From assembly GCA_016841905.1 (NCBI GenBank), contig JAENYF010000019.1, forward strand, positions 1-58,873: a stretch of DNA of 58,873 bases. The letters run 5' to 3'. Of this stretch, positions 1-58,873 are shown one piece after another (the stretch's first letter is position 1; the number at the start of each line of letters is the position of its first letter). A model generated the notes under the pieces. That model was not told the DNA's origin. It saw nothing but the letters and a program-made list of their open reading frames with translations, and ran no database searches. The stretch is from Desulfoscipio geothermicus (GTDB taxonomy: Bacteria > Bacillota > Desulfotomaculia > Desulfotomaculales > Desulfallaceae). A program made the translations under genes and the position numbers.

Positions 1-539
1 AATTCCCGCCCCAGCTCGCCGGCCACTTCTTCGGAGTTACCCCGCAGTGAATAGCCCTCTTCCTCGAAGGTGTCATAAGGGTATTTGGTGGCTACATGGC
101 GCAGTGCGGTTTCACTTTGTATTTCCACAAATTCCTCATAATCATCAACGTCAAAAACTGCTCTGGCGGAATCAACCACTTTGAAAACCACTACGGCGGC
201 GATCTCTACCGGATTGCCCTCCACATCGTTGACCTTTAAAGTTTTACTGTTAAAATTACGCACCCGCAAAGAAACCTTTTTGCGCGCGGACAGGGGTATG
301 GTCATCCAGATGCCGCTATCCCGTACACTGCCCATGTAGCGCCCGAAAAATGTCAGCACCTTGGCTTGGTTTGGCTGCACAACGGTAATACCGGAGAACA
401 ACAAAATGGACACGATAAGTAAAAGTATGCCGATTATAATTGAGCCGCTGATAAGCAGTAAAACCGCTGTGATGGTAAGTAGAAGTGTTATGGCCAGGGC
501 TAGAAAACCGTTAAACATCCAGGTCTTTTTCTCTTTCAT
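1..539 (-). CDS. SPFH/band-7 domain membrane protein (partial, 3' end outside window)
   Basis: An open frame runs on the minus strand from an ATG at 539 off the left edge, so only about 179 N-terminal residues are seen. Residues 1-50 start with a charged MKEKKTW segment and then a long hydrophobic stretch that fits one or two membrane helices. From about residue 52 the sequence has the SPFH/band-7 pattern: VVQPNQAKVLTFFGRY, then IPLSARKKVSLRVRN and VEGNPVEIAAVVVFKV. SPFH proteins of this kind are membrane-anchored scaffolds of the stomatin/prohibitin/HflK group that assemble into rings in the bacterial membrane. No partner gene is visible because downstream sequence is missing. The domain call is firm; the exact subfamily is not. 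Confidence 0.85.
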   Translation of the reverse strand, partial: MKEKKTWMFNGFLALAITLLLTITAVLLLISGSIIIGILLLIVSILLFSGITVVQPNQAKVLTFFGRYMGSVRDSGIWMTIPLSARKKVSLRVRNFNSKTLKVNDVEGNPVEIAAVVVFKVVDSARAVFDVDDYEEFVEIQSETALRHVATKYPYDTFEEEGYSLRGNSEEVAGELGRE

Positions 540-647
540 GAATAGCGCCCCTCTCTTTATGATTTTATTTTGATGTATGTATGATATCATATTTGGGGCT
601 TTGTGTAAATGCATTATCAGGACTGGGGAAACTTACCGGCTCCTCCT

Positions 648-676
648 TTGACTATTGCGACAAGAGAAGCTATAAT
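648..676 (+). promoter_or_regulatory. Sigma-A-type promoter of the ABC-F resistance leader
   Basis: TTGACT at 648-653 and TATAAT at 671-676 are separated by exactly 17 nt, a near-perfect vegetative promoter. It starts a leader transcript of about 490 nt ahead of the ABC-F gene at 1177. The first leader peptide begins 42 nt after the -10 box. Confidence 0.85.
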
Positions 677-717
677 ATAAACTGTTGTAATAAGCTTTAA
701 GGGAGGATTATTAAAAA

Positions 718-762
718 ATGACACATTCCATAAGAATGCGTTTCCCAACTTTGAACCAGTAA
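718..762 (+). CDS. ErmDL-like macrolide-sensing leader peptide (14 aa)
   Basis: ATG at 718 follows GGGAGG (701-706) and encodes MTHSIRMRFPTLNQ, then TAA. From memory this is almost the same as the ErmD/ErmK leader peptide, MTHSMRLRFPTLNQ. That peptide arrests the ribosome in the presence of macrolides through a +X+ motif; here the motif is Arg-Met-Arg at residues 6-8. It sits just downstream of a consensus promoter and about 100 nt before a strong intrinsic terminator, the arrangement expected of a drug-responsive attenuator. No erm methyltransferase follows; the next gene is an ABC-F protein. The match to ErmDL is recalled, not searched. Confidence 0.8.
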   Translation: MTHSIRMRFPTLNQ

Positions 763-861
763 TTGAATACGGTCAAAGGCTCTGTTTGTGTATGCAGAGT
801 AAATGGGATTAGTCTGTCCTTTCTTAATAATCTTCTTTTCAAATACAAGCATGGTGATGTG

Positions 862-894
862 AAGAAAGGCGGATCGTTCTGTCTTTCTTTTTTT
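862..894 (+). terminator. Intrinsic terminator/attenuator 1 in the ABC-F leader
   Basis: Bases 862-872 pair with 879-889 (one internal G-U wobble run) and the hairpin is followed by T888-894. It lies downstream of the ErmDL-like peptide and upstream of the second leader peptide, so it can stop leader transcription unless it is prevented from folding. Confidence 0.7.
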
Positions 895-897
895 GTG

Positions 898-929
898 TAA
901 ACCCTTTTTTGCTTTGGCAAAAGGGTTTA
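898..929 (+). other. Perfect 11-bp hairpin in the ABC-F leader
   Basis: 898-908 is perfectly complementary to 919-929 with a 10-nt loop. It directly follows the T-tract of the preceding terminator and has no T-tract of its own, so it is more likely a structural or stabilising element than a terminator. Confidence 0.6.
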
Positions 930-990
930 TTTAGGGACAGCTATCGGCGCTTAAACCTAAAAAAGGTCGATTATATTTCCTATACTCTGA

Positions 991-1023
991 ATCACAGGCA
1001 AATTGTCTGTGGTTTTTTATTTT
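991..1023 (+). terminator. Intrinsic terminator/attenuator 2 in the ABC-F leader
   Basis: CACAGGC (993-999) pairs with GTCTGTG (1005-1011), and A991/T992 can extend the stem. T1013-1018 and a further T-rich stretch follow. This second terminator lies between the two leader peptides and 40 nt before the second ribosome binding site. Confidence 0.65.
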
Positions 1024-1077
1024 CTTTTTAAAGCCGTGCAATCAAAGCCAACCATATTTATACAAGGAGGAATTTTT

Positions 1078-1098
1078 ATGTATATCGTCTTCATGTAA
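1078..1098 (+). CDS. MsrDL-like macrolide-sensing leader peptide (6 aa, MYIVFM)
   Basis: A perfect AAGGAGG (1064-1070) precedes ATG at 1078; the frame encodes MYIVFM and stops at 1096-1098. The leader peptide of streptococcal msr(D) is MYLIFM as I recall it, and it arrests ribosomes that carry erythromycin. This peptide differs from it at two hydrophobic positions (L-I becomes I-V). It precedes an Msr(D)-like gene by about 80 nt, as in the streptococcal locus. The stop codon is followed within two bases by the sequence that can pair with the ABC-F Shine-Dalgarno. Confidence 0.85.
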   Translation: MYIVFM

Positions 1099-1170
1099 TC
1101 CTTCCTGATTAAATCGCAGGGTTTTCTCTGCGAATAGGTAATCGAAAACATGCGATTTTAGACAGGAGGA
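1099..1170 (+). promoter_or_regulatory. Translational attenuator hiding the ABC-F Shine-Dalgarno
   Basis: Bases 1099-1118 can pair with 1151-1170 in a long stem with one bulge on each side and one A-A mismatch. The 3' arm contains the AGGAGGA Shine-Dalgarno (1164-1170) of the gene at 1177. The 5' arm begins one base after the MYIVFM stop codon, so a ribosome stalled on the peptide would cover it. A competing hairpin, TCGCAG (1114-1119) with CTGCGA (1128-1133), would then form and leave the Shine-Dalgarno free. This is the ermC-type logic of drug-induced translation; the pairing is seen, the mechanism is inferred. Confidence 0.7.
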
Positions 1171-1176
1171 AGAAAA

Positions 1177-2637
1177 ATGGCATTATTAATCAAAGCGAAA
1201 GATGTTTATGTGGAATACACCGGACGTGACATTTTAAATATTGATGAATTAGAAATATATGATTATGACCGTATTGGTCTAATAGGAGAAAATGGTGCCG
1301 GAAAAAGCACCTTACTAAAAGTTCTTTTGGGCCATATAACTCCACCGGGATGTAAAATAAACCGGTTGGGTAGATTTGCATACATCCCGCAATTAGACGA
1401 AGTGATATTGCAAGAAATTAAAGATTATGCCCTTGTTAGTAAGTTGGGTGTTGAGCAGATAGAGACCGGGACTATGAGCGGTGGCGAGGAAACGAGACTC
1501 AAAATAGCCCGGGCGCTTTCAGAGCAGGTGCACGGTATTTTCGCCGATGAACCCACCTGCCACTTAGACCGTGAAGGTATAGACTTTTTAATCGGACAGT
1601 TAATTTATTTTTCCGGTGCTTTACTAATTATCAGCCATGACCGTTATTTTCTTGATCAGGTGGTAAATAAAATATGGGAACTAAAGGACGGAAAAATCAC
1701 GGAATACTGGGGCAACTATTCCGATTATCTAAATCAGAAAGAGGAGGAACGCCAAAGCCAGGCGGCCAAATATTGCCAAATTGCTGCCGAACGTGAGCGA
1801 CTGGAACAGGCTGCTGAGGAAAAGCGAAAACAGGCACGTAAAATAGAGCAGAAAGCGAAGGGATCTGCCAGGAAAAACAGTTCTCAAAGCAGTGGCCGTC
1901 TGGGACATCAGAAAACAATGGGTAGTAAGCAAAAGACCTTGTATAATGCTGTTAAGTCTATGGAGCATCGGATTGCAGCCCTGGGGGATGTGGAAGTGCT
2001 GGAAAACATGCGTACAATTCGTTTCCGGCAGAGTAAGGCATTGGCGCTTCATAACCCATACCCGATAACCGCTGCGGAAATTAGCAAAAGGTTTGGCAGT
2101 AAGGTGTTGTTTGAAAAAGCATCATTTAGCATCCCGTTGGGAGCAAAGGTGGCTTTGACCGGCGGTAATGGTACGGGAAAAACAACCTTATTTCAAATGA
2201 TTTTAAACCATGAAAAGGGTATTTCAATTTCTCCAAAGGCTGAGATAGGTTATTTTGCCCAAAATGGTTACAAGTACAGCGGTAATCAAGGGGTTATGGA
2301 ATTTATGCAGGAGGAATGTGATTACCAGGTTCATGAAATTCGTGCGGTGATGGCCTCCCTGGGGTTTTCTGCTAATGACATTCGTAAAGCATTGTCTGTA
2401 CTAAGTGGTGGTGAAATTATTAAGCTGCAGTTAGCTAAGATGTTATTGGGCCGTTATAATATTTTACTGATGGATGAGCCCAGTAACTTCCTTGATTTGC
2501 CAAGCGTGGAAGCGTTGGAAACATTGATGAAAAATTATGAGGGGACGATTTTATTTATCTCCCATGATAAAAGGCTTTTAGACAATGTTGCAGATTTAGT
2601 GTATGAAATACAGCAGGGGCAAATTGTGCAAATATAA
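1177..2637 (+). CDS. msr(D)-like: Msr-family ABC-F ribosomal protection protein
   Basis: 486 residues, the length of Msr(D) (about 487). It contains two ABC ATPase domains and no membrane segment. Domain 1 has Walker [10 protein letters not shown] (about residue 37) and signature MSGGEET, then ADEPTCHLD. Domain 2 has Walker [10 protein letters not shown], signature LSGGEIIKL and [10 protein letters not shown] charged linker with many Lys, Glu and Gln residues (about 190-260) joins them. ABC-F proteins of this class bind the ribosomal E site and displace macrolides and streptogramin B. The near match to Msr(D) over recalled blocks such as [19 protein letters not shown], together with the MYIVFM leader, supports macrolide resistance as the role. 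Its start follows AGGAGGA with 6-nt spacing. No mef efflux gene is next to it. Confidence 0.92.
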
Positions 2638-2659
2638 TAGTAACCAGTTTAACCATAGC

Positions 2660-2706
2660 AAGGGGAAGTTTTCTGTGACATGCTATCATATGGGAATCTT
2701 CCCCTT
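2660..2706 (+). terminator. Hairpin after the ABC-F gene
   Basis: AAGGGGAAG (2660-2668) is the exact complement of CTTCCCCTT (2698-2706), 20 nt after the ABC-F stop. There is no clean T-tract, so it may protect the mRNA 3' end as well as aid termination. Confidence 0.5.
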
Positions 2707-2761
2707 AGCTGTACCGCATGGTAATGTTGATTTACAGTTTACTATGTTTTTTGTAAATATG

Positions 2762-2841
2762 TAAAGGAAATTGTGACCATTTAGCGAATTATACCACTAT
2801 CACTTAGTGTCAGCATCCTTGTAGATGCTGGCTATTTTTTT
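2762..2841 (+). repeat. Dispersed intergenic repeat ending in an intrinsic terminator (copy 1)
   Basis: A conserved 5' half (AAAGGAAATT, GACCAT, TAGCGAATTAT) leads to CAGCATC (2811-2817) pairing with GATGCTG (2824-2830), then T2834-2841. A related copy lies at 19296-19378. The 5' half is conserved outside the stem, which an ordinary terminator would not require. Confidence 0.65.
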
Positions 2842-2968
2842 AAGCGATTATAGTGGCTATCCAACAAGGTTGACCGGGTGACCGGATAGGTGATGTTGTC
2901 CTTGTCGGTTACAAATCAGTTATTCTCTATACGGTATACTAACCTTTATTGGTATAGGAGAAGTAATA

Positions 2969-3709
2969 GTGCAAAATAGGTACGTTGGGGATATAGGGGA
3001 TTTTGGGAAATATGCTTTATTAAGAAGTTTAGCAAGAACTCGTTTAACTTTAGGTGTAAACTGGTACTTGACTCCCGACGAAAAACATAATTTTGACGGT
3101 AAACACATTTCATATTTACAAAAGAATAGCTATAGTGTTTATGATGATGAGCTCTATTATATTTTGAAAAATATCGTCGACAACAACAAAAGAAATGTAT
3201 TAAGTGTACAGCAATCTACGATTCTACCAGGGAATACCGTTTTTTTTGACAGGATATTGGATTTAACCGGTGAGCCTAACTACTTAAAGCGTGGTATGCT
3301 TAGGCAGTCTTGGCATAATTCCGCATTAAATACAGTGAAAGATTGCGATATAGTCTTTCTGGACCCAGATAACGGTTTGCAAGTCAAGAGCGTTTCACTG
3401 ACGGTAAAGAAAGGCAATAAGTATATTGGATTGAATGAGATTAAAGATTATTACAGACTTGGTAAGAGTATTATTTTCTACAACCACAGAGAGCGTAAAC
3501 TAGAGGAAGTGTACCTAAATAAATTCAAGAAGTTAAAGCTTGACCCGGCTTTTAAAGGTGCTGAGTGGTTCGGCTTAAAATTTTCTCGGGGTACAATAAG
3601 AGATTATATTTTTGTACTTCAGCCCAAACACTTATCTTTAGTAAAAACACAATGCAAAGCGCTACTCAACACTGCGTGGAAAGAGAACTTTTCATTACTG
3701 TGTTTTTGA
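2969..3709 (+). CDS. Conserved protein of the NRYVGDIGDFGKY family, function unknown
   Basis: 246 residues from a GTG start with GGAGAAG 9 nt upstream. The N-terminus NRYVGDIGDFGKYALLR is typical of a conserved uncharacterised family. A central block reads DCDIVFLDPDNGLQV and a later one IIFYNHRERK. The FLDPDNG block resembles the acidic, nucleotide-binding part of methyltransferase-like partner proteins often found among restriction genes, but I cannot see a complete SAM-binding motif. No signal peptide or membrane segment. It is followed closely by the next gene, whose base composition differs, so an operon is doubtful. Confidence 0.6.
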   Translation: MQNRYVGDIGDFGKYALLRSLARTRLTLGVNWYLTPDEKHNFDGKHISYLQKNSYSVYDDELYYILKNIVDNNKRNVLSVQQSTILPGNTVFFDRILDLTGEPNYLKRGMLRQSWHNSALNTVKDCDIVFLDPDNGLQVKSVSLTVKKGNKYIGLNEIKDYYRLGKSIIFYNHRERKLEEVYLNKFKKLKLDPAFKGAEWFGLKFSRGTIRDYIFVLQPKHLSLVKTQCKALLNTAWKENFSLLCF

Positions 3710-3734
3710 GCGACAATACATAGAACGCGAGGTT

Positions 3735-5243
3735 ATGATGGCAACCATTTATGAAAGATATCTGAGAATGGATATTGATGGTTCCCGCATTGGCTTGGAG
3801 CGTGGCGAGAGCAAAAGCGACTACTTCTGCACACCCAAGGGTGAGAAAGTGATTGGCTGGACCGGTGTGGATGGTATCCATTATTGCTTCGTGCGTGGCT
3901 TTGGCGAGATGGTGTTTGCCATCAGCCCGACGAACACACCGGGAAACTATGTGCATCCGGTAGCAAGAGATTTTATGGACTTCCTGCGGCTCTTGCTGGC
4001 TTGCGGTGATGCTGCGGCACTGGAGCAGGTGCACTGTTGGGATCAGGCGCAGTTTGACACCTTCCTGCAGGCCAATCCTCTTACCGCTGAACAGCAGACC
4101 GTGCTGGAGACCATTCGGGAGGAGCTGTTGCTCGCGCCTATGGAGCAGCCTTTCGCTTATATCAAAGAGCTGCAGGCCGAGTTTGATTACAGTCGCATCA
4201 AATATACGGAAGATTACTATGAGTGGGTTCCTGTCGAGCCGAAGATACCCGAATGGAAGGTTTACTTTGACGGCAATTTTTGGGGGCATCATGGCCGTGA
4301 AAAAGCCGGCAAGGAAATTACTCCTGATAAGCGGTTTATCTGGAACGATGAAGTCTGGTATATTCCGGCGATTTACATCTGCGGTAAAGGCTTGGTCGTG
4401 GACTTTTGCGTACAGGTTCCAACTGAGCACATTCGTTCCTTTATGGACAAGTGGAATCTCTCTATTGAGAAAGATGGAGCCGACTTTACCGATGAACAGC
4501 AGATGCAAATCGATGCAGAAAATCCGCTGACCATTAATATAAATGCTGAGGTTATGTTGAATGGAACTGTCCTTTCATTCTCTCATGGCTGCGGTGTGTC
4601 ATGGAATCCCTGTTTCCCAGAGGGCAACGGCCTTGAGGCCAAGAGCGCGACCCAGCATTATGGCCTTGATCCTGCCTATGGCTGGGCAATCCGGCGTGCT
4701 GCTTTTCCTTGGACGAAGAAACACAAACCGCCGATCACGACGCTCAGCGTAACGCTGATGCAAGAGCCTGTCGCTATGTCGGGACCGCATTTCCATGTAT
4801 CAGCTCCTGGTGAGCGCATCGCGTTTACACACCCGACCACCGGCGCACGGCATACGCTGACCGTTCAGGAATATGAGCGGCAGGAAATGTCCCGTGAGCA
4901 TTTTGTCAGCCAAAATCAAGACTTCCCGACGCACTATACTGTGATGCGTTATACGCTCTCACCGGATCTGCCCGATAGTGCATTCACTGTTAGTGATTGC
5001 GTTCGTTCCGACCAACCCCGCCAGAAGCGCACTTATCCCTATGAGCCGCAGGCATCTGGCGGTGTTTGCATCGGTATCATTGGCGGTGCAGATGGTCCGA
5101 CTGCCATCATTGCTGGCGGCAGTGGCCAAGGCCGGCTCCATGTAGCCTGCTCCGCATTACACTTTGAGCCGGTGGACGAAGTGGAGTGGCGCCTGGTGTT
5201 TTATGAAAAAAGACGCCAGGATGTTACGGTGGAACTGATATAA
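3735..5243 (+). CDS. Hypothetical protein carrying an IGIIGGADGPTAI motif
   Basis: 502 residues, no signal peptide and no clear membrane helix. The gene starts at ATG 3735 or 3738. Most of the protein is soluble and mixed; I recognise no catalytic domain. Near residue 440 it contains GVCIGIIGGADGPTAI, the same string as the membrane motif of sodium-pumping decarboxylase beta subunits (OadB family), but without the surrounding helices. The same string occurs, to my knowledge, in small proteins of gut Clostridia with unknown role. The gene is visibly GC-richer than its neighbours, which suggests transfer from another Clostridial lineage. An overlapping minus-strand frame at 3666-4508 is a shadow of this composition. 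Confidence 0.6.
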   Translation: MMATIYERYLRMDIDGSRIGLERGESKSDYFCTPKGEKVIGWTGVDGIHYCFVRGFGEMVFAISPTNTPGNYVHPVARDFMDFLRLLLACGDAAALEQVHCWDQAQFDTFLQANPLTAEQQTVLETIREELLLAPMEQPFAYIKELQAEFDYSRIKYTEDYYEWVPVEPKIPEWKVYFDGNFWGHHGREKAGKEITPDKRFIWNDEVWYIPAIYICGKGLVVDFCVQVPTEHIRSFMDKWNLSIEKDGADFTDEQQMQIDAENPLTININAEVMLNGTVLSFSHGCGVSWNPCFPEGNGLEAKSATQHYGLDPAYGWAIRRAAFPWTKKHKPPITTLSVTLMQEPVAMSGPHFHVSAPGERIAFTHPTTGARHTLTVQEYERQEMSREHFVSQNQDFPTHYTVMRYTLSPDLPDSAFTVSDCVRSDQPRQKRTYPYEPQASGGVCIGIIGGADGPTAIIAGGSGQGRLHVACSALHFEPVDEVEWRLVFYEKRRQDVTVELI

Positions 5244-5293
5244 ACCTGATTACTAAGGGGTTATGAGCATATTATCGACCTCCTTGGCAGGCT

Positions 5294-6541
5294 ATGTCTT
5301 CAATTATGTTACCACTTGAAGCCAAAACATTTGTTGGATATGATGGAAAGAGAAGAACAAATGTTGGGATGGGGATTAATGTTATGAAAAAAGGGCAGGA
5401 AAATCAAGCAGAATTTGTTCAACATCAAAAGAGGGGAGATGACAATGACAGCCTCCCATCAATCAGATTTCTTGAAGATATAGCCTGCGAGTACAATAAT
5501 GAAGACATCGAGGCCAACTTTGCCGAAACGCTCGAAGAACGCCGATGCGAACGATACCGATCGGCCGATGAATCGGCCCTCAGAACCGACAGTGTACATA
5601 TCGATTTCACATGCATCGACAGAGTACCGGACGGCAGGTTCCATACGGAGGTTGATGGCGCGCGCTTCGAGTGCTTTTACCATGCAAGCGAATACGATTA
5701 CCTATACGTTGTGTTGGATATCATGCGCGATGACAAGACAATCGCGCATGGACCACTACCCCGCTTTCATAAGTGGACCTGGAGCACGTTTCTGAAAGGA
5801 CATCTGCTAAGCATCGAAGACCCGATGTACTTTGAGTCGGACATCCCTGTCGGCTGGTTCTACGGCACGCATGAAAGAGACTACCGCGACGCGACGACGA
5901 AACTTGTCACAAGCGTGGCGCGATGCCTCGACATCCCCAACGAGCGGATTATCTTTTATTCAATCTCATCAGGAGGCACATCGGGTTTGTTCACCGCTGC
6001 GAAAATCCCCGGCAGTGTTGCAATAGCATCGAATCCCCAACTTGACCTCACGCGTTTTCTCCCCAGCGCACTCGCCAGATTTAAAGAGTGTACGGGAATA
6101 GATCTTGACTATGAAAAGCAACATGGAGATGTAAGGAGGGTCGATTTCGCGCAAACTTTTTCCACGGATAGCCCTTCCAAGTACCTGGTTATTGTAAATT
6201 GCCGTTCGAAGATGGATTTCAACGACCAACTTATCCCTTTCTGCCAAGCGCTCGGCATAACCCCCCGTTATGGTCTGCAACGGGTGGGGAACTTGATTAT
6301 CTGGGTAATTGATGCCCCTGGTCCGCACCCTCACCTACGCTATGAAAGCAAGACTATGTATTTTGCCATCGATTTCCTTGCAAAAACATTAGCGGATGGT
6401 GGCGATACTGATCGGCTCAAGCCGCTCTACATCCTGTTTAGCGAGTTCTGGCATGAGAAGGCGGGGCTGATTGCCGGGGACCCTGTATGCCTAGCCGACG
6501 CGGACCCGCAGGCAGCCCTCTGGCTTGGCGGCAATAGATAA
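5294..6541 (+). CDS. Alpha/beta-hydrolase-fold protein (Asp2-like in the nucleophile region)
   Basis: 415 residues as the longest frame; the true start is uncertain because neither 5294 nor 5384 has a strong Shine-Dalgarno and the first 45 residues look non-conserved. The central part has LYVVLDIMRD, then IIFYSISSGGTSGLFTA, where YSISSGG fits the GxSxGG nucleophile elbow with Ser at the centre. A later block, PHPHLRYE, could supply a histidine. Such proteins occur near surface polysaccharide or glycoprotein genes, but none is visible here. GC content is higher than in the flanks, as for the preceding gene, hinting that both came in together. Substrate unknown. Confidence 0.5.
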   Translation: MSSIMLPLEAKTFVGYDGKRRTNVGMGINVMKKGQENQAEFVQHQKRGDDNDSLPSIRFLEDIACEYNNEDIEANFAETLEERRCERYRSADESALRTDSVHIDFTCIDRVPDGRFHTEVDGARFECFYHASEYDYLYVVLDIMRDDKTIAHGPLPRFHKWTWSTFLKGHLLSIEDPMYFESDIPVGWFYGTHERDYRDATTKLVTSVARCLDIPNERIIFYSISSGGTSGLFTAAKIPGSVAIASNPQLDLTRFLPSALARFKECTGIDLDYEKQHGDVRRVDFAQTFSTDSPSKYLVIVNCRSKMDFNDQLIPFCQALGITPRYGLQRVGNLIIWVIDAPGPHPHLRYESKTMYFAIDFLAKTLADGGDTDRLKPLYILFSEFWHEKAGLIAGDPVCLADADPQAALWLGGNR

Positions 6542-6583
6542 AACACACAGATAAAAAGGAATTTGAACACAAAGGAGCAGAAA

Positions 6584-7267
6584 ATGGATATTGATATAGA
6601 CACTTGGATAAAAGGATATTTAGACGAGCTGAAATCTCTGTTCGGTTCTAACCTGCTGTTTGTCGGGCTTCAGGGAAGTTATGGTCGGGGTGAAGCAACG
6701 GACAGCAGCGACATTGATGTAGTTGTCATACTTGACTATGCGACTTCAGGAGATCTAAAAGCATACAGCGCTATGCTGGACACACTTCCGAACAGGGAGA
6801 AAGTGTGTGGGTTTATCTCCGGTCGGCAGGAGTTAATAAATTGGGAACGTTCCGAGCTGTTCCAGTTCTATCATGACACCACGCCGGTTTTCGGTAGCAT
6901 TGATTTTCTGCTGCCGCTGATCGGTAAGGAGGATATCCACCGTGCCGTCCGGATCGGGGCCTGCAACATCTATCACATGTGTGGCCACAACATGGTGCAT
7001 GAGAAAGACGCGGAGATATTGAGAGCTCTTTATAAATCAGCCGCCTTCACCGTGCAGGCAATCTATTACGACCAAACGGGAACCTACATAAAGCAAAAGG
7101 CCGAGCTTATCCCCGTGCTGCAACCACAGGAACGGGAGATTTTGCAGACCGGCATTACGTTTATGAAACAGCCGAATATGGCGCAGACTGAGTTTGAACG
7201 ACTCTCTAAGCTGCTGTTCAATTGGGCAGCGGGGTTGATTATCAAGTACAAAACCGAGTTAAATTGA
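6584..7267 (+). CDS. Nucleotidyltransferase-fold protein (possible aminoglycoside-type or HEPN partner)
   Basis: I chose ATG 6584 because AAAGGAG (6571-6577) sits 6 nt ahead; the TTG at 6563 is less likely. 227 residues. The N-terminal half has GLQGSYGRGEATDSSDIDV, the GSxxRG...SDxD nucleotidyltransferase signature with metal-binding aspartates. The C-terminal half is helical and could be a substrate-binding or HEPN-like domain, similar to kanamycin/lincosamide nucleotidyltransferases and to stand-alone DUF4037-like proteins. It stands alone with short flanks. Fold confident, substrate unknown. Confidence 0.75.
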   Translation: MDIDIDTWIKGYLDELKSLFGSNLLFVGLQGSYGRGEATDSSDIDVVVILDYATSGDLKAYSAMLDTLPNREKVCGFISGRQELINWERSELFQFYHDTTPVFGSIDFLLPLIGKEDIHRAVRIGACNIYHMCGHNMVHEKDAEILRALYKSAAFTVQAIYYDQTGTYIKQKAELIPVLQPQEREILQTGITFMKQPNMAQTEFERLSKLLFNWAAGLIIKYKTELN

Positions 7268-7290
7268 GCGAAGAACAGGAATTTGCCATT

Positions 7291-7368
7291 GCACATTGTG
7301 CAAAAGGCTAGCTCTTGACACAGGAGAACCGTCCCCCCGTGTCGACGTGTCGACACCCCCGTGTCGAG
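7291..7368 (+). repeat. REP-like palindromic element with GTGTCGAC repeats
   Basis: A 7-bp-arm palindrome around GCACATTGTGC (7291-7301) is followed by GACACAGG (7317-7324), CCGTCCCCCCGTGTC and two tandem GTGTCGAC units (7339-7354), with a third GTGTCGA at 7361. The GACACAGG...CCGTCCC...GTGTC pattern is the REP palindrome type common in Clostridia with RAYT transposases. Compare the cleaner copy at 21022-21048. Confidence 0.6.
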
Positions 7369-7487
7369 GAATAATCATGTTTAAATTAAGAAAAGATATT
7401 GCTAACGTTATAAAACTATATGGTGTTAAAGATTTACTAACTATTAAATGCTTGAGTTTAGCGCTTATTATCTTGGAGGTAACTAAA

Positions 7488-7589
7488 ATGATAAAAATTA
7501 AAGATCGTATTCTCTTAAGAGTAGTTTCTTTGTTAGCCACGTTAATCTTGGTACTTTTGGCGTATTGGTTACTTACCTTCTTTTTATAA
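7488..7589 (+). CDS. Small hydrophobic protein (33 aa, single membrane helix)
   Basis: GGAGG (7475-7479) lies 8 nt before ATG 7488, an excellent ribosome binding site. The product is MIKIKDRILLRV followed by a hydrophobic stretch to the C-terminus, i.e. a short basic N-terminus and one membrane helix. The same frame is open further upstream from ATG 7377 (70 residues), but that start has no good Shine-Dalgarno. No homology recognised. It could be a genuine membrane microprotein or the end of a decayed gene next to the REP element. Confidence 0.45.
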   Translation: MIKIKDRILLRVVSLLATLILVLLAYWLLTFFL

Positions 7590-7610
7590 CTGAGTGCGAC
7601 TATGCTGCAA

Positions 7611-8957
7611 TTATTCAATATGATAAGACAGCTTTCTAGCTAATCTTCCTAAGGAATTCATAAAACCAAAACCAGCAATTTTAGCAATAACTTTGCCAAA
7701 TTTACGATAGAACAAACTAAATAAAATATAAGGCACTTTTTGCTTCGGGTGATCCGGTATCCTCTTAAAAATATTTTTAAAAGAGTAAAATTCTTTGTAA
7801 ATCCATAAATAACCCTTTAACAAATCTTCTTGAGTCATCTTTTTAGGGGTAAAGACAACGTTTGAAGTATTATAATGACTTAAATTAAAATCAATAATCC
7901 TTCCCTCTGCAAAGAACCTTTGATATAAAACTGTACCGGGATAGGGCGTGAGAATGTGAGCTGTCATTGTTTCCACTTTGTTTTTAACCAACCAGTCTAG
8001 AGTGTTCTGAAACACTTGGGGAGAATCATGATCAAAGCCAAAGACAAGACTCGCATTTACCATAATACCCCGTTTGTGCAGTTCATCAATCAGGCGCTCA
8101 TAATTTTGCCTTTTATTTTGGTACTTTTGAACACTTTGAATAGATTGCTCATTAATTGACTCAAATCCAATAAATAGGCTTTGGCAACCACTCTCATGCA
8201 TTTGATCTAATAAATCAAGATGATTGACTATATTAGCAGATACAGCGGCATTCCATTTAAGACCAAGTGGTTTGATTTCCTCTAAGAATGCTCTGGTCCA
8301 GGCGATATCACCAATTAGGTTATCATCAATGAACATGACGTGCTTGGTTTTTAGTTGTTTTATTTCCTCAATTACATTGGCTATTGGCCGATTGCGATAT
8401 TGATGGTGTACATAATCGCAACTATTATAGCAGAATTCACATTTAAAGGGGCACCCACGGCTTGCAACAATGATATTGGTATAGAGGTATTTTCTAGATG
8501 GGATTAGACTCCGGCGTGGAATTGGTATTTTGCCGGGATCAGCTATGGTCATGGAATAATATTTTGGTTTTAGTTGACCGGTACTTACGTCGGTAAGAAT
8601 TTGAAGCCAAACATTTTCAGCTTCTCCAATACAAACAGCATCTGTAAACTGTAAGGCTTCCTCAGGATTTGCACTTACATGAATCCCGCCAAGGATAACC
8701 GGTACCTTTTTCTTGCGGTAATACTCGGCAATTTGATACGCTCGATTTGAGGTATCAACATTCACTGTAATGCCAACTAAATCGGGGTAATCCTCCAGGT
8801 GAAGTGGATTTGCATTTTCATCTTCAATAATAACTGAATGTTCCTTCGGAGTAAGAGCGGCTAGTACCAAAAGGGACAAGGAAGGTGCCATTAAACGTTT
8901 AAACTCTGAATCCATAGGTCTAAGACTCATTTTTGGCTGGACTAATTTTATTTTCAT
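7611..8957 (-). CDS. B12-binding-type radical SAM protein
   Basis: 448 residues. The N-terminal 140 or so form a B12-binding-like Rossmann region (MKIKLVQPKM, then PDLVGITVNV and VPVILGGIHVS, the usual GGxHxS block). The radical SAM core follows with the CxxxCxxC cluster site in ASRGCPFKCEFCYN, then FIDDNLIGD and FIGFESINE. The layout matches the large BchE/YgiQ-like family that modifies lipids, hopanoids, tetrapyrroles or peptides; the C-terminal 100 residues are basic and variable. Which substrate is used cannot be told. It is transcribed just after the XRE regulator (8971-9210), 13 bp away, and may share its transcript. Confidence 0.85.
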   Translation of the reverse strand: MKIKLVQPKMSLRPMDSEFKRLMAPSLSLLVLAALTPKEHSVIIEDENANPLHLEDYPDLVGITVNVDTSNRAYQIAEYYRKKKVPVILGGIHVSANPEEALQFTDAVCIGEAENVWLQILTDVSTGQLKPKYYSMTIADPGKIPIPRRSLIPSRKYLYTNIIVASRGCPFKCEFCYNSCDYVHHQYRNRPIANVIEEIKQLKTKHVMFIDDNLIGDIAWTRAFLEEIKPLGLKWNAAVSANIVNHLDLLDQMHESGCQSLFIGFESINEQSIQSVQKYQNKRQNYERLIDELHKRGIMVNASLVFGFDHDSPQVFQNTLDWLVKNKVETMTAHILTPYPGTVLYQRFFAEGRIIDFNLSHYNTSNVVFTPKKMTQEDLLKGYLWIYKEFYSFKNIFKRIPDHPKQKVPYILFSLFYRKFGKVIAKIAGFGFMNSLGRLARKLSYHIE

Positions 8958-8970
8958 TTGTTAAACATCC

Positions 8971-9201
8971 CTACTTTTTTATCCTTCCGGTGTCTTCGTC
9001 ACTTCTGTATTCTAAAATATCTCCAGGCTGACAATCTAAAGCCTTACAAATCGCCTCTAGAGTTGATAATCGAATTGCTTTGGCCTTTCCATTTTTCAAT
9101 ATAGAAAGATTAGCCATCGTTATTCCAACCCTCTCCGATAGTTCTGTGACGCTCATTTTTCTTTTAGCCAGCATCACATCAATATTGATTATAATGGCCA
9201 T
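8971..9201 (-). CDS. XRE-family HTH regulator paired with a DUF2975 protein
   Basis: 76 residues from ATG 9201 (a longer start at 9210 adds MNN). MAIIINIDVMLAKRKMSVTEL is followed by SERVGITMANLSILKNGKAKA, a Cro/C1-type helix-turn-helix, and LSTLEAICKALDCQPGDIL. This is the YozG-like short XRE class that nearly always follows a DUF2975 membrane protein, as here: the upstream gene ends at 9212. The pair is thought to form a membrane protein/regulator unit of unknown signal. Confidence 0.88.
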   Translation of the reverse strand: MAIIINIDVMLAKRKMSVTELSERVGITMANLSILKNGKAKAIRLSTLEAICKALDCQPGDILEYRSDEDTGRIKK

Positions 9202-9211
9202 GTTATTCACC

Positions 9212-9700
9212 TCAAACCGTTAAATCATTTTCAGATTTTATATCTATGGCATTTTGTAATAGCTTTTGAAGAACGGCAGCAAAGACTGCAACCACCATTG
9301 AAGCAAAAATCATGACCATTCCAATCAATATAGCACCCGGGGCGTCGTCTACCTCCCCTATTAGATAGAAGAGTGGCATGCCTGTCACATACAAGATACT
9401 GATTGTTATTGAACAGTTTCTTATATTTTTTAACGCAGTTACAGATAATTCCGAGAACGCTTCGTTCTTGTCAATATAGCTTAATAGTTTAAAAGCTTGA
9501 TACAGAGCAAAGTAAAAAGGTATCGCCGTTGCATACAAATCGCTGAAAACGAGATATTTCAAATAAGCCCAATCCGGAAACAATTCTGCTGCATAATTCG
9601 CTATCTCAGGCACCAGAAATATGCACAAAGCAAGAACTGGGAGGCCCATAAGAATAACAGCTAACTTTAAAAAGAGGGTTTCTCGTTTCATAAAAAGCAC
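9212..9700 (-). CDS. DUF2975-type integral membrane protein
   Basis: 162 residues with four predicted membrane helices (about 12-32, 55-75, 95-118 and 125-148). It matches the DUF2975 pattern in length, topology and in being directly followed by a short XRE regulator that starts about 10 bp downstream. Likely senses or transmits a signal to that regulator. GAGGTGC at about 9701-9707 (minus strand) is its Shine-Dalgarno. Confidence 0.8.
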   Translation of the reverse strand: MLFMKRETLFLKLAVILMGLPVLALCIFLVPEIANYAAELFPDWAYLKYLVFSDLYATAIPFYFALYQAFKLLSYIDKNEAFSELSVTALKNIRNCSITISILYVTGMPLFYLIGEVDDAPGAILIGMVMIFASMVVAVFAAVLQKLLQNAIDIKSENDLTV

Positions 9701-9943
9701 CTCACATATTATTGTTGATTTGATTTTAGCAAAAGTTTTATCGTTTTACAATAAATATTTATCAAATTAGGCTATTTATTTATTGTTCTAACCCCCACCC
9801 ATATTTTGGCACAACAGTTAAAAAGGTATTCGAAACAGCGATATTTAACATATACTATCTCTGTTTTTTTGTGCAAAAAAATTGTGCTATTGCTGTAACA
9901 TTTTCCAAAGCTCGGACACTAAATAACCAGGAGCGTTTTTGAT

Positions 9944-10459
9944 ATGGCCATGTCAACTATCGAAAAACTTTATCAATGTTATAGAGTATCGATTTTTCGA
10001 TATCTTTACCGTATGGGCGGAGATTATCACCTGGCGGATGAATTAACCCAGGAAACCTTTTGCCGGGCATTGGTATCCCTAAAAAACTTTCGTGGTGAGT
10101 CCGCCCTGTCCACCTGGCTGTTTCGGGTGGCCTATTATGTCTACACCGGGCACCTGCGTGGCCGACCCGGAGAACGCAATTTGCCGCTGAACCATGATAT
10201 TCCCGACATAGACAGTGCGGGTGATCCGGCCCGGCACCTGGAAGACGCCGAAAGCCGGCGGCTAATGCGGCTGGCCCTTGAGCAGCTGCCTGTTGATTAC
10301 CGTACGGTGATTGTTCTAAGGGAACAGGAAGTACTATCTTTTGAAGAAATAGGGGACATACTGGGCAAATCCCCGGCAACGGCACGGGTAACCCTTTTCC
10401 GAGCCAGGCAAAAATTTCACCAACTATATAAACAACTAGAAGGTGATGACCATGACTAA
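9944..10459 (+). CDS. ECF-type RNA polymerase sigma factor
   Basis: 171 residues. Region 2: RYLYRMGGDYHLADELTQET followed by FCRALVSLKNFRGESA; region 4: LPVDYRTVIVLREQEVLSFEE with IGDILGKSPATARVTLFRAR. Both sigma regions are complete. The stop overlaps the anti-sigma start by 17 bp, giving translational coupling. A TGTAAC box at 9893-9898 upstream could be the -35 of an autoregulated ECF promoter, but its -10 partner is unclear. ECF factors of this type respond to cell-envelope stress after release from the membrane anti-sigma factor. Confidence 0.93.
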   Translation: MAMSTIEKLYQCYRVSIFRYLYRMGGDYHLADELTQETFCRALVSLKNFRGESALSTWLFRVAYYVYTGHLRGRPGERNLPLNHDIPDIDSAGDPARHLEDAESRRLMRLALEQLPVDYRTVIVLREQEVLSFEEIGDILGKSPATARVTLFRARQKFHQLYKQLEGDDHD

Positions 10460-11936
10460 GTATGAATGTGAAATAATTAAAGATCTTTTACCTCTTTACG
10501 CGGACGGTGTGGTAAGTAGGGCCACTTTAGAAATGGTGGAACGCCACCTGACGGAATGCGCGTCCTGTCGGCAACTGCTAAATGAATGCACTCAGCCTGT
10601 TTTCGCGAAACACCCAGCAGCAGCTGAAACTTGCCCCATTTCCGGCATAGATAAAGCCTGGGGGCGGCTGCGCCAGGTGGCGGCGGTTTTTATAGCCTGT
10701 ATAATCATTACCGCTTCCACCGTCGCCTGGGCCTCATACCAGGCGGGGCGCAATATGGCTTTACGGGACCCTTCATTCCAACAGGCCAATGATTTGGACC
10801 TCTTTACCGAAGTAAACCAGACCCAAAAGTTAGGTCCCTATACCATTACAGTGGATAAAATTTTGCTGGATTCCGCCCGGACCACCGTTTTTTACAGTGT
10901 CGACCCACAGCTGGAGGTAGATAGCAATATCCATATCAACTTATCCGACGATAAAGGTGTGCACTATGACCCACGAGGCGGCAGGGGCATACAGGGTAAA
11001 TATTTTGTCTACGACCTGGAACCGGTTAATCTGGATGCCCGAAAATTAGCCCTGTCCTTTAATGACGGTGCAACGCCGGGGGAAACACAGTTTGTCATAC
11101 CGGTTGACCCCACTTTAGTGGCCCAAAACACCAGGGAGATTTATCCCAACTTGAAAAAAACCATAGAGCCGGTTGAATTGGCCCTGGACCGGGCAGTGCT
11201 GGGACTTTCCGAAAGCACTATCTTCTTCCGGGTGCGCTGGCCACAGGATAATACGTCAATAGCCGGTGTAGGCATAGGGCAGGACAGTCCCATGTATACC
11301 ATTATGGAACCCAATGGGCCCACCAGCGTGGAAAGCCGGGGCAGCAGCACCCCGCCGGCACCGATGATTAAAGAATACGGCGCCTTTTTACCAGGTCACT
11401 GGGCGGATCTAATTGACGAAACCAACGGTAAAAGAATCAAGCTCAATGAAACCCGCACCCAAACCGACCCGGTAACAGGTGGTATTACAGGTACGTTCCA
11501 CTTTGAACCGGCAGACCCGTCGGCCAGGGAATTAAAGCTGACCTCGCCGCCGCTGTACCTGTACCGTTTCCCGGACCAGGAACAAACAATGGAGTTCAAC
11601 TGTCCCCGCCAGGGGGAACAAGCATTAAACGGAGTTTTTAGCTATGAGAACATTACTTATAGCTTGGAGAAGGCGGTTATAGAGGATAAGCAGTTAGTTT
11701 TTTACTTTAGTTTTGAAGGGACCGGGGATAAACCGCCTCATTATTACCGCCCTGAATTTCGTATTAAAGATAAAGACCTGGAGTTTTGGCAAGGGCATAT
11801 CCGTATGGAATGGCTAGAACAAAATCAATTAAAGATATCTTTTCCCATGCCCGAGAACGACCGGGTTACTTTACAGTTGAGAAGTGTAGGGGAGAGAATG
11901 CCCAATGTGGATTTTGAACTTGATGCTGCACGTTAA
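10443..11936 (+). CDS. Membrane anti-sigma factor with N-terminal zinc finger (zf-HC2)
   Basis: 497 residues. Residues 1-55 hold the zf-HC2 anti-sigma motif HLTECASCRQ (HxxxCxxC) with an upstream Cys in KYECEI. A single membrane helix lies around 75-100 (FIACIIITASTVAWASY). The remaining 390 residues are extracytoplasmic and rich in beta strands, resembling DUF4179/DUF5643-type sensor regions of Bacillota anti-sigma factors. It is encoded right behind its sigma factor and presumably holds it at the membrane. The signal is unknown. Confidence 0.88.
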   Translation: MMTMTKYECEIIKDLLPLYADGVVSRATLEMVERHLTECASCRQLLNECTQPVFAKHPAAAETCPISGIDKAWGRLRQVAAVFIACIIITASTVAWASYQAGRNMALRDPSFQQANDLDLFTEVNQTQKLGPYTITVDKILLDSARTTVFYSVDPQLEVDSNIHINLSDDKGVHYDPRGGRGIQGKYFVYDLEPVNLDARKLALSFNDGATPGETQFVIPVDPTLVAQNTREIYPNLKKTIEPVELALDRAVLGLSESTIFFRVRWPQDNTSIAGVGIGQDSPMYTIMEPNGPTSVESRGSSTPPAPMIKEYGAFLPGHWADLIDETNGKRIKLNETRTQTDPVTGGITGTFHFEPADPSARELKLTSPPLYLYRFPDQEQTMEFNCPRQGEQALNGVFSYENITYSLEKAVIEDKQLVFYFSFEGTGDKPPHYYRPEFRIKDKDLEFWQGHIRMEWLEQNQLKISFPMPENDRVTLQLRSVGERMPNVDFELDAAR

Positions 11937-11964
11937 CCGAATTTTAAACGGGAAGGTGGAGGAA

Positions 11965-12450
11965 ATGTCTAAACAGGATAATTCTTCCGAGCAAATAGTT
12001 TATTTACTCTACAACACAGGTTACAGATTAACCGGCAGCCACAATAGAACCCAAGAACTGTTAACGGTAGTTTTTAACACAGTAAGCGGTAATATAAATC
12101 TAAAAACAGCTCTGAAAAAACTGTGCTTAACATACAAAAATAAAGCCACAACGGGTTGGGCCCCAAATTTACCAAAAGACGTACCTGAAGCTAAAAAAAG
12201 CCCGCCAACCGAAGACAATAGTACGAACAAAATCCAAGCAGCTCTTATGACACTGCCGCCTACAGAAAGATTAGTATTGGTATTGCGAGAGGTATCAGGG
12301 TTGAATTATGTCGAGATAGCAGAGATGACCGGTATGGAAAAAATAGCAGTAAACCGGTTGCTGGGTACGGGGCGGTGGGAACTGCGAAAAAAACTAGCCC
12401 CGCCCCCGGGGCAAAGCGGGCTGCCTAAAAAATATTCTTCAGCGAAGTAA
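11965..12450 (+). CDS. Sigma-70-like protein with degenerate region 2
   Basis: 161 residues from ATG 11965, chosen because AAGGTGGAGG lies just upstream; the frame is open back to 11905, overlapping the anti-sigma gene. The C-terminal part, LPPTERLVLVLREVSGLNYVE followed by IAEMTGMEKIAVNRLLG, is a clear sigma region 4. The N-terminal part (YLLYNTGYRLTGSHNRTQEL) looks like a decayed or divergent region 2, followed by a Lys/Pro/Thr-rich linker. It is the third gene of the sigma/anti-sigma unit. It could modulate the main sigma factor or be a separate, poorly conserved one. Confidence 0.65.
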   Translation: MSKQDNSSEQIVYLLYNTGYRLTGSHNRTQELLTVVFNTVSGNINLKTALKKLCLTYKNKATTGWAPNLPKDVPEAKKSPPTEDNSTNKIQAALMTLPPTERLVLVLREVSGLNYVEIAEMTGMEKIAVNRLLGTGRWELRKKLAPPPGQSGLPKKYSSAK

Positions 12451-12503
12451 GTTATAATTGTTACGTAAGTTCAATTATGAAGGAAGAAAGAATGCAAATG
12501 GGT

Positions 12504-12545
12504 ATGCCCAGGAAGCCAAGAGGGAAGAGTGAAACAGAAATCTAA
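12504..12545 (+). pseudogene. N-terminal remnant of a RAYT (Y1) transposase
   Basis: ATG 12504 encodes MPRKPRGKSETEI then a stop. MPRKPR-K-S-T is the usual beginning of REP-associated tyrosine transposases of Clostridia. Only the first 13 codons remain. A second such start is at 21093. Confidence 0.5.
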
Positions 12546-12728
12546 CTTGATTTCTTCCAGTAAGTCACCTTGTGAGCATATTTTGAAACTTAACTAATGG
12601 AAATTTTCGTTGAGGAAATGTTTGTCCGAATTCATTGCCGCAGCTAAAATATCCGAGTCCTTTTTTTTTGCTCGTTTAATAATTTCCGGTGTGGTATCTA
12701 CTAGTTTAAAAGGTTCAGATGTTTTCTA

Positions 12729-12758
12729 TTGACATCAAAGCTAAGTTCGTAGTATAGT
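12729..12758 (+). promoter_or_regulatory. Promoter of the GntR/ABC operon
   Basis: TTGACA (12729-12734) and TATAGT (12753-12758) are 18 nt apart. The -10 box overlaps the left arm of the operator described next. Confidence 0.8.
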
Positions 12759-12780
12759 GCATTACATGGGTAATGTACTA
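12755..12780 (+). promoter_or_regulatory. GntR (YtrA-type) operator, inverted repeat
   Basis: TAGTGCATTAC (12755-12765) and GTAATGTACTA (12770-12780) form an inverted repeat matching at 10 of 11 positions with a 4-nt spacer. It covers the end of the -10 box and the start of transcription, so a bound repressor would block initiation. YtrA-family regulators are known to repress their own operons in this way. Confidence 0.75.
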
Positions 12781-12811
12781 TGCTGCCGGCAGGTGCCGGG
12801 GAGGTGATCGT

Positions 12812-13204
12812 TTGCTGCTGGATATAGACAGTCTAAAGCCGATTTATGTCCAGATTGCAGAATGGCTGGAAATGGAGATTTTAAACGGCAACATTGCGAG
12901 CGATGAAAAAATATATTCCCAGAACCAATTGGCGGACATATTTAACGTCAACCCGGCCACCGCAGCCAAAGGGTTGAACATTTTGGCCGACGAAAAACTC
13001 TTGTATAAGAAAAGAGGGCTTGGCATGTTTGTATCTTCCCACGCCAGAGGGGCCATACGCAGCAAACGAATAGAACGCAATCTAAAGCAACTGGTGTTGG
13101 AGCTGGTCGCCGAAGCAAAGCGCTTGGATGTCGGTAGGGACGACCTAATTAACATGCTAATAGCGGCAGAACTTCAGGTAACGGAGGAGGGGAGTTCACA
13201 ATGA
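12812..13204 (+). CDS. GntR-family transcriptional regulator, YtrA subfamily
   Basis: 130 residues from TTG 12812, chosen because GGGGAGGTGATC sits directly ahead; an upstream ATG at 12773 lies inside the operator. The start DIDSLKPIYVQIAEWLEMEI and IYSQNQLADIFNVNPATAAK is a GntR winged helix, and the short helical tail (ELVAEAKRLDVGRDDLI) is the dimerisation part of the YtrA subfamily. It overlaps the next gene by 4 bp (ATGA). It likely represses the downstream ABC transporter operon and derepresses it on envelope or antibiotic stress. Confidence 0.9.
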   Translation: MLLDIDSLKPIYVQIAEWLEMEILNGNIASDEKIYSQNQLADIFNVNPATAAKGLNILADEKLLYKKRGLGMFVSSHARGAIRSKRIERNLKQLVLELVAEAKRLDVGRDDLINMLIAAELQVTEEGSSQ

Positions 13205-14103
13205 ATGTCGTTGATTGCAGCGGGCTGACAAAAACATTCGGGCGAACTACGGCGGTCAATAACCTGTCTTTCACACTGGCACCCAACAAAATTACCGGAC
13301 TAATCGGACGAAATGGCGCCGGAAAAACCACCCTTTTGAAGATGATTGCCGGATACCTGCTCCCTAATGCAGGCAGTATTCAGGTTTTCTCGGAAAACCC
13401 ATTCAACAATATCAAAGTTTCCGCCAACATGGTTTTTGTGGATGAAAACATGGTCTTGCCGGCAACAATGAATCTCGGCGAAATTCTGGAATCCGCGGGC
13501 AGCTTTTATGCGCATTGGGATCATAAATTAGCCGTGGGGCTGTTTACATACTTCAATCTGCATCCCGGGCAATATCACAGCAAGCTTTCCAAAGGTATGC
13601 GCAGCGCCTTTAATGCGATTCTCGGCCTAGCCGCTCGCTGTCCACTGACCATTTTTGATGAGCCCACCACCGGCATGGACGCGGCGGTGCGGAAAGATTT
13701 TTACCGTGCACTATTAAAAGACTTTATGCAGCGTCCGCGCACCGTAATTCTATCCAGTCACTTATTGAATGAAATCAACGACATTTTAGATGATCTTCTA
13801 CTGATCAAGGATGGCGAAAAATGCCTGCATATGCCTATCGATGAGTTGAAAGAATACGCCGTCGGACTGCAGGGCAAAGAGGAAACTGTTGCGGAGATGG
13901 CCGAAAAAGCCGAGGTCATGCATTGGAAAAAACTGGGGAAGGACAGCGTGTATATGGCCGTCCGCAACCAATTTGCAGAAGAGGAACTGCAAAAGGCCCG
14001 CCTTGAAGGCGTGGCGATTTCACCGGTGGCTGCCGACGATCTTTGTATGTACCTGACGGCGCGGAACAAAGGAGGGATCGATGATGTCTTTGACCGAAAC
14101 TAG
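13201..14103 (+). CDS. ABC transporter ATP-binding protein
   Basis: 300 residues. Walker A GRNGAGKTT (about residue 36), a weak signature region (YHSKLSKGMRSAFN, where LSKGM replaces LSGGQ), Walker B TIFDEPTTGMD and a switch histidine in ILSSHLLNE. The modified signature is typical of the YtrB/EcsA-like class associated with GntR/YtrA regulators. It pairs with the permease encoded at 14081, which overlaps it by 23 bp. Confidence 0.92.
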   Translation: MNVVDCSGLTKTFGRTTAVNNLSFTLAPNKITGLIGRNGAGKTTLLKMIAGYLLPNAGSIQVFSENPFNNIKVSANMVFVDENMVLPATMNLGEILESAGSFYAHWDHKLAVGLFTYFNLHPGQYHSKLSKGMRSAFNAILGLAARCPLTIFDEPTTGMDAAVRKDFYRALLKDFMQRPRTVILSSHLLNEINDILDDLLLIKDGEKCLHMPIDELKEYAVGLQGKEETVAEMAEKAEVMHWKKLGKDSVYMAVRNQFAEEELQKARLEGVAISPVAADDLCMYLTARNKGGIDDVFDRN

Positions 14104-14833
14104 CATACTTGCCGTGGCGAAAACGCAGTATCACTATAAGACAAAAGCCCATGCGGGCCTGTTCTTCACCCTGATTGCGGTGCAGTTGCTGGCGTTTCTC
14201 CTCTCCCTTAATGGCGTGGGCGGCTCCTCGGGGGGTGGCAATCAGGGCATATCTTACACCATAAAATATGTCACCGGCGATGTAATCATCATCTTTACTT
14301 TAATCTGGGCCTTCAGTATCGGAATCAGTATGGCTAACAACGGGTTCAAAACGGATTTTACCTTTGTTTCAAACCGACTGAGCAGCCACCTTTCCAGCCT
14401 GGCCTTTCTGCTCACCGCCACCGTCATCGCCGGGGTTACCGCCACATTATGCGGCCTACTGTTGCGTGTGGTCATGTTCCTTTCCCATGGCGGGGTGGAT
14501 GCCGGCCCCGCTTTTTGGATCGCGCCGACGGCTTTGCTAAGCGGCATCTTCGCCGCCACCCTCTATGCTGCGCTTCTCAGCATCATCGGGTATTTCATCG
14601 GCATGCTGACGCAACGGCACCCTGCTTTTGTCGTGCTGCTACCGGGCCTGTTTTTTGGCACATTGTTTGTGGAGGCCCGAAGTACCGGCCAGGCCCGGAC
14701 ACTAATCAACGCTATTGAGTTTTTTTCCAAAGAAGGTTCCTACGCGCTCTTTGCCCTAAAGGTTGTTATTGTATCGGCCATCGTTTTTGGATGTGTAATT
14801 CTGTTTTTCAGTAGAATGGAGGTCAGGAAATGA
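14081..14833 (+). CDS. ABC transporter permease
   Basis: 250 residues with about six membrane helices (near 25-42, 65-85, 105-130, 145-170, 180-195 and 222-242). It is the membrane partner of the ATPase just upstream and overlaps that gene by 23 bp and the next by 4 bp. No substrate-specific motif is visible. YtrA-linked exporters act in envelope stress and cell-wall antibiotic responses, which is the likely context. Confidence 0.85.
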   Translation: MMSLTETSILAVAKTQYHYKTKAHAGLFFTLIAVQLLAFLLSLNGVGGSSGGGNQGISYTIKYVTGDVIIIFTLIWAFSIGISMANNGFKTDFTFVSNRLSSHLSSLAFLLTATVIAGVTATLCGLLLRVVMFLSHGGVDAGPAFWIAPTALLSGIFAATLYAALLSIIGYFIGMLTQRHPAFVVLLPGLFFGTLFVEARSTGQARTLINAIEFFSKEGSYALFALKVVIVSAIVFGCVILFFSRMEVRK

Positions 14834-15543
14834 CATTGGTGGCTTCGTTGATAAACCTGCTGATCCTTCTGCTGATTATTATTCCGTTTATTGCCTTTGG
14901 CAAAGTCCGCATTTCCCTGGGTAAGACCCGCCTGGTGGTCGGCTTCTATATGGCTCTTTTATTTGTCTCCGTCCCTGTGTTTTACGCGATTGCGGAACCT
15001 GGTACGCCGGAGCCGGTCGAAGTTGTTGAGATCGGGCCGGGACAGTATTCTTATCAAGACTCTCAGATCAATGCGTTTTACGATGCGTTCTATGAAGGCC
15101 GGTTGGACGATTACGAAGGCGCGGAGATCATTGCCCGGTGGAGTTTTGACTATCAGGAAGAACGCCTCAAAATAACAGCCCCGGATTATGAACGGTATTC
15201 TACTCCCATTAACGTGGAGAGAAAAGATGTCCGCGATGGCAAGCTGGAAGTGTTCGGCTACGCCCCAAAATTACCAAACCGTTTAACGCTGGCTAATCCG
15301 CCGGATATTCGGCTGCAAGGCAATCAGTTAGAAATAATTCAGCCGGAAAGGATTCATCTGGAAGCGGTCCGGTTCTATCATGACTTCACCATGGCTCAGT
15401 TCACCGGCATGGGTTATTCTATGGAAAGAATGGGAATGGACTACTCCTTTAGTGATATGGTTCTCTATCTGCGAATACCGGAAGATCTCCTTATTGATAC
15501 GGACGAAAGTACGGAACACAATATTCATTTTTTAAACGAGTAG
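14830..15543 (+). CDS. Membrane-anchored hypothetical protein of the YtrA-type operon
   Basis: 237 residues. Two membrane helices (about 3-22 and 33-53) are followed by a hydrophilic domain of 180 residues with no recognised motif; it starts PGTPEPVEVVEIGPGQYSY. By topology the domain would be extracytoplasmic. It overlaps the permease gene by 4 bp and ends the operon, so it is probably an accessory part of the transporter. Confidence 0.65.
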   Translation: MTLVASLINLLILLLIIIPFIAFGKVRISLGKTRLVVGFYMALLFVSVPVFYAIAEPGTPEPVEVVEIGPGQYSYQDSQINAFYDAFYEGRLDDYEGAEIIARWSFDYQEERLKITAPDYERYSTPINVERKDVRDGKLEVFGYAPKLPNRLTLANPPDIRLQGNQLEIIQPERIHLEAVRFYHDFTMAQFTGMGYSMERMGMDYSFSDMVLYLRIPEDLLIDTDESTEHNIHFLNE

Positions 15544-15863
15544 TCTAGATTTTGGAACACCATACTGTTCGTAATTTTTTTGGTTACATATATTTCTCGT
15601 GACATCACTGCTGAGCGGCTGACCCATTGTAGATATTTCTAAAGAGGGTTTTGATAGCTCCTTTTTAATATGGATGAGCAGTCTTATTCCTTTTACCCCA
15701 TGGTTTAAACCTAGAGATAGCTACCACGAAAATTAACACAATAGCAGAACACATTAATCCCATAATTAACATCTGGCGATCATGCCTGTCAGAAGACATC
15801 CCGTACTTCCAGGAATATTTAAATATGTATCAAAGAAATTGACAAATAGATGAGCCGCATGAA
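15544..15863. other. Intergenic stretch without recognised feature
   Basis: 320 bp between the ABC operon and the small membrane gene on the minus strand. Stop codons are frequent in all frames and I see no hairpin with a T-tract or conserved motif. Confidence 0.5.
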
Positions 15864-16175
15864 TTAATCCTTGGTTTTGAGACGATCCGTTCCCGTTAAG
15901 CATAAAAATAAAAACAATCCAACCCCTGCCATAACAAATAGCATCGAAGATGCAATCGATACATAAATTTCACCAGATGTAAGTCCTGTTACTGCAGCTA
16001 CAAATATACCAAAAAGTAGTGATCCTACTGCTAAAGCGTAAGATGCTGCTCTTATATGTATTGCAAAATTGCGAAATTGAAAATAACGTTGATGCGAAAA
16101 TAAAACATGCTCAAGAAAAAAGGTTTTTGCTGCATTAAAGTTTAACTTAAGCGCTAAAATGTGTTGTAAGCCCAT
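15864..16175 (-). CDS. Small membrane protein, two helices
   Basis: 103 residues. The N-terminal 40 are amphipathic and His/Phe-rich (LFSHQRYFQFRNFAIHIR), followed by two membrane helices around 43-62 and 72-93 and a short charged tail. No known family recognised. It stands alone on the minus strand. Confidence 0.45.
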   Translation of the reverse strand: MGLQHILALKLNFNAAKTFFLEHVLFSHQRYFQFRNFAIHIRAASYALAVGSLLFGIFVAAVTGLTSGEIYVSIASSMLFVMAGVGLFLFLCLTGTDRLKTKD

Positions 16176-16256
16176 TCAGTTACCCAGGGACTAAAAGGTT
16201 GATCAAACATCATTCCGACCCGGTTGCGGGCTTGGAAAGGGGGACGTTTGTTTACG

Positions 16257-17084
16257 ATGAATCTCGATTATTTTGACCGAATATGGCAGAGCAAGGAAAA
16301 AAGCAAAGAGGGCCGACCTGAAAGTAATTTATGGGACAACAGGGCTGACGATTTTAACCGCTACGGCAGCGATGAACGCAGAGATAAAATCATCGGGCTA
16401 TTACTGGAGAAAGGGATGCTGAACAAGAACAGTACGGTATTGGATATCGGCTGCGGGCCCGGCAAATTTGCCCTGGAGTTTGCGCAAAGAGCCCAACACG
16501 TTATCGGGGTGGATATCTCACCCAAAATGCTGAAATATGCCTCGGAAAACCTTGCGGCGCACGACATCGTCAATGCGGAGTTCAAAGAAATCGACTGGGC
16601 AAAAGCCGATATGGCAGCCTTAAATTGGCAAAAAAAGTTCAGCCTGGTGGTCGGAATTATGTCGCCCGCCTTTTCGAGCAGGAAAGGGCTGGAGAAAATG
16701 ATAGAGGCAAGCAATGAATACGGCGTTATCTGTCATTTTGTGGAACGACAGGATTTAATCGGGGATGTCCTGAAAAAAGAAGTCTTGGACAGGGAACTTA
16801 TTGATGAATACGGGAATAAGGGACTCTATTGCAGTTTGAATGTTCTTTGGCTGTATAAGCTTTACCCTGAGATAGCTTATTTTAATACGGTAAAAGAAGT
16901 CGTCCGGCCTGTGGAAGAAGCTGCGCAAAGTTTTATCGCCAAATATGAAATGCGGGGTGAATTGACAGCAGCGCAAAAGACGGAGATTATGAACATTTTA
17001 AGGGAAAAATCGGAAGACGGGGTGGTCAAAGACAGGACAACGTCCAAAATCGCCTGTATTTATTGGAAAAACACGCCCCGGTGA
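16257..17084 (+). CDS. Class I SAM-dependent methyltransferase
   Basis: 275 residues from ATG 16257; TTG 16248 is an alternative because GGAAAGGGGGA lies close to it. Motif I is VLDIGCGPGKFALEFA, followed by VIGVDISPKMLKYA (acidic residue of motif II) and a later LVVGIMSPAF block. The fold is confident. The C-terminal half (VICHFVERQDLIGDVL) matches clostridial orphan methyltransferases next to metal or B12 genes, but no such genes are adjacent. Substrate unknown. Confidence 0.85.
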   Translation: MNLDYFDRIWQSKEKSKEGRPESNLWDNRADDFNRYGSDERRDKIIGLLLEKGMLNKNSTVLDIGCGPGKFALEFAQRAQHVIGVDISPKMLKYASENLAAHDIVNAEFKEIDWAKADMAALNWQKKFSLVVGIMSPAFSSRKGLEKMIEASNEYGVICHFVERQDLIGDVLKKEVLDRELIDEYGNKGLYCSLNVLWLYKLYPEIAYFNTVKEVVRPVEEAAQSFIAKYEMRGELTAAQKTEIMNILREKSEDGVVKDRTTSKIACIYWKNTPR

Positions 17085-17111
17085 TATCCGCTTCATCTGC
17101 CGCGAAATAAG

Positions 17112-17229
17112 GATCTGTACGCACAAAACGATAAATACATCATGCGCATTACCGGGGACAATGCGGAAGTGAAAAGCGCAGCTCGATTATTTCATTGATG
17201 AAGAAAGTACCTATCCCGTCATCGCGGTT
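17112..17229 (+). pseudogene. hsdR: Relic of a type I restriction HsdR (EcoKI-like) helicase region
   Basis: One frame reads YIMRITGDNAEVKS and, after a shift of frame near 17178, AQLDYFIDEESTYPVIAV. Together they match the conserved motor segment of EcoKI-type HsdR (ITGDN-E-KAQLDNFIDPES-YPVIAT). Only about 39 codons survive. The intact MntA/HepT pair follows immediately. Confidence 0.65.
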
Positions 17230-17269
17230 ATTGTACCAAGCGATAAAATTTAAAAAAGGTGGATTTAAC

Positions 17270-17572
17270 ATGCCTAACGCTAATGCTATACTTAACCAAA
17301 TCGAAGCAAACATTATTCAAATTAAAAGCTTTGGGGTTAAAAGAATCGGTCTGTTCGGGTCGTTTGCCCGGGGCGAGCAAACCACTAAAAGTGACATCGA
17401 TTTACTGGTGGAATTTAACCAAGGCTTGAAAACCTTTGATAACTACATGGATTTAAAGTTTTACCTTGAGGATTTATTTGGCCGTAAAGTTGACTTGGTG
17501 GTTGCTGAAGCCATTAAGCCGGATTTAAAGCCCCATATTACAGGGAGTGTACAGTATGCCCAGGGATTTTAA
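17270..17572 (+). CDS. mntA: MntA-type nucleotidyltransferase antitoxin
   Basis: 100 residues from ATG 17270 with AAAAGGTGG upstream; an in-frame start at 17195 lies in the HsdR relic and is rejected. The motif RIGLFGSFARGEQTTKSDID carries the GSFARG loop and the Asp pair (SDIDLLVEF) of minimal nucleotidyltransferases. MntA antitoxins attach AMP to the partner HEPN toxin and so silence it. The gene overlaps the HepT start by 17 bp, the expected operon order. Confidence 0.88.
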   Translation: MPNANAILNQIEANIIQIKSFGVKRIGLFGSFARGEQTTKSDIDLLVEFNQGLKTFDNYMDLKFYLEDLFGRKVDLVVAEAIKPDLKPHITGSVQYAQGF

Positions 17573-17897
17573 TGCTTATCTTAGTGATATCATCGGCTCG
17601 ATTAATAAAATAGAGCAATATACGAAAAACATGTCCTTTCAAGATTTTTTACAAAATGATCTAGTCCAGGACGGTGTAGTAAGAAACCTGGAAATTATCG
17701 GCGAGGCTGTTAAGAAAATCCCCGACCATATCAAAAGGCAAAAGCCTGATGTTGAATGGAAAAAAATAGCCGGCCTTAGAGATATTCTAATTCATGATTA
17801 TTTCGGAGTGGACGTAGTGATTGTTTGGGATATTATTGAAACAAAAATCCCGGTATTAAAGAAGAATATCCTAGACCTTTATAAAATTATCAGTTGA
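17556..17897 (+). CDS. hepT: HepT-type HEPN ribonuclease toxin
   Basis: 113 residues from ATG 17556 (a GTG-initiated frame at 17547 is longer by three codons). The C-terminal motif RDILIHDYF contains Arg-x4-His-x-Tyr, the HEPN active site and the tyrosine that MntA modifies. The middle VVRNLEIIGEAVKKIP is the usual HepT helix. All catalytic positions are present, so the pair looks functional. It sits between two HsdR relics and may have entered the region after, or with, the loss of those restriction genes. Confidence 0.88.
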   Translation: MPRDFNAYLSDIIGSINKIEQYTKNMSFQDFLQNDLVQDGVVRNLEIIGEAVKKIPDHIKRQKPDVEWKKIAGLRDILIHDYFGVDVVIVWDIIETKIPVLKKNILDLYKIIS

Positions 17898-17929
17898 GCT
17901 ATGGAAAAGTTATTGTTATGGATTCTCAC

Positions 17930-19016
17930 AGTTTAATGGCTGCTATATAAAAAACGCCTTTACGGGCCAGACCTATAAGCAGGCCATTAAGCAGTACTAT
18001 GACGGCAAATATTACCCCTTTCACATTTACAGCATGCGGCAGGCCATTGAAGAAGGTTTTATCCTTGGTGTCTTAAAGAACTACATGACCTACAAAATGT
18101 TCTACAACGTCAATAAAAAGATTGCCGATGACCCCACCATCCCCAAGGCGAAAGTGACCTGGTCCATCGCAGGTATGTCAGCCTGCATCCCCACAATATT
18201 TCACAGAAGACCAAGATCGTTGTTGAACACTTTCGCAACCACACCAGGCAGAAGATCGGCGGGCAAGCCAAAGCAATGCTGGTAACCTCCTCCAGGTTGC
18301 ATGCAGTCCGGTACAAGCTGGCTCTAGACGAGTATATCAGGGGCAAGGGCTATCACGATATCAAGACCCTGGTAGCCTTTACGGGCACGGTCAAAGATGG
18401 GGTGGAATATAAAGAAACCAAGATGAACAACGGGGTTAAAGAGGAACAGCTGCCCTTATCCAGGGGGCCCCCCTGGTGGATACTGAGCTGCACCGGCTGA
18501 ATATCTACCTGAGAATCCTTATTAAAAAAATTGAAATCGCCGGTACCGGCGGCGTAGATTTAACGGATAAAGTGATGCTGCGGTATTATAAATTAGCCAA
18601 GCAGCCCCAAGGTTGACATTTACCTTGATCAAGAAGAAAATACCGGCTTAGACTTTAAGCTTAGCGGGAGCGCAGCTGCCGAAGAAACCACCGATTTGCT
18701 GAGCAATATTACTAATAAACTTAATGAAAGATATGGCACTAATTTCTCTGAGTCTGAAAAGCTGGCCGTAGGGCAGATCAGCTCCAACCTAAGAGCCTAT
18801 AAAGACTTGGAATTAAAAGCCCGGGTTAATTCCTATGACGACTTCAAACATGCCTTTGTCTCTGCTTTTTTAGACGGGGTGATTCAGGAATATGATAAGA
18901 ACCATAATTTTTACGGCAGAATACTCCAAGACGAGGATTTCAGAAATAAGCTAATCGACCTTATCATGCTGGACATTTATTCATCATTCAATGAGAGTAA
19001 AGGCGTTAATACGTGA
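17930..19016 (+). pseudogene. hsdR: Broken type I restriction subunit R (HsdR), C-terminal part
   Basis: Fragments in changing frames keep the order of an HsdR C-terminal half. First comes FHIYSMRQAIEEGFILGVLK, then (after a shift near 18175) PHNISQKTKIVVEHFRNHTR, AKAMLVTSSRLHAVRYKLAL and DIKTLVAFTGTVKDG. The end, in frame from 18696, reads YDDFKHAFVSAFLDGVIQEY and FYGRILQDEDFRNKLIDLIM. At least three frameshifts and stops separate the parts and the nuclease and DEAD parts are missing. Not functional. Confidence 0.8.
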
Positions 19017-19295
19017 TGAGGCAGTAATTTTTCTTTGCTCATTTATGAATGAGTGATGGAAGCGTGGTGAATGACCAACGACTTCAAATCTGCAACATCT
19101 GCCGGCAGCAGCAAGGTAAGCCGGTTTTACTCATGTAGATGTGAGGCTTGGGGAAAGATGCGCTGGGCTGGTTGATAGGCGTCTGAAATGAAATTTGTTG
19201 ATTATGGCTACCAATCGAGAATTAGTTGATAATGATGGAAGGTATCCGGGTTCCAGTAAATGATATGTAGTAATTAGTAATATTTTTAATTTTTT
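19017..19295. other. Intergenic stretch without recognised feature
   Basis: Degenerate sequence after the HsdR relic, many stops in all frames. No hairpin or motif recognised before the repeat at 19296. Confidence 0.4.
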
Positions 19296-19378
19296 TAAAG
19301 GAAATTAAGACCATCTAGCGAATTATTAATATATTAGCAATCTATGCCAGCATCTTGTGAATGCTGGCTATTTTTTTT
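19296..19378 (+). repeat. Dispersed intergenic repeat ending in an intrinsic terminator (copy 2)
   Basis: Shares AAAGGAAATT, GACCAT and TAGCGAATTAT with the copy at 2762, then GCCAGCAT (19346-19353) pairs with ATGCTGGC (19361-19368), followed by eight T (19371-19378). The stem has changed with compensation relative to copy 1. Confidence 0.65.
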
Positions 19379-19700
19379 GGTGGTGAAGTATGAGATTCTT
19401 ACAACAACTGCCTAAAGGGTGTAGATAGACGAGCCATAATGACCAAAATAGTAAGCAAGTCCTGGTAATAATGACTTAGTGCAGTGTAGGTACGGCTAAT
19501 GTTTATAACGTTTTATACTTACATCGGCTTTGAGGTGCACATTAACCATATAACAGGTAAATTCCCATCCCATCAATACATGCTAGCTTATCGGTGCTAG
19601 CTAAGAAGTTGGCATAACCAGGCATTTTCTCAAAATACTTGTATCGATTGAGGTATGATTATATAGTCAGCTATCTTGTCAAAGGGTGAAATAATCAATC
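19379..19700. other. Intergenic stretch ahead of the HNH gene
   Basis: About 320 bp of AT-rich sequence. I see no RNA structure or clear promoter; a TATATA at about 19659 may be the -10 of the HNH gene. Confidence 0.3.
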
Positions 19701-20640
19701 ATGAAGCTGTTTGTAGGGGTCACTGATGGAAACTGGTACAGCTATTTGTCAGCTATTAAGCCCGACGAAATAAATTTCTGGCAGCCTGGTGGCAAACAAA
19801 CATTTAAAGCTATAGGTACTAATGACCTATTCCTTTTCAAACTTCATAGCCCGTTAAACTATATTGCCGGTGGAGGATTCTTTATTCGTCATTCATTTCT
19901 GCCGGTTTCATTAGCTTGGCAAGCATTTGGGAACAAAAATGGGACTAAGGATTATTTTAGCTTTTCAGATACCATACATAAGCATCGCAAAAGCAATTTA
20001 AGGAGTGAGCCTGATCCAGTAATAGGTTGCATTATTCTTACTTCACCCTTTTTCTTTGATCGGAGTGAGTGGATACCGGTACCTGAAGATTGGAAGCCCA
20101 ATATAGTACAAGGCAAATCATATGATACAAACACTTTAGTTGGCAGAAGGCTTTACGAGCAGGTTCAGGAAAGATTAGCTAGAATGATGCCATTAAATAA
20201 TACAGCCGATAGCGTGTATGTAAGAAAACCTAAATAATCGCTATGGCAAAGGGCAAATAGTCTTTCCCAGGATTGGACAAGGTACTTTTAAAGTGCTGGT
20301 TACTGAAGCATATCATAGACGCTGTGCCATTTCAGGTGAGAAAACCTTGCCGGTTCTCGAAGCAGCACATATCAAGCCCTATTCCCAAGAAGGGCCGCAT
20401 AGCACATGCAATGGCCTGTTGTTGAGGCAAGACCTGCATACACTATTCGATAAAGGCTATTTAACTATAGATGAAAGCCTGCATATTGAAGTGAGCAAGC
20501 GGATCAAAGAAGACTACGGTAACGGTAAAGAATATTATGCATTTCATGGCAAAAAACTTATTGAGGTGCCGGCCAGCAGTCAAGAAATGCCGTCAAGAGA
20601 GTTTTTAAGATGGCATAATGACCATGTATACGTAGGGTAG
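19701..20640 (+). pseudogene. HNH restriction endonuclease, split by one frameshift
   Basis: The first frame (19701-20237, 178 aa) starts with a good AAAGGGTGA site and has the family N-terminal domain: MKLFVGVTDGNWYSYL, INFWQPGG, LFLFKLHSPLNYIAGGGFF and DPVIGCIILTSPFFF. It ends at a TAA just where the frame +1 reads RYGKGQIVFPRIGQGTFKVL and leads into the HNH domain: RRCAISGEKTLPVLEAAHIK, NGLLLRQDLHTLFDKGYL. The HNH residues (AAHIKPY, NGLLL, HTLFDKG) are complete. A one-base indel in the A-rich stretch at 20226-20238 would rejoin the gene into about 310 residues. It could be a real pseudogene or a sequencing error. Confidence 0.8.
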
Positions 20641-20660
20641 GAGAGGGAAGAAGGGCTAAC

Positions 20661-21050
20661 ATGGAAGAGCAAATCAGACTGGCCGCGTTTAAATGGCTGG
20701 AGGAGCAGGTGCTTATACATGGCGATGTACTGCCGCGTCAACTGCTTGAACAAGGCTTTATCTATCATGGCCGGCGTATCACCGTTATCGGCCCCCAGGG
20801 AATATGGAAGCCCAAAGTGTTCGAACAAATCCCATTGTCCTTAACTACTACGGCCGGTGGACCTTATGACGACTCTTTTAACGGTGACAGTTTCATCTTA
20901 TACCGCTATAGAGGTACCGACCCCCAGCACCGGGATAATGTTGGCTTGCGGCAAGCCATGCTCAAGCAAGTGCCGCTTATTTATTTTCATGGCATAGTTA
21001 AAGGTAAGTATCTGGCCGAAGAACACAAGGGGACGGTTCCCTTGTGTTAA
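20661..21050 (+). pseudogene. Truncated HNH-type restriction protein ending inside a REP hairpin
   Basis: 129 residues with the N-terminal domain usual for putative HNH restriction enzymes: RLAAFKWLEEQ, QGIWKPKVFEQIPLSL, DSFILYRYRGTDP and VPLIYFHGIVKGKYLA. The family normally continues for another 150 or so residues with the HNH domain. Here the frame enters the REP palindrome and its last codons (HKGTVPLC, stop) are REP sequence. The nuclease part is gone. It follows the previous HNH gene by 20 bp and was probably a paralogue. Confidence 0.7.
21022..21048 (+). repeat. REP palindrome
   Basis: AACACAAGGG (21022-21031) and CCCTTGTGTT (21039-21048) form a perfect 10-bp hairpin with loop GACGGTT. 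This is the classical clostridial REP sequence recognised by RAYT transposases. Confidence 0.75.
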
Positions 21051-21417
21051 GATGAAAGACATGGAAGAATTTGAAAAAAGGGGAATGAATAAATGCCCAG
21101 TAAGCCAAGAGGAGCAATAAGGCCTCGCTTTAGCAGATGAAGTTTTATTGCTTGAAGTTACGCCTAGAATTGTCATAATAAATACAAATGTAAGTACTTA
21201 TTACATTGTGCAGAATCCGGTTTTCCCCCGGGGAAAAAAGAGCCTACAAGAGTTTTTATCTTTAAAAAGTCGTTAACTATTTGTTCCAAATCAATTCACC
21301 CCCCAATCCCTATGTAAAGAAGATAGTCATATAATGGTAACATATTTCTATACTAAAAGGGGAACATAAAAAAGTGAACATAAAATGCCGAAATTGCAAT
21401 AAGGAGAGATAAGTACA
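21051..21417. other. Intergenic region with a RAYT start remnant
   Basis: ATG 21093 begins MPSKPRGAIRP, similar to the MPRKPR start of RAYT transposases, and lies 45 bp after the REP palindrome. The rest has stops in all frames. No other feature seen before the DUF3231 gene. Confidence 0.4.
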
Positions 21418-22396
21418 TTGGGTCTTTCGATATTTAAGAAGAACGATTCTTTCAGAGAACAACTAGATGTATCAAGTACATATAACATATGGGAGTTATT
21501 GAGAGCAAGGTACGCTAGTATTGAAGCTACTCAAATGCTAAGAAACTTTGTGCATGACAGAGAAATTTGATACTATTTTAGGAATATATTTAAAACACTT
21601 TCAGACACAGACTGAGCAACTTGAAAAAGAAGCAAAAAAATTTCAAATCAAAGTTCCTAATAGACCAGTAATTGATATAAAAACTTCAACCAAAGTAGAT
21701 GAAATTACTGACAAGTTTATTTACAAGAGAGTATACGCCGACATGCTTGCTGAAATGTTGTCATTGAACAGTTCTGTACGAACTACCCTTACTAATGATA
21801 GATTAAGGAGTACATTTAAAGAGTACTTGCTATCACACATGAAAGATTTTGAATTACTTTATAAATATGGCAAGTTAAAAGGGTGGCAAGAAGATGCACC
21901 TGCATACAAAACCACCAAACCAGAAAGAAATGAACTTATATCTACCAGCGAAGCATATCATATTTGGCGAAATATTAGTGACAGATATATTCAAAGTCAA
22001 TTAACCGAGTTTTTCTTGGGCTTTGCACATGATTTAGAATTTAAAGCCATATTAAACGCAGGGGCTGAAGTTCTCAGTAAGCAGATTAAATTAATAGAAA
22101 GCGAAGCATTAAATTTTGAGGTTCAGCTGCCGGAAAGACCTCCATCTTCATTGACAACTCCTATAGATCCTGAAAACCTAGAGGATAAGTTCATGTATCA
22201 GATAATATTCAAAGGCATAGATGATTCCATAGATCTGCATATAAGGGCTGTAATTGCTACTATAAGGAATGACCCTTTGCGCAAGATATTTTATGACTTA
22301 TTTAATGAAGAATTTAATATACATGATAAGTTTATCAAGTATGGAAAAATGAAAGGATGGGCATTAGTGTCACCCGTTTATGTTGAACCAAGTTAA
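21418..22396 (+). pseudogene. DUF3231-like protein, frameshifted near its start
   Basis: A first frame from TTG 21418 (AAGGAG upstream) encodes LGLSIFKKNDSFREQLDVSS, then IWELLRARYASIEATQMLRN and FVHDREI before a stop at about 21570. The second frame (from 21548, 282 aa) continues with FDTILGIYLKHFQTQTEQLE. Removing one A from the GAGAAATTT run at 21560-21568 rejoins HDREFDTIL. The whole is two similar helical repeats of about 165 residues (compare AYHIWRNISDRYIQSQLTEF), as in the Bacillota DUF3231 family of ferritin-like helical proteins often linked to spores. Function unknown. Confidence 0.7.
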
Positions 22397-22399
22397 TGG

Positions 22400-22460
22400 C
22401 ATCATGTTGTTAAGCCCGCATTACCTTGAAGTAAAGGTAAGCGGGCTTAACAACATGATG
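22400..22460 (+). other. Long hairpin (27 bp, one bulge)
   Basis: 22400-22427 pairs with 22434-22460 over 27 base pairs with a single bulged A at 22420 and a 6-nt loop. It begins 3 bp after the DUF3231 stop codon. No T-tract follows. It may be a strong mRNA end or a miniature inverted-repeat element. Confidence 0.7.
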
Positions 22461-22663
22461 AAGCAATAACATAATGTAATTGAATGGTTGCTGAGCTAAA
22501 ACTGTAATCATATCAAAATAAAATTGCTTTTAGGCATATTCTGACCTTTTCTCTAAAGGTAATCTACCAACGATTGTTAATTGATTAAATGCAATAATTT
22601 TTTTAAATTATGGTTTTATTTATTGATTAATCGCAATAATGGATTATCACTTGAAAATATGGG

Positions 22664-25600
22664 GTGAAGAGGTTGGCGAAGAAAAGCAAGGTTGATGTCT
22701 CAGGAGGATTCACCAACGATGAACAGTCCGGGAAAGAACCCTGCGCTGTTGTCAGTATCGGGGCTTCCGCCGGCGGTCTGGAGGCTTTTATGCAGTTGCT
22801 TGGAAAATTGCCCGGCGATACCGGGATGGCCTTTGTACTCGTTCAGCACCTGGACCCCAGACACAAGAGCGCGTTAACCGAGATCCTCTCCAAAGTTACT
22901 TCAATGCCGGTCAGCAAGGTGGAAAATAAAACGGTTATGAAACCAGACCAGGTCTATATTATTCCACCTGGCAAGACCATGTCTGTTGCTCAAGGAGTCC
23001 TGAACCTGATACCCCGGGCAGCAAGACAGTCTATGCCAATTGATTTTTTCTTGGAGTCACTGGCAAAGGATCAAGGCAGTAAGGCGATTGGCGTAATTTT
23101 ATCAGGAATAGCGGCAGACGGTTCCAAGGGACTGAAAGAAATTAAAAACGCTGGGGGCATTATTTTTGCTCAAAAACCACAAACGGCAAAGTTTGACAGT
23201 ATGCCGCTTAATGCCATCGCTACCGGTGTCGTGGATTTTGTTTTACCACCGGAAGAAATAGCCTGTGAACTGGCAAAAATCGCTCGTTCCAGTATTTTCG
23301 AGGTCAAAGAGACAGTAAACGGCAAGTTATTTTCTACCGACGCCGATGAACTCAACCAAATTTTTACTATCCTGCGAAAAGCCAGCGGCACAAATTTCTC
23401 CGAATATCGGGAATTAACTATAAGAAGGCGTATCTTGCGACGAATGGTTTTGCACAAGATCGAAAAGCTGGGCGACTATGCGGATTACCTGCGGCAAAAC
23501 CCGGTGGAAGTTACGGAATTATATCAAGACCTGCTGATTAATGTCACTAACTTTTTCCGGGAGCCCGAAGCATTTGAGACTTTAAAAAGCCTAGTGTTTC
23601 CGTCCATCATGGAAAACAGGTCGCCTGAGGAGCCCATCAGGATATGGGTGACGGGGTGCTCAACCGGCGAAGAAGCTTATTCAATAGCAATTGTATTAAT
23701 TGAGTTTTTGGAGGATGATGTTTTCAATACCCCCATCCAGATATTTGCCACGGATATTAATGAGACGCTCATCGAGAAGGCCCGGGCAGGCATTTACCCG
23801 AAAAACATTGAGGCTGACGTTTCACTTGAGCGTCTCCGCCGCTTCTTTGTTAAGGTGGATGAAGGCTACCAGATCACTAAGACGATTCGCGATATATGTG
23901 TTTTTGCCAGGCAGGACATGGTCAAGGATCCGCCTTTCTCCCGGTTGAACTTGATCAGTTGCCGGAATGCAATCATTTATTTCGGACCGGCTATGCTAAA
24001 GAAACTTTATCCGGTTCTACACTATGCTCTCAATCAAAAAGGGTTTCTTTTCCTGGGGTCTTCAGAGTCCGTTGGCACATATGCAAACTTGTTTAATCTG
24101 GTGGACAAAAAGCACAAGATTTATTCGAAAAAAGCCCTTGCAACTCCTTTTATACCCGAGTTCACCGCCAGCGAGTATGTGGCGGCGACAATGGAAAACC
24201 GCGAGAAGATCAGCGGGAGTGGACCGAATGCCAATCTGAAGTCAAAAGTGCTTGAAGAAGCCGACCGGATTGTCCTGAGCCAATATGCCCCGGTCGGTGT
24301 GATTATTAACAGTGATCTGGAAATCATTCAGTTTCGCGGCCGTACCGGAGCTTATCTCGAACCTGCGTCCGGAACGCCAAGCTTAAAACTTTTTAAAATG
24401 GTTCGGGACGGCTTGTCCTTTGGGCTGCACAGCGCCATTAATCAGGCGCAGAAGGAGAATAACCCAGTTAGAAAAGAAGGCTTGCATGCTATTAATAATG
24501 GTCGGGTCAATCGTGTCAATGTTGATGTGATCCCTATTGGTGAGCCGCTCAACAAAGAAAAATACTTCCTGGTATTGTTTGAGAAAGTTGTCCCTCAAGC
24601 CTTGCCTGGAGGGGGGAATGCCTGCAGTACAGTGACAGGATTGAAACAGGCGACATTGGGAGACGAAAATAGCGAACTAATTAGATTGAAACATGAGCTT
24701 GCTGCCACTAAAGAGAATCTGCAAAGCATTATTGAAAAGCATGAGTTCACTAATGAGGCGCTCAGGGCCGCCAACGAAGAAATCCAATCGAGTAACGAAG
24801 AATTGCAAAGTATGAATGAAGAACTGGAAACCGCCAAAGAAGAGCTGCAATCATCTAATGAAGAATTGATGACATTATATGATGAGGTGCAAAACCGCAA
24901 CTTGGAATTGGGCACAGTTAGCAGTGATTTGTTTAATTTATTCCGTAGCATCAATATTCCAGTCGTCATGCTCAGCAATAATTTACATATTCGACGTTTC
25001 AACCCCTCGGCGGAAAAAACATTTAACCTGATTGCCACTGACGTCGGACGGCCGATTACCGATATCAATACAAATTTCAACAACTCTGATTTGGAAAAAG
25101 CGGTCCTGGAAGTGATCGATACACTCATCAGTCAAGAGCATGAAATGCAAGACCGGTATGGTTGCTGGTATTCCGTGCAAATCCGCCCCTACCGGACTAC
25201 AGAGAACAAAATAGATGGAGTTGTGATTTCGTATGCCGATATTGATACAGTCAAAAAAAGCCTTGCGTTAGCCCAAGAGGCCCGCGATTATGCGGAAGCA
25301 ATTGTGGAAACCGTGCGAGAACCGCTCCTGGTGCTTGACGCCGGTTTGCATATAAAATCTTCGAATAAGGCTTTCTATCAGGCCTTCATGGTCACACCGG
25401 AGGAAACAATAAACAAGAGTGTATTTGAACTGGGGAATAGACAGTGGGATATTCCCCAATTACGAGTCCTTTTGGAAGATATTCTTTGCAACAATACCTT
25501 GTTCGAAAACTTTGAAGTTGCTCATAATTATCCGCACCTTGGCTACAGGAAGATGATGATCAATGCCCGTCGGATTGTTGGCTCGGATAACCAAACCAAG

Positions 25601-25681
25601 TTAATTCTGATGGCAATTGAAGACGTGACTGAGTATTTAATAACGCAGGAAAGTTCAGTCAAGCTTCCGACGGACAAGTAA
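22664..25681 (+). CDS. CheB-CheR-PAS fusion protein (chemotaxis-type methylesterase/methyltransferase)
   Basis: 1005 residues from GTG 22664 (TTG 22673 is possible). Residues 25-215 are a CheB methylesterase: Ser in SIGASAGGLEAF (about 35), His in LVQHLDPRHKSAL and Asp in SGIAADGSKGLKE, so the catalytic triad is complete; the usual response receiver is absent. Residues 220-480 are CheR: SEYRELTIRRRILRRM, then WVTGCSTGEEAYSIA and FSRLNLISCRNAIIYF. Two PAS domains lie around 540-640 and 760-990, separated by a long coiled coil with repeated SSNEELQS/MNEELETA units (about 675-750). There is no kinase domain; a separate PAS histidine kinase is encoded next. A signalling hub linked to methylation and PAS sensing is likely. 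Confidence 0.93.
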   Translation: MKRLAKKSKVDVSGGFTNDEQSGKEPCAVVSIGASAGGLEAFMQLLGKLPGDTGMAFVLVQHLDPRHKSALTEILSKVTSMPVSKVENKTVMKPDQVYIIPPGKTMSVAQGVLNLIPRAARQSMPIDFFLESLAKDQGSKAIGVILSGIAADGSKGLKEIKNAGGIIFAQKPQTAKFDSMPLNAIATGVVDFVLPPEEIACELAKIARSSIFEVKETVNGKLFSTDADELNQIFTILRKASGTNFSEYRELTIRRRILRRMVLHKIEKLGDYADYLRQNPVEVTELYQDLLINVTNFFREPEAFETLKSLVFPSIMENRSPEEPIRIWVTGCSTGEEAYSIAIVLIEFLEDDVFNTPIQIFATDINETLIEKARAGIYPKNIEADVSLERLRRFFVKVDEGYQITKTIRDICVFARQDMVKDPPFSRLNLISCRNAIIYFGPAMLKKLYPVLHYALNQKGFLFLGSSESVGTYANLFNLVDKKHKIYSKKALATPFIPEFTASEYVAATMENREKISGSGPNANLKSKVLEEADRIVLSQYAPVGVIINSDLEIIQFRGRTGAYLEPASGTPSLKLFKMVRDGLSFGLHSAINQAQKENNPVRKEGLHAINNGRVNRVNVDVIPIGEPLNKEKYFLVLFEKVVPQALPGGGNACSTVTGLKQATLGDENSELIRLKHELAATKENLQSIIEKHEFTNEALRAANEEIQSSNEELQSMNEELETAKEELQSSNEELMTLYDEVQNRNLELGTVSSDLFNLFRSINIPVVMLSNNLHIRRFNPSAEKTFNLIATDVGRPITDINTNFNNSDLEKAVLEVIDTLISQEHEMQDRYGCWYSVQIRPYRTTENKIDGVVISYADIDTVKKSLALAQEARDYAEAIVETVREPLLVLDAGLHIKSSNKAFYQAFMVTPEETINKSVFELGNRQWDIPQLRVLLEDILCNNTLFENFEVAHNYPHLGYRKMMINARRIVGSDNQTKLILMAIEDVTEYLITQESSVKLPTDK

Positions 25682-25784
25682 AGTGCAGAGACACTTAAGT
25701 TCCTACAGATGATCAGGCCAGGTAACGGATTGGCCTACAGGCGTTCGCCGAAAGTGTTATTTGATTGACAGGGAGGTTATATTT

Positions 25785-27005
25785 GTGGCAATGTTTGAAA
25801 AGTGCGCGAACAAAGGGCCAATGAAGTCCAGCAACCCCCAGCAATCTATTAAAAGTTCTGACGAAGATAAAATCCAGCATCTGCAAGATGAATTAGATTC
25901 CAAACAGCTGGACCTAGAGTCAAAGTGCCAGGCTCTGCGGGAAACCCTAGAAGAGCTGGAAGAATCCCGGAATCGCTATGCAGCTCTTTATGACTTTGCC
26001 CCGGTGGGTTATGTCACTATCGATCGCAAAGGCTGCATTCAGGAGATTAACTTAACGGGTGCATCCTTAATCGGCTTAGAACGGTTTCAATTGATCGGTT
26101 TACCAATGTACGTTTTTGTAGTTCAAAGCGATCTAAGGCTATTTCTGAACCACTTACGCCGTTGCAGGCGAACAAATGAAAAAGTGTTCACAGAATTAAG
26201 CCTGGCGTCAAAAAGTGGCACGCCCGTTCAGGTGCAACTCCTAAGCGTTCCGCATCATAGTGCTGGTGAACACAACATACTGTACAGAACTGTTATTACT
26301 GATATCACCGAACGCAAACAGTATGAAAGAGAACTTGCCCGCCTTGACCGGTTAAATTTAATAGGAGAAATGGCTGCCGGTATTGGACATGAGGTCAGAA
26401 ACCCGATGACTATCGTGCGAGGTTTTTTACAACTGTACAAAGATAAGGAGGAATTAACTCAATACAAGAAAAATTTTAATCTTATGATTGATGAACTTGA
26501 CAGGGCGAATTCAATAATTACTGAGTTTCTCTCTCTAGCTAAGACAAAAACATTAGTTATGAAAATCCAGAATATAAATACAATTTTGGGGGAAATGTCC
26601 GATTTAATTCAGGCGGACGCAATGGTTTCTGACAAGTATATTAATATGGAACTGGGGGATACAACTGACTTACTCCTGAGTGCAAGAGAAATTCGCCAGC
26701 TGTTGCTTAACTTAATTCGAAACGGACTGGAAGCAATGTCACCCGGAGGGAATCTAACTATAAGGACGTTCACAGACGGCAATGAAGTGGTTCTATCAGT
26801 GCAGGATCAGGGTCATGGGATCGAGTCCAATGTACTTGAAAAGATCGGTACTCCTTTCTTCACCACTAAAGATAATGGGACGGGTTTAGGGTTGGCGGTC
26901 TGTTATAGTATTGCTGCCAGGCATAAAGCCGTTATTAATATTGAAACCGGTCTTACGGGTACAACCTTTTCTGTTAGGTTTAAGGTTTCAAAAGAGCAAT
27001 CGTAA
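25785..27005 (+). CDS. PAS-domain sensor histidine kinase (soluble)
   Basis: 406 residues from GTG 25785, chosen for GGGAGG 8 nt upstream. A coiled coil (about 25-65) leads to a PAS domain (YAALYDFAPVGYVTIDRKG) and then the kinase: H box AAGIGHEVRNPMTIVRGF, N box NLIRNGLEAM, G1 VQDQGHGI, F/G2 FFTTKDNGTGLGLAV. No membrane helix, so it senses an internal signal. Its PAS is of the kind found at the end of CheB-CheR-PAS-kinase fusions; here the kinase is a separate gene 80 bp downstream and probably works with the fusion protein. No response regulator gene is next to it. Confidence 0.92.
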   Translation: MAMFEKCANKGPMKSSNPQQSIKSSDEDKIQHLQDELDSKQLDLESKCQALRETLEELEESRNRYAALYDFAPVGYVTIDRKGCIQEINLTGASLIGLERFQLIGLPMYVFVVQSDLRLFLNHLRRCRRTNEKVFTELSLASKSGTPVQVQLLSVPHHSAGEHNILYRTVITDITERKQYERELARLDRLNLIGEMAAGIGHEVRNPMTIVRGFLQLYKDKEELTQYKKNFNLMIDELDRANSIITEFLSLAKTKTLVMKIQNINTILGEMSDLIQADAMVSDKYINMELGDTTDLLLSAREIRQLLLNLIRNGLEAMSPGGNLTIRTFTDGNEVVLSVQDQGHGIESNVLEKIGTPFFTTKDNGTGLGLAVCYSIAARHKAVINIETGLTGTTFSVRFKVSKEQS

Positions 27006-27167
27006 AAATATAGTTTCTCAAGTGCAAATAGGAACCCTTTTGCGAAGCAAGAGCCAATAAAGACATGCATTACCAGCAAACCGGAGGTATGTGAATGGAG
27101 CAGTTGCGCCGCTTACTATAATGCGGATCAAAATATTTGCTAATTACCTGATACCAGGCTGATCATT

Positions 27168-27286
27168 TTACATAAGAAAAGAAAAGCAATCTTTACAGAC
27201 GATGGGCCGTCAAAGAGCCGAAACCCGGAATTCCTTGAAGAATACCGCAAGCAAGCTAACACCTGCTGCTAGGCAGGTGCTTTTTT
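27168..27286 (+). terminator. Intrinsic terminator at the end of a gene fragment
   Basis: CACCTGC (27260-27266) pairs with GCAGGTG (27273-27279), followed by T27281-27286. In front of it an open frame reads KKRKAIFTDDGPSKSRNPEF to a stop inside the hairpin, which looks like the C-terminus of a lost gene that I cannot identify. Confidence 0.6.
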
Positions 27287-27893
27287 ATATCATCAATCTT
27301 GCTAAAATGCCCAATCTCGCCCAAATAGGAGGTATAATAAAGGAAGCAATTTACACTAGCAGAGCGTGTTTAATAACAACCTGATCCGAGGGATAGCAAA
27401 ATTAAGGCACATTGTTTAGCAAACATCAAGGCTTTCCGGACGGATTATCCTGTGTGGTAATATTACTGCCATATTTACAAGATATGCAAATCACCGATGC
27501 GGTGGAAAAGGCCATGCTGGAACCATTTCGAAAGAACTGTCAGAGCAACTTTATAGATGTGCTTTAGATAAAAAGTGTCTTCTCATGACATTTATTGGTG
27601 CGGGAATGGGGGAATTTTTGAGAATAATAGAAGATATCATTTGGCGCCTAATGTTGCCAAAATAGTACCGCATTTAGATATAAATGATTACTTGTTATTT
27701 TATCTGATGTCCGATTGTGGTCGGAGAGAAGTATTTAAGTTTATGAAACAATCTGGAATTAGATGTTTATGTTAAAAACGAAATAGCAGTCAATTTCTAT
27801 AAAAAGCATGGATTTAAAATTCAAAAAGAAAAAATAAATGATGCTACTAAAGAAAAAGAATATTCCATGGTATGGAAAAAATGCGCCACTCGC
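27287..27893 (+). pseudogene. Decayed GNAT acetyltransferase region
   Basis: 27745-27885 encodes LELDVYVKNEIAVNFYKKHG then FKIQKEKIN and EYSMVWKK, the typical C-terminal half of a GNAT N-acetyltransferase (beta4-alpha4, NxxAxxFYxxxGF). Preceding frames (27451-27775) hold scraps such as GRREVFKFMKQ that join it only through frame changes. The acetyl-CoA loop is not recognisable. The first 130 bp hold no feature that I can name. Confidence 0.6.
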
Positions 27894-27984
27894 CGTGCGA
27901 ACTTAAAAAACTAACCCCCCCGCCAAGCCTTTAATGACAAGGGCTTGTAGAGTTTTAATCTTTAGGGTGGTTCGCACGGCAAGT
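27889..27984. repeat. Short element with 11-bp terminal inverted repeats (MITE-like)
   Basis: GCCGTGCGAAC (27892-27902) is the exact inverse of GTTCGCACGGC (27970-27980). With flanking ACT/AGT the similarity extends to about 14 bases. The 67 bp between them hold a C7 run and no frame. The GNAT fragment reads into the left repeat, so the element probably inserted at its 3' end. Confidence 0.5.
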
Positions 27985-28082
27985 ACGTTTATCCAAAGTC
28001 GACGCTCGAGGAGATGGATGAACTGTTCCGGCGGGAGCTAGATAAACGCTTCCCGGGGGCTAAGGTGGAGTATTTGGTGTGA
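27985..28082 (+). pseudogene. C-terminal fragment of an unidentified protein
   Basis: The frame reads VYPKSTLEEMDELFRRELDK then RFPGAKVEYLV and a stop at 28080-28082. The sequence is well-formed coding DNA but has no start; it abuts the inverted-repeat element. Confidence 0.4.
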
Positions 28083-28155
28083 AGCAGGACACTATGTGGC
28101 AAAAATTAAATCGGTATATGAAAATGATGTAGATGATAATGAAAGGATGTTTGTC

Positions 28156-28539
28156 ATGTCAGTAAAAAATGTAAAAGCCTTCTTTGAGAAGGTGGAGGAG
28201 GACGGTTCGTTGCAGGAGAAGCTTAAGGCTTTGGACAAAAAGGCAGTAAAGGCTCTCGATACTGCAATAAATGAGTTGGTTGAGATCGCCCGGGCGGAAG
28301 GGTTTGTTTTTACATCGCAGGATTTGGTCGAAGCCAGAAGCCAAAAGCCTGAGACTTCTGAGCATATTGAGCCATGGGCAATGTCTGATTGCGAGGTGTT
28401 CACCGGGGTCGGCTGTATGCCTGGGATGGGGTTATATGTTACTGTTCCAGTTCCCCCTCCTGACAATCCAAACCCACCCTCACCTCCAGGCTGTGATTCA
28501 ACATATAAGTTGGACTGTGTTGGCCATATTTTCAGATAA
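28156..28539 (+). CDS. Nif11-leader RiPP precursor peptide with paired CX7C core
   Basis: 127 residues from ATG 28156, chosen because AAAGGATG lies about 8 nt ahead and Nif11 leaders begin this way; a GTG-initiated frame from 28096 adds 20 residues. Residues 1-60 are a Nif11-type leader (MSVKNVKAFFEKVEEDGSLQ, ARAEGFVFTSQDL). The C-terminal region has exactly four cysteines in two equal CX7C pairs: C79/C87 (CEVFTGVGC) and C113/C121 (CDSTYKLDC). A proline-rich linker (VPVPPPDNPNPPSPPG) separates them. There is no Gly-Gly protease site that stands out. The radical SAM/SPASM gene 98 bp downstream probably modifies it, perhaps by Cys thioether cross-links. The product class is unassigned. Confidence 0.82.
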   Translation: MSVKNVKAFFEKVEEDGSLQEKLKALDKKAVKALDTAINELVEIARAEGFVFTSQDLVEARSQKPETSEHIEPWAMSDCEVFTGVGCMPGMGLYVTVPVPPPDNPNPPSPPGCDSTYKLDCVGHIFR

Positions 28540-28637
28540 CTATCAGCAGTTGGCACCGGCTTCGTTAGCTCCACACTTAACGTGCACCAAAGACATAGAC
28601 CGTAATAGAAGTTTCAAAACGATGATGTGAGGTTGCC

Positions 28638-30017
28638 ATGACGAGAAGGTATGTTAAGCTTAAAAAAGACTGGCTCTTACGGGGCTGGACTGGAACACCC
28701 ATGACGGTTTGCAATTGGGCCACAGGTGACATACGGCAGCTAAGTAAAAAGGGCTTTTACGCTGCCGGGGCCTGTGATGGGGAAACGGACTTCAATTCGC
28801 TAGCCTTCCTCCCCGAGCACCTGGCCATACTTGATGTGCTAATCAGTGAGGGAATAGCTGAGGAGTGCCGGAAAGGAGATTCTATCGATCCCGCCCAGCG
28901 CTACCGAAAGGCGAACAATCCCTGCCTGGCCGGAATCCACTGGTGTGTTACCGGCCTGTGCAACCTCAGGTGCCTACACTGTTACATGGAATCACCCTCC
29001 GGGCGCTATGGCGAACTCCCCCTTGCAGACATGGAACGCCTCATTGAGCAGTTTGAGCAGGCCAATGTCCTTCAGGTCTCGCTGACCGGAGGAGAGCCGT
29101 TCATCCGGGAAGATATTCTGGACATCATCGCATTGCTGGCCAGAAAAAAGATCTGGGTCGGGCAAATTTTCTCAAACGGCCTGCTGATCACCCAAGAACA
29201 TTTACAGGTTATTAAAAGCCTCGGCTTTTCGCCAGGCTTTCAGATTAGCTTCGATGGGCCGGGTTCCCATGACCACATGCGAGGAGTCAAAGGAACCGAG
29301 CCGGGTGTGCTGGAAGGTATCCGCAGTGTACTCTCTGCAGGCTTTCAGGTTACTGTGGCCACCTCCGTTGACCGGATGAATGCTGGCCGGCTGGCCGATA
29401 CTTACGAGCTAATGAAGGATTTGCATGTACAGGCCTGGCGTATAGCCCGCCCACAGGAGTCGGGAAACTGGACTAAAGCTGACACCGCTCTGACACTGCA
29501 CGAAGAGTCGGAGGCGTATAAGCCTATACTAAATCGCTGGCTTAAGGATGGCAGGCCATTTTACATCCAACTGGGAGGTTTTTATAGGGGCGGCCTGGCA
29601 CCCAAGGGAGAAATCTCTGGCCGTGACCGACTCCGGCAGCAGTTCAATTATACGCCGGAGAACTACGATTGCGGCTCTTGCCGTGAGCAGCCTAATCTGC
29701 TACCTGACGGAACCCTTGTCCCATGCCCCGGGTACGTGGACAGCATACTGCAGGAACAGATGCCTAATCTATTTTTTGTGGATCTCTCCAGCGTGTGGAC
29801 AAAGTCACTTCTACGAGAGATAGCCGATATCAAGAAAAAAGACCTTCTGGCCAGGAATCCTGAGTGTGCCGGTTGCAGTCAGTTCAAACACTGCGGCTGT
29901 GGTTGCAGAGCCCTAGCGCTGAACCGCACAGGAAATCTTATGGCCAGAGACCCGGTTGTTTGTGAGCTATGGAAAGAGGGCTACAAGAAGCAGTTTGAAG
30001 AATTGGCCAGTACTTAA
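28638..30017 (+). CDS. Radical SAM/SPASM peptide maturase
   Basis: 459 residues; start ATG 28638 with GTGAGG upstream. Residues 1-95 form a PqqD/RRE-like winged-helix region (FLPEHLAILDVLISEGI) that would bind the leader. The radical SAM core has Cys108, Cys112 and Cys115 (CNLRCLHC), the SAM-binding VSLTGGEPFIREDI and QISFDGPGSHDHMRG. The C-terminal SPASM region has many cysteines for auxiliary clusters: CGSCREQPNLLPDGTLVPCP, then CAGCSQFKHCGCGC. It belongs to the group of peptide-modifying enzymes and sits directly behind the Nif11 precursor. No protease or exporter gene follows, so export is unexplained. Confidence 0.9.
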   Translation: MTRRYVKLKKDWLLRGWTGTPMTVCNWATGDIRQLSKKGFYAAGACDGETDFNSLAFLPEHLAILDVLISEGIAEECRKGDSIDPAQRYRKANNPCLAGIHWCVTGLCNLRCLHCYMESPSGRYGELPLADMERLIEQFEQANVLQVSLTGGEPFIREDILDIIALLARKKIWVGQIFSNGLLITQEHLQVIKSLGFSPGFQISFDGPGSHDHMRGVKGTEPGVLEGIRSVLSAGFQVTVATSVDRMNAGRLADTYELMKDLHVQAWRIARPQESGNWTKADTALTLHEESEAYKPILNRWLKDGRPFYIQLGGFYRGGLAPKGEISGRDRLRQQFNYTPENYDCGSCREQPNLLPDGTLVPCPGYVDSILQEQMPNLFFVDLSSVWTKSLLREIADIKKKDLLARNPECAGCSQFKHCGCGCRALALNRTGNLMARDPVVCELWKEGYKKQFEELAST

Positions 30018-30151
30018 CGTCAGGTGTAAGATACATAACCTAATTTAATTTAATTCCCATAATTCATATACCCATTAGGCTAATAATGCGAAGGTGAATG
30101 ATTCGCAGTTGATAAATAATGCGCTACAAAACAATATTTATATTACCTTTG

Positions 30152-30178
30152 GCAGACTTTAAACATAGTCTGCTTTTT
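30152..30178 (+). terminator. Intrinsic terminator of the RiPP operon
   Basis: GCAGACT (30152-30158) pairs with AGTCTGC (30167-30173), followed by T30174-30178. It lies 135 bp after the maturase stop. Confidence 0.75.
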
Positions 30179-30193
30179 ATTCATAATAACGTG

Positions 30194-30222
30194 TTGACAA
30201 CTTATTTAAATGGTGATATATA
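30194..30222 (+). promoter_or_regulatory. Promoter of the DUF3796/XRE pair
   Basis: TTGACA (30194-30199) and TATATA (30217-30222) with 17-nt spacing. Confidence 0.8.
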
Positions 30223-30247
30223 TGTAACAAAGATACAAATATATCAC
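30213..30247 (+). promoter_or_regulatory. Inverted repeat operator over the -10 and start site
   Basis: GTGATATAT (30213-30221) and ATATATCAC (30239-30247) are perfect inverses, 17 nt apart. The left arm covers the -10 box. A dimer of the XRE protein encoded at 30642 is the obvious candidate binder. Confidence 0.6.
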
Positions 30248-30263
30248 TAAGTGAGGTTTTATT

Positions 30264-30635
30264 ATGGTAACAAAGAGTGCATCTCCAAAATTTATCAAAT
30301 ACGCGTGGTTTTTTGGCTTTTTTGGATTTCAAGGTTTCACATATTTTATAACAGGTGAACCGTTTTCGCTATTTTGGTTCAGTTTTTTTAGTTTTTTTGC
30401 CTATTACTTTATTGCGAAAATGGCTAATGAAATGCAAGATGAACGTTATTTTGAAAACAGCAAAAACGCAAAATTAAAGACCGCTCCCATCCCTTTAGTT
30501 ACTTTGTTCATTATTGGTTTTTGCTCCGGATTTCCTTTTATTACAAAAGAACTTATTATTTTAACTTGTGCTTTCGGATGGTCGGTTACGCTAATATCTT
30601 ACGCTATTCTATTTTGGTATTATGATAAACACTAA
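30264..30635 (+). CDS. DUF3796-type membrane protein
   Basis: 123 residues, Phe-rich, with four membrane helices (about 12-25, 30-50, 72-90 and 95-116) and a charged loop between the second and third. The FFGFFGFQGF start and its position before a short XRE regulator fit the DUF3796 family. GTGAGG is its Shine-Dalgarno. Confidence 0.75.
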   Translation: MVTKSASPKFIKYAWFFGFFGFQGFTYFITGEPFSLFWFSFFSFFAYYFIAKMANEMQDERYFENSKNAKLKTAPIPLVTLFIIGFCSGFPFITKELIILTCAFGWSVTLISYAILFWYYDKH

Positions 30636-30641
30636 ATAGGG

Positions 30642-30851
30642 GTGAGTTTTATCGAAAAGTTTACTTGTAATTTAAAAAAATATCGTAGACTTGCAGAGTT
30701 GACTCAAGAGGAACTTGCACAATTAGTAGGAGTACGGAGAGAAACTATCATTAGGCTGGAAACAGGCAAGTACAATCCATCACTTAAATTAGCCATTGAT
30801 ATTTCACGAGTTGTAAAGGTACCGATTGAGGATATATTTATTTTTAAGTAG
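30642..30851 (+). CDS. Short XRE-family HTH regulator
   Basis: 69 residues from GTG 30642. [20 protein letters not shown] and [20 protein letters not shown] form the Cro/C1 helix-turn-helix; the ending [10 protein letters not shown] is that of the YgzD-like 67-70 aa regulators. It is 6 bp behind the DUF3796 gene and forms a membrane protein/regulator pair. Confidence 0.92.
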
Positions 30852-30942
30852 TGTTTATCAATATACTTGCCATATTATGCCGATAAATTATCTTCGGTAG
30901 AGCATCATTTCTGAAAATATCGCTTTTATCCTGCTTTATCTT

Positions 30943-31059
30943 AAAGGTCTTACCCACAGTTATCCTAAAGGAAATGTTGATATACTGGAGAAAGTAAAGA
31001 TTGGCGGCATGAATCAATGGATTATGGCTAACGGTTGTTGTCAGCCGATATCCAGATGA
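30943..31059 (+). pseudogene. N-terminal remnant of an alpha/beta hydrolase
   Basis: The frame reads GLTHSYPKGNVDILEKVKIG then GMNQWIMANG and stops. EKVKIGGxNQWI is the typical start of alpha/beta-fold hydrolases of the proline iminopeptidase type. The catalytic part is missing. Confidence 0.4.
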
Positions 31060-31097
31060 CGAGCTGCTGAATGTAATTGTGGGAGGAAGACATTGCC

Positions 31098-32276
31098 ATG
31101 AAAAATGAATTAGCTTTAAAGTATGGTTGTAACCCTAATCAGAAGCCATCCAGAATCTTTATGGAAGACGGAAGTGAGCTTCCTGTTACAGTATTAAATG
31201 GTAAGCCAGGATATATTAATTTCCTCGATGCCTTGAATGGCTGGCAGTTAGTATCTGAATTAAAGAATGCTACAGGACTTCCGGCAGCAACATCATTTAA
31301 ACATGTCTCACCAGCAGGTGCGGCAGTTGGACTTCCATTAACGGATGTTGAAAGAAAGATTTACTGGGTGGAGGAGGGCGAGTCAACACCACTTGCCAAT
31401 GCTTATGCAAGAGCAAGAGGCGCCGACAGAATGAGTTCATACGGAGATTTTATTTGTCTTTCCGACGTATGTGATGTTGCAACAGCAAAACTCATTAAGG
31501 TAGAAGTTTCTGATGGTGTCATCGCTCCAGGATTTGAGCCGGACGCTTTAGAAATCTTAAAGAGCAAGAAAAATGGTAATTACAACGTAATCCAGATTGA
31601 TTCTTCGTATCGTCCTGAGCCAATTGAGCGTAAGCAGCTATTTGGCATCTCCTTTGAGCAGGGAAGAAATGAATTAAAGATTGATCAGGATCTCCTTGAA
31701 AATGTAGTGACAGTGAACAAAGAAATTCCTGATTTAGCAAAGCTTGACCTGGTTATTGCATTAATTACCTTAAAATATACACAGTCAAATTCAGTATGTT
31801 ATGCAAAAGGTGGACAGGCCATCGGTATTGGTGCTGGACAGCAGTCAAGAATCCATTGTACGAGACTCGCTGGAAACAAGGCCGATAACTGGTTCCTTCG
31901 GCAGTCACCAAAGGTACTTGGCCTGCAATTCTTAAATGATATCAGACGTGCAGATAGAGATAATGCCATTGACCTGTATATTGGCGATGAATACCTGGAT
32001 GTACTTGCAGAGGGTAGATGGCAGAGTATCTTCAAAGTTAAACCTGAAGTGTTCACAAGAGAAGAAAGACGTGCCTGGTTAGATAAAATGACAGATGTAT
32101 CACTTGGTTCGGACGCCTTCTTTCCCTTTGGCGACAATATTGAACGTGCCCATAAAAGCGGTGTAAAATATATTGCCGAGCCAGGTGGATCGATTCGTGA
32201 TGATCATGTTATTGAAACATGTAACAAATATGGTATGGCCATGTGCTTTACAGGAATTCGTTTATTCCACCATTAA
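31098..32276 (+). CDS. Stand-alone AICAR formyltransferase (PurH transformylase part)
   Basis: 392 residues from ATG 31098; GGGAGGA 10 nt upstream. It matches the short clostridial form of phosphoribosylaminoimidazolecarboxamide formyltransferase, which lacks the N-terminal IMP cyclohydrolase domain of PurH (about 510 residues). Recognised blocks: LKYGCNPNQKPS, ATSFKHVSPAGAAVG (catalytic Lys-His), SSYGDFICLSD, KYTQSNSVCYAKGGQAIGIG and GDNIERAHKSGVKYIAEPGG. It converts AICAR to FAICAR with 10-formyl-tetrahydrofolate in purine synthesis. No other pur gene is near; the copy stands alone among accessory genes, so it may be a second copy or a metabolic graft. Confidence 0.93.
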   Translation: MKNELALKYGCNPNQKPSRIFMEDGSELPVTVLNGKPGYINFLDALNGWQLVSELKNATGLPAATSFKHVSPAGAAVGLPLTDVERKIYWVEEGESTPLANAYARARGADRMSSYGDFICLSDVCDVATAKLIKVEVSDGVIAPGFEPDALEILKSKKNGNYNVIQIDSSYRPEPIERKQLFGISFEQGRNELKIDQDLLENVVTVNKEIPDLAKLDLVIALITLKYTQSNSVCYAKGGQAIGIGAGQQSRIHCTRLAGNKADNWFLRQSPKVLGLQFLNDIRRADRDNAIDLYIGDEYLDVLAEGRWQSIFKVKPEVFTREERRAWLDKMTDVSLGSDAFFPFGDNIERAHKSGVKYIAEPGGSIRDDHVIETCNKYGMAMCFTGIRLFHH

Positions 32277-32290
32277 TTGAAGCAAGTAGA

Positions 32291-32322
32291 CTCACACCGC
32301 CGGAAGATGTTGGCGGTGTGAG
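32291..32322 (+). terminator. Strong hairpin after the formyltransferase gene
   Basis: CTCACACCGCC (32291-32301) is the perfect inverse of GGCGGTGTGAG (32312-32322), 15 bp after the stop. No T-tract follows. Confidence 0.6.
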
Positions 32323-32494
32323 TGGCTTACAATCTTCAGAGAGATCATACTAAATCCTGAACGTCCGGAATACGCAGAAATGAATTGAAACATGAGAAAG
32401 CACTAGCGGCGAAGGGCGAATATTTTGAGTCTGTAGCCTGCCTATAACCCCCTGTGTCAGAATAGTTGTCATAGACCTCCAACTAAAATATAAA

Positions 32495-32631
32495 ATGATC
32501 ACTAACATTGAGCGGACGCTGGACGAGATGCAAGGGGCGGCTGAAACAAGGGGAATGGAAAAAATAACGCACTATCCACGGAGACCGTAATGGAACTAAA
32601 GAAAGATGTATTTCCGGACGGCGATCATCGC
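32495..32631 (+). pseudogene. Rpn-type nuclease C-terminal remnant (deletion copy)
   Basis: A frame from 32495 (MITNIERTLDEMQGAAETRG) resembles the end of Rpn recombination-promoting nucleases. Bases 32573-32607 equal 34369-34403 and 32609-32631 equal 34491-34513, so this is a rearranged partial copy of the remnant at 34261, lacking about 88 bp. The rest of the 32323-32677 interval has no feature. Confidence 0.45.
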
Positions 32632-32677
32632 CTGCCCCAAACATTACTAAATGGGCTCCGGCGCTGCTGCTTACAAG

Positions 32678-33772
32678 CTATGATATTTCCTGAATCTCTT
32701 TTTGCTCCATACACACTTTGTTCCGCCCTGCGTGCTTAGCGGCATAAGCGGCCTTATCAGCTCGATCGATTATATTTTCATAATTCCGTACTTGTTCCCC
32801 GCCACAGTAGGCAACTCCGATACTGACGGTACTGCGATGCTCATCCATATCTATGCTTTGCACAGCGATCCGCAGACTTTCGGCGATGGACAACAGTTCT
32901 TTCTTATCGTATCCATATGCCATTCCTACGAATTCCTCACCCCCATAGCGATAGAAGTGTATCCGGAAATTCTGCGTAAATTTTGTCAGCGTTTCGCCAA
33001 AATGACCCAGAAGTCTGTCACCGGCCGTGTGACCGTATTTGTCGTTATAGTCTTTGAAGTGATCGATATCAAGCATCAGAATTCCAGAGGGCTTTTCTGC
33101 GTCCGTTGTTTCCAGAACCGCCAGGGTTTCAAACAGTTTGCGGCGGTTGAATAGACCCGTCAGCACATCAGTTTCTTTTTCAATAGTCCGCAGTCGGTAC
33201 GCTTCATAACTATCCAAACGAACCCGTACCATTGTATTGCCGAGATAACATCCAAGAATGGCAAAACCCAGACAATTAATTGTATCGTCAAACGCATATT
33301 GTGGTTTCAGGTAAAACGCCAAAATTGTATGCACCGCAAGCCAAAAAGCAACAAACAGATCCATACGGTATGGATGGTCGTTGAAACCAAGCGGCATAAG
33401 GCAGAAAGCTCCCAGCAAAATTGTCGCCCGCATACCGGGTGTATAGATTACACTGAGATAAATAGCGAATAGAAATAAGACGAAAAAGCAGATATACAAC
33501 CCTACAAGAGTATACTTTTTCATAACAGAAAGCCTACATAGAAAGAACAGCGCGAATAAGAGCGAGGCTGTCAGTAAATAGGCGAAGACGGCGTCTATCT
33601 TAGTGTCACTGAAGGGCGCTGCCAATAGCGCCAGCAGCATCAGAAACCCTCCCATTAGTGTCAGCGAGGACAACATTTTTTCGTTATACTCACTGACGGC
33701 CTTGCAGTTGACAGATGCAAGCTGCATATATTTTTTTTCTTGATTCCACAATAGGTTTAACCATTTTCCCAT
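32678..33772 (-). CDS. Membrane diguanylate cyclase (GGDEF domain)
   Basis: 364 residues. Six membrane helices fill residues 35-195. The GGDEF domain follows: DVLTGLFNRRKLFET, LMLDIDHFKDYNDKYGHTAG and the active site YRYGGEEFVG (GGEEF variant, active). The end STVSIGVAYCGGE and ADKAAYAAKHAGRNKV completes the domain. No RxxD inhibitory site is seen directly before the GGEEF. It makes cyclic di-GMP from GTP at the membrane; the sensed signal is unknown. No EAL partner is nearby. Confidence 0.93.
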   Translation of the reverse strand: MGKWLNLLWNQEKKYMQLASVNCKAVSEYNEKMLSSLTLMGGFLMLLALLAAPFSDTKIDAVFAYLLTASLLFALFFLCRLSVMKKYTLVGLYICFFVLFLFAIYLSVIYTPGMRATILLGAFCLMPLGFNDHPYRMDLFVAFWLAVHTILAFYLKPQYAFDDTINCLGFAILGCYLGNTMVRVRLDSYEAYRLRTIEKETDVLTGLFNRRKLFETLAVLETTDAEKPSGILMLDIDHFKDYNDKYGHTAGDRLLGHFGETLTKFTQNFRIHFYRYGGEEFVGMAYGYDKKELLSIAESLRIAVQSIDMDEHRSTVSIGVAYCGGEQVRNYENIIDRADKAAYAAKHAGRNKVCMEQKEIQEIS

Positions 33773-33901
33773 ATTATCTCACCTCAATCGGATTTGCACT
33801 ATATCATGCCAACCCGTCGTACAAATTTCAGTTTATCATCACATGTTGCCAATTTAAGCCTAACATCCAACCTGACCACACAACCTCGAAAAAACATCTA
33901 A

Positions 33902-34087
33902 AGCAACCACTCGCAAAATGCCTATATAGAATCGTTTCACAGCATCTTAGAGAATGAATGCTACAGCCGCCATGAGTTTGAGACATTTACTGATGCATAT
34001 GAAGCCATAAGTTGGTACCTATACTATTATAATCCTAAACGTAGACACGGTAGCATTAAATACATGGCACCGGCAGTTTTTTACTAA
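33902..34087 (+). pseudogene. IS3-family transposase (OrfB) C-terminal remnant
   Basis: 61 codons in one frame: NAYIESFHSILENECYS, FETFTDAYEAISWYLYYYN and PKRRHGSIKYMAPAVFY, then stop. This is the end of the rve integrase core with the last catalytic Glu (IESFHSILENE). The rest of the insertion sequence is gone and I see no terminal repeats. Confidence 0.8.
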
Positions 34088-34260
34088 AACCACCTTAACC
34101 AAACCTTAAAAGCGGCTTAAGTGCAAGCAGGCCATAATGCCTGATTTTAGCAAAACCTTTTGGAAGTATATGCATTAAAAAGCGCCGGATAAATTCAACA
34201 CTTCAATACAATCAGAGCTGTGTCGTAGGGCGAGTAACCCTGGTTGAAACTGCGTAGAAT

Positions 34261-34413
34261 CGTATAGAAGGTAGACTTGAAGGTAAACTGGAAGGTAAAG
34301 TAGAGGTTGTAAGGATTGCTTTGAAAAAGGGCTTCTCTGTGAAAGACGTGGCGGAAATAACCGGACTATCCACGGAGACCGTAATGGAACTAAAGAAAGA
34401 ACTGGAAAACTAA
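34261..34413 (+). pseudogene. Rpn-family nuclease C-terminal remnant
   Basis: The frame reads IEGRLEGKLEGKVEVVRIAL, then KKGFSVKDVAEITGLSTETV and MELKKELEN, then stop. EGRxEG repeats followed by a helix-turn-helix-like tail are typical of Rpn (PD-(D/E)XK) recombination-promoting nucleases. The catalytic N-terminal part is missing. Confidence 0.65.
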
Positions 34414-34428
34414 ATTAGCAGTGAAGTT

Positions 34429-34463
34429 AGCCCTTTACCCGTGTAAAGATGGGTAAGGGCCTT
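34429..34463 (+). terminator. Intrinsic terminator after the Rpn remnant
   Basis: GCCCTTTACCC pairs with GGGTAAGGGC (one bulged T), followed by CTTTT. It lies just downstream of the remnant's stop codon. Confidence 0.5.
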
Positions 34464-34490
34464 TTGATGTTTTTGAGCTGCTCCCGGCTG

Positions 34491-34695
34491 TATTTCCGGA
34501 CGGCGATCATCGTTACCTTGTTGATCAGGGTGAAGTTGTTATTGAAACCGGCAATGAAAATGGTCTATCTCTCCAGCAAAAGCGTGAAATCTTAACAGCT
34601 TTTCCTGAACTCACAGAATACGTCGATAAGACTGGTGCTGTGTGGCTAAATAACACCCTCATTTTTCATATATCGCCAGCACCCGCATGGCATAT
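34491..34695 (+). pseudogene. C-terminal fragment of an unidentified protein
   Basis: An open frame VFPDGDHRYLVDQGEVVIET continues GNENGLSLQQKREILTAFPE and on to WHIRKY before a stop near 34695, without a start. The beginning is shared with the copy at 32609. I do not recognise the family. It ends inside the 3' end of the WYL gene on the other strand. Confidence 0.3.
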
Positions 34696-35675
34696 TCGCA
34701 AATATTAGCTTTAAGCCAGTCCGGTTCCAGCACTTCCACCATATTTCCCCACTGCATAATCCAGGTGGTGAGCTCCGCAATACCGCAAACCTCAAAAGAA
34801 ATAACGACAGTGCCATTGATTAATTCTGCTTCGATAACTTGAGAAGGGTGGTAAATAAGTTTTTTAACCCTATGAGCAACTGCGGGGTTAAATCTTAACC
34901 TGACCCGGCAAACCTCTCCATCATTGATAACTCCCCAGCTATTGGCCATAAAATCTTTTAATGAAAAATCAGCGGGGTACTCGTAGTGTTCAGAAGTATA
35001 GGGGAAGATGTCTGTTATTTGATCAACCCGGAAAACGCGCAGGTCCTTTCTGGTTAGGCAGTAAGCAACCAAATACCAGTTGTGCCTTTTACAGATTAAA
35101 CCGTAGGGTTCAACGACTCGCTGGGTGTTCTGCCGGCTGTGGGCTGCAAAATACCAGATTTTCACCCGGTAACAATCCCGCAAAGCCTGTACCAGCTTGT
35201 CAAAAATTTCGCTTACCCTAGCCGGTTCGGCGAGCTGTTCTTCCACTAAGTAAATGCGCTCCTGCAGTTGCTCCACCGGCAGGCTTTGGGGTGAGTATTT
35301 ATATTTAAACAACGTACTGACAAGGGCATCCTTTATTTCATTAGTATGCCCGGCCAGGGCCGAGCCTTTTTGCTGCAGCAGGCTTAGTAAAATGATTAGC
35401 GCTTTTTCCGGGCTGATAGACGGTAAATAACCGGCATCCAGACGGTAAAGACCTTTATTAACGCCTTTATTTACGGATGTGCTCTTTTCCGGTCTAATCA
35501 GGGGGATGCCCATTTCATTTTCTATCTGTTCCAGATAACGGAGGATACTTTTCGTGGTTACCGCACAGGCTTTGGCCATCTCGGATAAGGTCACGCCACC
35601 GTAAGGGCTTCTTTTGTTTAAAAGTGCAATTACTTTGGCAATGCGCAGGGCTTTAGTGCTATCGGATTTGGACAA
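34659..35675 (-). CDS. WYL-domain transcriptional regulator
   Basis: 338 residues from TTG 35675 with GGGGG upstream. An N-terminal HTH (residues 10-60: LNKRSPYGGVTLSEMAKACA, VTTKSILRYLEQIE) is followed by the WYL domain (about 165-245: KIWYFAAHSRQNTQRVVEPY, RHNWYLVAYCLTRKDLRVFR) and a C-terminal WCX-like region (EVLEPDWL). WYL regulators bind nucleic-acid ligands and often control defence islands. It lies 3 kb from the helicase/McrBC-like cluster but on the other strand. Confidence 0.92.
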   Translation of the reverse strand: MSKSDSTKALRIAKVIALLNKRSPYGGVTLSEMAKACAVTTKSILRYLEQIENEMGIPLIRPEKSTSVNKGVNKGLYRLDAGYLPSISPEKALIILLSLLQQKGSALAGHTNEIKDALVSTLFKYKYSPQSLPVEQLQERIYLVEEQLAEPARVSEIFDKLVQALRDCYRVKIWYFAAHSRQNTQRVVEPYGLICKRHNWYLVAYCLTRKDLRVFRVDQITDIFPYTSEHYEYPADFSLKDFMANSWGVINDGEVCRVRLRFNPAVAHRVKKLIYHPSQVIEAELINGTVVISFEVCGIAELTTWIMQWGNMVEVLEPDWLKANICEYAMRVLAIYEK

Positions 35676-35757
35676 AAAACTACCCCCTTAGAATGGGATT
35701 TTACACCTTTCCAGGGAGATACGACCAAACGTGGCTATTTTCCTTCTTTTATGAAGT

Positions 35758-36759
35758 TTATTTGCAGAATATATAGCGGTCTAAACCTCGCACCCAGCCG
35801 GTCCAAGAATCTTCGGGATTTTCACGGCTCTTCACTGCTGTTTTGAACATATCCACCGCTGTATCCATCATATCCAGATGGTGTAGGATGGCGGCTTCAA
35901 GGAACTTGGGCCTTTTAGGGGACTGCCACTCGTACTGACCGTGGTGGCTGACAATCATGTGCAGCAGCTTAAGTCTCAGTATTTCCGGGAAGTCTGTTAA
36001 CTGGTTAATATATTTATCCAACAGCTGCGCGCCCAGTACGATGTGCCCGAGTAAGTGCCCTTCGTCGGTAAAACTGATACCGGTGTGAAAACTATATTCC
36101 TCAACTTTGCCCAGATCATGGAGCAACGCGCCGGTTATAAGCAAGTCCCGGTCCAGCGAAGGATAAACAATGGCCATTTGCTCAGCAGCGCCGGCCATGC
36201 CCAGGCTGTGTTCCAATAGTCCCCCGATGGTGGCGTGGTGATTGCGCTTGGCAGCGGGAGCTGTGATGAAGGCATAAAAGAAAGCTTCATCCGATACAAT
36301 TAACGAGAGTAAATTTTTTAAGTGTAAGTTCTGCAGGGAGTCAAGCACCGCTGCTAGTTTGGCCTGGGCTGTGGCCAGGTCCATTTTGCTGGAGGGGATA
36401 AATCTCCTGGGGTCTGTATCTCCTTCCGGGCAAACCGTCAAGGTTGCTATTTGTATTTGCAGCTTGCCGTTATATTCAGTTACCTGTCCCTGTAATATAA
36501 CAACATCACCAACTTTACAGTTTGCATAAATCTCATCCGGGTTCTCCCAAACCCGGCCTTCAATTTGACCGGTACTGTCACCCAGGACAACAGCCAGATA
36601 GTGTCCTGTGCCGCTGCGCAAAGGCAGCAGTTTCTTTACCTGTAAGGCAAAAGTACCTCTTACTTCTTGACCCAGTCTCATCTGCTCAATGAATATTTCC
36701 GGCAATAGAACCATCTCCAATTTATTTTCTCCTGCGCCCGCGCTTTTGGTTGTAGACAT
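35758..36759 (-). CDS. yhaM: YhaM-type 3'-5' exoribonuclease (OB fold + HD domain)
   Basis: 333 residues. N-terminal OB-fold region (about 25-115: GTGHYLAVVLGDSTGQIEGR) and a C-terminal HD phosphohydrolase domain: HHATIGGLLEHSLGM, ITGALLHDLGKVEEY (the HD pair), HMIVSHHGQYEW and LEAAILHHLDMMD. Length and order match B. subtilis YhaM/Cbf1 (314). It trims RNA 3' ends and DNA. The first 38 bp overlap the end of a broken VWA gene, which suggests that the two were once translationally coupled. Confidence 0.93.
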   Translation of the reverse strand: MSTTKSAGAGENKLEMVLLPEIFIEQMRLGQEVRGTFALQVKKLLPLRSGTGHYLAVVLGDSTGQIEGRVWENPDEIYANCKVGDVVILQGQVTEYNGKLQIQIATLTVCPEGDTDPRRFIPSSKMDLATAQAKLAAVLDSLQNLHLKNLLSLIVSDEAFFYAFITAPAAKRNHHATIGGLLEHSLGMAGAAEQMAIVYPSLDRDLLITGALLHDLGKVEEYSFHTGISFTDEGHLLGHIVLGAQLLDKYINQLTDFPEILRLKLLHMIVSHHGQYEWQSPKRPKFLEAAILHHLDMMDTAVDMFKTAVKSRENPEDSWTGWVRGLDRYIFCK

Positions 36760-37669
36760 TGTAACTCATTTGCTTACGCGTTTCCTTATTGTAAAGAGGC
36801 TCGGACATCAGGTCCAGGTTTTGGTGGTGCTCTTTTACCTCCTCAACTATATCACAATCCTCGTACATATCTGCCAACTGACTCAAATATTAAATTTGAT
36901 TTTTTAAGGCCCAATGGCTACCCTCATAATCGCCTTGGTCGGCCAACCGGATGGCCTCTTCTTTAGCCTCGGCAGAGCGGAACAACTCCACTTGCTTGAT
37001 CACTTCGAAATTATCGATAGGACTATCGCCCGTCCTGTTTTGGAAATTAACCCCAAAGCCGGGCTGCAGGCTTACTAAAGCCAGGTTTTCTCTGACGTCG
37101 GCATACTCCACTGCTAAGTCCAGCAGGTGGTGGTTACCCTCTTCCTGTGATGCAATAAGCAGCTCAATAAGCATAATTTTTGTCTCAACGCTATACATGT
37201 CCGGCAGGCTGACCGATATCCCGCTGCTGGTGGTGCAAGGATAGCCCAGCACGCCGGTTAACCTGTACTGGGGGGCCTGACTGTAACCTGACAGTAAGGT
37301 TCTGGGCTACTGTGCTGAGCAAGCCGGTCAGCTCCTGCTCGAAAATACCGGGGATCTGTTCGGGTGATTGAATATAGTAGAAGTTACCACGGCCGGCCTC
37401 AGCCATCGCCATCAATAAATCTTCTTCAAAGTCCTCGCCCAGGCCGAAAGTGGAAAGGGTAATATCGCCGGATTGCTGTGTTCCTTCTCGATCATCGCGT
37501 ATCTTTCCTCTGGTCCCTGGCAAAGTACGCTGCCGCTTCTTTTAAAAATAGCTTCTGTGACCGTTAGCTTCTCAGCATTAATTTGTTCTACATAAGCAAC
37601 TTTCGTATCTCTGTCATAATAATTTGCCATGTCGACACCTCCTGATGGCTTCTCTTTATTATTGTCCAT
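36722..37669 (-). pseudogene. Broken von Willebrand factor A (VWA) domain gene
   Basis: Read on the minus strand, pieces in different frames keep one order. They are QGPEERYAMIEKE (from 37669), then GDITLSTFGLGEDFEEDLLM and EQIPGIFEQELTGLLSTVAQ, then VSLPDMYSVETKIMLIELLI. A final piece, after an in-frame TAA at 36890, reads QLADMYEDCDIVEEVKEHHQ to a stop at 36722. The VWA part is that of secreted or cytosolic VWA proteins paired with surface or phosphatase genes. Two frameshifts and one nonsense codon make it non-functional. The N-terminal MIDAS part is absent. Confidence 0.7.
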
Positions 37670-37735
37670 CTTCTCGGTGTCCGCTAGTAGGTTACCACAT
37701 CATATGGCAGGGTGTTCATGACGGTCTTCCCTATA

Positions 37736-37768
37736 AAGCCTACATTGTTTCTATGTAGGCTTTTTTTT
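37736..37768 (+). terminator. Intrinsic terminator
   Basis: AAGCCTACAT (37736-37745) pairs with ATGTAGGCTT (37753-37762) and continues into T37761-37768. No plus-strand gene ends in front of it; it may insulate the downstream cluster. Confidence 0.75.
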
Positions 37769-37863
37769 GAACACATACTTATCTCATAATTTACAAAATT
37801 TAACCCGATAATTCTATCATTAGTAACCATAAAATATAGTATTTTTAAAAATCTCGACCAGTT

Positions 37864-37894
37864 TTGACAAATTTTTATTATTACAAAGTATACA
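37864..37894 (+). promoter_or_regulatory. Probable promoter of the helicase/McrBC-like cluster
   Basis: TTGACA (37864-37869) and TATACA (37889-37894) with a long 19-nt spacer. A short hairpin CCTCT...AGAGG follows at about 37911-37930. The first gene starts 117 bp after the -10 box. Confidence 0.5.
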
Positions 37895-38010
37895 ATAGAT
37901 TTAATAAATATCCTCTTTAATGTAAGAGAGGTTAACAGCCCTTTTTATTAAGTAAAATATCATTTTCTGGGTTTACTTTAAGCCGTAAGAAATAACGGAG
38001 GATTTTGTAG

Positions 38011-38865
38011 ATGGATGAAGATAAATTACAGCATGAGCAATCGAGTGGTGTAAATAATTATATATTCAACGAACAGAATGAAATAGCAATAGGAAACACA
38101 ACAAACCTGTCAGACGATATAGAACCAATCATCGAAGACATGCTGTTATTTGCCTCAAATCTTCGCGAAGCTATCGAAAAACAGCAGCAATCAATATTAG
38201 ACTTACAGACATATGTTACCAAACTTAACAACAAAACAATAGAGCAACAATTATTAATTGATGCTCTGCAGAAAAAAGAAACTGAATTTAGAGAAATAAT
38301 CCAAAGTAAACAACGTAAAATTATTGAATTACAGCAGTACTATTATGATCTACTAGTCGATAAAACACAAGAAATAGATATAATGGATCATATTTTAACC
38401 ACAAGGGAAACTGACTTGGTTAAGTTAACTAGTGAATTGGAGATTGTAAATCATGAACTAAAAAGCACAAATGAATTGCTAACCGTAAAGGAAAAACTTC
38501 TAGTCAAAATAAATAAGGAATTCGATTCAGCAGATAAAGATTTAAAGATTAAAAATAAGAAGCTTCAGAAGACTGAAGCTGACCTGGCTAATGTAACGGA
38601 TGAATTGGCAAAGGCAAATCAAGAATTAACAAATAGAAGTATTCTACTTGCTGAAAAAGAAGAAGCGTTTAATGCTATTAGACAGGAATTAGAATTATTA
38701 AAGCAAGAAAAAGCAAATGAAAGGCGATCACTCATTGAGTTTAACAAGGTTAAAGAAAGCATGCGTAATATAATGCAACTGCTTCGGGGAAATAAAGATT
38801 CGGAGTTTATAGAAAGCGTTAACCCATTACATAAACAATCAAGCTTTAAGAAAGACCAGAAATAA
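38011..38865 (+). CDS. Coiled-coil protein, first gene of the defence-like cluster
   Basis: 284 residues; ATG 38011 with GGAGG 10 nt upstream. After 45 polar residues the protein is almost entirely coiled coil (about 45-260), rich in Glu, Lys, Leu and Asn, with heptads such as LTSELEIVNHELKSTNELL. No enzymatic motif, signal peptide or membrane helix. It is 21 bp ahead of the next gene. Coiled-coil partners next to AAA+/nuclease modules often act as sensors or assembly scaffolds; that role is inference here. Confidence 0.75.
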   Translation: MDEDKLQHEQSSGVNNYIFNEQNEIAIGNTTNLSDDIEPIIEDMLLFASNLREAIEKQQQSILDLQTYVTKLNNKTIEQQLLIDALQKKETEFREIIQSKQRKIIELQQYYYDLLVDKTQEIDIMDHILTTRETDLVKLTSELEIVNHELKSTNELLTVKEKLLVKINKEFDSADKDLKIKNKKLQKTEADLANVTDELAKANQELTNRSILLAEKEEAFNAIRQELELLKQEKANERRSLIEFNKVKESMRNIMQLLRGNKDSEFIESVNPLHKQSSFKKDQK

Positions 38866-38886
38866 ATTTCTTAAGATAGGTAGTCG

Positions 38887-41800
38887 ATGGTTGTGAAAAT
38901 TGATTATGCTAAGCATGAACGGCTGTCAGAAATAGATAAAAGCTTTGCTGCTCAAATAAGTGAGAAAGAAATTCGTTTATTAGGAGATTTGCTAATAACT
39001 CAAGAGCAATTTGACGAATTAACAGACCTTATAAGACACGTTATTCTAACTAATCAAAAGGCCATCCAAGTCAAATATGCTCTAGCCACAGCCATTTTTT
39101 TAGTTTGGTGTAGTGTATACTATTATAAAGACGGCACTTTTTGGGATCCTATTTTTTCAAAATTGAAGATCCCTTATAGCCTAAAGAAAGCCGAATTTTT
39201 AGGTGAAACGTTCCTAAAGGTTTCAAATAAATTTGGACTTCAGCAGATCTCAGCCACTGAAAGAACTAAAAAATATATGACCCCAATATTAATGCATGGC
39301 TATATAAGCGATTACTATGCCGGCAAGCTCCTTGACTACTTAAATGCAATCTATACGACATATTTAAAATATAATGTTACAGAACAAGCAATGGCAAGCC
39401 TATGGACTGACCTATTTAATTTGCATACTGAACAGATTTCTATTAAAAGCGAAATTGAAAAACTAGAAAAGCAAGAAAATCAATTAAAGTTAGCTATTCA
39501 GAAATACTCTGTTCCAGATAATTTACACAATATAAATCGGCTGATGCTCACTGAACATGAAGAAAATATATCTCAATTAAAACAAAATATTACTAACATA
39601 TTACCAAAGCTTAGTGAGCTTGATGAAGAAATCGAGCGCTATCAAATGATTGAAAAGGAATTAAAAGAATTCCAATGCATATTAGAAGAAATTAAGACTA
39701 TTGATCCGGCAGGATGGGCGGATGCTGCTTTAGAGAAATTAGTTCAGTTTCAACTGGAGAGTTCAGAATTAGTTAAGCACAAACTAGGGTACTTTAATGA
39801 ACAAAAAATTCACACAATTACAGAAAACAAGCACTTTGAAAGCCAATATGCTATAGAAACGGAAAAGATCAGAACGATAAAAACTAATATTTTTTACACT
39901 GGGGAAAGGCAAGGCAGAAGAAGGTTGGTCAATCTTAAATGACTTCCAGGAATTAAAGAAATCATTAGAAGTTGTCCAAGCTAAACTGATACAGAGACGG
40001 GAAATGCATCAGATGGAAGACTCTATAGAAAATTTAACCGTAAAACAAATTTTAACAACTTCATTAACACATCTAGCAGATGAAAATCCCGCACATTTTC
40101 AATTATTTATTAAGAGTACATTGAGAATGATTGATAGTGTGTCGAAAAACCAAATTATAGATGAAACTGATGAAACACACCGTATGTATAAACCGGTATA
40201 CCGCTGGTGGAATAGTTTAGGCAAAGAAAAAAAGAAACCGTCTGTAAAACCATCTTCAACTGATGAAATAGCTCAAAATGGACATATGCGTAAACTACAT
40301 AGCAATTGGCGATTAGAACGGCCAAAACTGCGTCAACCATCTCTAATCTACGATACGGTTGGACGTAATCTATATCTTAAAATACCTGAGCAGCAGTTAG
40401 CAGCACCAAAGGCTTTCTACGAAGAACCACATTTCATTTTAGAATATTCAGATTCACAGGAAAAAATAGTAGTAAATTACGTTATCGGAAAAAATAAAAT
40501 GTTGATACAGGAACAAAAAGTCTGTATCAATAGATCAGACATTAAACATTTAACCTTCCGGTGGCTTAGTATATCTGAATATTGGCCAATAAGCATAGAA
40601 CCGGTCATGTTATTTAATGATAAAACACAAGTTATGTTTGACCAAATTATGCCTAATGGTTATTACTACATTTTAGCACAAAAAAATTGGCAAACAGACG
40701 CACAACATATAATTGACCAATACGTTGGCGGACCTGATGATTACAGGATATATGAAGTCAAAATGGAAGAGTCGGAAATTAAATTTTGGTTGGATACTGC
40801 CAATAACTGTGAAACCTTGACTATTCAGTCTAGTCAATTTACAGGGATTGAATTAAAGGGAATTCAGTTTGTATCCGGTGTATTCATGGAAGGAACGCCG
40901 GTATGTTATGCTGCTTCGCCAGTAATGACGATTGGATACCAAACAATAGATACTCACCAACTAACGTTTTCTTTGTTTTATCAAGGAGTACTGCATATAC
41001 AAAGTCCAATTCACGTTATTTTTAACAAATATGGTAAGCAAATCTCACCACATGCGGCAGAGCTGGAATTAGAAAAAATAATCAACCAAAGGGTTCAACC
41101 CAATGTCGAAAAGATTCAAATTTCTATTACCGATCAACAGGATAAGGTGATATTTGGCAGATCCTTTTGCCGGGTAAGAGGTTTAAGTTTTACTTACAAC
41201 ACCTCAGAAATAGTCGTCAAAGTCCCTGCTGGAGCCCTTTTACAGCATCCTTATTCAATACAAGATGGCACCACTTACCATATTCCTATATCAGAGCAAT
41301 CCTTGACTGAAGTGGAAATCTATTTTAACCGATTTGGATGGAAGACTTTTCAATTAGAAACACCTATAGTGCAATATGAACTTAGAAACATTGAAAACCA
41401 AAAGCTGAACATTCCACTATGTTTATTGTATTCAGAAGCCGATAATCTCAAAGAGATTTATGTTGACTGGTCTACTTCAAGTGGCATCCCGGAGAAAGTC
41501 ATCCTTTTCGATGATGCGGAAAACTTAGTTAGTACCTTTAATCTTAGAAACGGCCAGGCAAGTGCACAACTAATTGGTTTTTACGATATCATTCGGGATT
41601 TGGCCGTTAACAGAAAAATTTATTTTCGTTGGGAAAGTAAAACCCGTATTTCACCAAATTTCTTACTGTTAGAAGTATTTCATAAGGTAGAAGTTACGGA
41701 ATGCACACTATTCCAGACAGAAAATGAAATGGATAACTTATTTGAAATTGGATATAAACTAAATTTTCCTTATTCCGGGCAGCTTATTATTCGTGTACGT

Positions 41801-42394
41801 GAAACAGAAAACTCAAATAATATTCTGCTTAATCAGGCCATAACGGATAATCCTTGTTATGTATATATTAATAAAGATGATACCACTGCTAATCTACTTA
41901 CCTTTGAATTATTTTATATGGAAAGTATTAAAAGCATTTTTGAAAACATAGAACAAGAAATAATTTGCTGGGAACGCGAAGAAAAAAGGATTCTAAAAAA
42001 AGCGGTAGTCAAAGAAATTTTAAAACGTGGACTGTTGATTAAAGCTTTTAATTACGAGCATAAGCAACACCTACTGCAGGATACATTTTGCATTGAACAA
42101 ATAACGATAGAAAACAAACATTTTGCAGAAGAAGAGATTTTTACAGGTATTTTTAAAGGCAAGAAAATTTCTACCGAGGTATATTTTTGTTTGGATATTG
42201 AAACACAAAAACTTCCTTTTTTGATTGATACTGACTATGATGGCGTACAATATCATCCCGTTACTGGCGAACTTTTTTGGGAATGCCGGAGCGATCCTGA
42301 AATTATGGCACCACTTGATGATTTGGAATATCTGATCAAGGAGGACACAGTTTATGAACCTAAATCCGGTGCTTTCATCGCAAAAGATTTTTGA
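38887..42394 (+). CDS. Large defence-associated protein, apparently split by one frameshift
   Basis: Two frames belong together. The first (38887-39942, 351 aa) has a helical N-terminal domain with FLVWCSVYYYKDGTFWDP and YMTPILMHGYISDYYAGKLL, then a coiled coil. Its last residues (GERQGRRRLVNLK) are nonsense. The frame of the second ORF is open from about 39896, where it reads KGKAEEGWSILNDFQELKKS into the ATG at 40004, and continues to 42394. Rejoined, the protein has about 1169 residues; the second half is beta-rich with no known enzyme motif. It overlaps the helicase gene by 41 bp. The size and pairing recall DruH, which precedes DruE in type III Druantia, but I cannot confirm homology. 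A sequencing indel near the T6 run at 39890-39895 is as likely as true decay. Confidence 0.6.
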
Positions 42395-45300
42395 AAAATA
42401 TGTCAGTTATATCACCACAACATTTAGATTAAAAGATGAATCGTTAAATCAACAGATTAATTCAGCATTAAATGATAAGTTTAGATTTTCCAAAGGACCA
42501 ATAATCGAGGCAACCCCACCTTTTAAAACAGGGAAGAGCCTACAACAACTAATAGATGAAGGTATCCTCACAAGCTCTTTTACAGAGCTAAAAGCAGCTT
42601 CACTGCCAATGGATAGAAACTTGTATCTGCATCAAGAAAAAACCATAATGAAAATTTGCCAAGAACATCGTAACGCCGTTGTGGCAACAGGAACAGGCAG
42701 TGGTAAAACTGAAGCCTTTATCATCCCCATTTTAAATCACCTTTTAACTGAAAAACAAAATCATAAACTTACCCCTGGTGTTCGAGCCTTACTGTTATAC
42801 CCCATGAATGCATTGGCCAACGACCAGATGAAGAGGTTGCGTGAACTTTTAAAAAATTGTCCGGAGATCACTTTTGGCATATATACAGGTGAAACAGAAG
42901 AAAAATATCGAGCAGCTTATGATAAATTTCAACGGATGCATCAGCAACCTCCGCTTCCTAATGAATTGATTTCCCGTGAACAGATGAGAGAAAGCCCACC
43001 ACAAATACTCTTAACCAACTATGCTATGCTAGAATACCTAATGCTGCGTCCAGCTGACAACATATTTTTTCAGGGTCCCTATTCAAATTGTTGGAAATTT
43101 ATAGTTATCGATGAAGCTCACACGTACACAGGTGCAAAAGGAATTGAAATGGCTATGCTTATTGCCCGTTTAAAGAGCACTATTGGCATAGAAGAAGGTC
43201 AACTTACCTGTATTATGACTAGCGCATCTCTCGGGAACGGCCAAGATGATTTTAGCCTGGTTGCAGATTTTGCCTCCAAAATATATCGGGAGCCGTTTGA
43301 ACCCGGAGACGTGATCGGTGCCACCAAAAGAACCTTTACTCATTCAGCTATTTGGGGAATTCCAGAACCAAATTTATATAAAAATATCAATCTGTGGTTA
43401 GCTTCTGTTGGTAAAGATAAGCAGGAACTGCGCAAAATTTTAGTGGAATGTCAAGTACCCGAAACGGCCATCGAACAGGCTTACCCTAAAGAAAATACGT
43501 ATGCGGATGGAGCATTATACCTCATCATGTCAGGTGATGGGCGTGTTGATCAAACTATCCGTAGTTTAGTTGATGGACCAATGGCTTTGGAAGAACTGGC
43601 TCAAAAGCTATTCCCAAACGACGAGCAGGCATCTTTAAATACCGCTCATCTCATTGACTTATGTAATCGGTTGCGCCGCCATGAGTATGAGCACTCTCTA
43701 TTACCGGCAAGATATCATTATTTAGTAAAAGCACTGGAGGGAGCCTTCATTGTTTTTACTGAACAGCCGAAAGTCTATTTGAGTCGCATTAACCAGGTAA
43801 CCATAGATCAAATGGATTATAAAGCTTTTGAAATTGGAGCCTGCAATAAGTGCAATAGCTTATACCTTGTTGGTGAGGTTTCACCGGGTAAAGATAAACC
43901 TTATCTTTACCTTTCTGAAACAAAAAACAGATATGCTGACGCTGAAAATGCTAACCTTGAATACTTTGCCTTACTTGAACAAGAAAATGAAATTGATCAG
44001 GAAAATGAAGATGTACTTTTAGAAAGTACACAGTTAAAAATACCACCTTTTTCAGTTTACCGACTGTGTGTGTACTGCGGTGCTATCCAACAGGATAATG
44101 GTACACCTATCTGTGATTGTGTCCACTCTAAAACAGTCCGCTTGTTAAAAGTTAACCATAAGAACCAAAAGGTCCACAAATGTGGGATTTGTGGTTCAAT
44201 TAATCCAATTTACAATATTGTCAGACGATTCTTTTTATCTGAAGATGCTGTTTCGAGCGTTTTGGCCACTACACTATATCAGGAACTGCCAAACAAACAG
44301 AAGGCTCAAGTGCACAATGACACTATGAAAAATGATCTCTTTGGATTTTTAGATAATGATACCGCAGATACACTAAAAACTGTTAATAGTCATAAACAAT
44401 TACTTGTTTTCTCAGACAGTCGGCAAAATGCGGCCTACTTTGCGCCTTATCTTAGCCGCACCTATAATGATTTGTTGATCAAAAATGCTATGGTTCGAAC
44501 TATTGAGTCACAGCATGACTTATGCATTGCGAACCGTTGGACCCTGGACGACTATTATTACCGAATCGATCGGTACGTTCGGGAAACAGCTTTTAGCAGC
44601 GCATCGGTGGAAACGTTGCGACGTGATATCTGGAAATGGATCATGCGTGAGTTTGCCTTTGTTTCTGGGGCCAATTCATTGGAAAATTTGGGACTTATTC
44701 ATTTTCAACCGAATTTTGATGGTGTTCCCGTAATTGATAATATATGGAGAATACCAGATTTAAAGAAATTTGGTTTTAAACAGGAAGAATTACCTATCTT
44801 ATATGAATATATTTTAGATCAGTTTAGAGTTAATCGGGCAATTGAATATCCCGAGTATGTATCTCCGCAAGATCCTGATTTTGCACCTCAAAATCAGCAG
44901 GGAGGTTTTTGGCGTCAAAAGCCAATAGGTGATGTACGATTCCCTCGAGGCTATTCATTAAAATCATGGTTGCCGGCACATGAACATTTTTCCAACATTA
45001 GAATGGATTTTTTAAAGAAAGTTTTATCTGCAGGAAGTGCTGAGGTGCAAAAGTCAACAGTCCAAGAGCTGTTGGATATTTTATGGGAATCAATGACCGA
45101 TTTAAGAAGTCCATTAGTTAAATATATAAAAAATGAGCTGCTTCCCAAGCTAGGAAAAATCTATAAACTTGATCCTCAAATATATTGCGTAGCACCAGGA
45201 ATGAATAATCCTGATGTAACCTATTATCAATGCGATACTTGTTTTAAAATATCAAAAACAAATTTACGTGATGTATGCCCAACTTACCGATGTGAAGGTA

Positions 45301-47189
45301 AGCTTCACATAATTGATTTGGATGAAAGATTTGGTGATAACCATTACCGGAATCTTTATTTGAACATTAAACCTGAGAAAATGGTAGCAAGTGAACATAC
45401 AGCCCAATTAACCACTGAATATGCAGCAGAAGTACAAAATCAATTTATCAATGGTGAAGTCAATGTACTAAGTTGTTCAACTACTTTTGAATTAGGTGTT
45501 GATGTAGGGGAACTGGAAACCGTTTTTATGAAAAACATGCCTCCCACACCAGCCAATTATGCACAACGGGCAGGGCGTGCAGGTCGTCGCACAGATTCCA
45601 CCGCTTATGCATTGACGTTTGCGCGCCTTTCATCACACGATTTTAACGGATTTAAAGATCCGTCTAAAATGATTAGTGGGGTGGTCAAACCACCTTATTT
45701 CGAAGTAGCTAACGAAAAAATAGCTCTACGCCACTTGTACGCCTGTGCATTTGCTCATTTTTGGCGTCAATACCCAAGTTATTTCAAAACGGTGAAAGAC
45801 TTTTTCATGAGTGAACCCGCAGGCCCAGCGTTGTTTCGCCAGTTTCTAGATAGTAAGCCCCAGGCACTCTTTGAAATGCTTCAAGAGGTAACTTCTGATG
45901 CAATCAAACACATGGTTAAATTAGAAAGTTGGGGTTGGGTTGACAATTTATATGGAAAACGTGGGCCGATGACTAAAGTAATCTCTGAACTCACCTATGA
46001 TTTAAGTAGCATCCAACAAGCTATTGATGATGCCCTGAAAAAGGAGCATTATGGCAAGGCAAATACGCTGTCACGTATCCGTAACACCATTACAGAAAGG
46101 CCATTGATCAATTACTTTTCTCAAAAAAACCTTTTGCCCAAATATGGATTCCCGGTGGATGTAGTAGGTCTGGATATAAATCTTCACACCGATGAAGCAA
46201 AGAATATTGACTTAAGTCGTGATTTGCAGATAGCCATCTCGGAATACGCACCGGAAAGCCAAGTCGTGGCTAATGGTAAGTTATGGACAAGCCGTTATGT
46301 GAAAAGGGTTGCCAACCGTGAACTTGTTCGATACAGTTATATCCAATGCCCATGTGGATTTTTCAGAAAAAATCTCGATTTAAAAGAAATTACTTATAGT
46401 AGTTGTCCGGTGTGTGGAAGTAAAAGGGTTCAAAAAGGTACTTTTGTAACACCTGAGTTTGGTTTCATTTCTGATAGTATTGTTGGTGAACCTGGTGATA
46501 CTAAACCAGAAAAAACCTATTCAAGTCGTAAGCATTTTTCAGGGTCAGGCGAGTATCTACAGGAAAAAACCATACTTGTGAGCAAAACTAGGATTGCCCT
46601 GAATACGCAGACACATGGCGTACTAACCGTAATTAATAGCGGAATCGGGTATGGGTTTTATTTATGCAAATTCTGTGGATATGGTAGCATACAGGGAAAA
46701 CCTAAAACTCATAATAATCCCAATGGAATTAAATGTTCCGGTAATTTTGAAAGGGTGTCATTAGGGTATGATTTTGAAACAGATATTCTTGAAATTAGTT
46801 TTATAGATAGAATTTGCGACAAGGAACCCCCAACAGGTTATTGGGAATCGCTGTTGTACAGTATCATTGAAGGCATGTCATCATCTTTGGAAATCAATAG
46901 GGATGATATTGATGGCACACTTCACATTAATAAAGATTTAACACGTTCAATGATTCTATTTGATACTGTACCAGGAGGTGCCGGACATGTTAAAAGGATG
47001 CTGAATGAAGAACAGTTTGTTAAGGCCTTAAAAGAAGCTCGTTCTATCGTAAGCAGCTGTACTTGCGGGGCAGAAAAGAAAGATACCAGTTGCTACAGTT
47101 GTTTGCGGAACTATCATAACCAATACTGCCATGATTATTTAAGAAGGATCTATGCCATTGATGCCCTAAATAAGGTCCTCGATGATTGA
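42354..47189 (+). CDS. Large DEAH-box helicase with C-terminal DUF1998-like cysteine domain (DruE-like)
   Basis: 1611 residues; ATG 42354 preceded by a perfect AAGGAGG. Superfamily 2 motifs in order: Walker A ATGTGSGKTEAF (about 115), LLLYPMNALANDQMKRL (Ia), IDEAHTYTGAKGIEM (DEAH, about 252), MTSASLG (III), LVFSDSRQNAAYF (IV), CSTTFELGVDVGELE (V) and QRAGRAGRRTDSTAYAL (VI, about 1071). Two zinc-type Cys clusters (CNKCNSLYL, CVYCGAIQ...CGICG) interrupt the core. The end has FDTVPGGAGHVKRM and CTCGAEKKDTSCYSCLRNYH, the DUF1998 Cys pattern. Such helicases include MrfA/YprA, DrmB-associated proteins and Druantia DruE; size and context favour DruE-like. It would move on DNA with ATP. Confidence 0.88.
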   Translation: MNLNPVLSSQKIFEKYVSYITTTFRLKDESLNQQINSALNDKFRFSKGPIIEATPPFKTGKSLQQLIDEGILTSSFTELKAASLPMDRNLYLHQEKTIMKICQEHRNAVVATGTGSGKTEAFIIPILNHLLTEKQNHKLTPGVRALLLYPMNALANDQMKRLRELLKNCPEITFGIYTGETEEKYRAAYDKFQRMHQQPPLPNELISREQMRESPPQILLTNYAMLEYLMLRPADNIFFQGPYSNCWKFIVIDEAHTYTGAKGIEMAMLIARLKSTIGIEEGQLTCIMTSASLGNGQDDFSLVADFASKIYREPFEPGDVIGATKRTFTHSAIWGIPEPNLYKNINLWLASVGKDKQELRKILVECQVPETAIEQAYPKENTYADGALYLIMSGDGRVDQTIRSLVDGPMALEELAQKLFPNDEQASLNTAHLIDLCNRLRRHEYEHSLLPARYHYLVKALEGAFIVFTEQPKVYLSRINQVTIDQMDYKAFEIGACNKCNSLYLVGEVSPGKDKPYLYLSETKNRYADAENANLEYFALLEQENEIDQENEDVLLESTQLKIPPFSVYRLCVYCGAIQQDNGTPICDCVHSKTVRLLKVNHKNQKVHKCGICGSINPIYNIVRRFFLSEDAVSSVLATTLYQELPNKQKAQVHNDTMKNDLFGFLDNDTADTLKTVNSHKQLLVFSDSRQNAAYFAPYLSRTYNDLLIKNAMVRTIESQHDLCIANRWTLDDYYYRIDRYVRETAFSSASVETLRRDIWKWIMREFAFVSGANSLENLGLIHFQPNFDGVPVIDNIWRIPDLKKFGFKQEELPILYEYILDQFRVNRAIEYPEYVSPQDPDFAPQNQQGGFWRQKPIGDVRFPRGYSLKSWLPAHEHFSNIRMDFLKKVLSAGSAEVQKSTVQELLDILWESMTDLRSPLVKYIKNELLPKLGKIYKLDPQIYCVAPGMNNPDVTYYQCDTCFKISKTNLRDVCPTYRCEGKLHIIDLDERFGDNHYRNLYLNIKPEKMVASEHTAQLTTEYAAEVQNQFINGEVNVLSCSTTFELGVDVGELETVFMKNMPPTPANYAQRAGRAGRRTDSTAYALTFARLSSHDFNGFKDPSKMISGVVKPPYFEVANEKIALRHLYACAFAHFWRQYPSYFKTVKDFFMSEPAGPALFRQFLDSKPQALFEMLQEVTSDAIKHMVKLESWGWVDNLYGKRGPMTKVISELTYDLSSIQQAIDDALKKEHYGKANTLSRIRNTITERPLINYFSQKNLLPKYGFPVDVVGLDINLHTDEAKNIDLSRDLQIAISEYAPESQVVANGKLWTSRYVKRVANRELVRYSYIQCPCGFFRKNLDLKEITYSSCPVCGSKRVQKGTFVTPEFGFISDSIVGEPGDTKPEKTYSSRKHFSGSGEYLQEKTILVSKTRIALNTQTHGVLTVINSGIGYGFYLCKFCGYGSIQGKPKTHNNPNGIKCSGNFERVSLGYDFETDILEISFIDRICDKEPPTGYWESLLYSIIEGMSSSLEINRDDIDGTLHINKDLTRSMILFDTVPGGAGHVKRMLNEEQFVKALKEARSIVSSCTCGAEKKDTSCYSCLRNYHNQYCHDYLRRIYAIDALNKVLDD

Positions 47190-47540
47190 GGTAATTTATA
47201 TGGATTCGGTGTTATTAATGTCAATTAAAAGTTGCTAATAGTGAATCCGATAAGTTTTCTTTTACGGAGTTTATAAAAAATTTTAAGATCCAAGATAAAT
47301 TTGAGTAATTAGGCAGTATATAGAAGGTATTGCAAAAGGAGATGGTTTTTGCTGACTGGGGTGCTGAAAACTGCTGGTTAGAGACCCTTCTAGGGTACAG
47401 GTATTTACTATAATGGCAGACATCTTAAATTAAATTTTTTATTTTTATGTAAACTGACAAAGGGTGGTAATAATTAATTTGTATAATTAAGTTAGGCCAT
47501 CAAAATGATGGCCTAACTAATTAATAGGGGGTATACAATC
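47190..47540 (+). promoter_or_regulatory. Intergenic region with hairpin between the two modules
   Basis: GTTAGGCCATC (47491-47501) is the exact inverse of GATGGCCTAAC (47507-47517); flanking AT pairs lengthen the stem to about 17. It ends 23 bp before the next start codon. A TATAAT (47482-47487) sits just ahead without a good -35. It may mark a terminator of the first module or control the second; it is the only large gap inside the cluster. The rest (47190-47480) holds short scraps and no gene. Confidence 0.45.
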
Positions 47541-48659
47541 ATGAAAGAGATTTTAAGATGGTATTCCAATACTCTTGATAAGGATAAGCTAAATAAATTT
47601 TTTAGATTAACCGGCATTGAAATTCCAGGCTTCAGAAAAAAGGTAGATAAAGCACCTGTGCAGATCATGCGAAAGAAATTTAGCGGTGTTTGTATTGATG
47701 TTCCACGCGATAGGTTGATGTCCTTTTTATCTATCCTAAATGAAGAGCTTTATGACGAGATAAACGAGTTAAGCATAGCTGAAATCATGGCAGAAGAAAT
47801 AGAACTAATCGGAAAATACAATTTACCTGACTATGTATTGGGTTTGCTGGCCATGTCGGAGATGGAGGATTTTGATCATATCAATGAACATATTAACCAG
47901 CTGATCATTGATGTTGACCAGCAAGAAAATCAAATTGATGATGTTGATGCTAAAGAAACATTGGTTGATATTAATGCCACAACAGAAAAAGAAAGTAAAA
48001 TCTTAAGAAAAAAACTTAAAGATAAAACTCAGCAATTAGAACAAGCCACTAATCAAATTCAGAAATTAAATAGCACAATAACTAGAATTAAAGAAAAAAA
48101 TAAAAAACAGCTGGGAGATATGGCCAAAGCCTACGAACGAACAAATACAGAGCTTGAAGAAGCAATAACATCCCAGAATGAAGCGTTGAATCGAAAAAGA
48201 AAGTTAGAAGTACAGCTTGGAGAAATGAATAATGCCATAAATCAGTTAACTACTGAGAATGAGGGGCTTAAAAAGAAGTTGGCTGAACAAGAAGTTTTGT
48301 TAAATATCTGGCAGGCAAAACATCCTGGGGAGAAACTTAATAATAAAACGCTGCGAGTTATTTTCCTGGGAGACAAGTCTAACCGAGTAATAAACGTTGT
48401 TTCGGGAGTGGTTGTAGATAAAACCTGTGTTGATTTTGATGATGTAGATGTGATTTGCAGTAGCGAGGATCATATCAAGGAGTATGATGTAGCATTTTTA
48501 TTATCCAGTCGGTGTACCTTTGAGCAGCGGCGAAAGATACTAAAAAATTTTAACAGCTGTCAAATTAAAATTAATGAGATACCTAATATAAAAAGCAGTG
48601 AAGATATTATAAATCAATTAATAACCGATCTTTCTAAAGATAAAAGACGTGCCATTTAG
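47541..48659 (+). CDS. Coiled-coil protein with DUF2325-like C-terminal domain
   Basis: 372 residues. The N-terminal 150 residues are a mixed alpha domain (LRWYSNTLDKDKLNKFFRLT), residues 155-265 a coiled coil (KLKDKTQQLEQATNQIQKLN), and residues 275-372 a small Rossmann-like domain: TLRVIFLGDKSNRVINVVSG, then DVAFLLSSRCTFEQRRKILK. The last part resembles DUF2325-type domains. It starts the second module and is 21 bp before the McrB-like gene. Coiled-coil partners of McrBC-like nucleases are known from CoCoNuT-type systems, where they are thought to help recognise targets; the likeness is of architecture only. Confidence 0.65.
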   Translation: MKEILRWYSNTLDKDKLNKFFRLTGIEIPGFRKKVDKAPVQIMRKKFSGVCIDVPRDRLMSFLSILNEELYDEINELSIAEIMAEEIELIGKYNLPDYVLGLLAMSEMEDFDHINEHINQLIIDVDQQENQIDDVDAKETLVDINATTEKESKILRKKLKDKTQQLEQATNQIQKLNSTITRIKEKNKKQLGDMAKAYERTNTELEEAITSQNEALNRKRKLEVQLGEMNNAINQLTTENEGLKKKLAEQEVLLNIWQAKHPGEKLNNKTLRVIFLGDKSNRVINVVSGVVVDKTCVDFDDVDVICSSEDHIKEYDVAFLLSSRCTFEQRRKILKNFNSCQIKINEIPNIKSSEDIINQLITDLSKDKRRAI

Positions 48660-48680
48660 TTTCCAAGGAGGACAATGTAA

Positions 48681-50717
48681 ATGAGTGAAGAGTTGAACTG
48701 TATTTTGGTTGGTATTCTAGCTGAACCAGAAGACCTTATGCTTGAAAGAGATTTTGTTGTATTTGTTAATAGTATTAATGAGCTTCAGTTTGCCTTAAAG
48801 ATAATATCTGATGGACCTGATTTTTTACCTTTAGATAAACCAATAACTTGTTATGCCAACAAATTTACTGATTATGACTTTATCGATAACTATTATGATG
48901 AGCTGCCTATGAGGGCTAAGTCTTTTGAAGATTTCATTAAGGATAAAGTGGTCTTATTTCGCCCTGTTCAACAATATAAAAAAGGTGAGATTTTATATTC
49001 TGCTGAGCCTGTTATGGTTTTACCGAAGCCCCCTAGCATAAATAGGAATAGCAGGCTAATCCCTATGCTTTATTTGAATGAGAGAGACTACGAAGATTGC
49101 GATAAGCTAATTGTAAACAGACAACCTGTAGGACCATTCCGCTATTTCCCTGGACAAATGCCTATAGCAGATCCTATTTATATCCATATTAATGGTTATT
49201 TATATGGAGATTTTGCTTTTAGGGTAGAAAGGCATAATAAGTGGCTCTTTAATTATAAAAATAACCTAAAGCGTGTTCAATGCGACTTTTTTGAATATGA
49301 AAATGTAATTACCTATAAAGATGTAGCATTTGTTGAATCTTATTTATACCTGCAGGATTTCGCAAAACTATTAGAAGCTGATGGTGAAAAGGTAGAAATC
49401 TTAGATGCACCCTTACCCAAAGATGTTCAGTTTGATCCAGGTACTAAAAAAGAAATTGAGCATAGTGCTGATGTTCATGCCAAGTCGCCAAAGACAGCTG
49501 CCGTGAAAGTCATTGATGCATTGGAACCCGGCTTGCAAGGAGTCATAAATGATGCTACTGGTAATCAAGAGGAACCGGTAATGGGAGTCGGCTTAGAAGA
49601 AGTCGAGTTTATCAACAGGTTAATTAAACACTGTCGTTTATCAGGTCTGCTTTATGATGAGGATGATTTATATAATTTCCATATAGACTTAAAGATCAAT
49701 AATTTTGTTATTATTGCCGGCATGTCGGGAACAGGGAAATCAAGGTTGGTTGATTTATACGCTGAAGCACTGGGATTAACCCGGGATGATTCCCAGGGCA
49801 GGTTCAGTTTTATACCGGTAAGGCCAACATGGACAGATGAAACGGATTTAATTGGTTTTTTGGACACCTCCAATAACATATATAGACCGGCGGATACTGG
49901 TTTGCTGAACCTCTTGTTGGAAGCGGAAAAAAACTGGGACAAACTGTATCTGGTGTGCTTTGATGAAATGAATCTGGCCAGAATAGAACATTATTTTGCT
50001 CAGTTCTTAAGTGTTTTGGAACTCCCCGCAGAAAAGCGGGTGCTGCAATTATATAATCCTGAAATGGCAGAACGTGTATATAATTCTCACCAATATCCAC
50101 CTCAGGTCAAGCTTGGTCGCAATGTATTAATGGTGGGAACGGTTAACATTGATGAATCAACTTACGCATTTAGCGATAAAGTACTGGACCGGGCCAGCAT
50201 ACTTCGTTTAAAGGTGTTGCCTTTTGTCAGGTTGGCTGAGTTAATTGAAGGGTTGAAAACCAATACACCCAATATAAATCCAGAAATTTTAGCCACACAA
50301 TACCTCAACTGGGTAAACCAAAGCGGATTTTCGCTTAATGCAAGTGAAAATGAGTTTTTGTATAAATTACACGAGATAATTAACAAAGTTGATGCCAGAA
50401 AAGGTATTGGTTATCGCAGCCTGCGTCATATAGATGATTACTTGCGCAATATACCCCGGCATGAACAGGGGCCCATTTTAAATCGCGCGAAAGCTTTTGA
50501 CTATCAGCTTGTGCAAAAGGTACTTCCTATGTTGCGCGGGTCACAGGAACAATTGCTCAAATTAATTGGTATTTATAATGAAACGACGGATGAGGTAGAA
50601 GATAGCGAAATTTTGAAATTGATGGATGAATACAACAATATCAGCGATTATAGTTACAGCCGCGCTGAAATTAAGCAGAAAGCCAAGGAATTAAGGTGGT
50701 TTGGTTATGCATCCTGA
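48681..50717 (+). CDS. McrB-like AAA+ GTPase/ATPase
   Basis: 678 residues. AAGGAGG lies upstream of ATG 48681. The N-terminal 320 residues are a probable target-binding region with no family recognised. The AAA+ domain follows: Walker A IAGMSGTGKSRLVDLYAEA (about 346), Walker B with the McrB signature VCFDEMNLARIEHYFAQ (about 427), and GTVNIDESTYAFSDKVLDRA (sensor/arginine-finger part). Family members form rings that translocate DNA or RNA and drive the McrC-type nuclease, whose gene overlaps this one by 11 bp. The DEMNLAR motif makes the McrB assignment firm. Confidence 0.9.
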   Translation: MSEELNCILVGILAEPEDLMLERDFVVFVNSINELQFALKIISDGPDFLPLDKPITCYANKFTDYDFIDNYYDELPMRAKSFEDFIKDKVVLFRPVQQYKKGEILYSAEPVMVLPKPPSINRNSRLIPMLYLNERDYEDCDKLIVNRQPVGPFRYFPGQMPIADPIYIHINGYLYGDFAFRVERHNKWLFNYKNNLKRVQCDFFEYENVITYKDVAFVESYLYLQDFAKLLEADGEKVEILDAPLPKDVQFDPGTKKEIEHSADVHAKSPKTAAVKVIDALEPGLQGVINDATGNQEEPVMGVGLEEVEFINRLIKHCRLSGLLYDEDDLYNFHIDLKINNFVIIAGMSGTGKSRLVDLYAEALGLTRDDSQGRFSFIPVRPTWTDETDLIGFLDTSNNIYRPADTGLLNLLLEAEKNWDKLYLVCFDEMNLARIEHYFAQFLSVLELPAEKRVLQLYNPEMAERVYNSHQYPPQVKLGRNVLMVGTVNIDESTYAFSDKVLDRASILRLKVLPFVRLAELIEGLKTNTPNINPEILATQYLNWVNQSGFSLNASENEFLYKLHEIINKVDARKGIGYRSLRHIDDYLRNIPRHEQGPILNRAKAFDYQLVQKVLPMLRGSQEQLLKLIGIYNETTDEVEDSEILKLMDEYNNISDYSYSRAEIKQKAKELRWFGYAS

Positions 50718-52521
50718 TGGATTATCTTTCCGCGTCATTTTGCACATTGGCAGCAAAGAAAAGAATTATTTCATTCCGTTAAACAGTTTTTGCAGCAAAG
50801 AAAAAGACGCCGTTATTGATTCCACATATTTATTGGAATTTAGTTATGTGAGTTTGGAATTTACTCCGGGCGATGGTATTGAAATACCGGATAATGCCCG
50901 GTTATACATGGACGGGCTGGATGGTTTGGGTAACCACCAAATTAAGCGCGATTATGACGGGGCCTACCTTGATTGTCCTAGTAATATGCCTCTATACAAC
51001 CAGATAGAAAACTATCCCTGGATTCCCGGTCAGTATCGAGTGAAGGTGATCTGGGGGGATAGTTCGTATTTCACCATATTAAAAGTTAAGGCTAAGCAAA
51101 TCAGTGATCGTCAACTAGAGGTTATGCGGCAAGAATTGGAGGACTGTGTTAGAGGTTTAGCTATTGATGTGGCTTTGCCCAGGCGTGGTCTAGGTACTTC
51201 CGACATTATGCAAGCTTTGCCGGTGCTTTTTTATCAGTATAGCTTGTTGGAAAAAGAATTTCCGCGGCTTTATTCCGGTGTGCTGGATATTTTACAAAAG
51301 CCCCACCAACAAGTAATTAAGGAACATGATATAGTTCCTGAACATAAGGCCAGGGTTTGGGATAATCGCACTTTATATTGGTTGAACTCTGAACATGGCA
51401 TGCGAAAGAACGGCGGTTCAAACCGGCGTCCCAAATATGTCCTGGCGCCGCGAAGTAAAATAAATTATGATTTGTCCGAAAATCAATGGCTTAAAAAAAT
51501 ACTCTTCGGTTTTATCCAGGTATGCAGCCGGATTCAAAAAGCAATTGAAAACACACTTAACCTTAAAAAAGGTGTATTAACAGAAGAAGAACGATACATG
51601 CCGGGTCATGCAAGTATACTCAAGCGCAGGCAAAAAGAAATCGATCATTTGTATAAAGATCTGGAACGCTGTAATAGACTGCAGGGGCGTCTATGGCAGC
51701 TATTAAATCATCATTTCTTCACTGGTGTTAAAAGCAAAATAGGTCTTATCCCCATAACCCCCGGCTTATTACAGGATTATCGATATTTTGGTGTTTTTCG
51801 GTTTTGGCAGCAATTATGCCTGAATTCTGAAATACAGGTACAGTCTGCAACTGAGTATCAGTGGAAACGCTCTGATTTGCTTTACGAATATTGGATTTTC
51901 GTTAAAATGTTGGAAATTTTAAAGAAGATCGGGTTTCAACCCGTGGAAGGTTGGATTTATTCCAACACATGGAGATTTGGCGAGCCCATGTTTATACCCA
52001 GCATTGAACCGGATACCAAAGTAAGCTTAACGAAAGGTAAATGGCGTTTTGATTTAATATACGATCAAAGTATACCTTACGAGAGTAAAATAGCGAGCGA
52101 GAAGGGCATTCCCATATGGAGTGAAAACGAGAACAACAGGCCCGATTTGCGTCTGGATGTTTATGACCATGAAGAATATTCTCAATCCTTCATTTTCGAG
52201 GTGAAATATCGCAAGCTTCAAAATGTGTGGAATACTTTGGTGGAAAATGACCGAAGAAAATGGACTGAGAACATGCGCCAGCTACTAAATTACCGCATCG
52301 GTTTATCCAGTGTTACTGATTATAGAATCAGGCCGGTAGATGAAGTAATCGCGTTTTACCCCGGTGATAATGCCAATGATGCGCAGTTAACAATAGATAA
52401 ATATAGAATTACGCTGATAAAATTCAGGCCGGGTGGGGATAACCAGCATGTATTAGCCTATTTAAGAGATAGCTTGTTCAAAAAAATAATAGAGGACGAT
52501 GAAAAAGAAGCGATTGTTTAG
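50707..52521 (+). CDS. DUF2357/McrC-like PD-(D/E)XK nuclease
   Basis: 604 residues from ATG 50707, with AAGGTGG upstream; TTG 50701 adds two residues. The N-terminal half is the DUF2357-type region with beta strands. The nuclease core is near residues 440-500: WRFDLIYDQS, NRPDLRLDVYDHEEYS and FIFEVKYRKLQN, i.e. D...D...E-x-K of the PD-(D/E)XK fold. Its 5' end overlaps the McrB-like gene by 11 bp, the usual McrBC-type pairing. It ends the cluster. Likely cuts nucleic acid when driven by the AAA+ partner. Confidence 0.87.
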   Translation: MHPDGLSFRVILHIGSKEKNYFIPLNSFCSKEKDAVIDSTYLLEFSYVSLEFTPGDGIEIPDNARLYMDGLDGLGNHQIKRDYDGAYLDCPSNMPLYNQIENYPWIPGQYRVKVIWGDSSYFTILKVKAKQISDRQLEVMRQELEDCVRGLAIDVALPRRGLGTSDIMQALPVLFYQYSLLEKEFPRLYSGVLDILQKPHQQVIKEHDIVPEHKARVWDNRTLYWLNSEHGMRKNGGSNRRPKYVLAPRSKINYDLSENQWLKKILFGFIQVCSRIQKAIENTLNLKKGVLTEEERYMPGHASILKRRQKEIDHLYKDLERCNRLQGRLWQLLNHHFFTGVKSKIGLIPITPGLLQDYRYFGVFRFWQQLCLNSEIQVQSATEYQWKRSDLLYEYWIFVKMLEILKKIGFQPVEGWIYSNTWRFGEPMFIPSIEPDTKVSLTKGKWRFDLIYDQSIPYESKIASEKGIPIWSENENNRPDLRLDVYDHEEYSQSFIFEVKYRKLQNVWNTLVENDRRKWTENMRQLLNYRIGLSSVTDYRIRPVDEVIAFYPGDNANDAQLTIDKYRITLIKFRPGGDNQHVLAYLRDSLFKKIIEDDEKEAIV

Positions 52522-52710
52522 AATCTTACAATATATTGGGTATACTTACGAACATTATTTTTCTTTAGAAATTATAATAACATAAGGTTTTTTAGGTTGC
52601 TGTCGGCATTACTCTTGACTATAAGATGATGGTGCGTGAAGCTAGGTTTAGAGTAATTTAAAATGAATATGGGGACTCTGACCATAGTAAAAAAAAGAGA
52701 AAGGGTGAAA

Positions 52711-53883
52711 ATGATGAATGCTTTCGTATATGATATTCCAACAAAAGTATATTTCGGTGAAAACCAACTAAAACACCTGGGCGCCGAATCAAGCAAATTC
52801 GGCAAAAAAGTACTTTTGACTTATGGTGGAGGTTCCATCAAGAAGTTTGGGCTTTATGACAAAATTATTGAGGAGATAAATAAAGCAGGTTTAGAGCTTT
52901 ATGAATTGTCCGGAATTGACCCAAATCCAAGAGTATCCTCCGTAAACGCAGGTGCTGATATATGCAAGAAAGAAAATATAGATGTTCTTCTTGCTGTAGG
53001 TGGAGGATCGGTTATAGATTGTACAAAATATATTGGTGCGGCTGCTTATTATGATGGAGATGCCTGGGATATCCTGCTTAAGAAGGTCCCGGTAAAAAAA
53101 TGCCTGCCCATCATTACCGTGCTAACCCTGGCAGCAACGGGTTCTGAAATGGATGCTGGCGGCGTTATCAGCAATCCCGAAACAAATGATAAAATTGGTC
53201 TGATTTTTCCTGTCATGCAACCTAAGGTTTCCTTCTTGGATCCAACACTCACCTATACTGTGAACAAATTCCATACAGCATGTGGAGCCGCAGATATACT
53301 AAGCCACATCTTTGAAGTGTATTTTAGTATGGACCAGGATTTGTATATGCTGGATTGTGTTATGGAAGGTCTTATGAAGACCGTCCTAAAGTATACGCCG
53401 GTTGCCCTGGCAGAACCTGAAAATTATGAAGCACGTGCCAATCTGATGTGGGCCTCTTCATGGGCGATCAATGGCTTTATCAATGGCGGCAAGCGTCAGG
53501 CATGGAGCTGTCATCCCATGGAACATGAGCTCTCGGCATTTTACGATATTACACACGGACTGGGGCTTGCCATACTGACGCCAAGATGGATGGAATATAC
53601 TCTAAATGAAAATACAGTAAGTAAATTCTATCATTTTGGCGTAAATGTATTTGGTATTGATGAGTCCTTACCACATATGGAAGCCGCTAAGAAGAGTATT
53701 GATTTGCTTAAAGAATTCTTCTTTGAGACTTTAGGGCTGCAGAGTACCCTTACTGAAATTGGTATCGATGATGCAAACTTTAAAATTATGGCCAAGAAAG
53801 CTGCAACTTTGGGGAGCACCAAATATGCCTTCCAGCCTTTAGCAGCTGAAGATATTGAAAAGATATTCAGGATGTGTTTGTAA
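52711..53883 (+). CDS. Iron-containing alcohol dehydrogenase (butanol dehydrogenase-like)
   Basis: 390 residues from ATG 52711 (AAAGGGTG upstream). The typical start is MNAFVYDIPTKVYFGENQL. The NAD(P)-binding loop is VLLAVGGGSVIDCTK. The metal site is AADILSHIFEVYF, with Asp and His, then WSCHPMEHELSAFYDITHGL, with two further His. Also seen is LTLAATGSEMD. It fits the BdhA/YqhD branch of group III dehydrogenases, which reduce aldehydes with NAD(P)H. Alone with its own promoter region; unrelated to the defence-like cluster. Confidence 0.93.
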   Translation: MMNAFVYDIPTKVYFGENQLKHLGAESSKFGKKVLLTYGGGSIKKFGLYDKIIEEINKAGLELYELSGIDPNPRVSSVNAGADICKKENIDVLLAVGGGSVIDCTKYIGAAAYYDGDAWDILLKKVPVKKCLPIITVLTLAATGSEMDAGGVISNPETNDKIGLIFPVMQPKVSFLDPTLTYTVNKFHTACGAADILSHIFEVYFSMDQDLYMLDCVMEGLMKTVLKYTPVALAEPENYEARANLMWASSWAINGFINGGKRQAWSCHPMEHELSAFYDITHGLGLAILTPRWMEYTLNENTVSKFYHFGVNVFGIDESLPHMEAAKKSIDLLKEFFFETLGLQSTLTEIGIDDANFKIMAKKAATLGSTKYAFQPLAAEDIEKIFRMCL

Positions 53884-53950
53884 GATAGGTATTCTATGTC
53901 ACTTCGAATCACCACTGGTTGGAGGATGAGTATGCCGTACCCGGGTACTA

Positions 53951-54221
53951 TGGATTCTTTACATATTCGTTGTTTTAGACTACACATCGCAGGAAACACT
54001 TATGGAACCAAGAAAGCCGGTGATTGGCGGCAAGTACTGCCATTTCAAGAATAAAATGTACCAGTTGCTGACGGTTGCCACTTGTCTATCAGGCACTGTA
54101 TGACGATTTTAGGGTATATATTCGTCCCTACGATATGTTTTTAAGTGAAGTGGACCATGTGAAATACCCAAAGGTCAGCAAAAATATCGTTTTGACCCTG
54201 GTGCAGGAGCCGGAACGTTGA
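53951..54221 (+). pseudogene. Broken DUF1653 gene (left copy of a direct repeat)
   Basis: ATG 54002 opens MEPRKPVIGGKYCHFKNKMY, identical to the intact start at 58699. A 26-bp deletion near 54081 shifts the frame and ends it at 54103; the original frame resumes with [20 protein letters not shown] to about 54221. The upstream 50 bp are also shared with the right copy. Confidence 0.8.
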
Positions 54222-54361
54222 TGATGGAATCTTAAATCATCGGATCAGCCGGCCGCTGGCAATATTAAGTAAATTAATATGACATGAACCGGTTACGGCA
54301 AAAGCACAAGAACCTTTCTGGTAAAAAACACATAAAATGGACCAGAAAGGAGTGAATATCG

Positions 54362-55864
54362 ATGAATCCAGAACTACACAAGGCCTTTGACGCTGCATTA
54401 AGCAATTTCAGAAAAATTACCCCCGTCAATGGCTTCGATGCCGCCAACCCCGATAATGCAATGCAGAATAACTATGCCTGGTCTATGACCGAATTGGGTG
54501 ACTACATTTATGTAGGTACGGCCAGAAACATTCCCTACTCAATTTTTTCAAACCAAATTTTTGGTGATATTCCCATTCCCGAAGAACTAACTCCTGAAAA
54601 CCCGGTCCTGCGCGGGGAGATCTGGCGCCGTCGAAAGTGCGGTCAATATGGCTGGGAGAGAGTCTACCGTACCCCGGAAAATCTGGTCGATCTGGGTTTC
54701 CGGTTTATGATCACTTACACAACCCCTGGTGGGGAAACGGCAATTTACGCGGGAGCACTTACCTTAAGTCCCAACCTGTTCATGGTCAAATCCACCGATG
54801 GCGTTAACTGGCGCGTGCTGGAAAATGACATTCAGGGTTTTTCTACCAGATATATGGCGGAACACAGAGGCAAGCTATATATGGGTGCTCTGCCAATTAC
54901 GGGACTGGCAGGAATCCAGCTTTACAGCAGCTTTGACCCGGAGCGGGACGGCTGGGAGTTGGTGGATGTCAATGGAGACCCGGACAAAAACCCCCGGGGA
55001 AATGTGGACTTGTTGCTGAGTTATAACAACCACCTCTATGTCGGTACCGGACTGCCCACCGGCTTTGAGCTGTGGCGTACATTGGGGCCGGAACCCCAAA
55101 AGGATAGGTGGAAACTGGTAGTGGATAAAGGGGCAGGGGATGCCAGAAATGAACACCCCTGGTCATTGGCTGTGTTTAACAATTACATTTATATTGGCAC
55201 AGCCATTGAAGCAGCTGTGCTCAGCTTAAACCCGGAACAGCGAATTGTGCCCCCCAAAGGGTTTGATGTTATTAGGGTAGATCGCTTCGATAACTGGGAA
55301 CTGGTGGTGGGCGGTCCTCCCATAGTGCCCACCCTGCCTGTAACAGGTATCCGCGGGTTGCCCCTGAGCGGCTACCACTCCGGTTTCGGCAATATTTCCA
55401 ACGCCTATTGCTGGCAGCTCCAGCGGCAGGGTAATGAACTGTACCTGGGAACCTTTAGCTGGTCGGTCTTAATCCCACCCTTTATTCCTTTACTGCCGGA
55501 TATTCTACGTAGTCTTCTGTCCATTAACGTCAAAGGTTATCAAACCTCGCAGTTGGAATACTTAAAATACCTGCTCCAGGCAGACCCGCGTTTTGCTCAT
55601 TTGCCCCTGGAAGATGTGCTGCAGTGGATTGCTGATTTTATAACGAAGTTGGGGCGCCGGACACTGGGCTTTGATCTCTGGAAAACCACGGACGGAATCC
55701 ATTGGGAACCGGTTTCGCTGAACGGTCTGGGGAATCCACATAACTATGGCGTGCGAATGCTATTTCTTTCCCAAAACGGCAGCTTGTATTTAGGCACTGC
55801 CAATCCCTTTGATGGGTTGGAGGTTTGGGTTAAACCCAAGAATATTATTGGATGTACGAATTAA
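54362..55864 (+). CDS. Beta-propeller-like protein
   Basis: 500 residues; AAAGGAG upstream of ATG 54362. The sequence consists of repeats with the pattern Y-I/L-Y-V/I/L-G-T: GDYIYVGTARN, AIYAGALT, GKLYMGALP, NHLYVGTGLPTGFELWRT, NYIYIGTAIE, NELYLGTFSW and GSLYLGTANPFDGLEVW. About six or seven such blades suggest a propeller. Matching W-E-x-V strands (GWERVYRTP, GWELVDVNG) pair with them. No signal peptide. Homologues of this kind (WD/kelch-like, YGTANPFxGxEVW) occur in many bacteria with unknown role. It is followed by a terminator. Confidence 0.65.
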   Translation: MNPELHKAFDAALSNFRKITPVNGFDAANPDNAMQNNYAWSMTELGDYIYVGTARNIPYSIFSNQIFGDIPIPEELTPENPVLRGEIWRRRKCGQYGWERVYRTPENLVDLGFRFMITYTTPGGETAIYAGALTLSPNLFMVKSTDGVNWRVLENDIQGFSTRYMAEHRGKLYMGALPITGLAGIQLYSSFDPERDGWELVDVNGDPDKNPRGNVDLLLSYNNHLYVGTGLPTGFELWRTLGPEPQKDRWKLVVDKGAGDARNEHPWSLAVFNNYIYIGTAIEAAVLSLNPEQRIVPPKGFDVIRVDRFDNWELVVGGPPIVPTLPVTGIRGLPLSGYHSGFGNISNAYCWQLQRQGNELYLGTFSWSVLIPPFIPLLPDILRSLLSINVKGYQTSQLEYLKYLLQADPRFAHLPLEDVLQWIADFITKLGRRTLGFDLWKTTDGIHWEPVSLNGLGNPHNYGVRMLFLSQNGSLYLGTANPFDGLEVWVKPKNIIGCTN

Positions 55865-55882
55865 TTGACGCTGTTGAAGGCA

Positions 55883-55906
55883 GGGGCCGCAGCTGCGGCC
55901 CCTTTT
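55883..55906 (+). terminator. Intrinsic terminator after the propeller gene
   Basis: A perfect 20-bp GC palindrome (55883-55902, GGGGCCGCAG and its inverse) followed by TTTT. It ends the transcript 19 bp after the stop codon. Confidence 0.85.
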
Positions 55907-56043
55907 AACGAGGTCCGTTGGCAGCGTAAGTTCAATAAGAAGGAATAACCCTATGGACAGTGTGAGTTTTCGAGTAAATTTATTCACATACTGCTAATCT
56001 TTGCATATTATAACCCAAAAATTAATTTTGGGGAGTGCTTCTT

Positions 56044-57372
56044 ATGCAGTTAAAAAAATCTTTCAGCCCGTACCGGGAAAATTATGCGTACAGTTTAGGC
56101 ATACAGGCCTATATATATGGTTATCCCCTTGTCACTATGGAAAGGACCAGGCAGCTGCAATCGTCGGTAAAAGTGCCCTACGGCGGTCCGGCATTTACTG
56201 TTTCCAATGTGTTTTCTCATTATGATCAACTTCTTGCGCCGGATTTCAAAGATGTCGTTTCACCCAATGTTGATAACATTTATTCCATTGCCTGGCTGGA
56301 TCTCAAACAGGACCCTGTAGTTCTTAATGTTCCGGATACTAATGACAGGTACTATGTAATGCAATTATTGGATGCCTGGACAAATACCTTTGCCAGTATA
56401 GGACGCCGCACCACAGGTACGGGGGGTGGAAAATTTGCCATCGTGGGGCCAGATTGGAAAGGCACTCTGCCTTCAGGGCTTAAAGCGGTTAAATCTCCCA
56501 CTAACACTGTATGGATTATAGGCCGTATCCTGGTAAAAGGTGAGGACGATTTAAGTGATGCAGCAGCTATACAAAAGCAATTTACACTGATATCACTGGA
56601 TGGGCAAAAGACCCCATACGTGATAAAGCCTGCCAATACATTACTTTTAGAAAACAAGGTCGAAGATCTATGTGCCCTGGATTTCTTTAAAACTATGACA
56701 GACTTAATGATTTTGAATCCTACTACTAATAATGAGGCCTTTGAAAAACAATTTGAGCATATCGGTATTGATCTTACGTACGGCTTTGATGCTGAAAAAT
56801 TAGATACGGAAACTATTGCGGGGCTAAATCGTGCTGCCGCAGATGCATTTCAAATAATTGCCAATAGTCGAGAAGAATTAACCGCCCGGTTTATTAATGG
56901 GTGGATAGTAGTAACTGGTTTGGGCACTTATGGGGACCAGTTCCTTAAGCGGGCATATATTGCTTTTAGCGGGCTTGGGGCAAACGTGGATGAAGAAGCT
57001 ACTTGTCCCAGAACCTTTACTGATGATCAAGGGAATCAGCTAAATGGGCAATATAAATACATTTTGCGGTTTAATAAAGACCAGCTGCCCCCGGTAGAAG
57101 CTTTCTGGTCGGTAACAATGTATGGCCCGGATTTCTACCTGGTGCCAAATGATATTAACCGTTATGATATTGCAGATTACACCCCGGGGCTTGAGTACAA
57201 TGATGATGGCTCACTTGATATCTATATCCAAAAAGACCGGCCAGTAAATAACGAATCGAATTGGCTGCCGGCGCCGGAAGGAGATTTCAACTTATTGTTA
57301 AGGATGTATCAACCGGCTGCTAAAATTCTAAATGGCACATATGAAATACCGGGGGTAAAACGGGTCCGGTAA
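56044..57372 (+). CDS. DUF1254/DUF1214 protein
   Basis: 442 residues from ATG 56044 (GGGGAG 8 nt upstream). The N-terminal DUF1254-type part reads AYSLGIQAYIYGYPLVTMER, then VVSPNVDNIYSIAWLDLKQD and RYYVMQLLDAWTNTFASIGR. The C-terminal DUF1214-type part reads QYKYILRFNKDQLPPVEAFW and SVTMYGPDFYLVPNDINRY, with LDIYIQKDRPVNNESNWLPA near the end. No signal peptide at this start. The family is widespread and its role is unknown. It is 180 bp behind the propeller gene but beyond a strong terminator, so it has its own promoter. Confidence 0.88.
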   Translation: MQLKKSFSPYRENYAYSLGIQAYIYGYPLVTMERTRQLQSSVKVPYGGPAFTVSNVFSHYDQLLAPDFKDVVSPNVDNIYSIAWLDLKQDPVVLNVPDTNDRYYVMQLLDAWTNTFASIGRRTTGTGGGKFAIVGPDWKGTLPSGLKAVKSPTNTVWIIGRILVKGEDDLSDAAAIQKQFTLISLDGQKTPYVIKPANTLLLENKVEDLCALDFFKTMTDLMILNPTTNNEAFEKQFEHIGIDLTYGFDAEKLDTETIAGLNRAAADAFQIIANSREELTARFINGWIVVTGLGTYGDQFLKRAYIAFSGLGANVDEEATCPRTFTDDQGNQLNGQYKYILRFNKDQLPPVEAFWSVTMYGPDFYLVPNDINRYDIADYTPGLEYNDDGSLDIYIQKDRPVNNESNWLPAPEGDFNLLLRMYQPAAKILNGTYEIPGVKRVR

Positions 57373-57401
57373 CCAACTTTATATGTATTCCTGGCATACC
57401 A

Positions 57402-57437
57402 AGGGGTCCGCCGGCAACGGCAGACCCCACTTATTTT
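57402..57437 (+). terminator. Probable terminator after the DUF1254 gene
   Basis: GGGGTC...GACCCC with inner GCC/GGC pairing (57402-57427), then ACTTATTTTT. Found 30 bp after the stop. The region up to 57830 has no gene. Confidence 0.5.
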
Positions 57438-57836
57438 TAAGCTTTAGCCCAATATGGCGGCCAGTTCCTCATCCGGTGAAAAGAGTAAGTGGATAGAAGC
57501 CTAATATGTTGTAATAATTAGAGAGGAAGTTTGAAGTGCCTTTAAAGGCGAACCCCTTGGTTTTATTTCTATCAAGGTTAAAAATTGATTGATCTGATAT
57601 GGTTTTACCTTGCCTGAAATAATTGACCTTGTTAGAATACTCAGAGGGCAGGTGTTATAAAAGATGAAGCAGCCCAGATTAAAGATAAGTCTAGGATAAA
57701 CGATAATAACAGCCCAGATTGGTTATAATCATAAATATTTACGAAATAATGATAGTTGACTGTTTCCTGCCGAACAATTAACATATTACAGGTTGAGAAT
57801 AATTGCGATGGGGCTCGCGTAACGCTGCAAAGCTAA

Positions 57837-57878
57837 TAGCTCCTACCAACTTTTATAAGGTTAGGTAGGAGCTTTTTT
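57837..57878 (+). terminator. Strong intrinsic terminator
   Basis: AGCTCCTACC pairs with GGTAGGAGCT, with AACTT/AGGTT pairs inside, followed by six T. No gene precedes it directly. Confidence 0.75.
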
Positions 57879-57909
57879 GCGTCCAGCTATAAGATAACGG
57901 TCAGGGTTT

Positions 57910-58070
57910 AAACTTTTAGAGCGTAAAGCAGAACTTAACAAAGCTTTTGATAAATTTATAGAGGAAAGGCTAGCTGAAGAAACCGTTCCATTTGAGGAAG
58001 CCATTCGGAGCATTGAAAATGGCGAGCTATAAAATTGAGTTAACTAAAGATGCAGTTAGTGATATATGAG
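57910..58070 (+). pseudogene. Relic of a RelE/ParE-type toxin-antitoxin pair
   Basis: One frame reads LERKAELNKAFDKFIEERLA then FEEAIRSIENGEL and a stop, an antitoxin end. The next frame starts MASYKIELTKDAVSDI at 58018, the usual beginning of a RelE-type toxin, overlaps it, and stops at 58070. The toxin is cut after 17 codons. Confidence 0.5.
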
Positions 58071-58108
58071 GCTCATTCTGAGGTGGCAAACACGAGGAGT
58101 GATTATTA

Positions 58109-58532
58109 TTGAAAGACATAGACTTTGGATTTGTTGCAGATATTTATGATGATTATGTTAATGTTGATTTTGACATACCATTTTATCAATCGATTTGTAA
58201 AGGCTACCGCGGTAATGTTTTGGAATTAATGTGTGGAACGGGTAGGGTATCGTTGCCTCTTTATTGAAGATGGAATTAATCTGACTTGTGTTGATTATTC
58301 TCAGGAAATGCTCGGCACACAGTTTTATGAAATTTACGATCGTAAGAACAAACTAATAGACAAACGTTTTTTAAACATGGCATTTTCACTTATTTCTCAT
58401 GATGAAATTGATGAACTATGCAATGAATTTAATTTAGCTGTTAGAGAAATATTTGGAGATTATCATTTTGGTAACTTTAGTGATAATAGTCAGTTTATGA
58501 ATTATCTGCTTACCAAACGGGTTATAGTTTAG
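58109..58532 (+). pseudogene. Broken SAM methyltransferase
   Basis: From TTG 58109 (GAGGAG upstream) the frame reads FVADIYDDYVNVDFDIPFYQ and then VLELMCGTGRVSLPLY before a stop; motif I is intact. A shifted frame continues IEDGINLTCVDYSQEML, then joins unrelated-looking sequence ending in FGNFSDNSQFMNYLLTKR. One frameshift and an internal deletion are implied. Confidence 0.65.
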
Positions 58533-58542
58533 CGTTAAGAAT

Positions 58543-58660
58543 TGCCAAGTTCATACCGGAATATTGAGTTATTAAGAAATGACGGATTAAGCCTGCGGCA
58601 AATATGCAGGATAACCGGTTTGCGATTCTTTACATATTCGTTGTTTTTAGGCAGAATATT
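58543..58660 (+). pseudogene. C-terminal remnant of a RAYT transposase
   Basis: The frame reads YRNIELLRNDGLSLRQICRI then TG, a typical RAYT/Y1 transposase C-terminal helix-turn-helix ending. It merges into the repeat that precedes the DUF1653 gene. Confidence 0.45.
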
Positions 58661-58698
58661 ATAAAAAATGCAAAGACTACACATCGCAGGAGGTACTT

Positions 58699-58873
58699 AT
58701 GGAACCAAGAAAACCGGTGATTGGCGGCAAGTACTGCCATTTCAAGAATAAAATGTACCAGTTGCTGACGGTTGCCACTCACAGTGAAACTAAGGAAAAA
58801 TATATTGTCTATCAGGCGCTGTATGACGATTTTAGGGTATATATTCGTCCCTACGATATGTTTTTAAGTGAAG
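58699..58873 (+). CDS. DUF1653 protein (partial, 3' end outside window)
   Basis: 58 codons are visible from ATG 58699, which has AGGAGG upstream. [40 protein letters not shown] and [10 protein letters not shown] match the DUF1653 family (short beta proteins with a KYxHFKG start). It is the intact counterpart of the broken copy at 54002. Function unknown. Confidence 0.85.
   Translation, partial: MEPRKPVIGGKYCHFKNKMYQLLTVATHSETKEKYIVYQALYDDFRVYIRPYDMFLSE

What the first reader, a model, noticed from the sequence alone, without database searches (positions are those of the whole stretch)
37864..52521. Composite cluster joining a DruE-like helicase module to an McrBC-like coiled-coil module
Seven same-strand frames (six likely genes) combine a coiled-coil protein, a large DruH-sized protein, a 1611-residue DEAH helicase with DUF1998-type Cys residues, a second coiled-coil protein with a DUF2325-like end, an McrB-type AAA+ protein with the DEMNLAR motif, and a DUF2357 PD-(D/E)XK nuclease. 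The cluster is AT-rich and lies near restriction relics and a WYL regulator. Each half resembles a known defence class (Druantia; McrBC/CoCoNuT), but I do not know a described system with this whole gene set. A new combined defence system is the inference.
Basis: partly seen in the sequence, partly recalled or inferred. Interest (0 to 1): 0.88.

Follow-up and report, generated by a model that had tools for sequence, protein, structure and literature searches.

The report
Two neighbouring bacterial anti-phage gene modules
Six bacterial genes that look like one new anti-virus system are better read as two already-described kinds of defence module sitting side by side, one of them with an interrupted gene in this genome assembly.

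Summary
The gene set is real. At 38,011-52,521, + strand, lie a coiled-coil gene (cc1), a large gene split here into two frames, a 1,611-aa DruE/YprA-type DEAH helicase without a C-terminal nuclease, then CnuA-, CnuB- and CnuC-like genes (coiled coil; NxD McrB-type GTPase; DUF2357-PD-(D/E)xK). The second half fits the described Type I-B CoCoNuT layout. The first half is a Druantia type III-like pair: a large upstream protein with distant similarity to DruH, plus DruE.

The halves are separable. Of 24 loci with relatives of this helicase, 0 have a CnuA/B/C match. Of 12 strong CnuB loci and 7 plasmid loci, 0 have a DruE match. In 398 genomes of the phylum, 54 have a CnuB-like match, 43 a DruE match and 9 both (5.8 expected); only the window has an intact pair within 10 kb. 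The one other full copy found is in Sporotomaculum syntrophicum, same genus. Druantia III beside CoCoNuTs is already in print (PMC11090510).

So this is a new pairing of known kinds of module, probably layered defence, not a new system. The bolder reading, that CnuC supplies the nuclease missing from this DruE, is not excluded but unlikely.

The parts
38011..38865 (+). cc1: 284-aa coiled-coil protein, accessory gene of the first module
   Evidence: ORF; coiled-coil type matches only (none in PADLOC); 84% identical counterpart in S. syntrophicum; no match labelled cc1 in 24 other DruE loci, by blastp with low-complexity masking
38887..42394 (+). gene 2: DruH-like large partner, split here into two ORFs (38887-39942 and 40004-42394); a single 1,166-aa ORF in the relative
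   Evidence: distant similarity to DruH by profile comparison with controls
42354..47189 (+). DruE-like YprA-family DEAH helicase, 1,611 aa, ends 27 aa after the MZB/DUF1998 domain (no C-terminal nuclease)
   Evidence: PADLOC DruE1 4.7e-185, DruE3 8.5e-153; Pfam; best solved relatives 9tu7 and 9wae; tree
47490..47518 (.). perfect palindrome with 13-bp arms just upstream of cnuA, perhaps an operator or a 5' UTR hairpin
   Evidence: single match in the window with up to 3 mismatches, 0 in 100 shuffles; the only place in each of the two genomes that carry the cluster, none in three other genomes of the genus
47541..48659 (+). CnuA-like coiled-coil protein, 372 aa, first gene of the Type I-B CoCoNuT-like module
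   Evidence: position and predicted coiled coil; 14-18% identity to the corresponding plasmid proteins and no tblastn match among them, so assigned by place and coil
48681..50717 (+). CnuB-like McrB-type GTPase with NxD motif, 678 aa
   Evidence: (PDC-M26A 3.6e-44)
50701..52521 (+). CnuC-like McrC: DUF2357 plus PD-(D/E)xK nuclease, 606 aa
37711..53891 (.). DNA block shared with S. syntrophicum although the flanks differ; includes an iron-containing alcohol dehydrogenase gene (52663-53883) that does not look like defence

Best explanation
Two autonomous defence modules stand head to tail. Module A (cc1, gene 2, DruE) is a Druantia type III-like system: gene 2 is probably the infection sensor (DruH-like) and the YprA-type helicase acts on phage replication intermediates. 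Module B (CnuA, CnuB, CnuC) is a Type I-B CoCoNuT: the McrB-type GTPase assembles with the DUF2357 protein, which stimulates it and carries a PD-(D/E)xK nuclease, under control of the coiled-coil CnuA. They most likely act as layers, Druantia-like DNA defence first and CoCoNuT second, as proposed for CoCoNuT superoperons. Shown here: gene content, motifs, separability and co-retention in two species. Inferred from families and papers: sensor role, enzymatic activities, layering and defence itself. In this assembly gene 2 is interrupted, so module A may be inactive here unless that is an assembly error.
For: Motifs and families. Module A alone: 0 of 24 DruE loci have a CnuA/B/C match; 20 of 24 have an ORF of 900 aa or more directly upstream on the same strand, and in 14 of 24 an ORF with a blastp match to gene 2 is present. 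Module B alone: 12 of 12 strong CnuB loci have a CnuC downstream, 0 of 12 a DruE match, and 9 of 12 an ORF of 329-461 aa directly upstream; 7 of 7 plasmid loci have the order small ORF-AAA-nuclease and 0 of 7 a tblastn match to DruE at E<=0.001 within 8-9 kb flanks. Spacing: genes overlap or lie 21 bp apart within modules; the gap between modules is 351 bp here and 236 bp in the relative. Precedent: PMC11090510 sections 8 and 11 part 1; PMC12458937 sections 5, 8, 26.
Against: Both modules and the alcohol dehydrogenase stay together in two species whose flanks differ. No consensus sigma-70 promoter was found between the modules (0, against a mean of 2.5 in shuffles) and the palindrome lacks a T-run, so one transcript is not excluded. 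PADLOC has no DruH match for gene 2 at E<=1 and the PDB DruH chain is not matched. The receiver and pyrin-like ends of CnuA and the cold-shock/YTH parts of CnuB could not be seen.
Confidence: 0.8

Rival explanations
1. One composite system: the nuclease-less DruE hands its substrate to CnuC, with cc1 and CnuA as coiled-coil couplers.
For: DruE ends just after MZB; CnuC keeps PD...ExK; cc1 seen only in the two genomes that have both halves; dN/dS between the two species 0.16 for druE, 0.15 cnuB, 0.17 cnuC.
Against: 24 other DruE loci have no CnuC match; 12 strong CnuB loci and 7 plasmid loci have no DruE match; intact adjacency found only in one genus. Searches with low-complexity masking may have missed cc1 relatives.
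Confidence: 0.1
2. A decaying island: module A is dead in this strain and only module B works. This is compatible with the two-module reading.
For: Gene 2 is split in the window; higher dN/dS for gene 2 (0.36-0.44) and cc1 (0.38) than for druE.
Against: DruE is intact with dN/dS 0.16; an assembly error is possible; DruH is reported as more divergent than DruE (PMC13192584 section 13), so fast change need not mean decay.
Confidence: 0.25
3. DNA repair or housekeeping genes, not defence.
For: YprA helicases also have repair branches (PMC12458937 section 5).
Against: Patchy presence: DruE in 43 of 398 and CnuB-like in 54 of 398 genomes; plasmid-borne relatives; low G+C.
Confidence: 0.04

Closest known systems
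Type I-B CoCoNuT (CnuA, CnuB, CnuC; PMC11090510)
   Same: Separate coiled-coil gene, NxD McrB-type GTPase and DUF2357-nuclease; mainly Bacillota
   Different: Terminal domains of CnuA and the N-terminal domains of CnuB could not be verified; here it follows a Druantia-like module
Druantia type III (DruH-DruE; PMC13192584, PMC13316683) and the Druantia type III-like YprA branch (PMC12458937)
   Same: Two-gene order, large partner immediately upstream of a YprA-type helicase; distant partner similarity to DruH; absence of a nuclease domain is stated as commonest in the III-like branch
   Different: DruE lacks the C-terminal PLD nucleases and lies in a clade apart from E. coli DruE; partner not recognised by PADLOC; extra coiled-coil gene cc1. 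Whether this clade is the III-like branch of the preprint was not checked
Druantia types I and II, called Type IV CoCoNuT (PMC12458937)
   Same: A YprA-type helicase near a CnuB homologue
   Different: There the CnuB homologue is described as inactivated; here CnuB keeps its motifs and belongs to a separate three-gene module
CoCoNuT superoperons with DNA restriction systems and Druantia III (PMC11090510 section 11 part 1)
   Same: DNA-acting system upstream, CoCoNuT last, same strand
   Different: [quoted passage not shown] this is Type I-B-like

Membership tests
Type I-B CoCoNuT | McrB-type GTPase with NxD motif | tested here: met
   N489-x-D491 invariant in 8 of 8 sequences
Type I-B CoCoNuT | Separate coiled-coil protein encoded with CnuB and CnuC | tested here: met
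   Coil 135-260, the confident part of the model; a small ORF directly upstream of CnuB in 7 of 7 plasmid loci and 9 of 12 strong phylum loci. Sequence similarity between these proteins is low, 14-18%
Type I-B CoCoNuT | CnuC with DUF2357 and PD-(D/E)xK | tested here: met
   PF09823 2.2e-12, PF04411 3.4e-6; PD and ExK aligned. Ig-like N-terminal domain not tested
Type I-B CoCoNuT | CnuA with pyrin/CARD-like N-terminus and receiver C-terminus | tested here: inconclusive
   AlphaFold pLDDT below 50 at both ends with 3 sequences; no such Pfam match
Type I-B CoCoNuT | CnuB N-terminus with cold-shock and often YTH-like domains, no fused coiled coil | tested here: inconclusive
   Model pLDDT 31.9; no family match to the N-terminal 300 residues beyond the alignment to PDC-M26A
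Druantia type III | DruE: YprA-type helicase with MZB/DUF1998 | tested here: met
   best solved relative 9tu7, a 2,108-aa DEAD/DEAH helicase, 1.2e-142, which I take for the E. coli DruE from its length and its accession next to DruH 9tud
Druantia type III | DruH encoded with DruE | tested here: inconclusive
   No PADLOC DruH match and 9tud (DruH) not among the PDB matches at E<=10; hhalign of 21 gene-2 relatives with 7 DruH: E 2.3e-5, probability 76; a 9-sequence subset gave only E 0.047; 12 reversed or unrelated controls gave E 0.14-0.95
Druantia type III | DruE with C-terminal PLD nuclease domains | tested here: not met
   Protein ends 27 aa after MZB
Druantia type III | DruE groups with type III DruE in a tree | tested here: not met
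   In a midpoint-rooted tree of 34, own clade of 23 (support 1.00) apart from the one E. coli DruE included
Druantia types I/II (Type IV CoCoNuT) | Inactivated CnuB homologue next to DruE | tested here: not met
   Walker A, Walker B and NxD intact

The most novel reading that the evidence does not exclude
A true hybrid: a Druantia-like helicase that lost its nuclease uses the CnuC nuclease of a neighbouring Type I-B CoCoNuT, with cc1 and CnuA as coiled-coil adaptors, so that sensing by gene 2 licenses cutting by the CoCoNuT.
Probability: 0.08. Interest if true: 0.75.

Novelty: new member of a known kind. Interest (0 to 1): 0.3.

Why it matters
It shows that a striking six-gene defence cluster can be a pairing of two separable modules, and gives a concrete case of a Type I-B-like CoCoNuT behind a nuclease-less Druantia-like module. 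It also points to a large DruH-like partner family, without a match in the Pfam and PADLOC searches made here, that stands beside the helicase in many genomes of the phylum. If the helicase and CnuC do cooperate, it would answer how nuclease-less Druantia helicases finish their job.

Tried and rejected
Rejected: one conserved six-gene system. Rejected: Druantia I/II with inactive CnuB. Rejected: WYL regulator as part of the unit, because it lies outside the shared DNA block.

Led nowhere: AlphaFold of CnuA gave only the coiled coil; AlphaFold of CnuB gave pLDDT 31.9, and no fold search was run on either. The single-protein scan of genome contigs with CnuB found only the S. syntrophicum copy; its peptide patterns lay outside the most conserved stretches. 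A viral-contig scan found 3 CnuB relatives and one with the DruE alignment found 14; of these only L152 and L155 were used. tblastn of gene 2 against plasmids gave no match. Local profile searches of CnuB and CnuC against the partners of two cyanobacterial DruE, gene 2 and cc1 gave no match. The promoter scan between the modules found none. The PADLOC label PDC-M26A was not found in the paper library.

Rows dropped: more distant YprA-type loci L017 and L019-L026 were left out of the 24-locus count; the tblastn found no CnuA/B/C match in any of L013-L026. CnuB-like matches weaker than 1e-100 (41 of 54 genomes) were not opened, except G092. In G092 a broken DruE fragment lies 4.7 kb from such a CnuB-like gene; it was counted among the 9 genomes with both but not as an intact pair. 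In two of the 12 strong CnuB loci (L129, L130) the CnuB frame itself is in two pieces.
Full report
What is there. The window is contig C23 of a 3.08 Mb draft genome. Its closest relative found with the cluster is Sporotomaculum syntrophicum FB, record NZ_LSRS01000005.1, by length the same contig as G004:C5 (481,389 bases in both listings), placed in the same genus by the genome search. On the + strand lie cc1, gene 2 (split), DruE, cnuA, cnuB and cnuC. In S. syntrophicum gene 2 is one ORF of 1,166 aa and the other five genes are present in the same order. cc1 and gene 2 lie 21 bp apart, gene 2 and druE overlap by 41 bp, cnuA and cnuB lie 21 bp apart, and cnuB and cnuC overlap by 17 bp; between druE and cnuA there are 351 bp here and 236 bp in the relative.

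Second module. CnuB matches PADLOC candidate PDC-M26A (3.6e-44) and the solved McrB structures. Walker A, the FDEMNLAR Walker B region and the N-x-D motif are present; the N and D are invariant in 8 of 8 aligned proteins. CnuC has DUF2357 and PDDEXK_7, with PD and ExK aligned to its relatives. The gene before CnuB encodes a coiled-coil protein, modelled with confidence mainly over residues 135-260. The paper on CoCoNuTs describes this layout as Type I-B: a separate coiled-coil CnuA, an NxD GTPase and CnuC, mainly in Bacillota (PMC11090510, sections 7 and 8 read). On plasmids the order small ORF-AAA-nuclease was seen in 7 of 7 loci that I opened (7 of the 40 listed rows, itself 40 of 266 records). 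The small ORFs share only 14-18% identity with cnuA and give no tblastn match to it, so they correspond by place and coil. In a sample of 398 genomes of the phylum, 12 others have a strong CnuB match (E below 1e-100). Of these 12, 12 have a CnuC downstream and none a DruE match in the fetched stretch, and 9 have an ORF of 329-461 aa directly upstream.

First module. The helicase matches PADLOC DruE models of several types, DruE1 best (4.7e-185) and DruE3 next (8.5e-153). The E. coli DruE scores 2,180 bits on its own DruE3 model but also 574 on DruE1, so the window's 616 and 509 bits do not assign a type. It ends 27 residues after the MZB domain. In a midpoint-rooted tree of 34 sequences it falls in a clade of 23 (support 1.00), all from this genus or from other genomes of the phylum, apart from the E. 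coli DruE and two cyanobacterial ones. A preprint states that YprA helicases of the Druantia type III-like branch most often lack a nuclease (PMC12458937 section 8). I could not check that this is the same branch.

Gene 2. It lies directly upstream of DruE. In 20 of 24 other DruE loci an ORF of 900 aa or more stands in that place on the same strand; the exceptions are two near contig ends (L013, L107) and two with ORFs of 538 and 464 aa (L018, L114). Direct blastp finds a gene-2 relative in 14 of 24. An alignment of nine such proteins, five of them without a direct blastp match, is homologous to a ten-sequence gene-2 alignment by profile comparison (E 1.6e-49). No Pfam family at E<=0.05 and no PADLOC DruH model at E<=1 matches (NCBIfam was run only on the two pieces in the window, with coiled-coil type matches). 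A comparison of 21 relatives with 7 DruH proteins gives E 2.3e-5 and probability 76 over part of the central region; a ten-sequence subset gives E 2.4e-5, the nine-sequence subset only E 0.047 in another region, and 12 reversed or unrelated controls E 0.14-0.95. Against a single DruH sequence the two subsets gave E 0.61 and 0.059. I read gene 2 as DruH-like, with moderate confidence. In E. coli, DruH is reported as the likely infection sensor, with Ig-like domains and a dimer-dependent nuclease activity (PMC13192584 section 13 read).

Are the halves one system? Of 24 loci with relatives of DruE, 0 have CnuA, CnuB or CnuC matches, although flanks are short in some (1 to 13,979 bases a side). 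In the 398 genomes, 54 have a CnuB-like match at E<=1e-30, 43 a DruE match at E<=1e-40, and 9 both, against 5.8 expected. Of the 9, the pair lies within 10 kb in two: the window, and G092, where the DruE piece is a broken fragment. Of the 13 genomes with strong CnuB, only the window's has DruE. None of the 7 plasmid loci has a tblastn match to DruE. The window and S. syntrophicum share a block at 37711-53891 of 94-95% identity (88% over its first 291 bases) with different flanks; transposase-like ORFs stand in its upstream part in S. syntrophicum. That identity is about that of other stretches compared: 94% over 10.9 kb of the trp region, with smaller pieces at 79-95% in the same call, 94% over the rpoB locus and 92-95% over the three main pieces on contig C6. 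So long co-retention is likely. However, synonymous divergence in the cluster is 0.10-0.19 against 0.275 for rpoB, so later exchange is not excluded. dN/dS is 0.15-0.17 for druE, cnuB and cnuC and 0.35-0.44 for cnuA, cc1 and gene 2, against 0.05 for rpoB.

Regulation. A perfect 13-bp-arm palindrome stands at 47490-47518, just before cnuA. It occurs at one place in each of the two genomes with the cluster and not in three other genomes of the genus. It has no T-run, and no consensus promoter was found between the modules. A terminator-like site lies upstream of cc1 at 37735-37763.

Mechanism. Most likely module A senses infection through gene 2 and acts on phage DNA intermediates with the helicase, while module B is a GTP-driven nuclease complex (McrB-type GTPase stimulated by the DUF2357 protein). 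The order, DNA-acting system first and CoCoNuT last, fits the layered scheme proposed in PMC11090510 section 11 part 1. All activities are inferred from families; nothing here shows defence directly. If gene 2 is really interrupted, module A may be inactive in this strain.

Novelty. In the library searched, four papers hold both 'Druantia' and 'CoCoNuT': the CoCoNuT paper, its preprint, the YprA preprint, and a study of P. aeruginosa that I saw only in the listing. In the parts I read I saw no Type I-B CoCoNuT next to Druantia, but figures and supplements were not seen. The pairing may therefore be new; the parts are of known kinds.

Papers: PMC11090510, passages (including from the abstract) and sections 7, 8, 11 (part 1); PMC12458937, abstract, passages and sections 5, 8, 26; PMC13192584, abstract and sections 5, 13; PMC13316683, abstract and outline only; others only in listings.

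Noticed in passing
window 38887-42394: Gene 2 is split into two ORFs in different frames; the S. syntrophicum counterpart is a single ORF. Real inactivation or assembly error not decided.
   Followed up: partly
window 31077-32276: Partial AICARFT/IMPCHase (purH) ORF whose DNA matches several places in S. syntrophicum (C3, C4 and C5) at 95-97%, as if this stretch were multiplied.
   Followed up: no
window 52663-53883: Iron-containing alcohol dehydrogenase gene lies inside the shared block right behind the defence genes; the identity to the relative ends just after its stop codon.
   Followed up: partly
L017 3074-14942: In another genome of the order (G035), a UG21-type defence reverse transcriptase lies between a DrmMI-like methylase and a DruE/YprA-like helicase split into two ORFs, an unusual array.
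   Followed up: no
L131 (G092:C12) 10569-17169: Broken C-terminal DruE fragment about 4.7 kb from a more distant CnuB-like gene, possibly a relic of another pairing.
   Followed up: partly
window 20293-20640: 115-aa HNH restriction-enzyme-like fragment (PADLOC HNH 1.5e-16).
   Followed up: no
window 22664-25681: 1,005-aa fusion of CheB methylesterase, CheR methyltransferase and PAS domain, followed by a PAS histidine kinase.
   Followed up: no
[quoted passage not shown]
   Followed up: no
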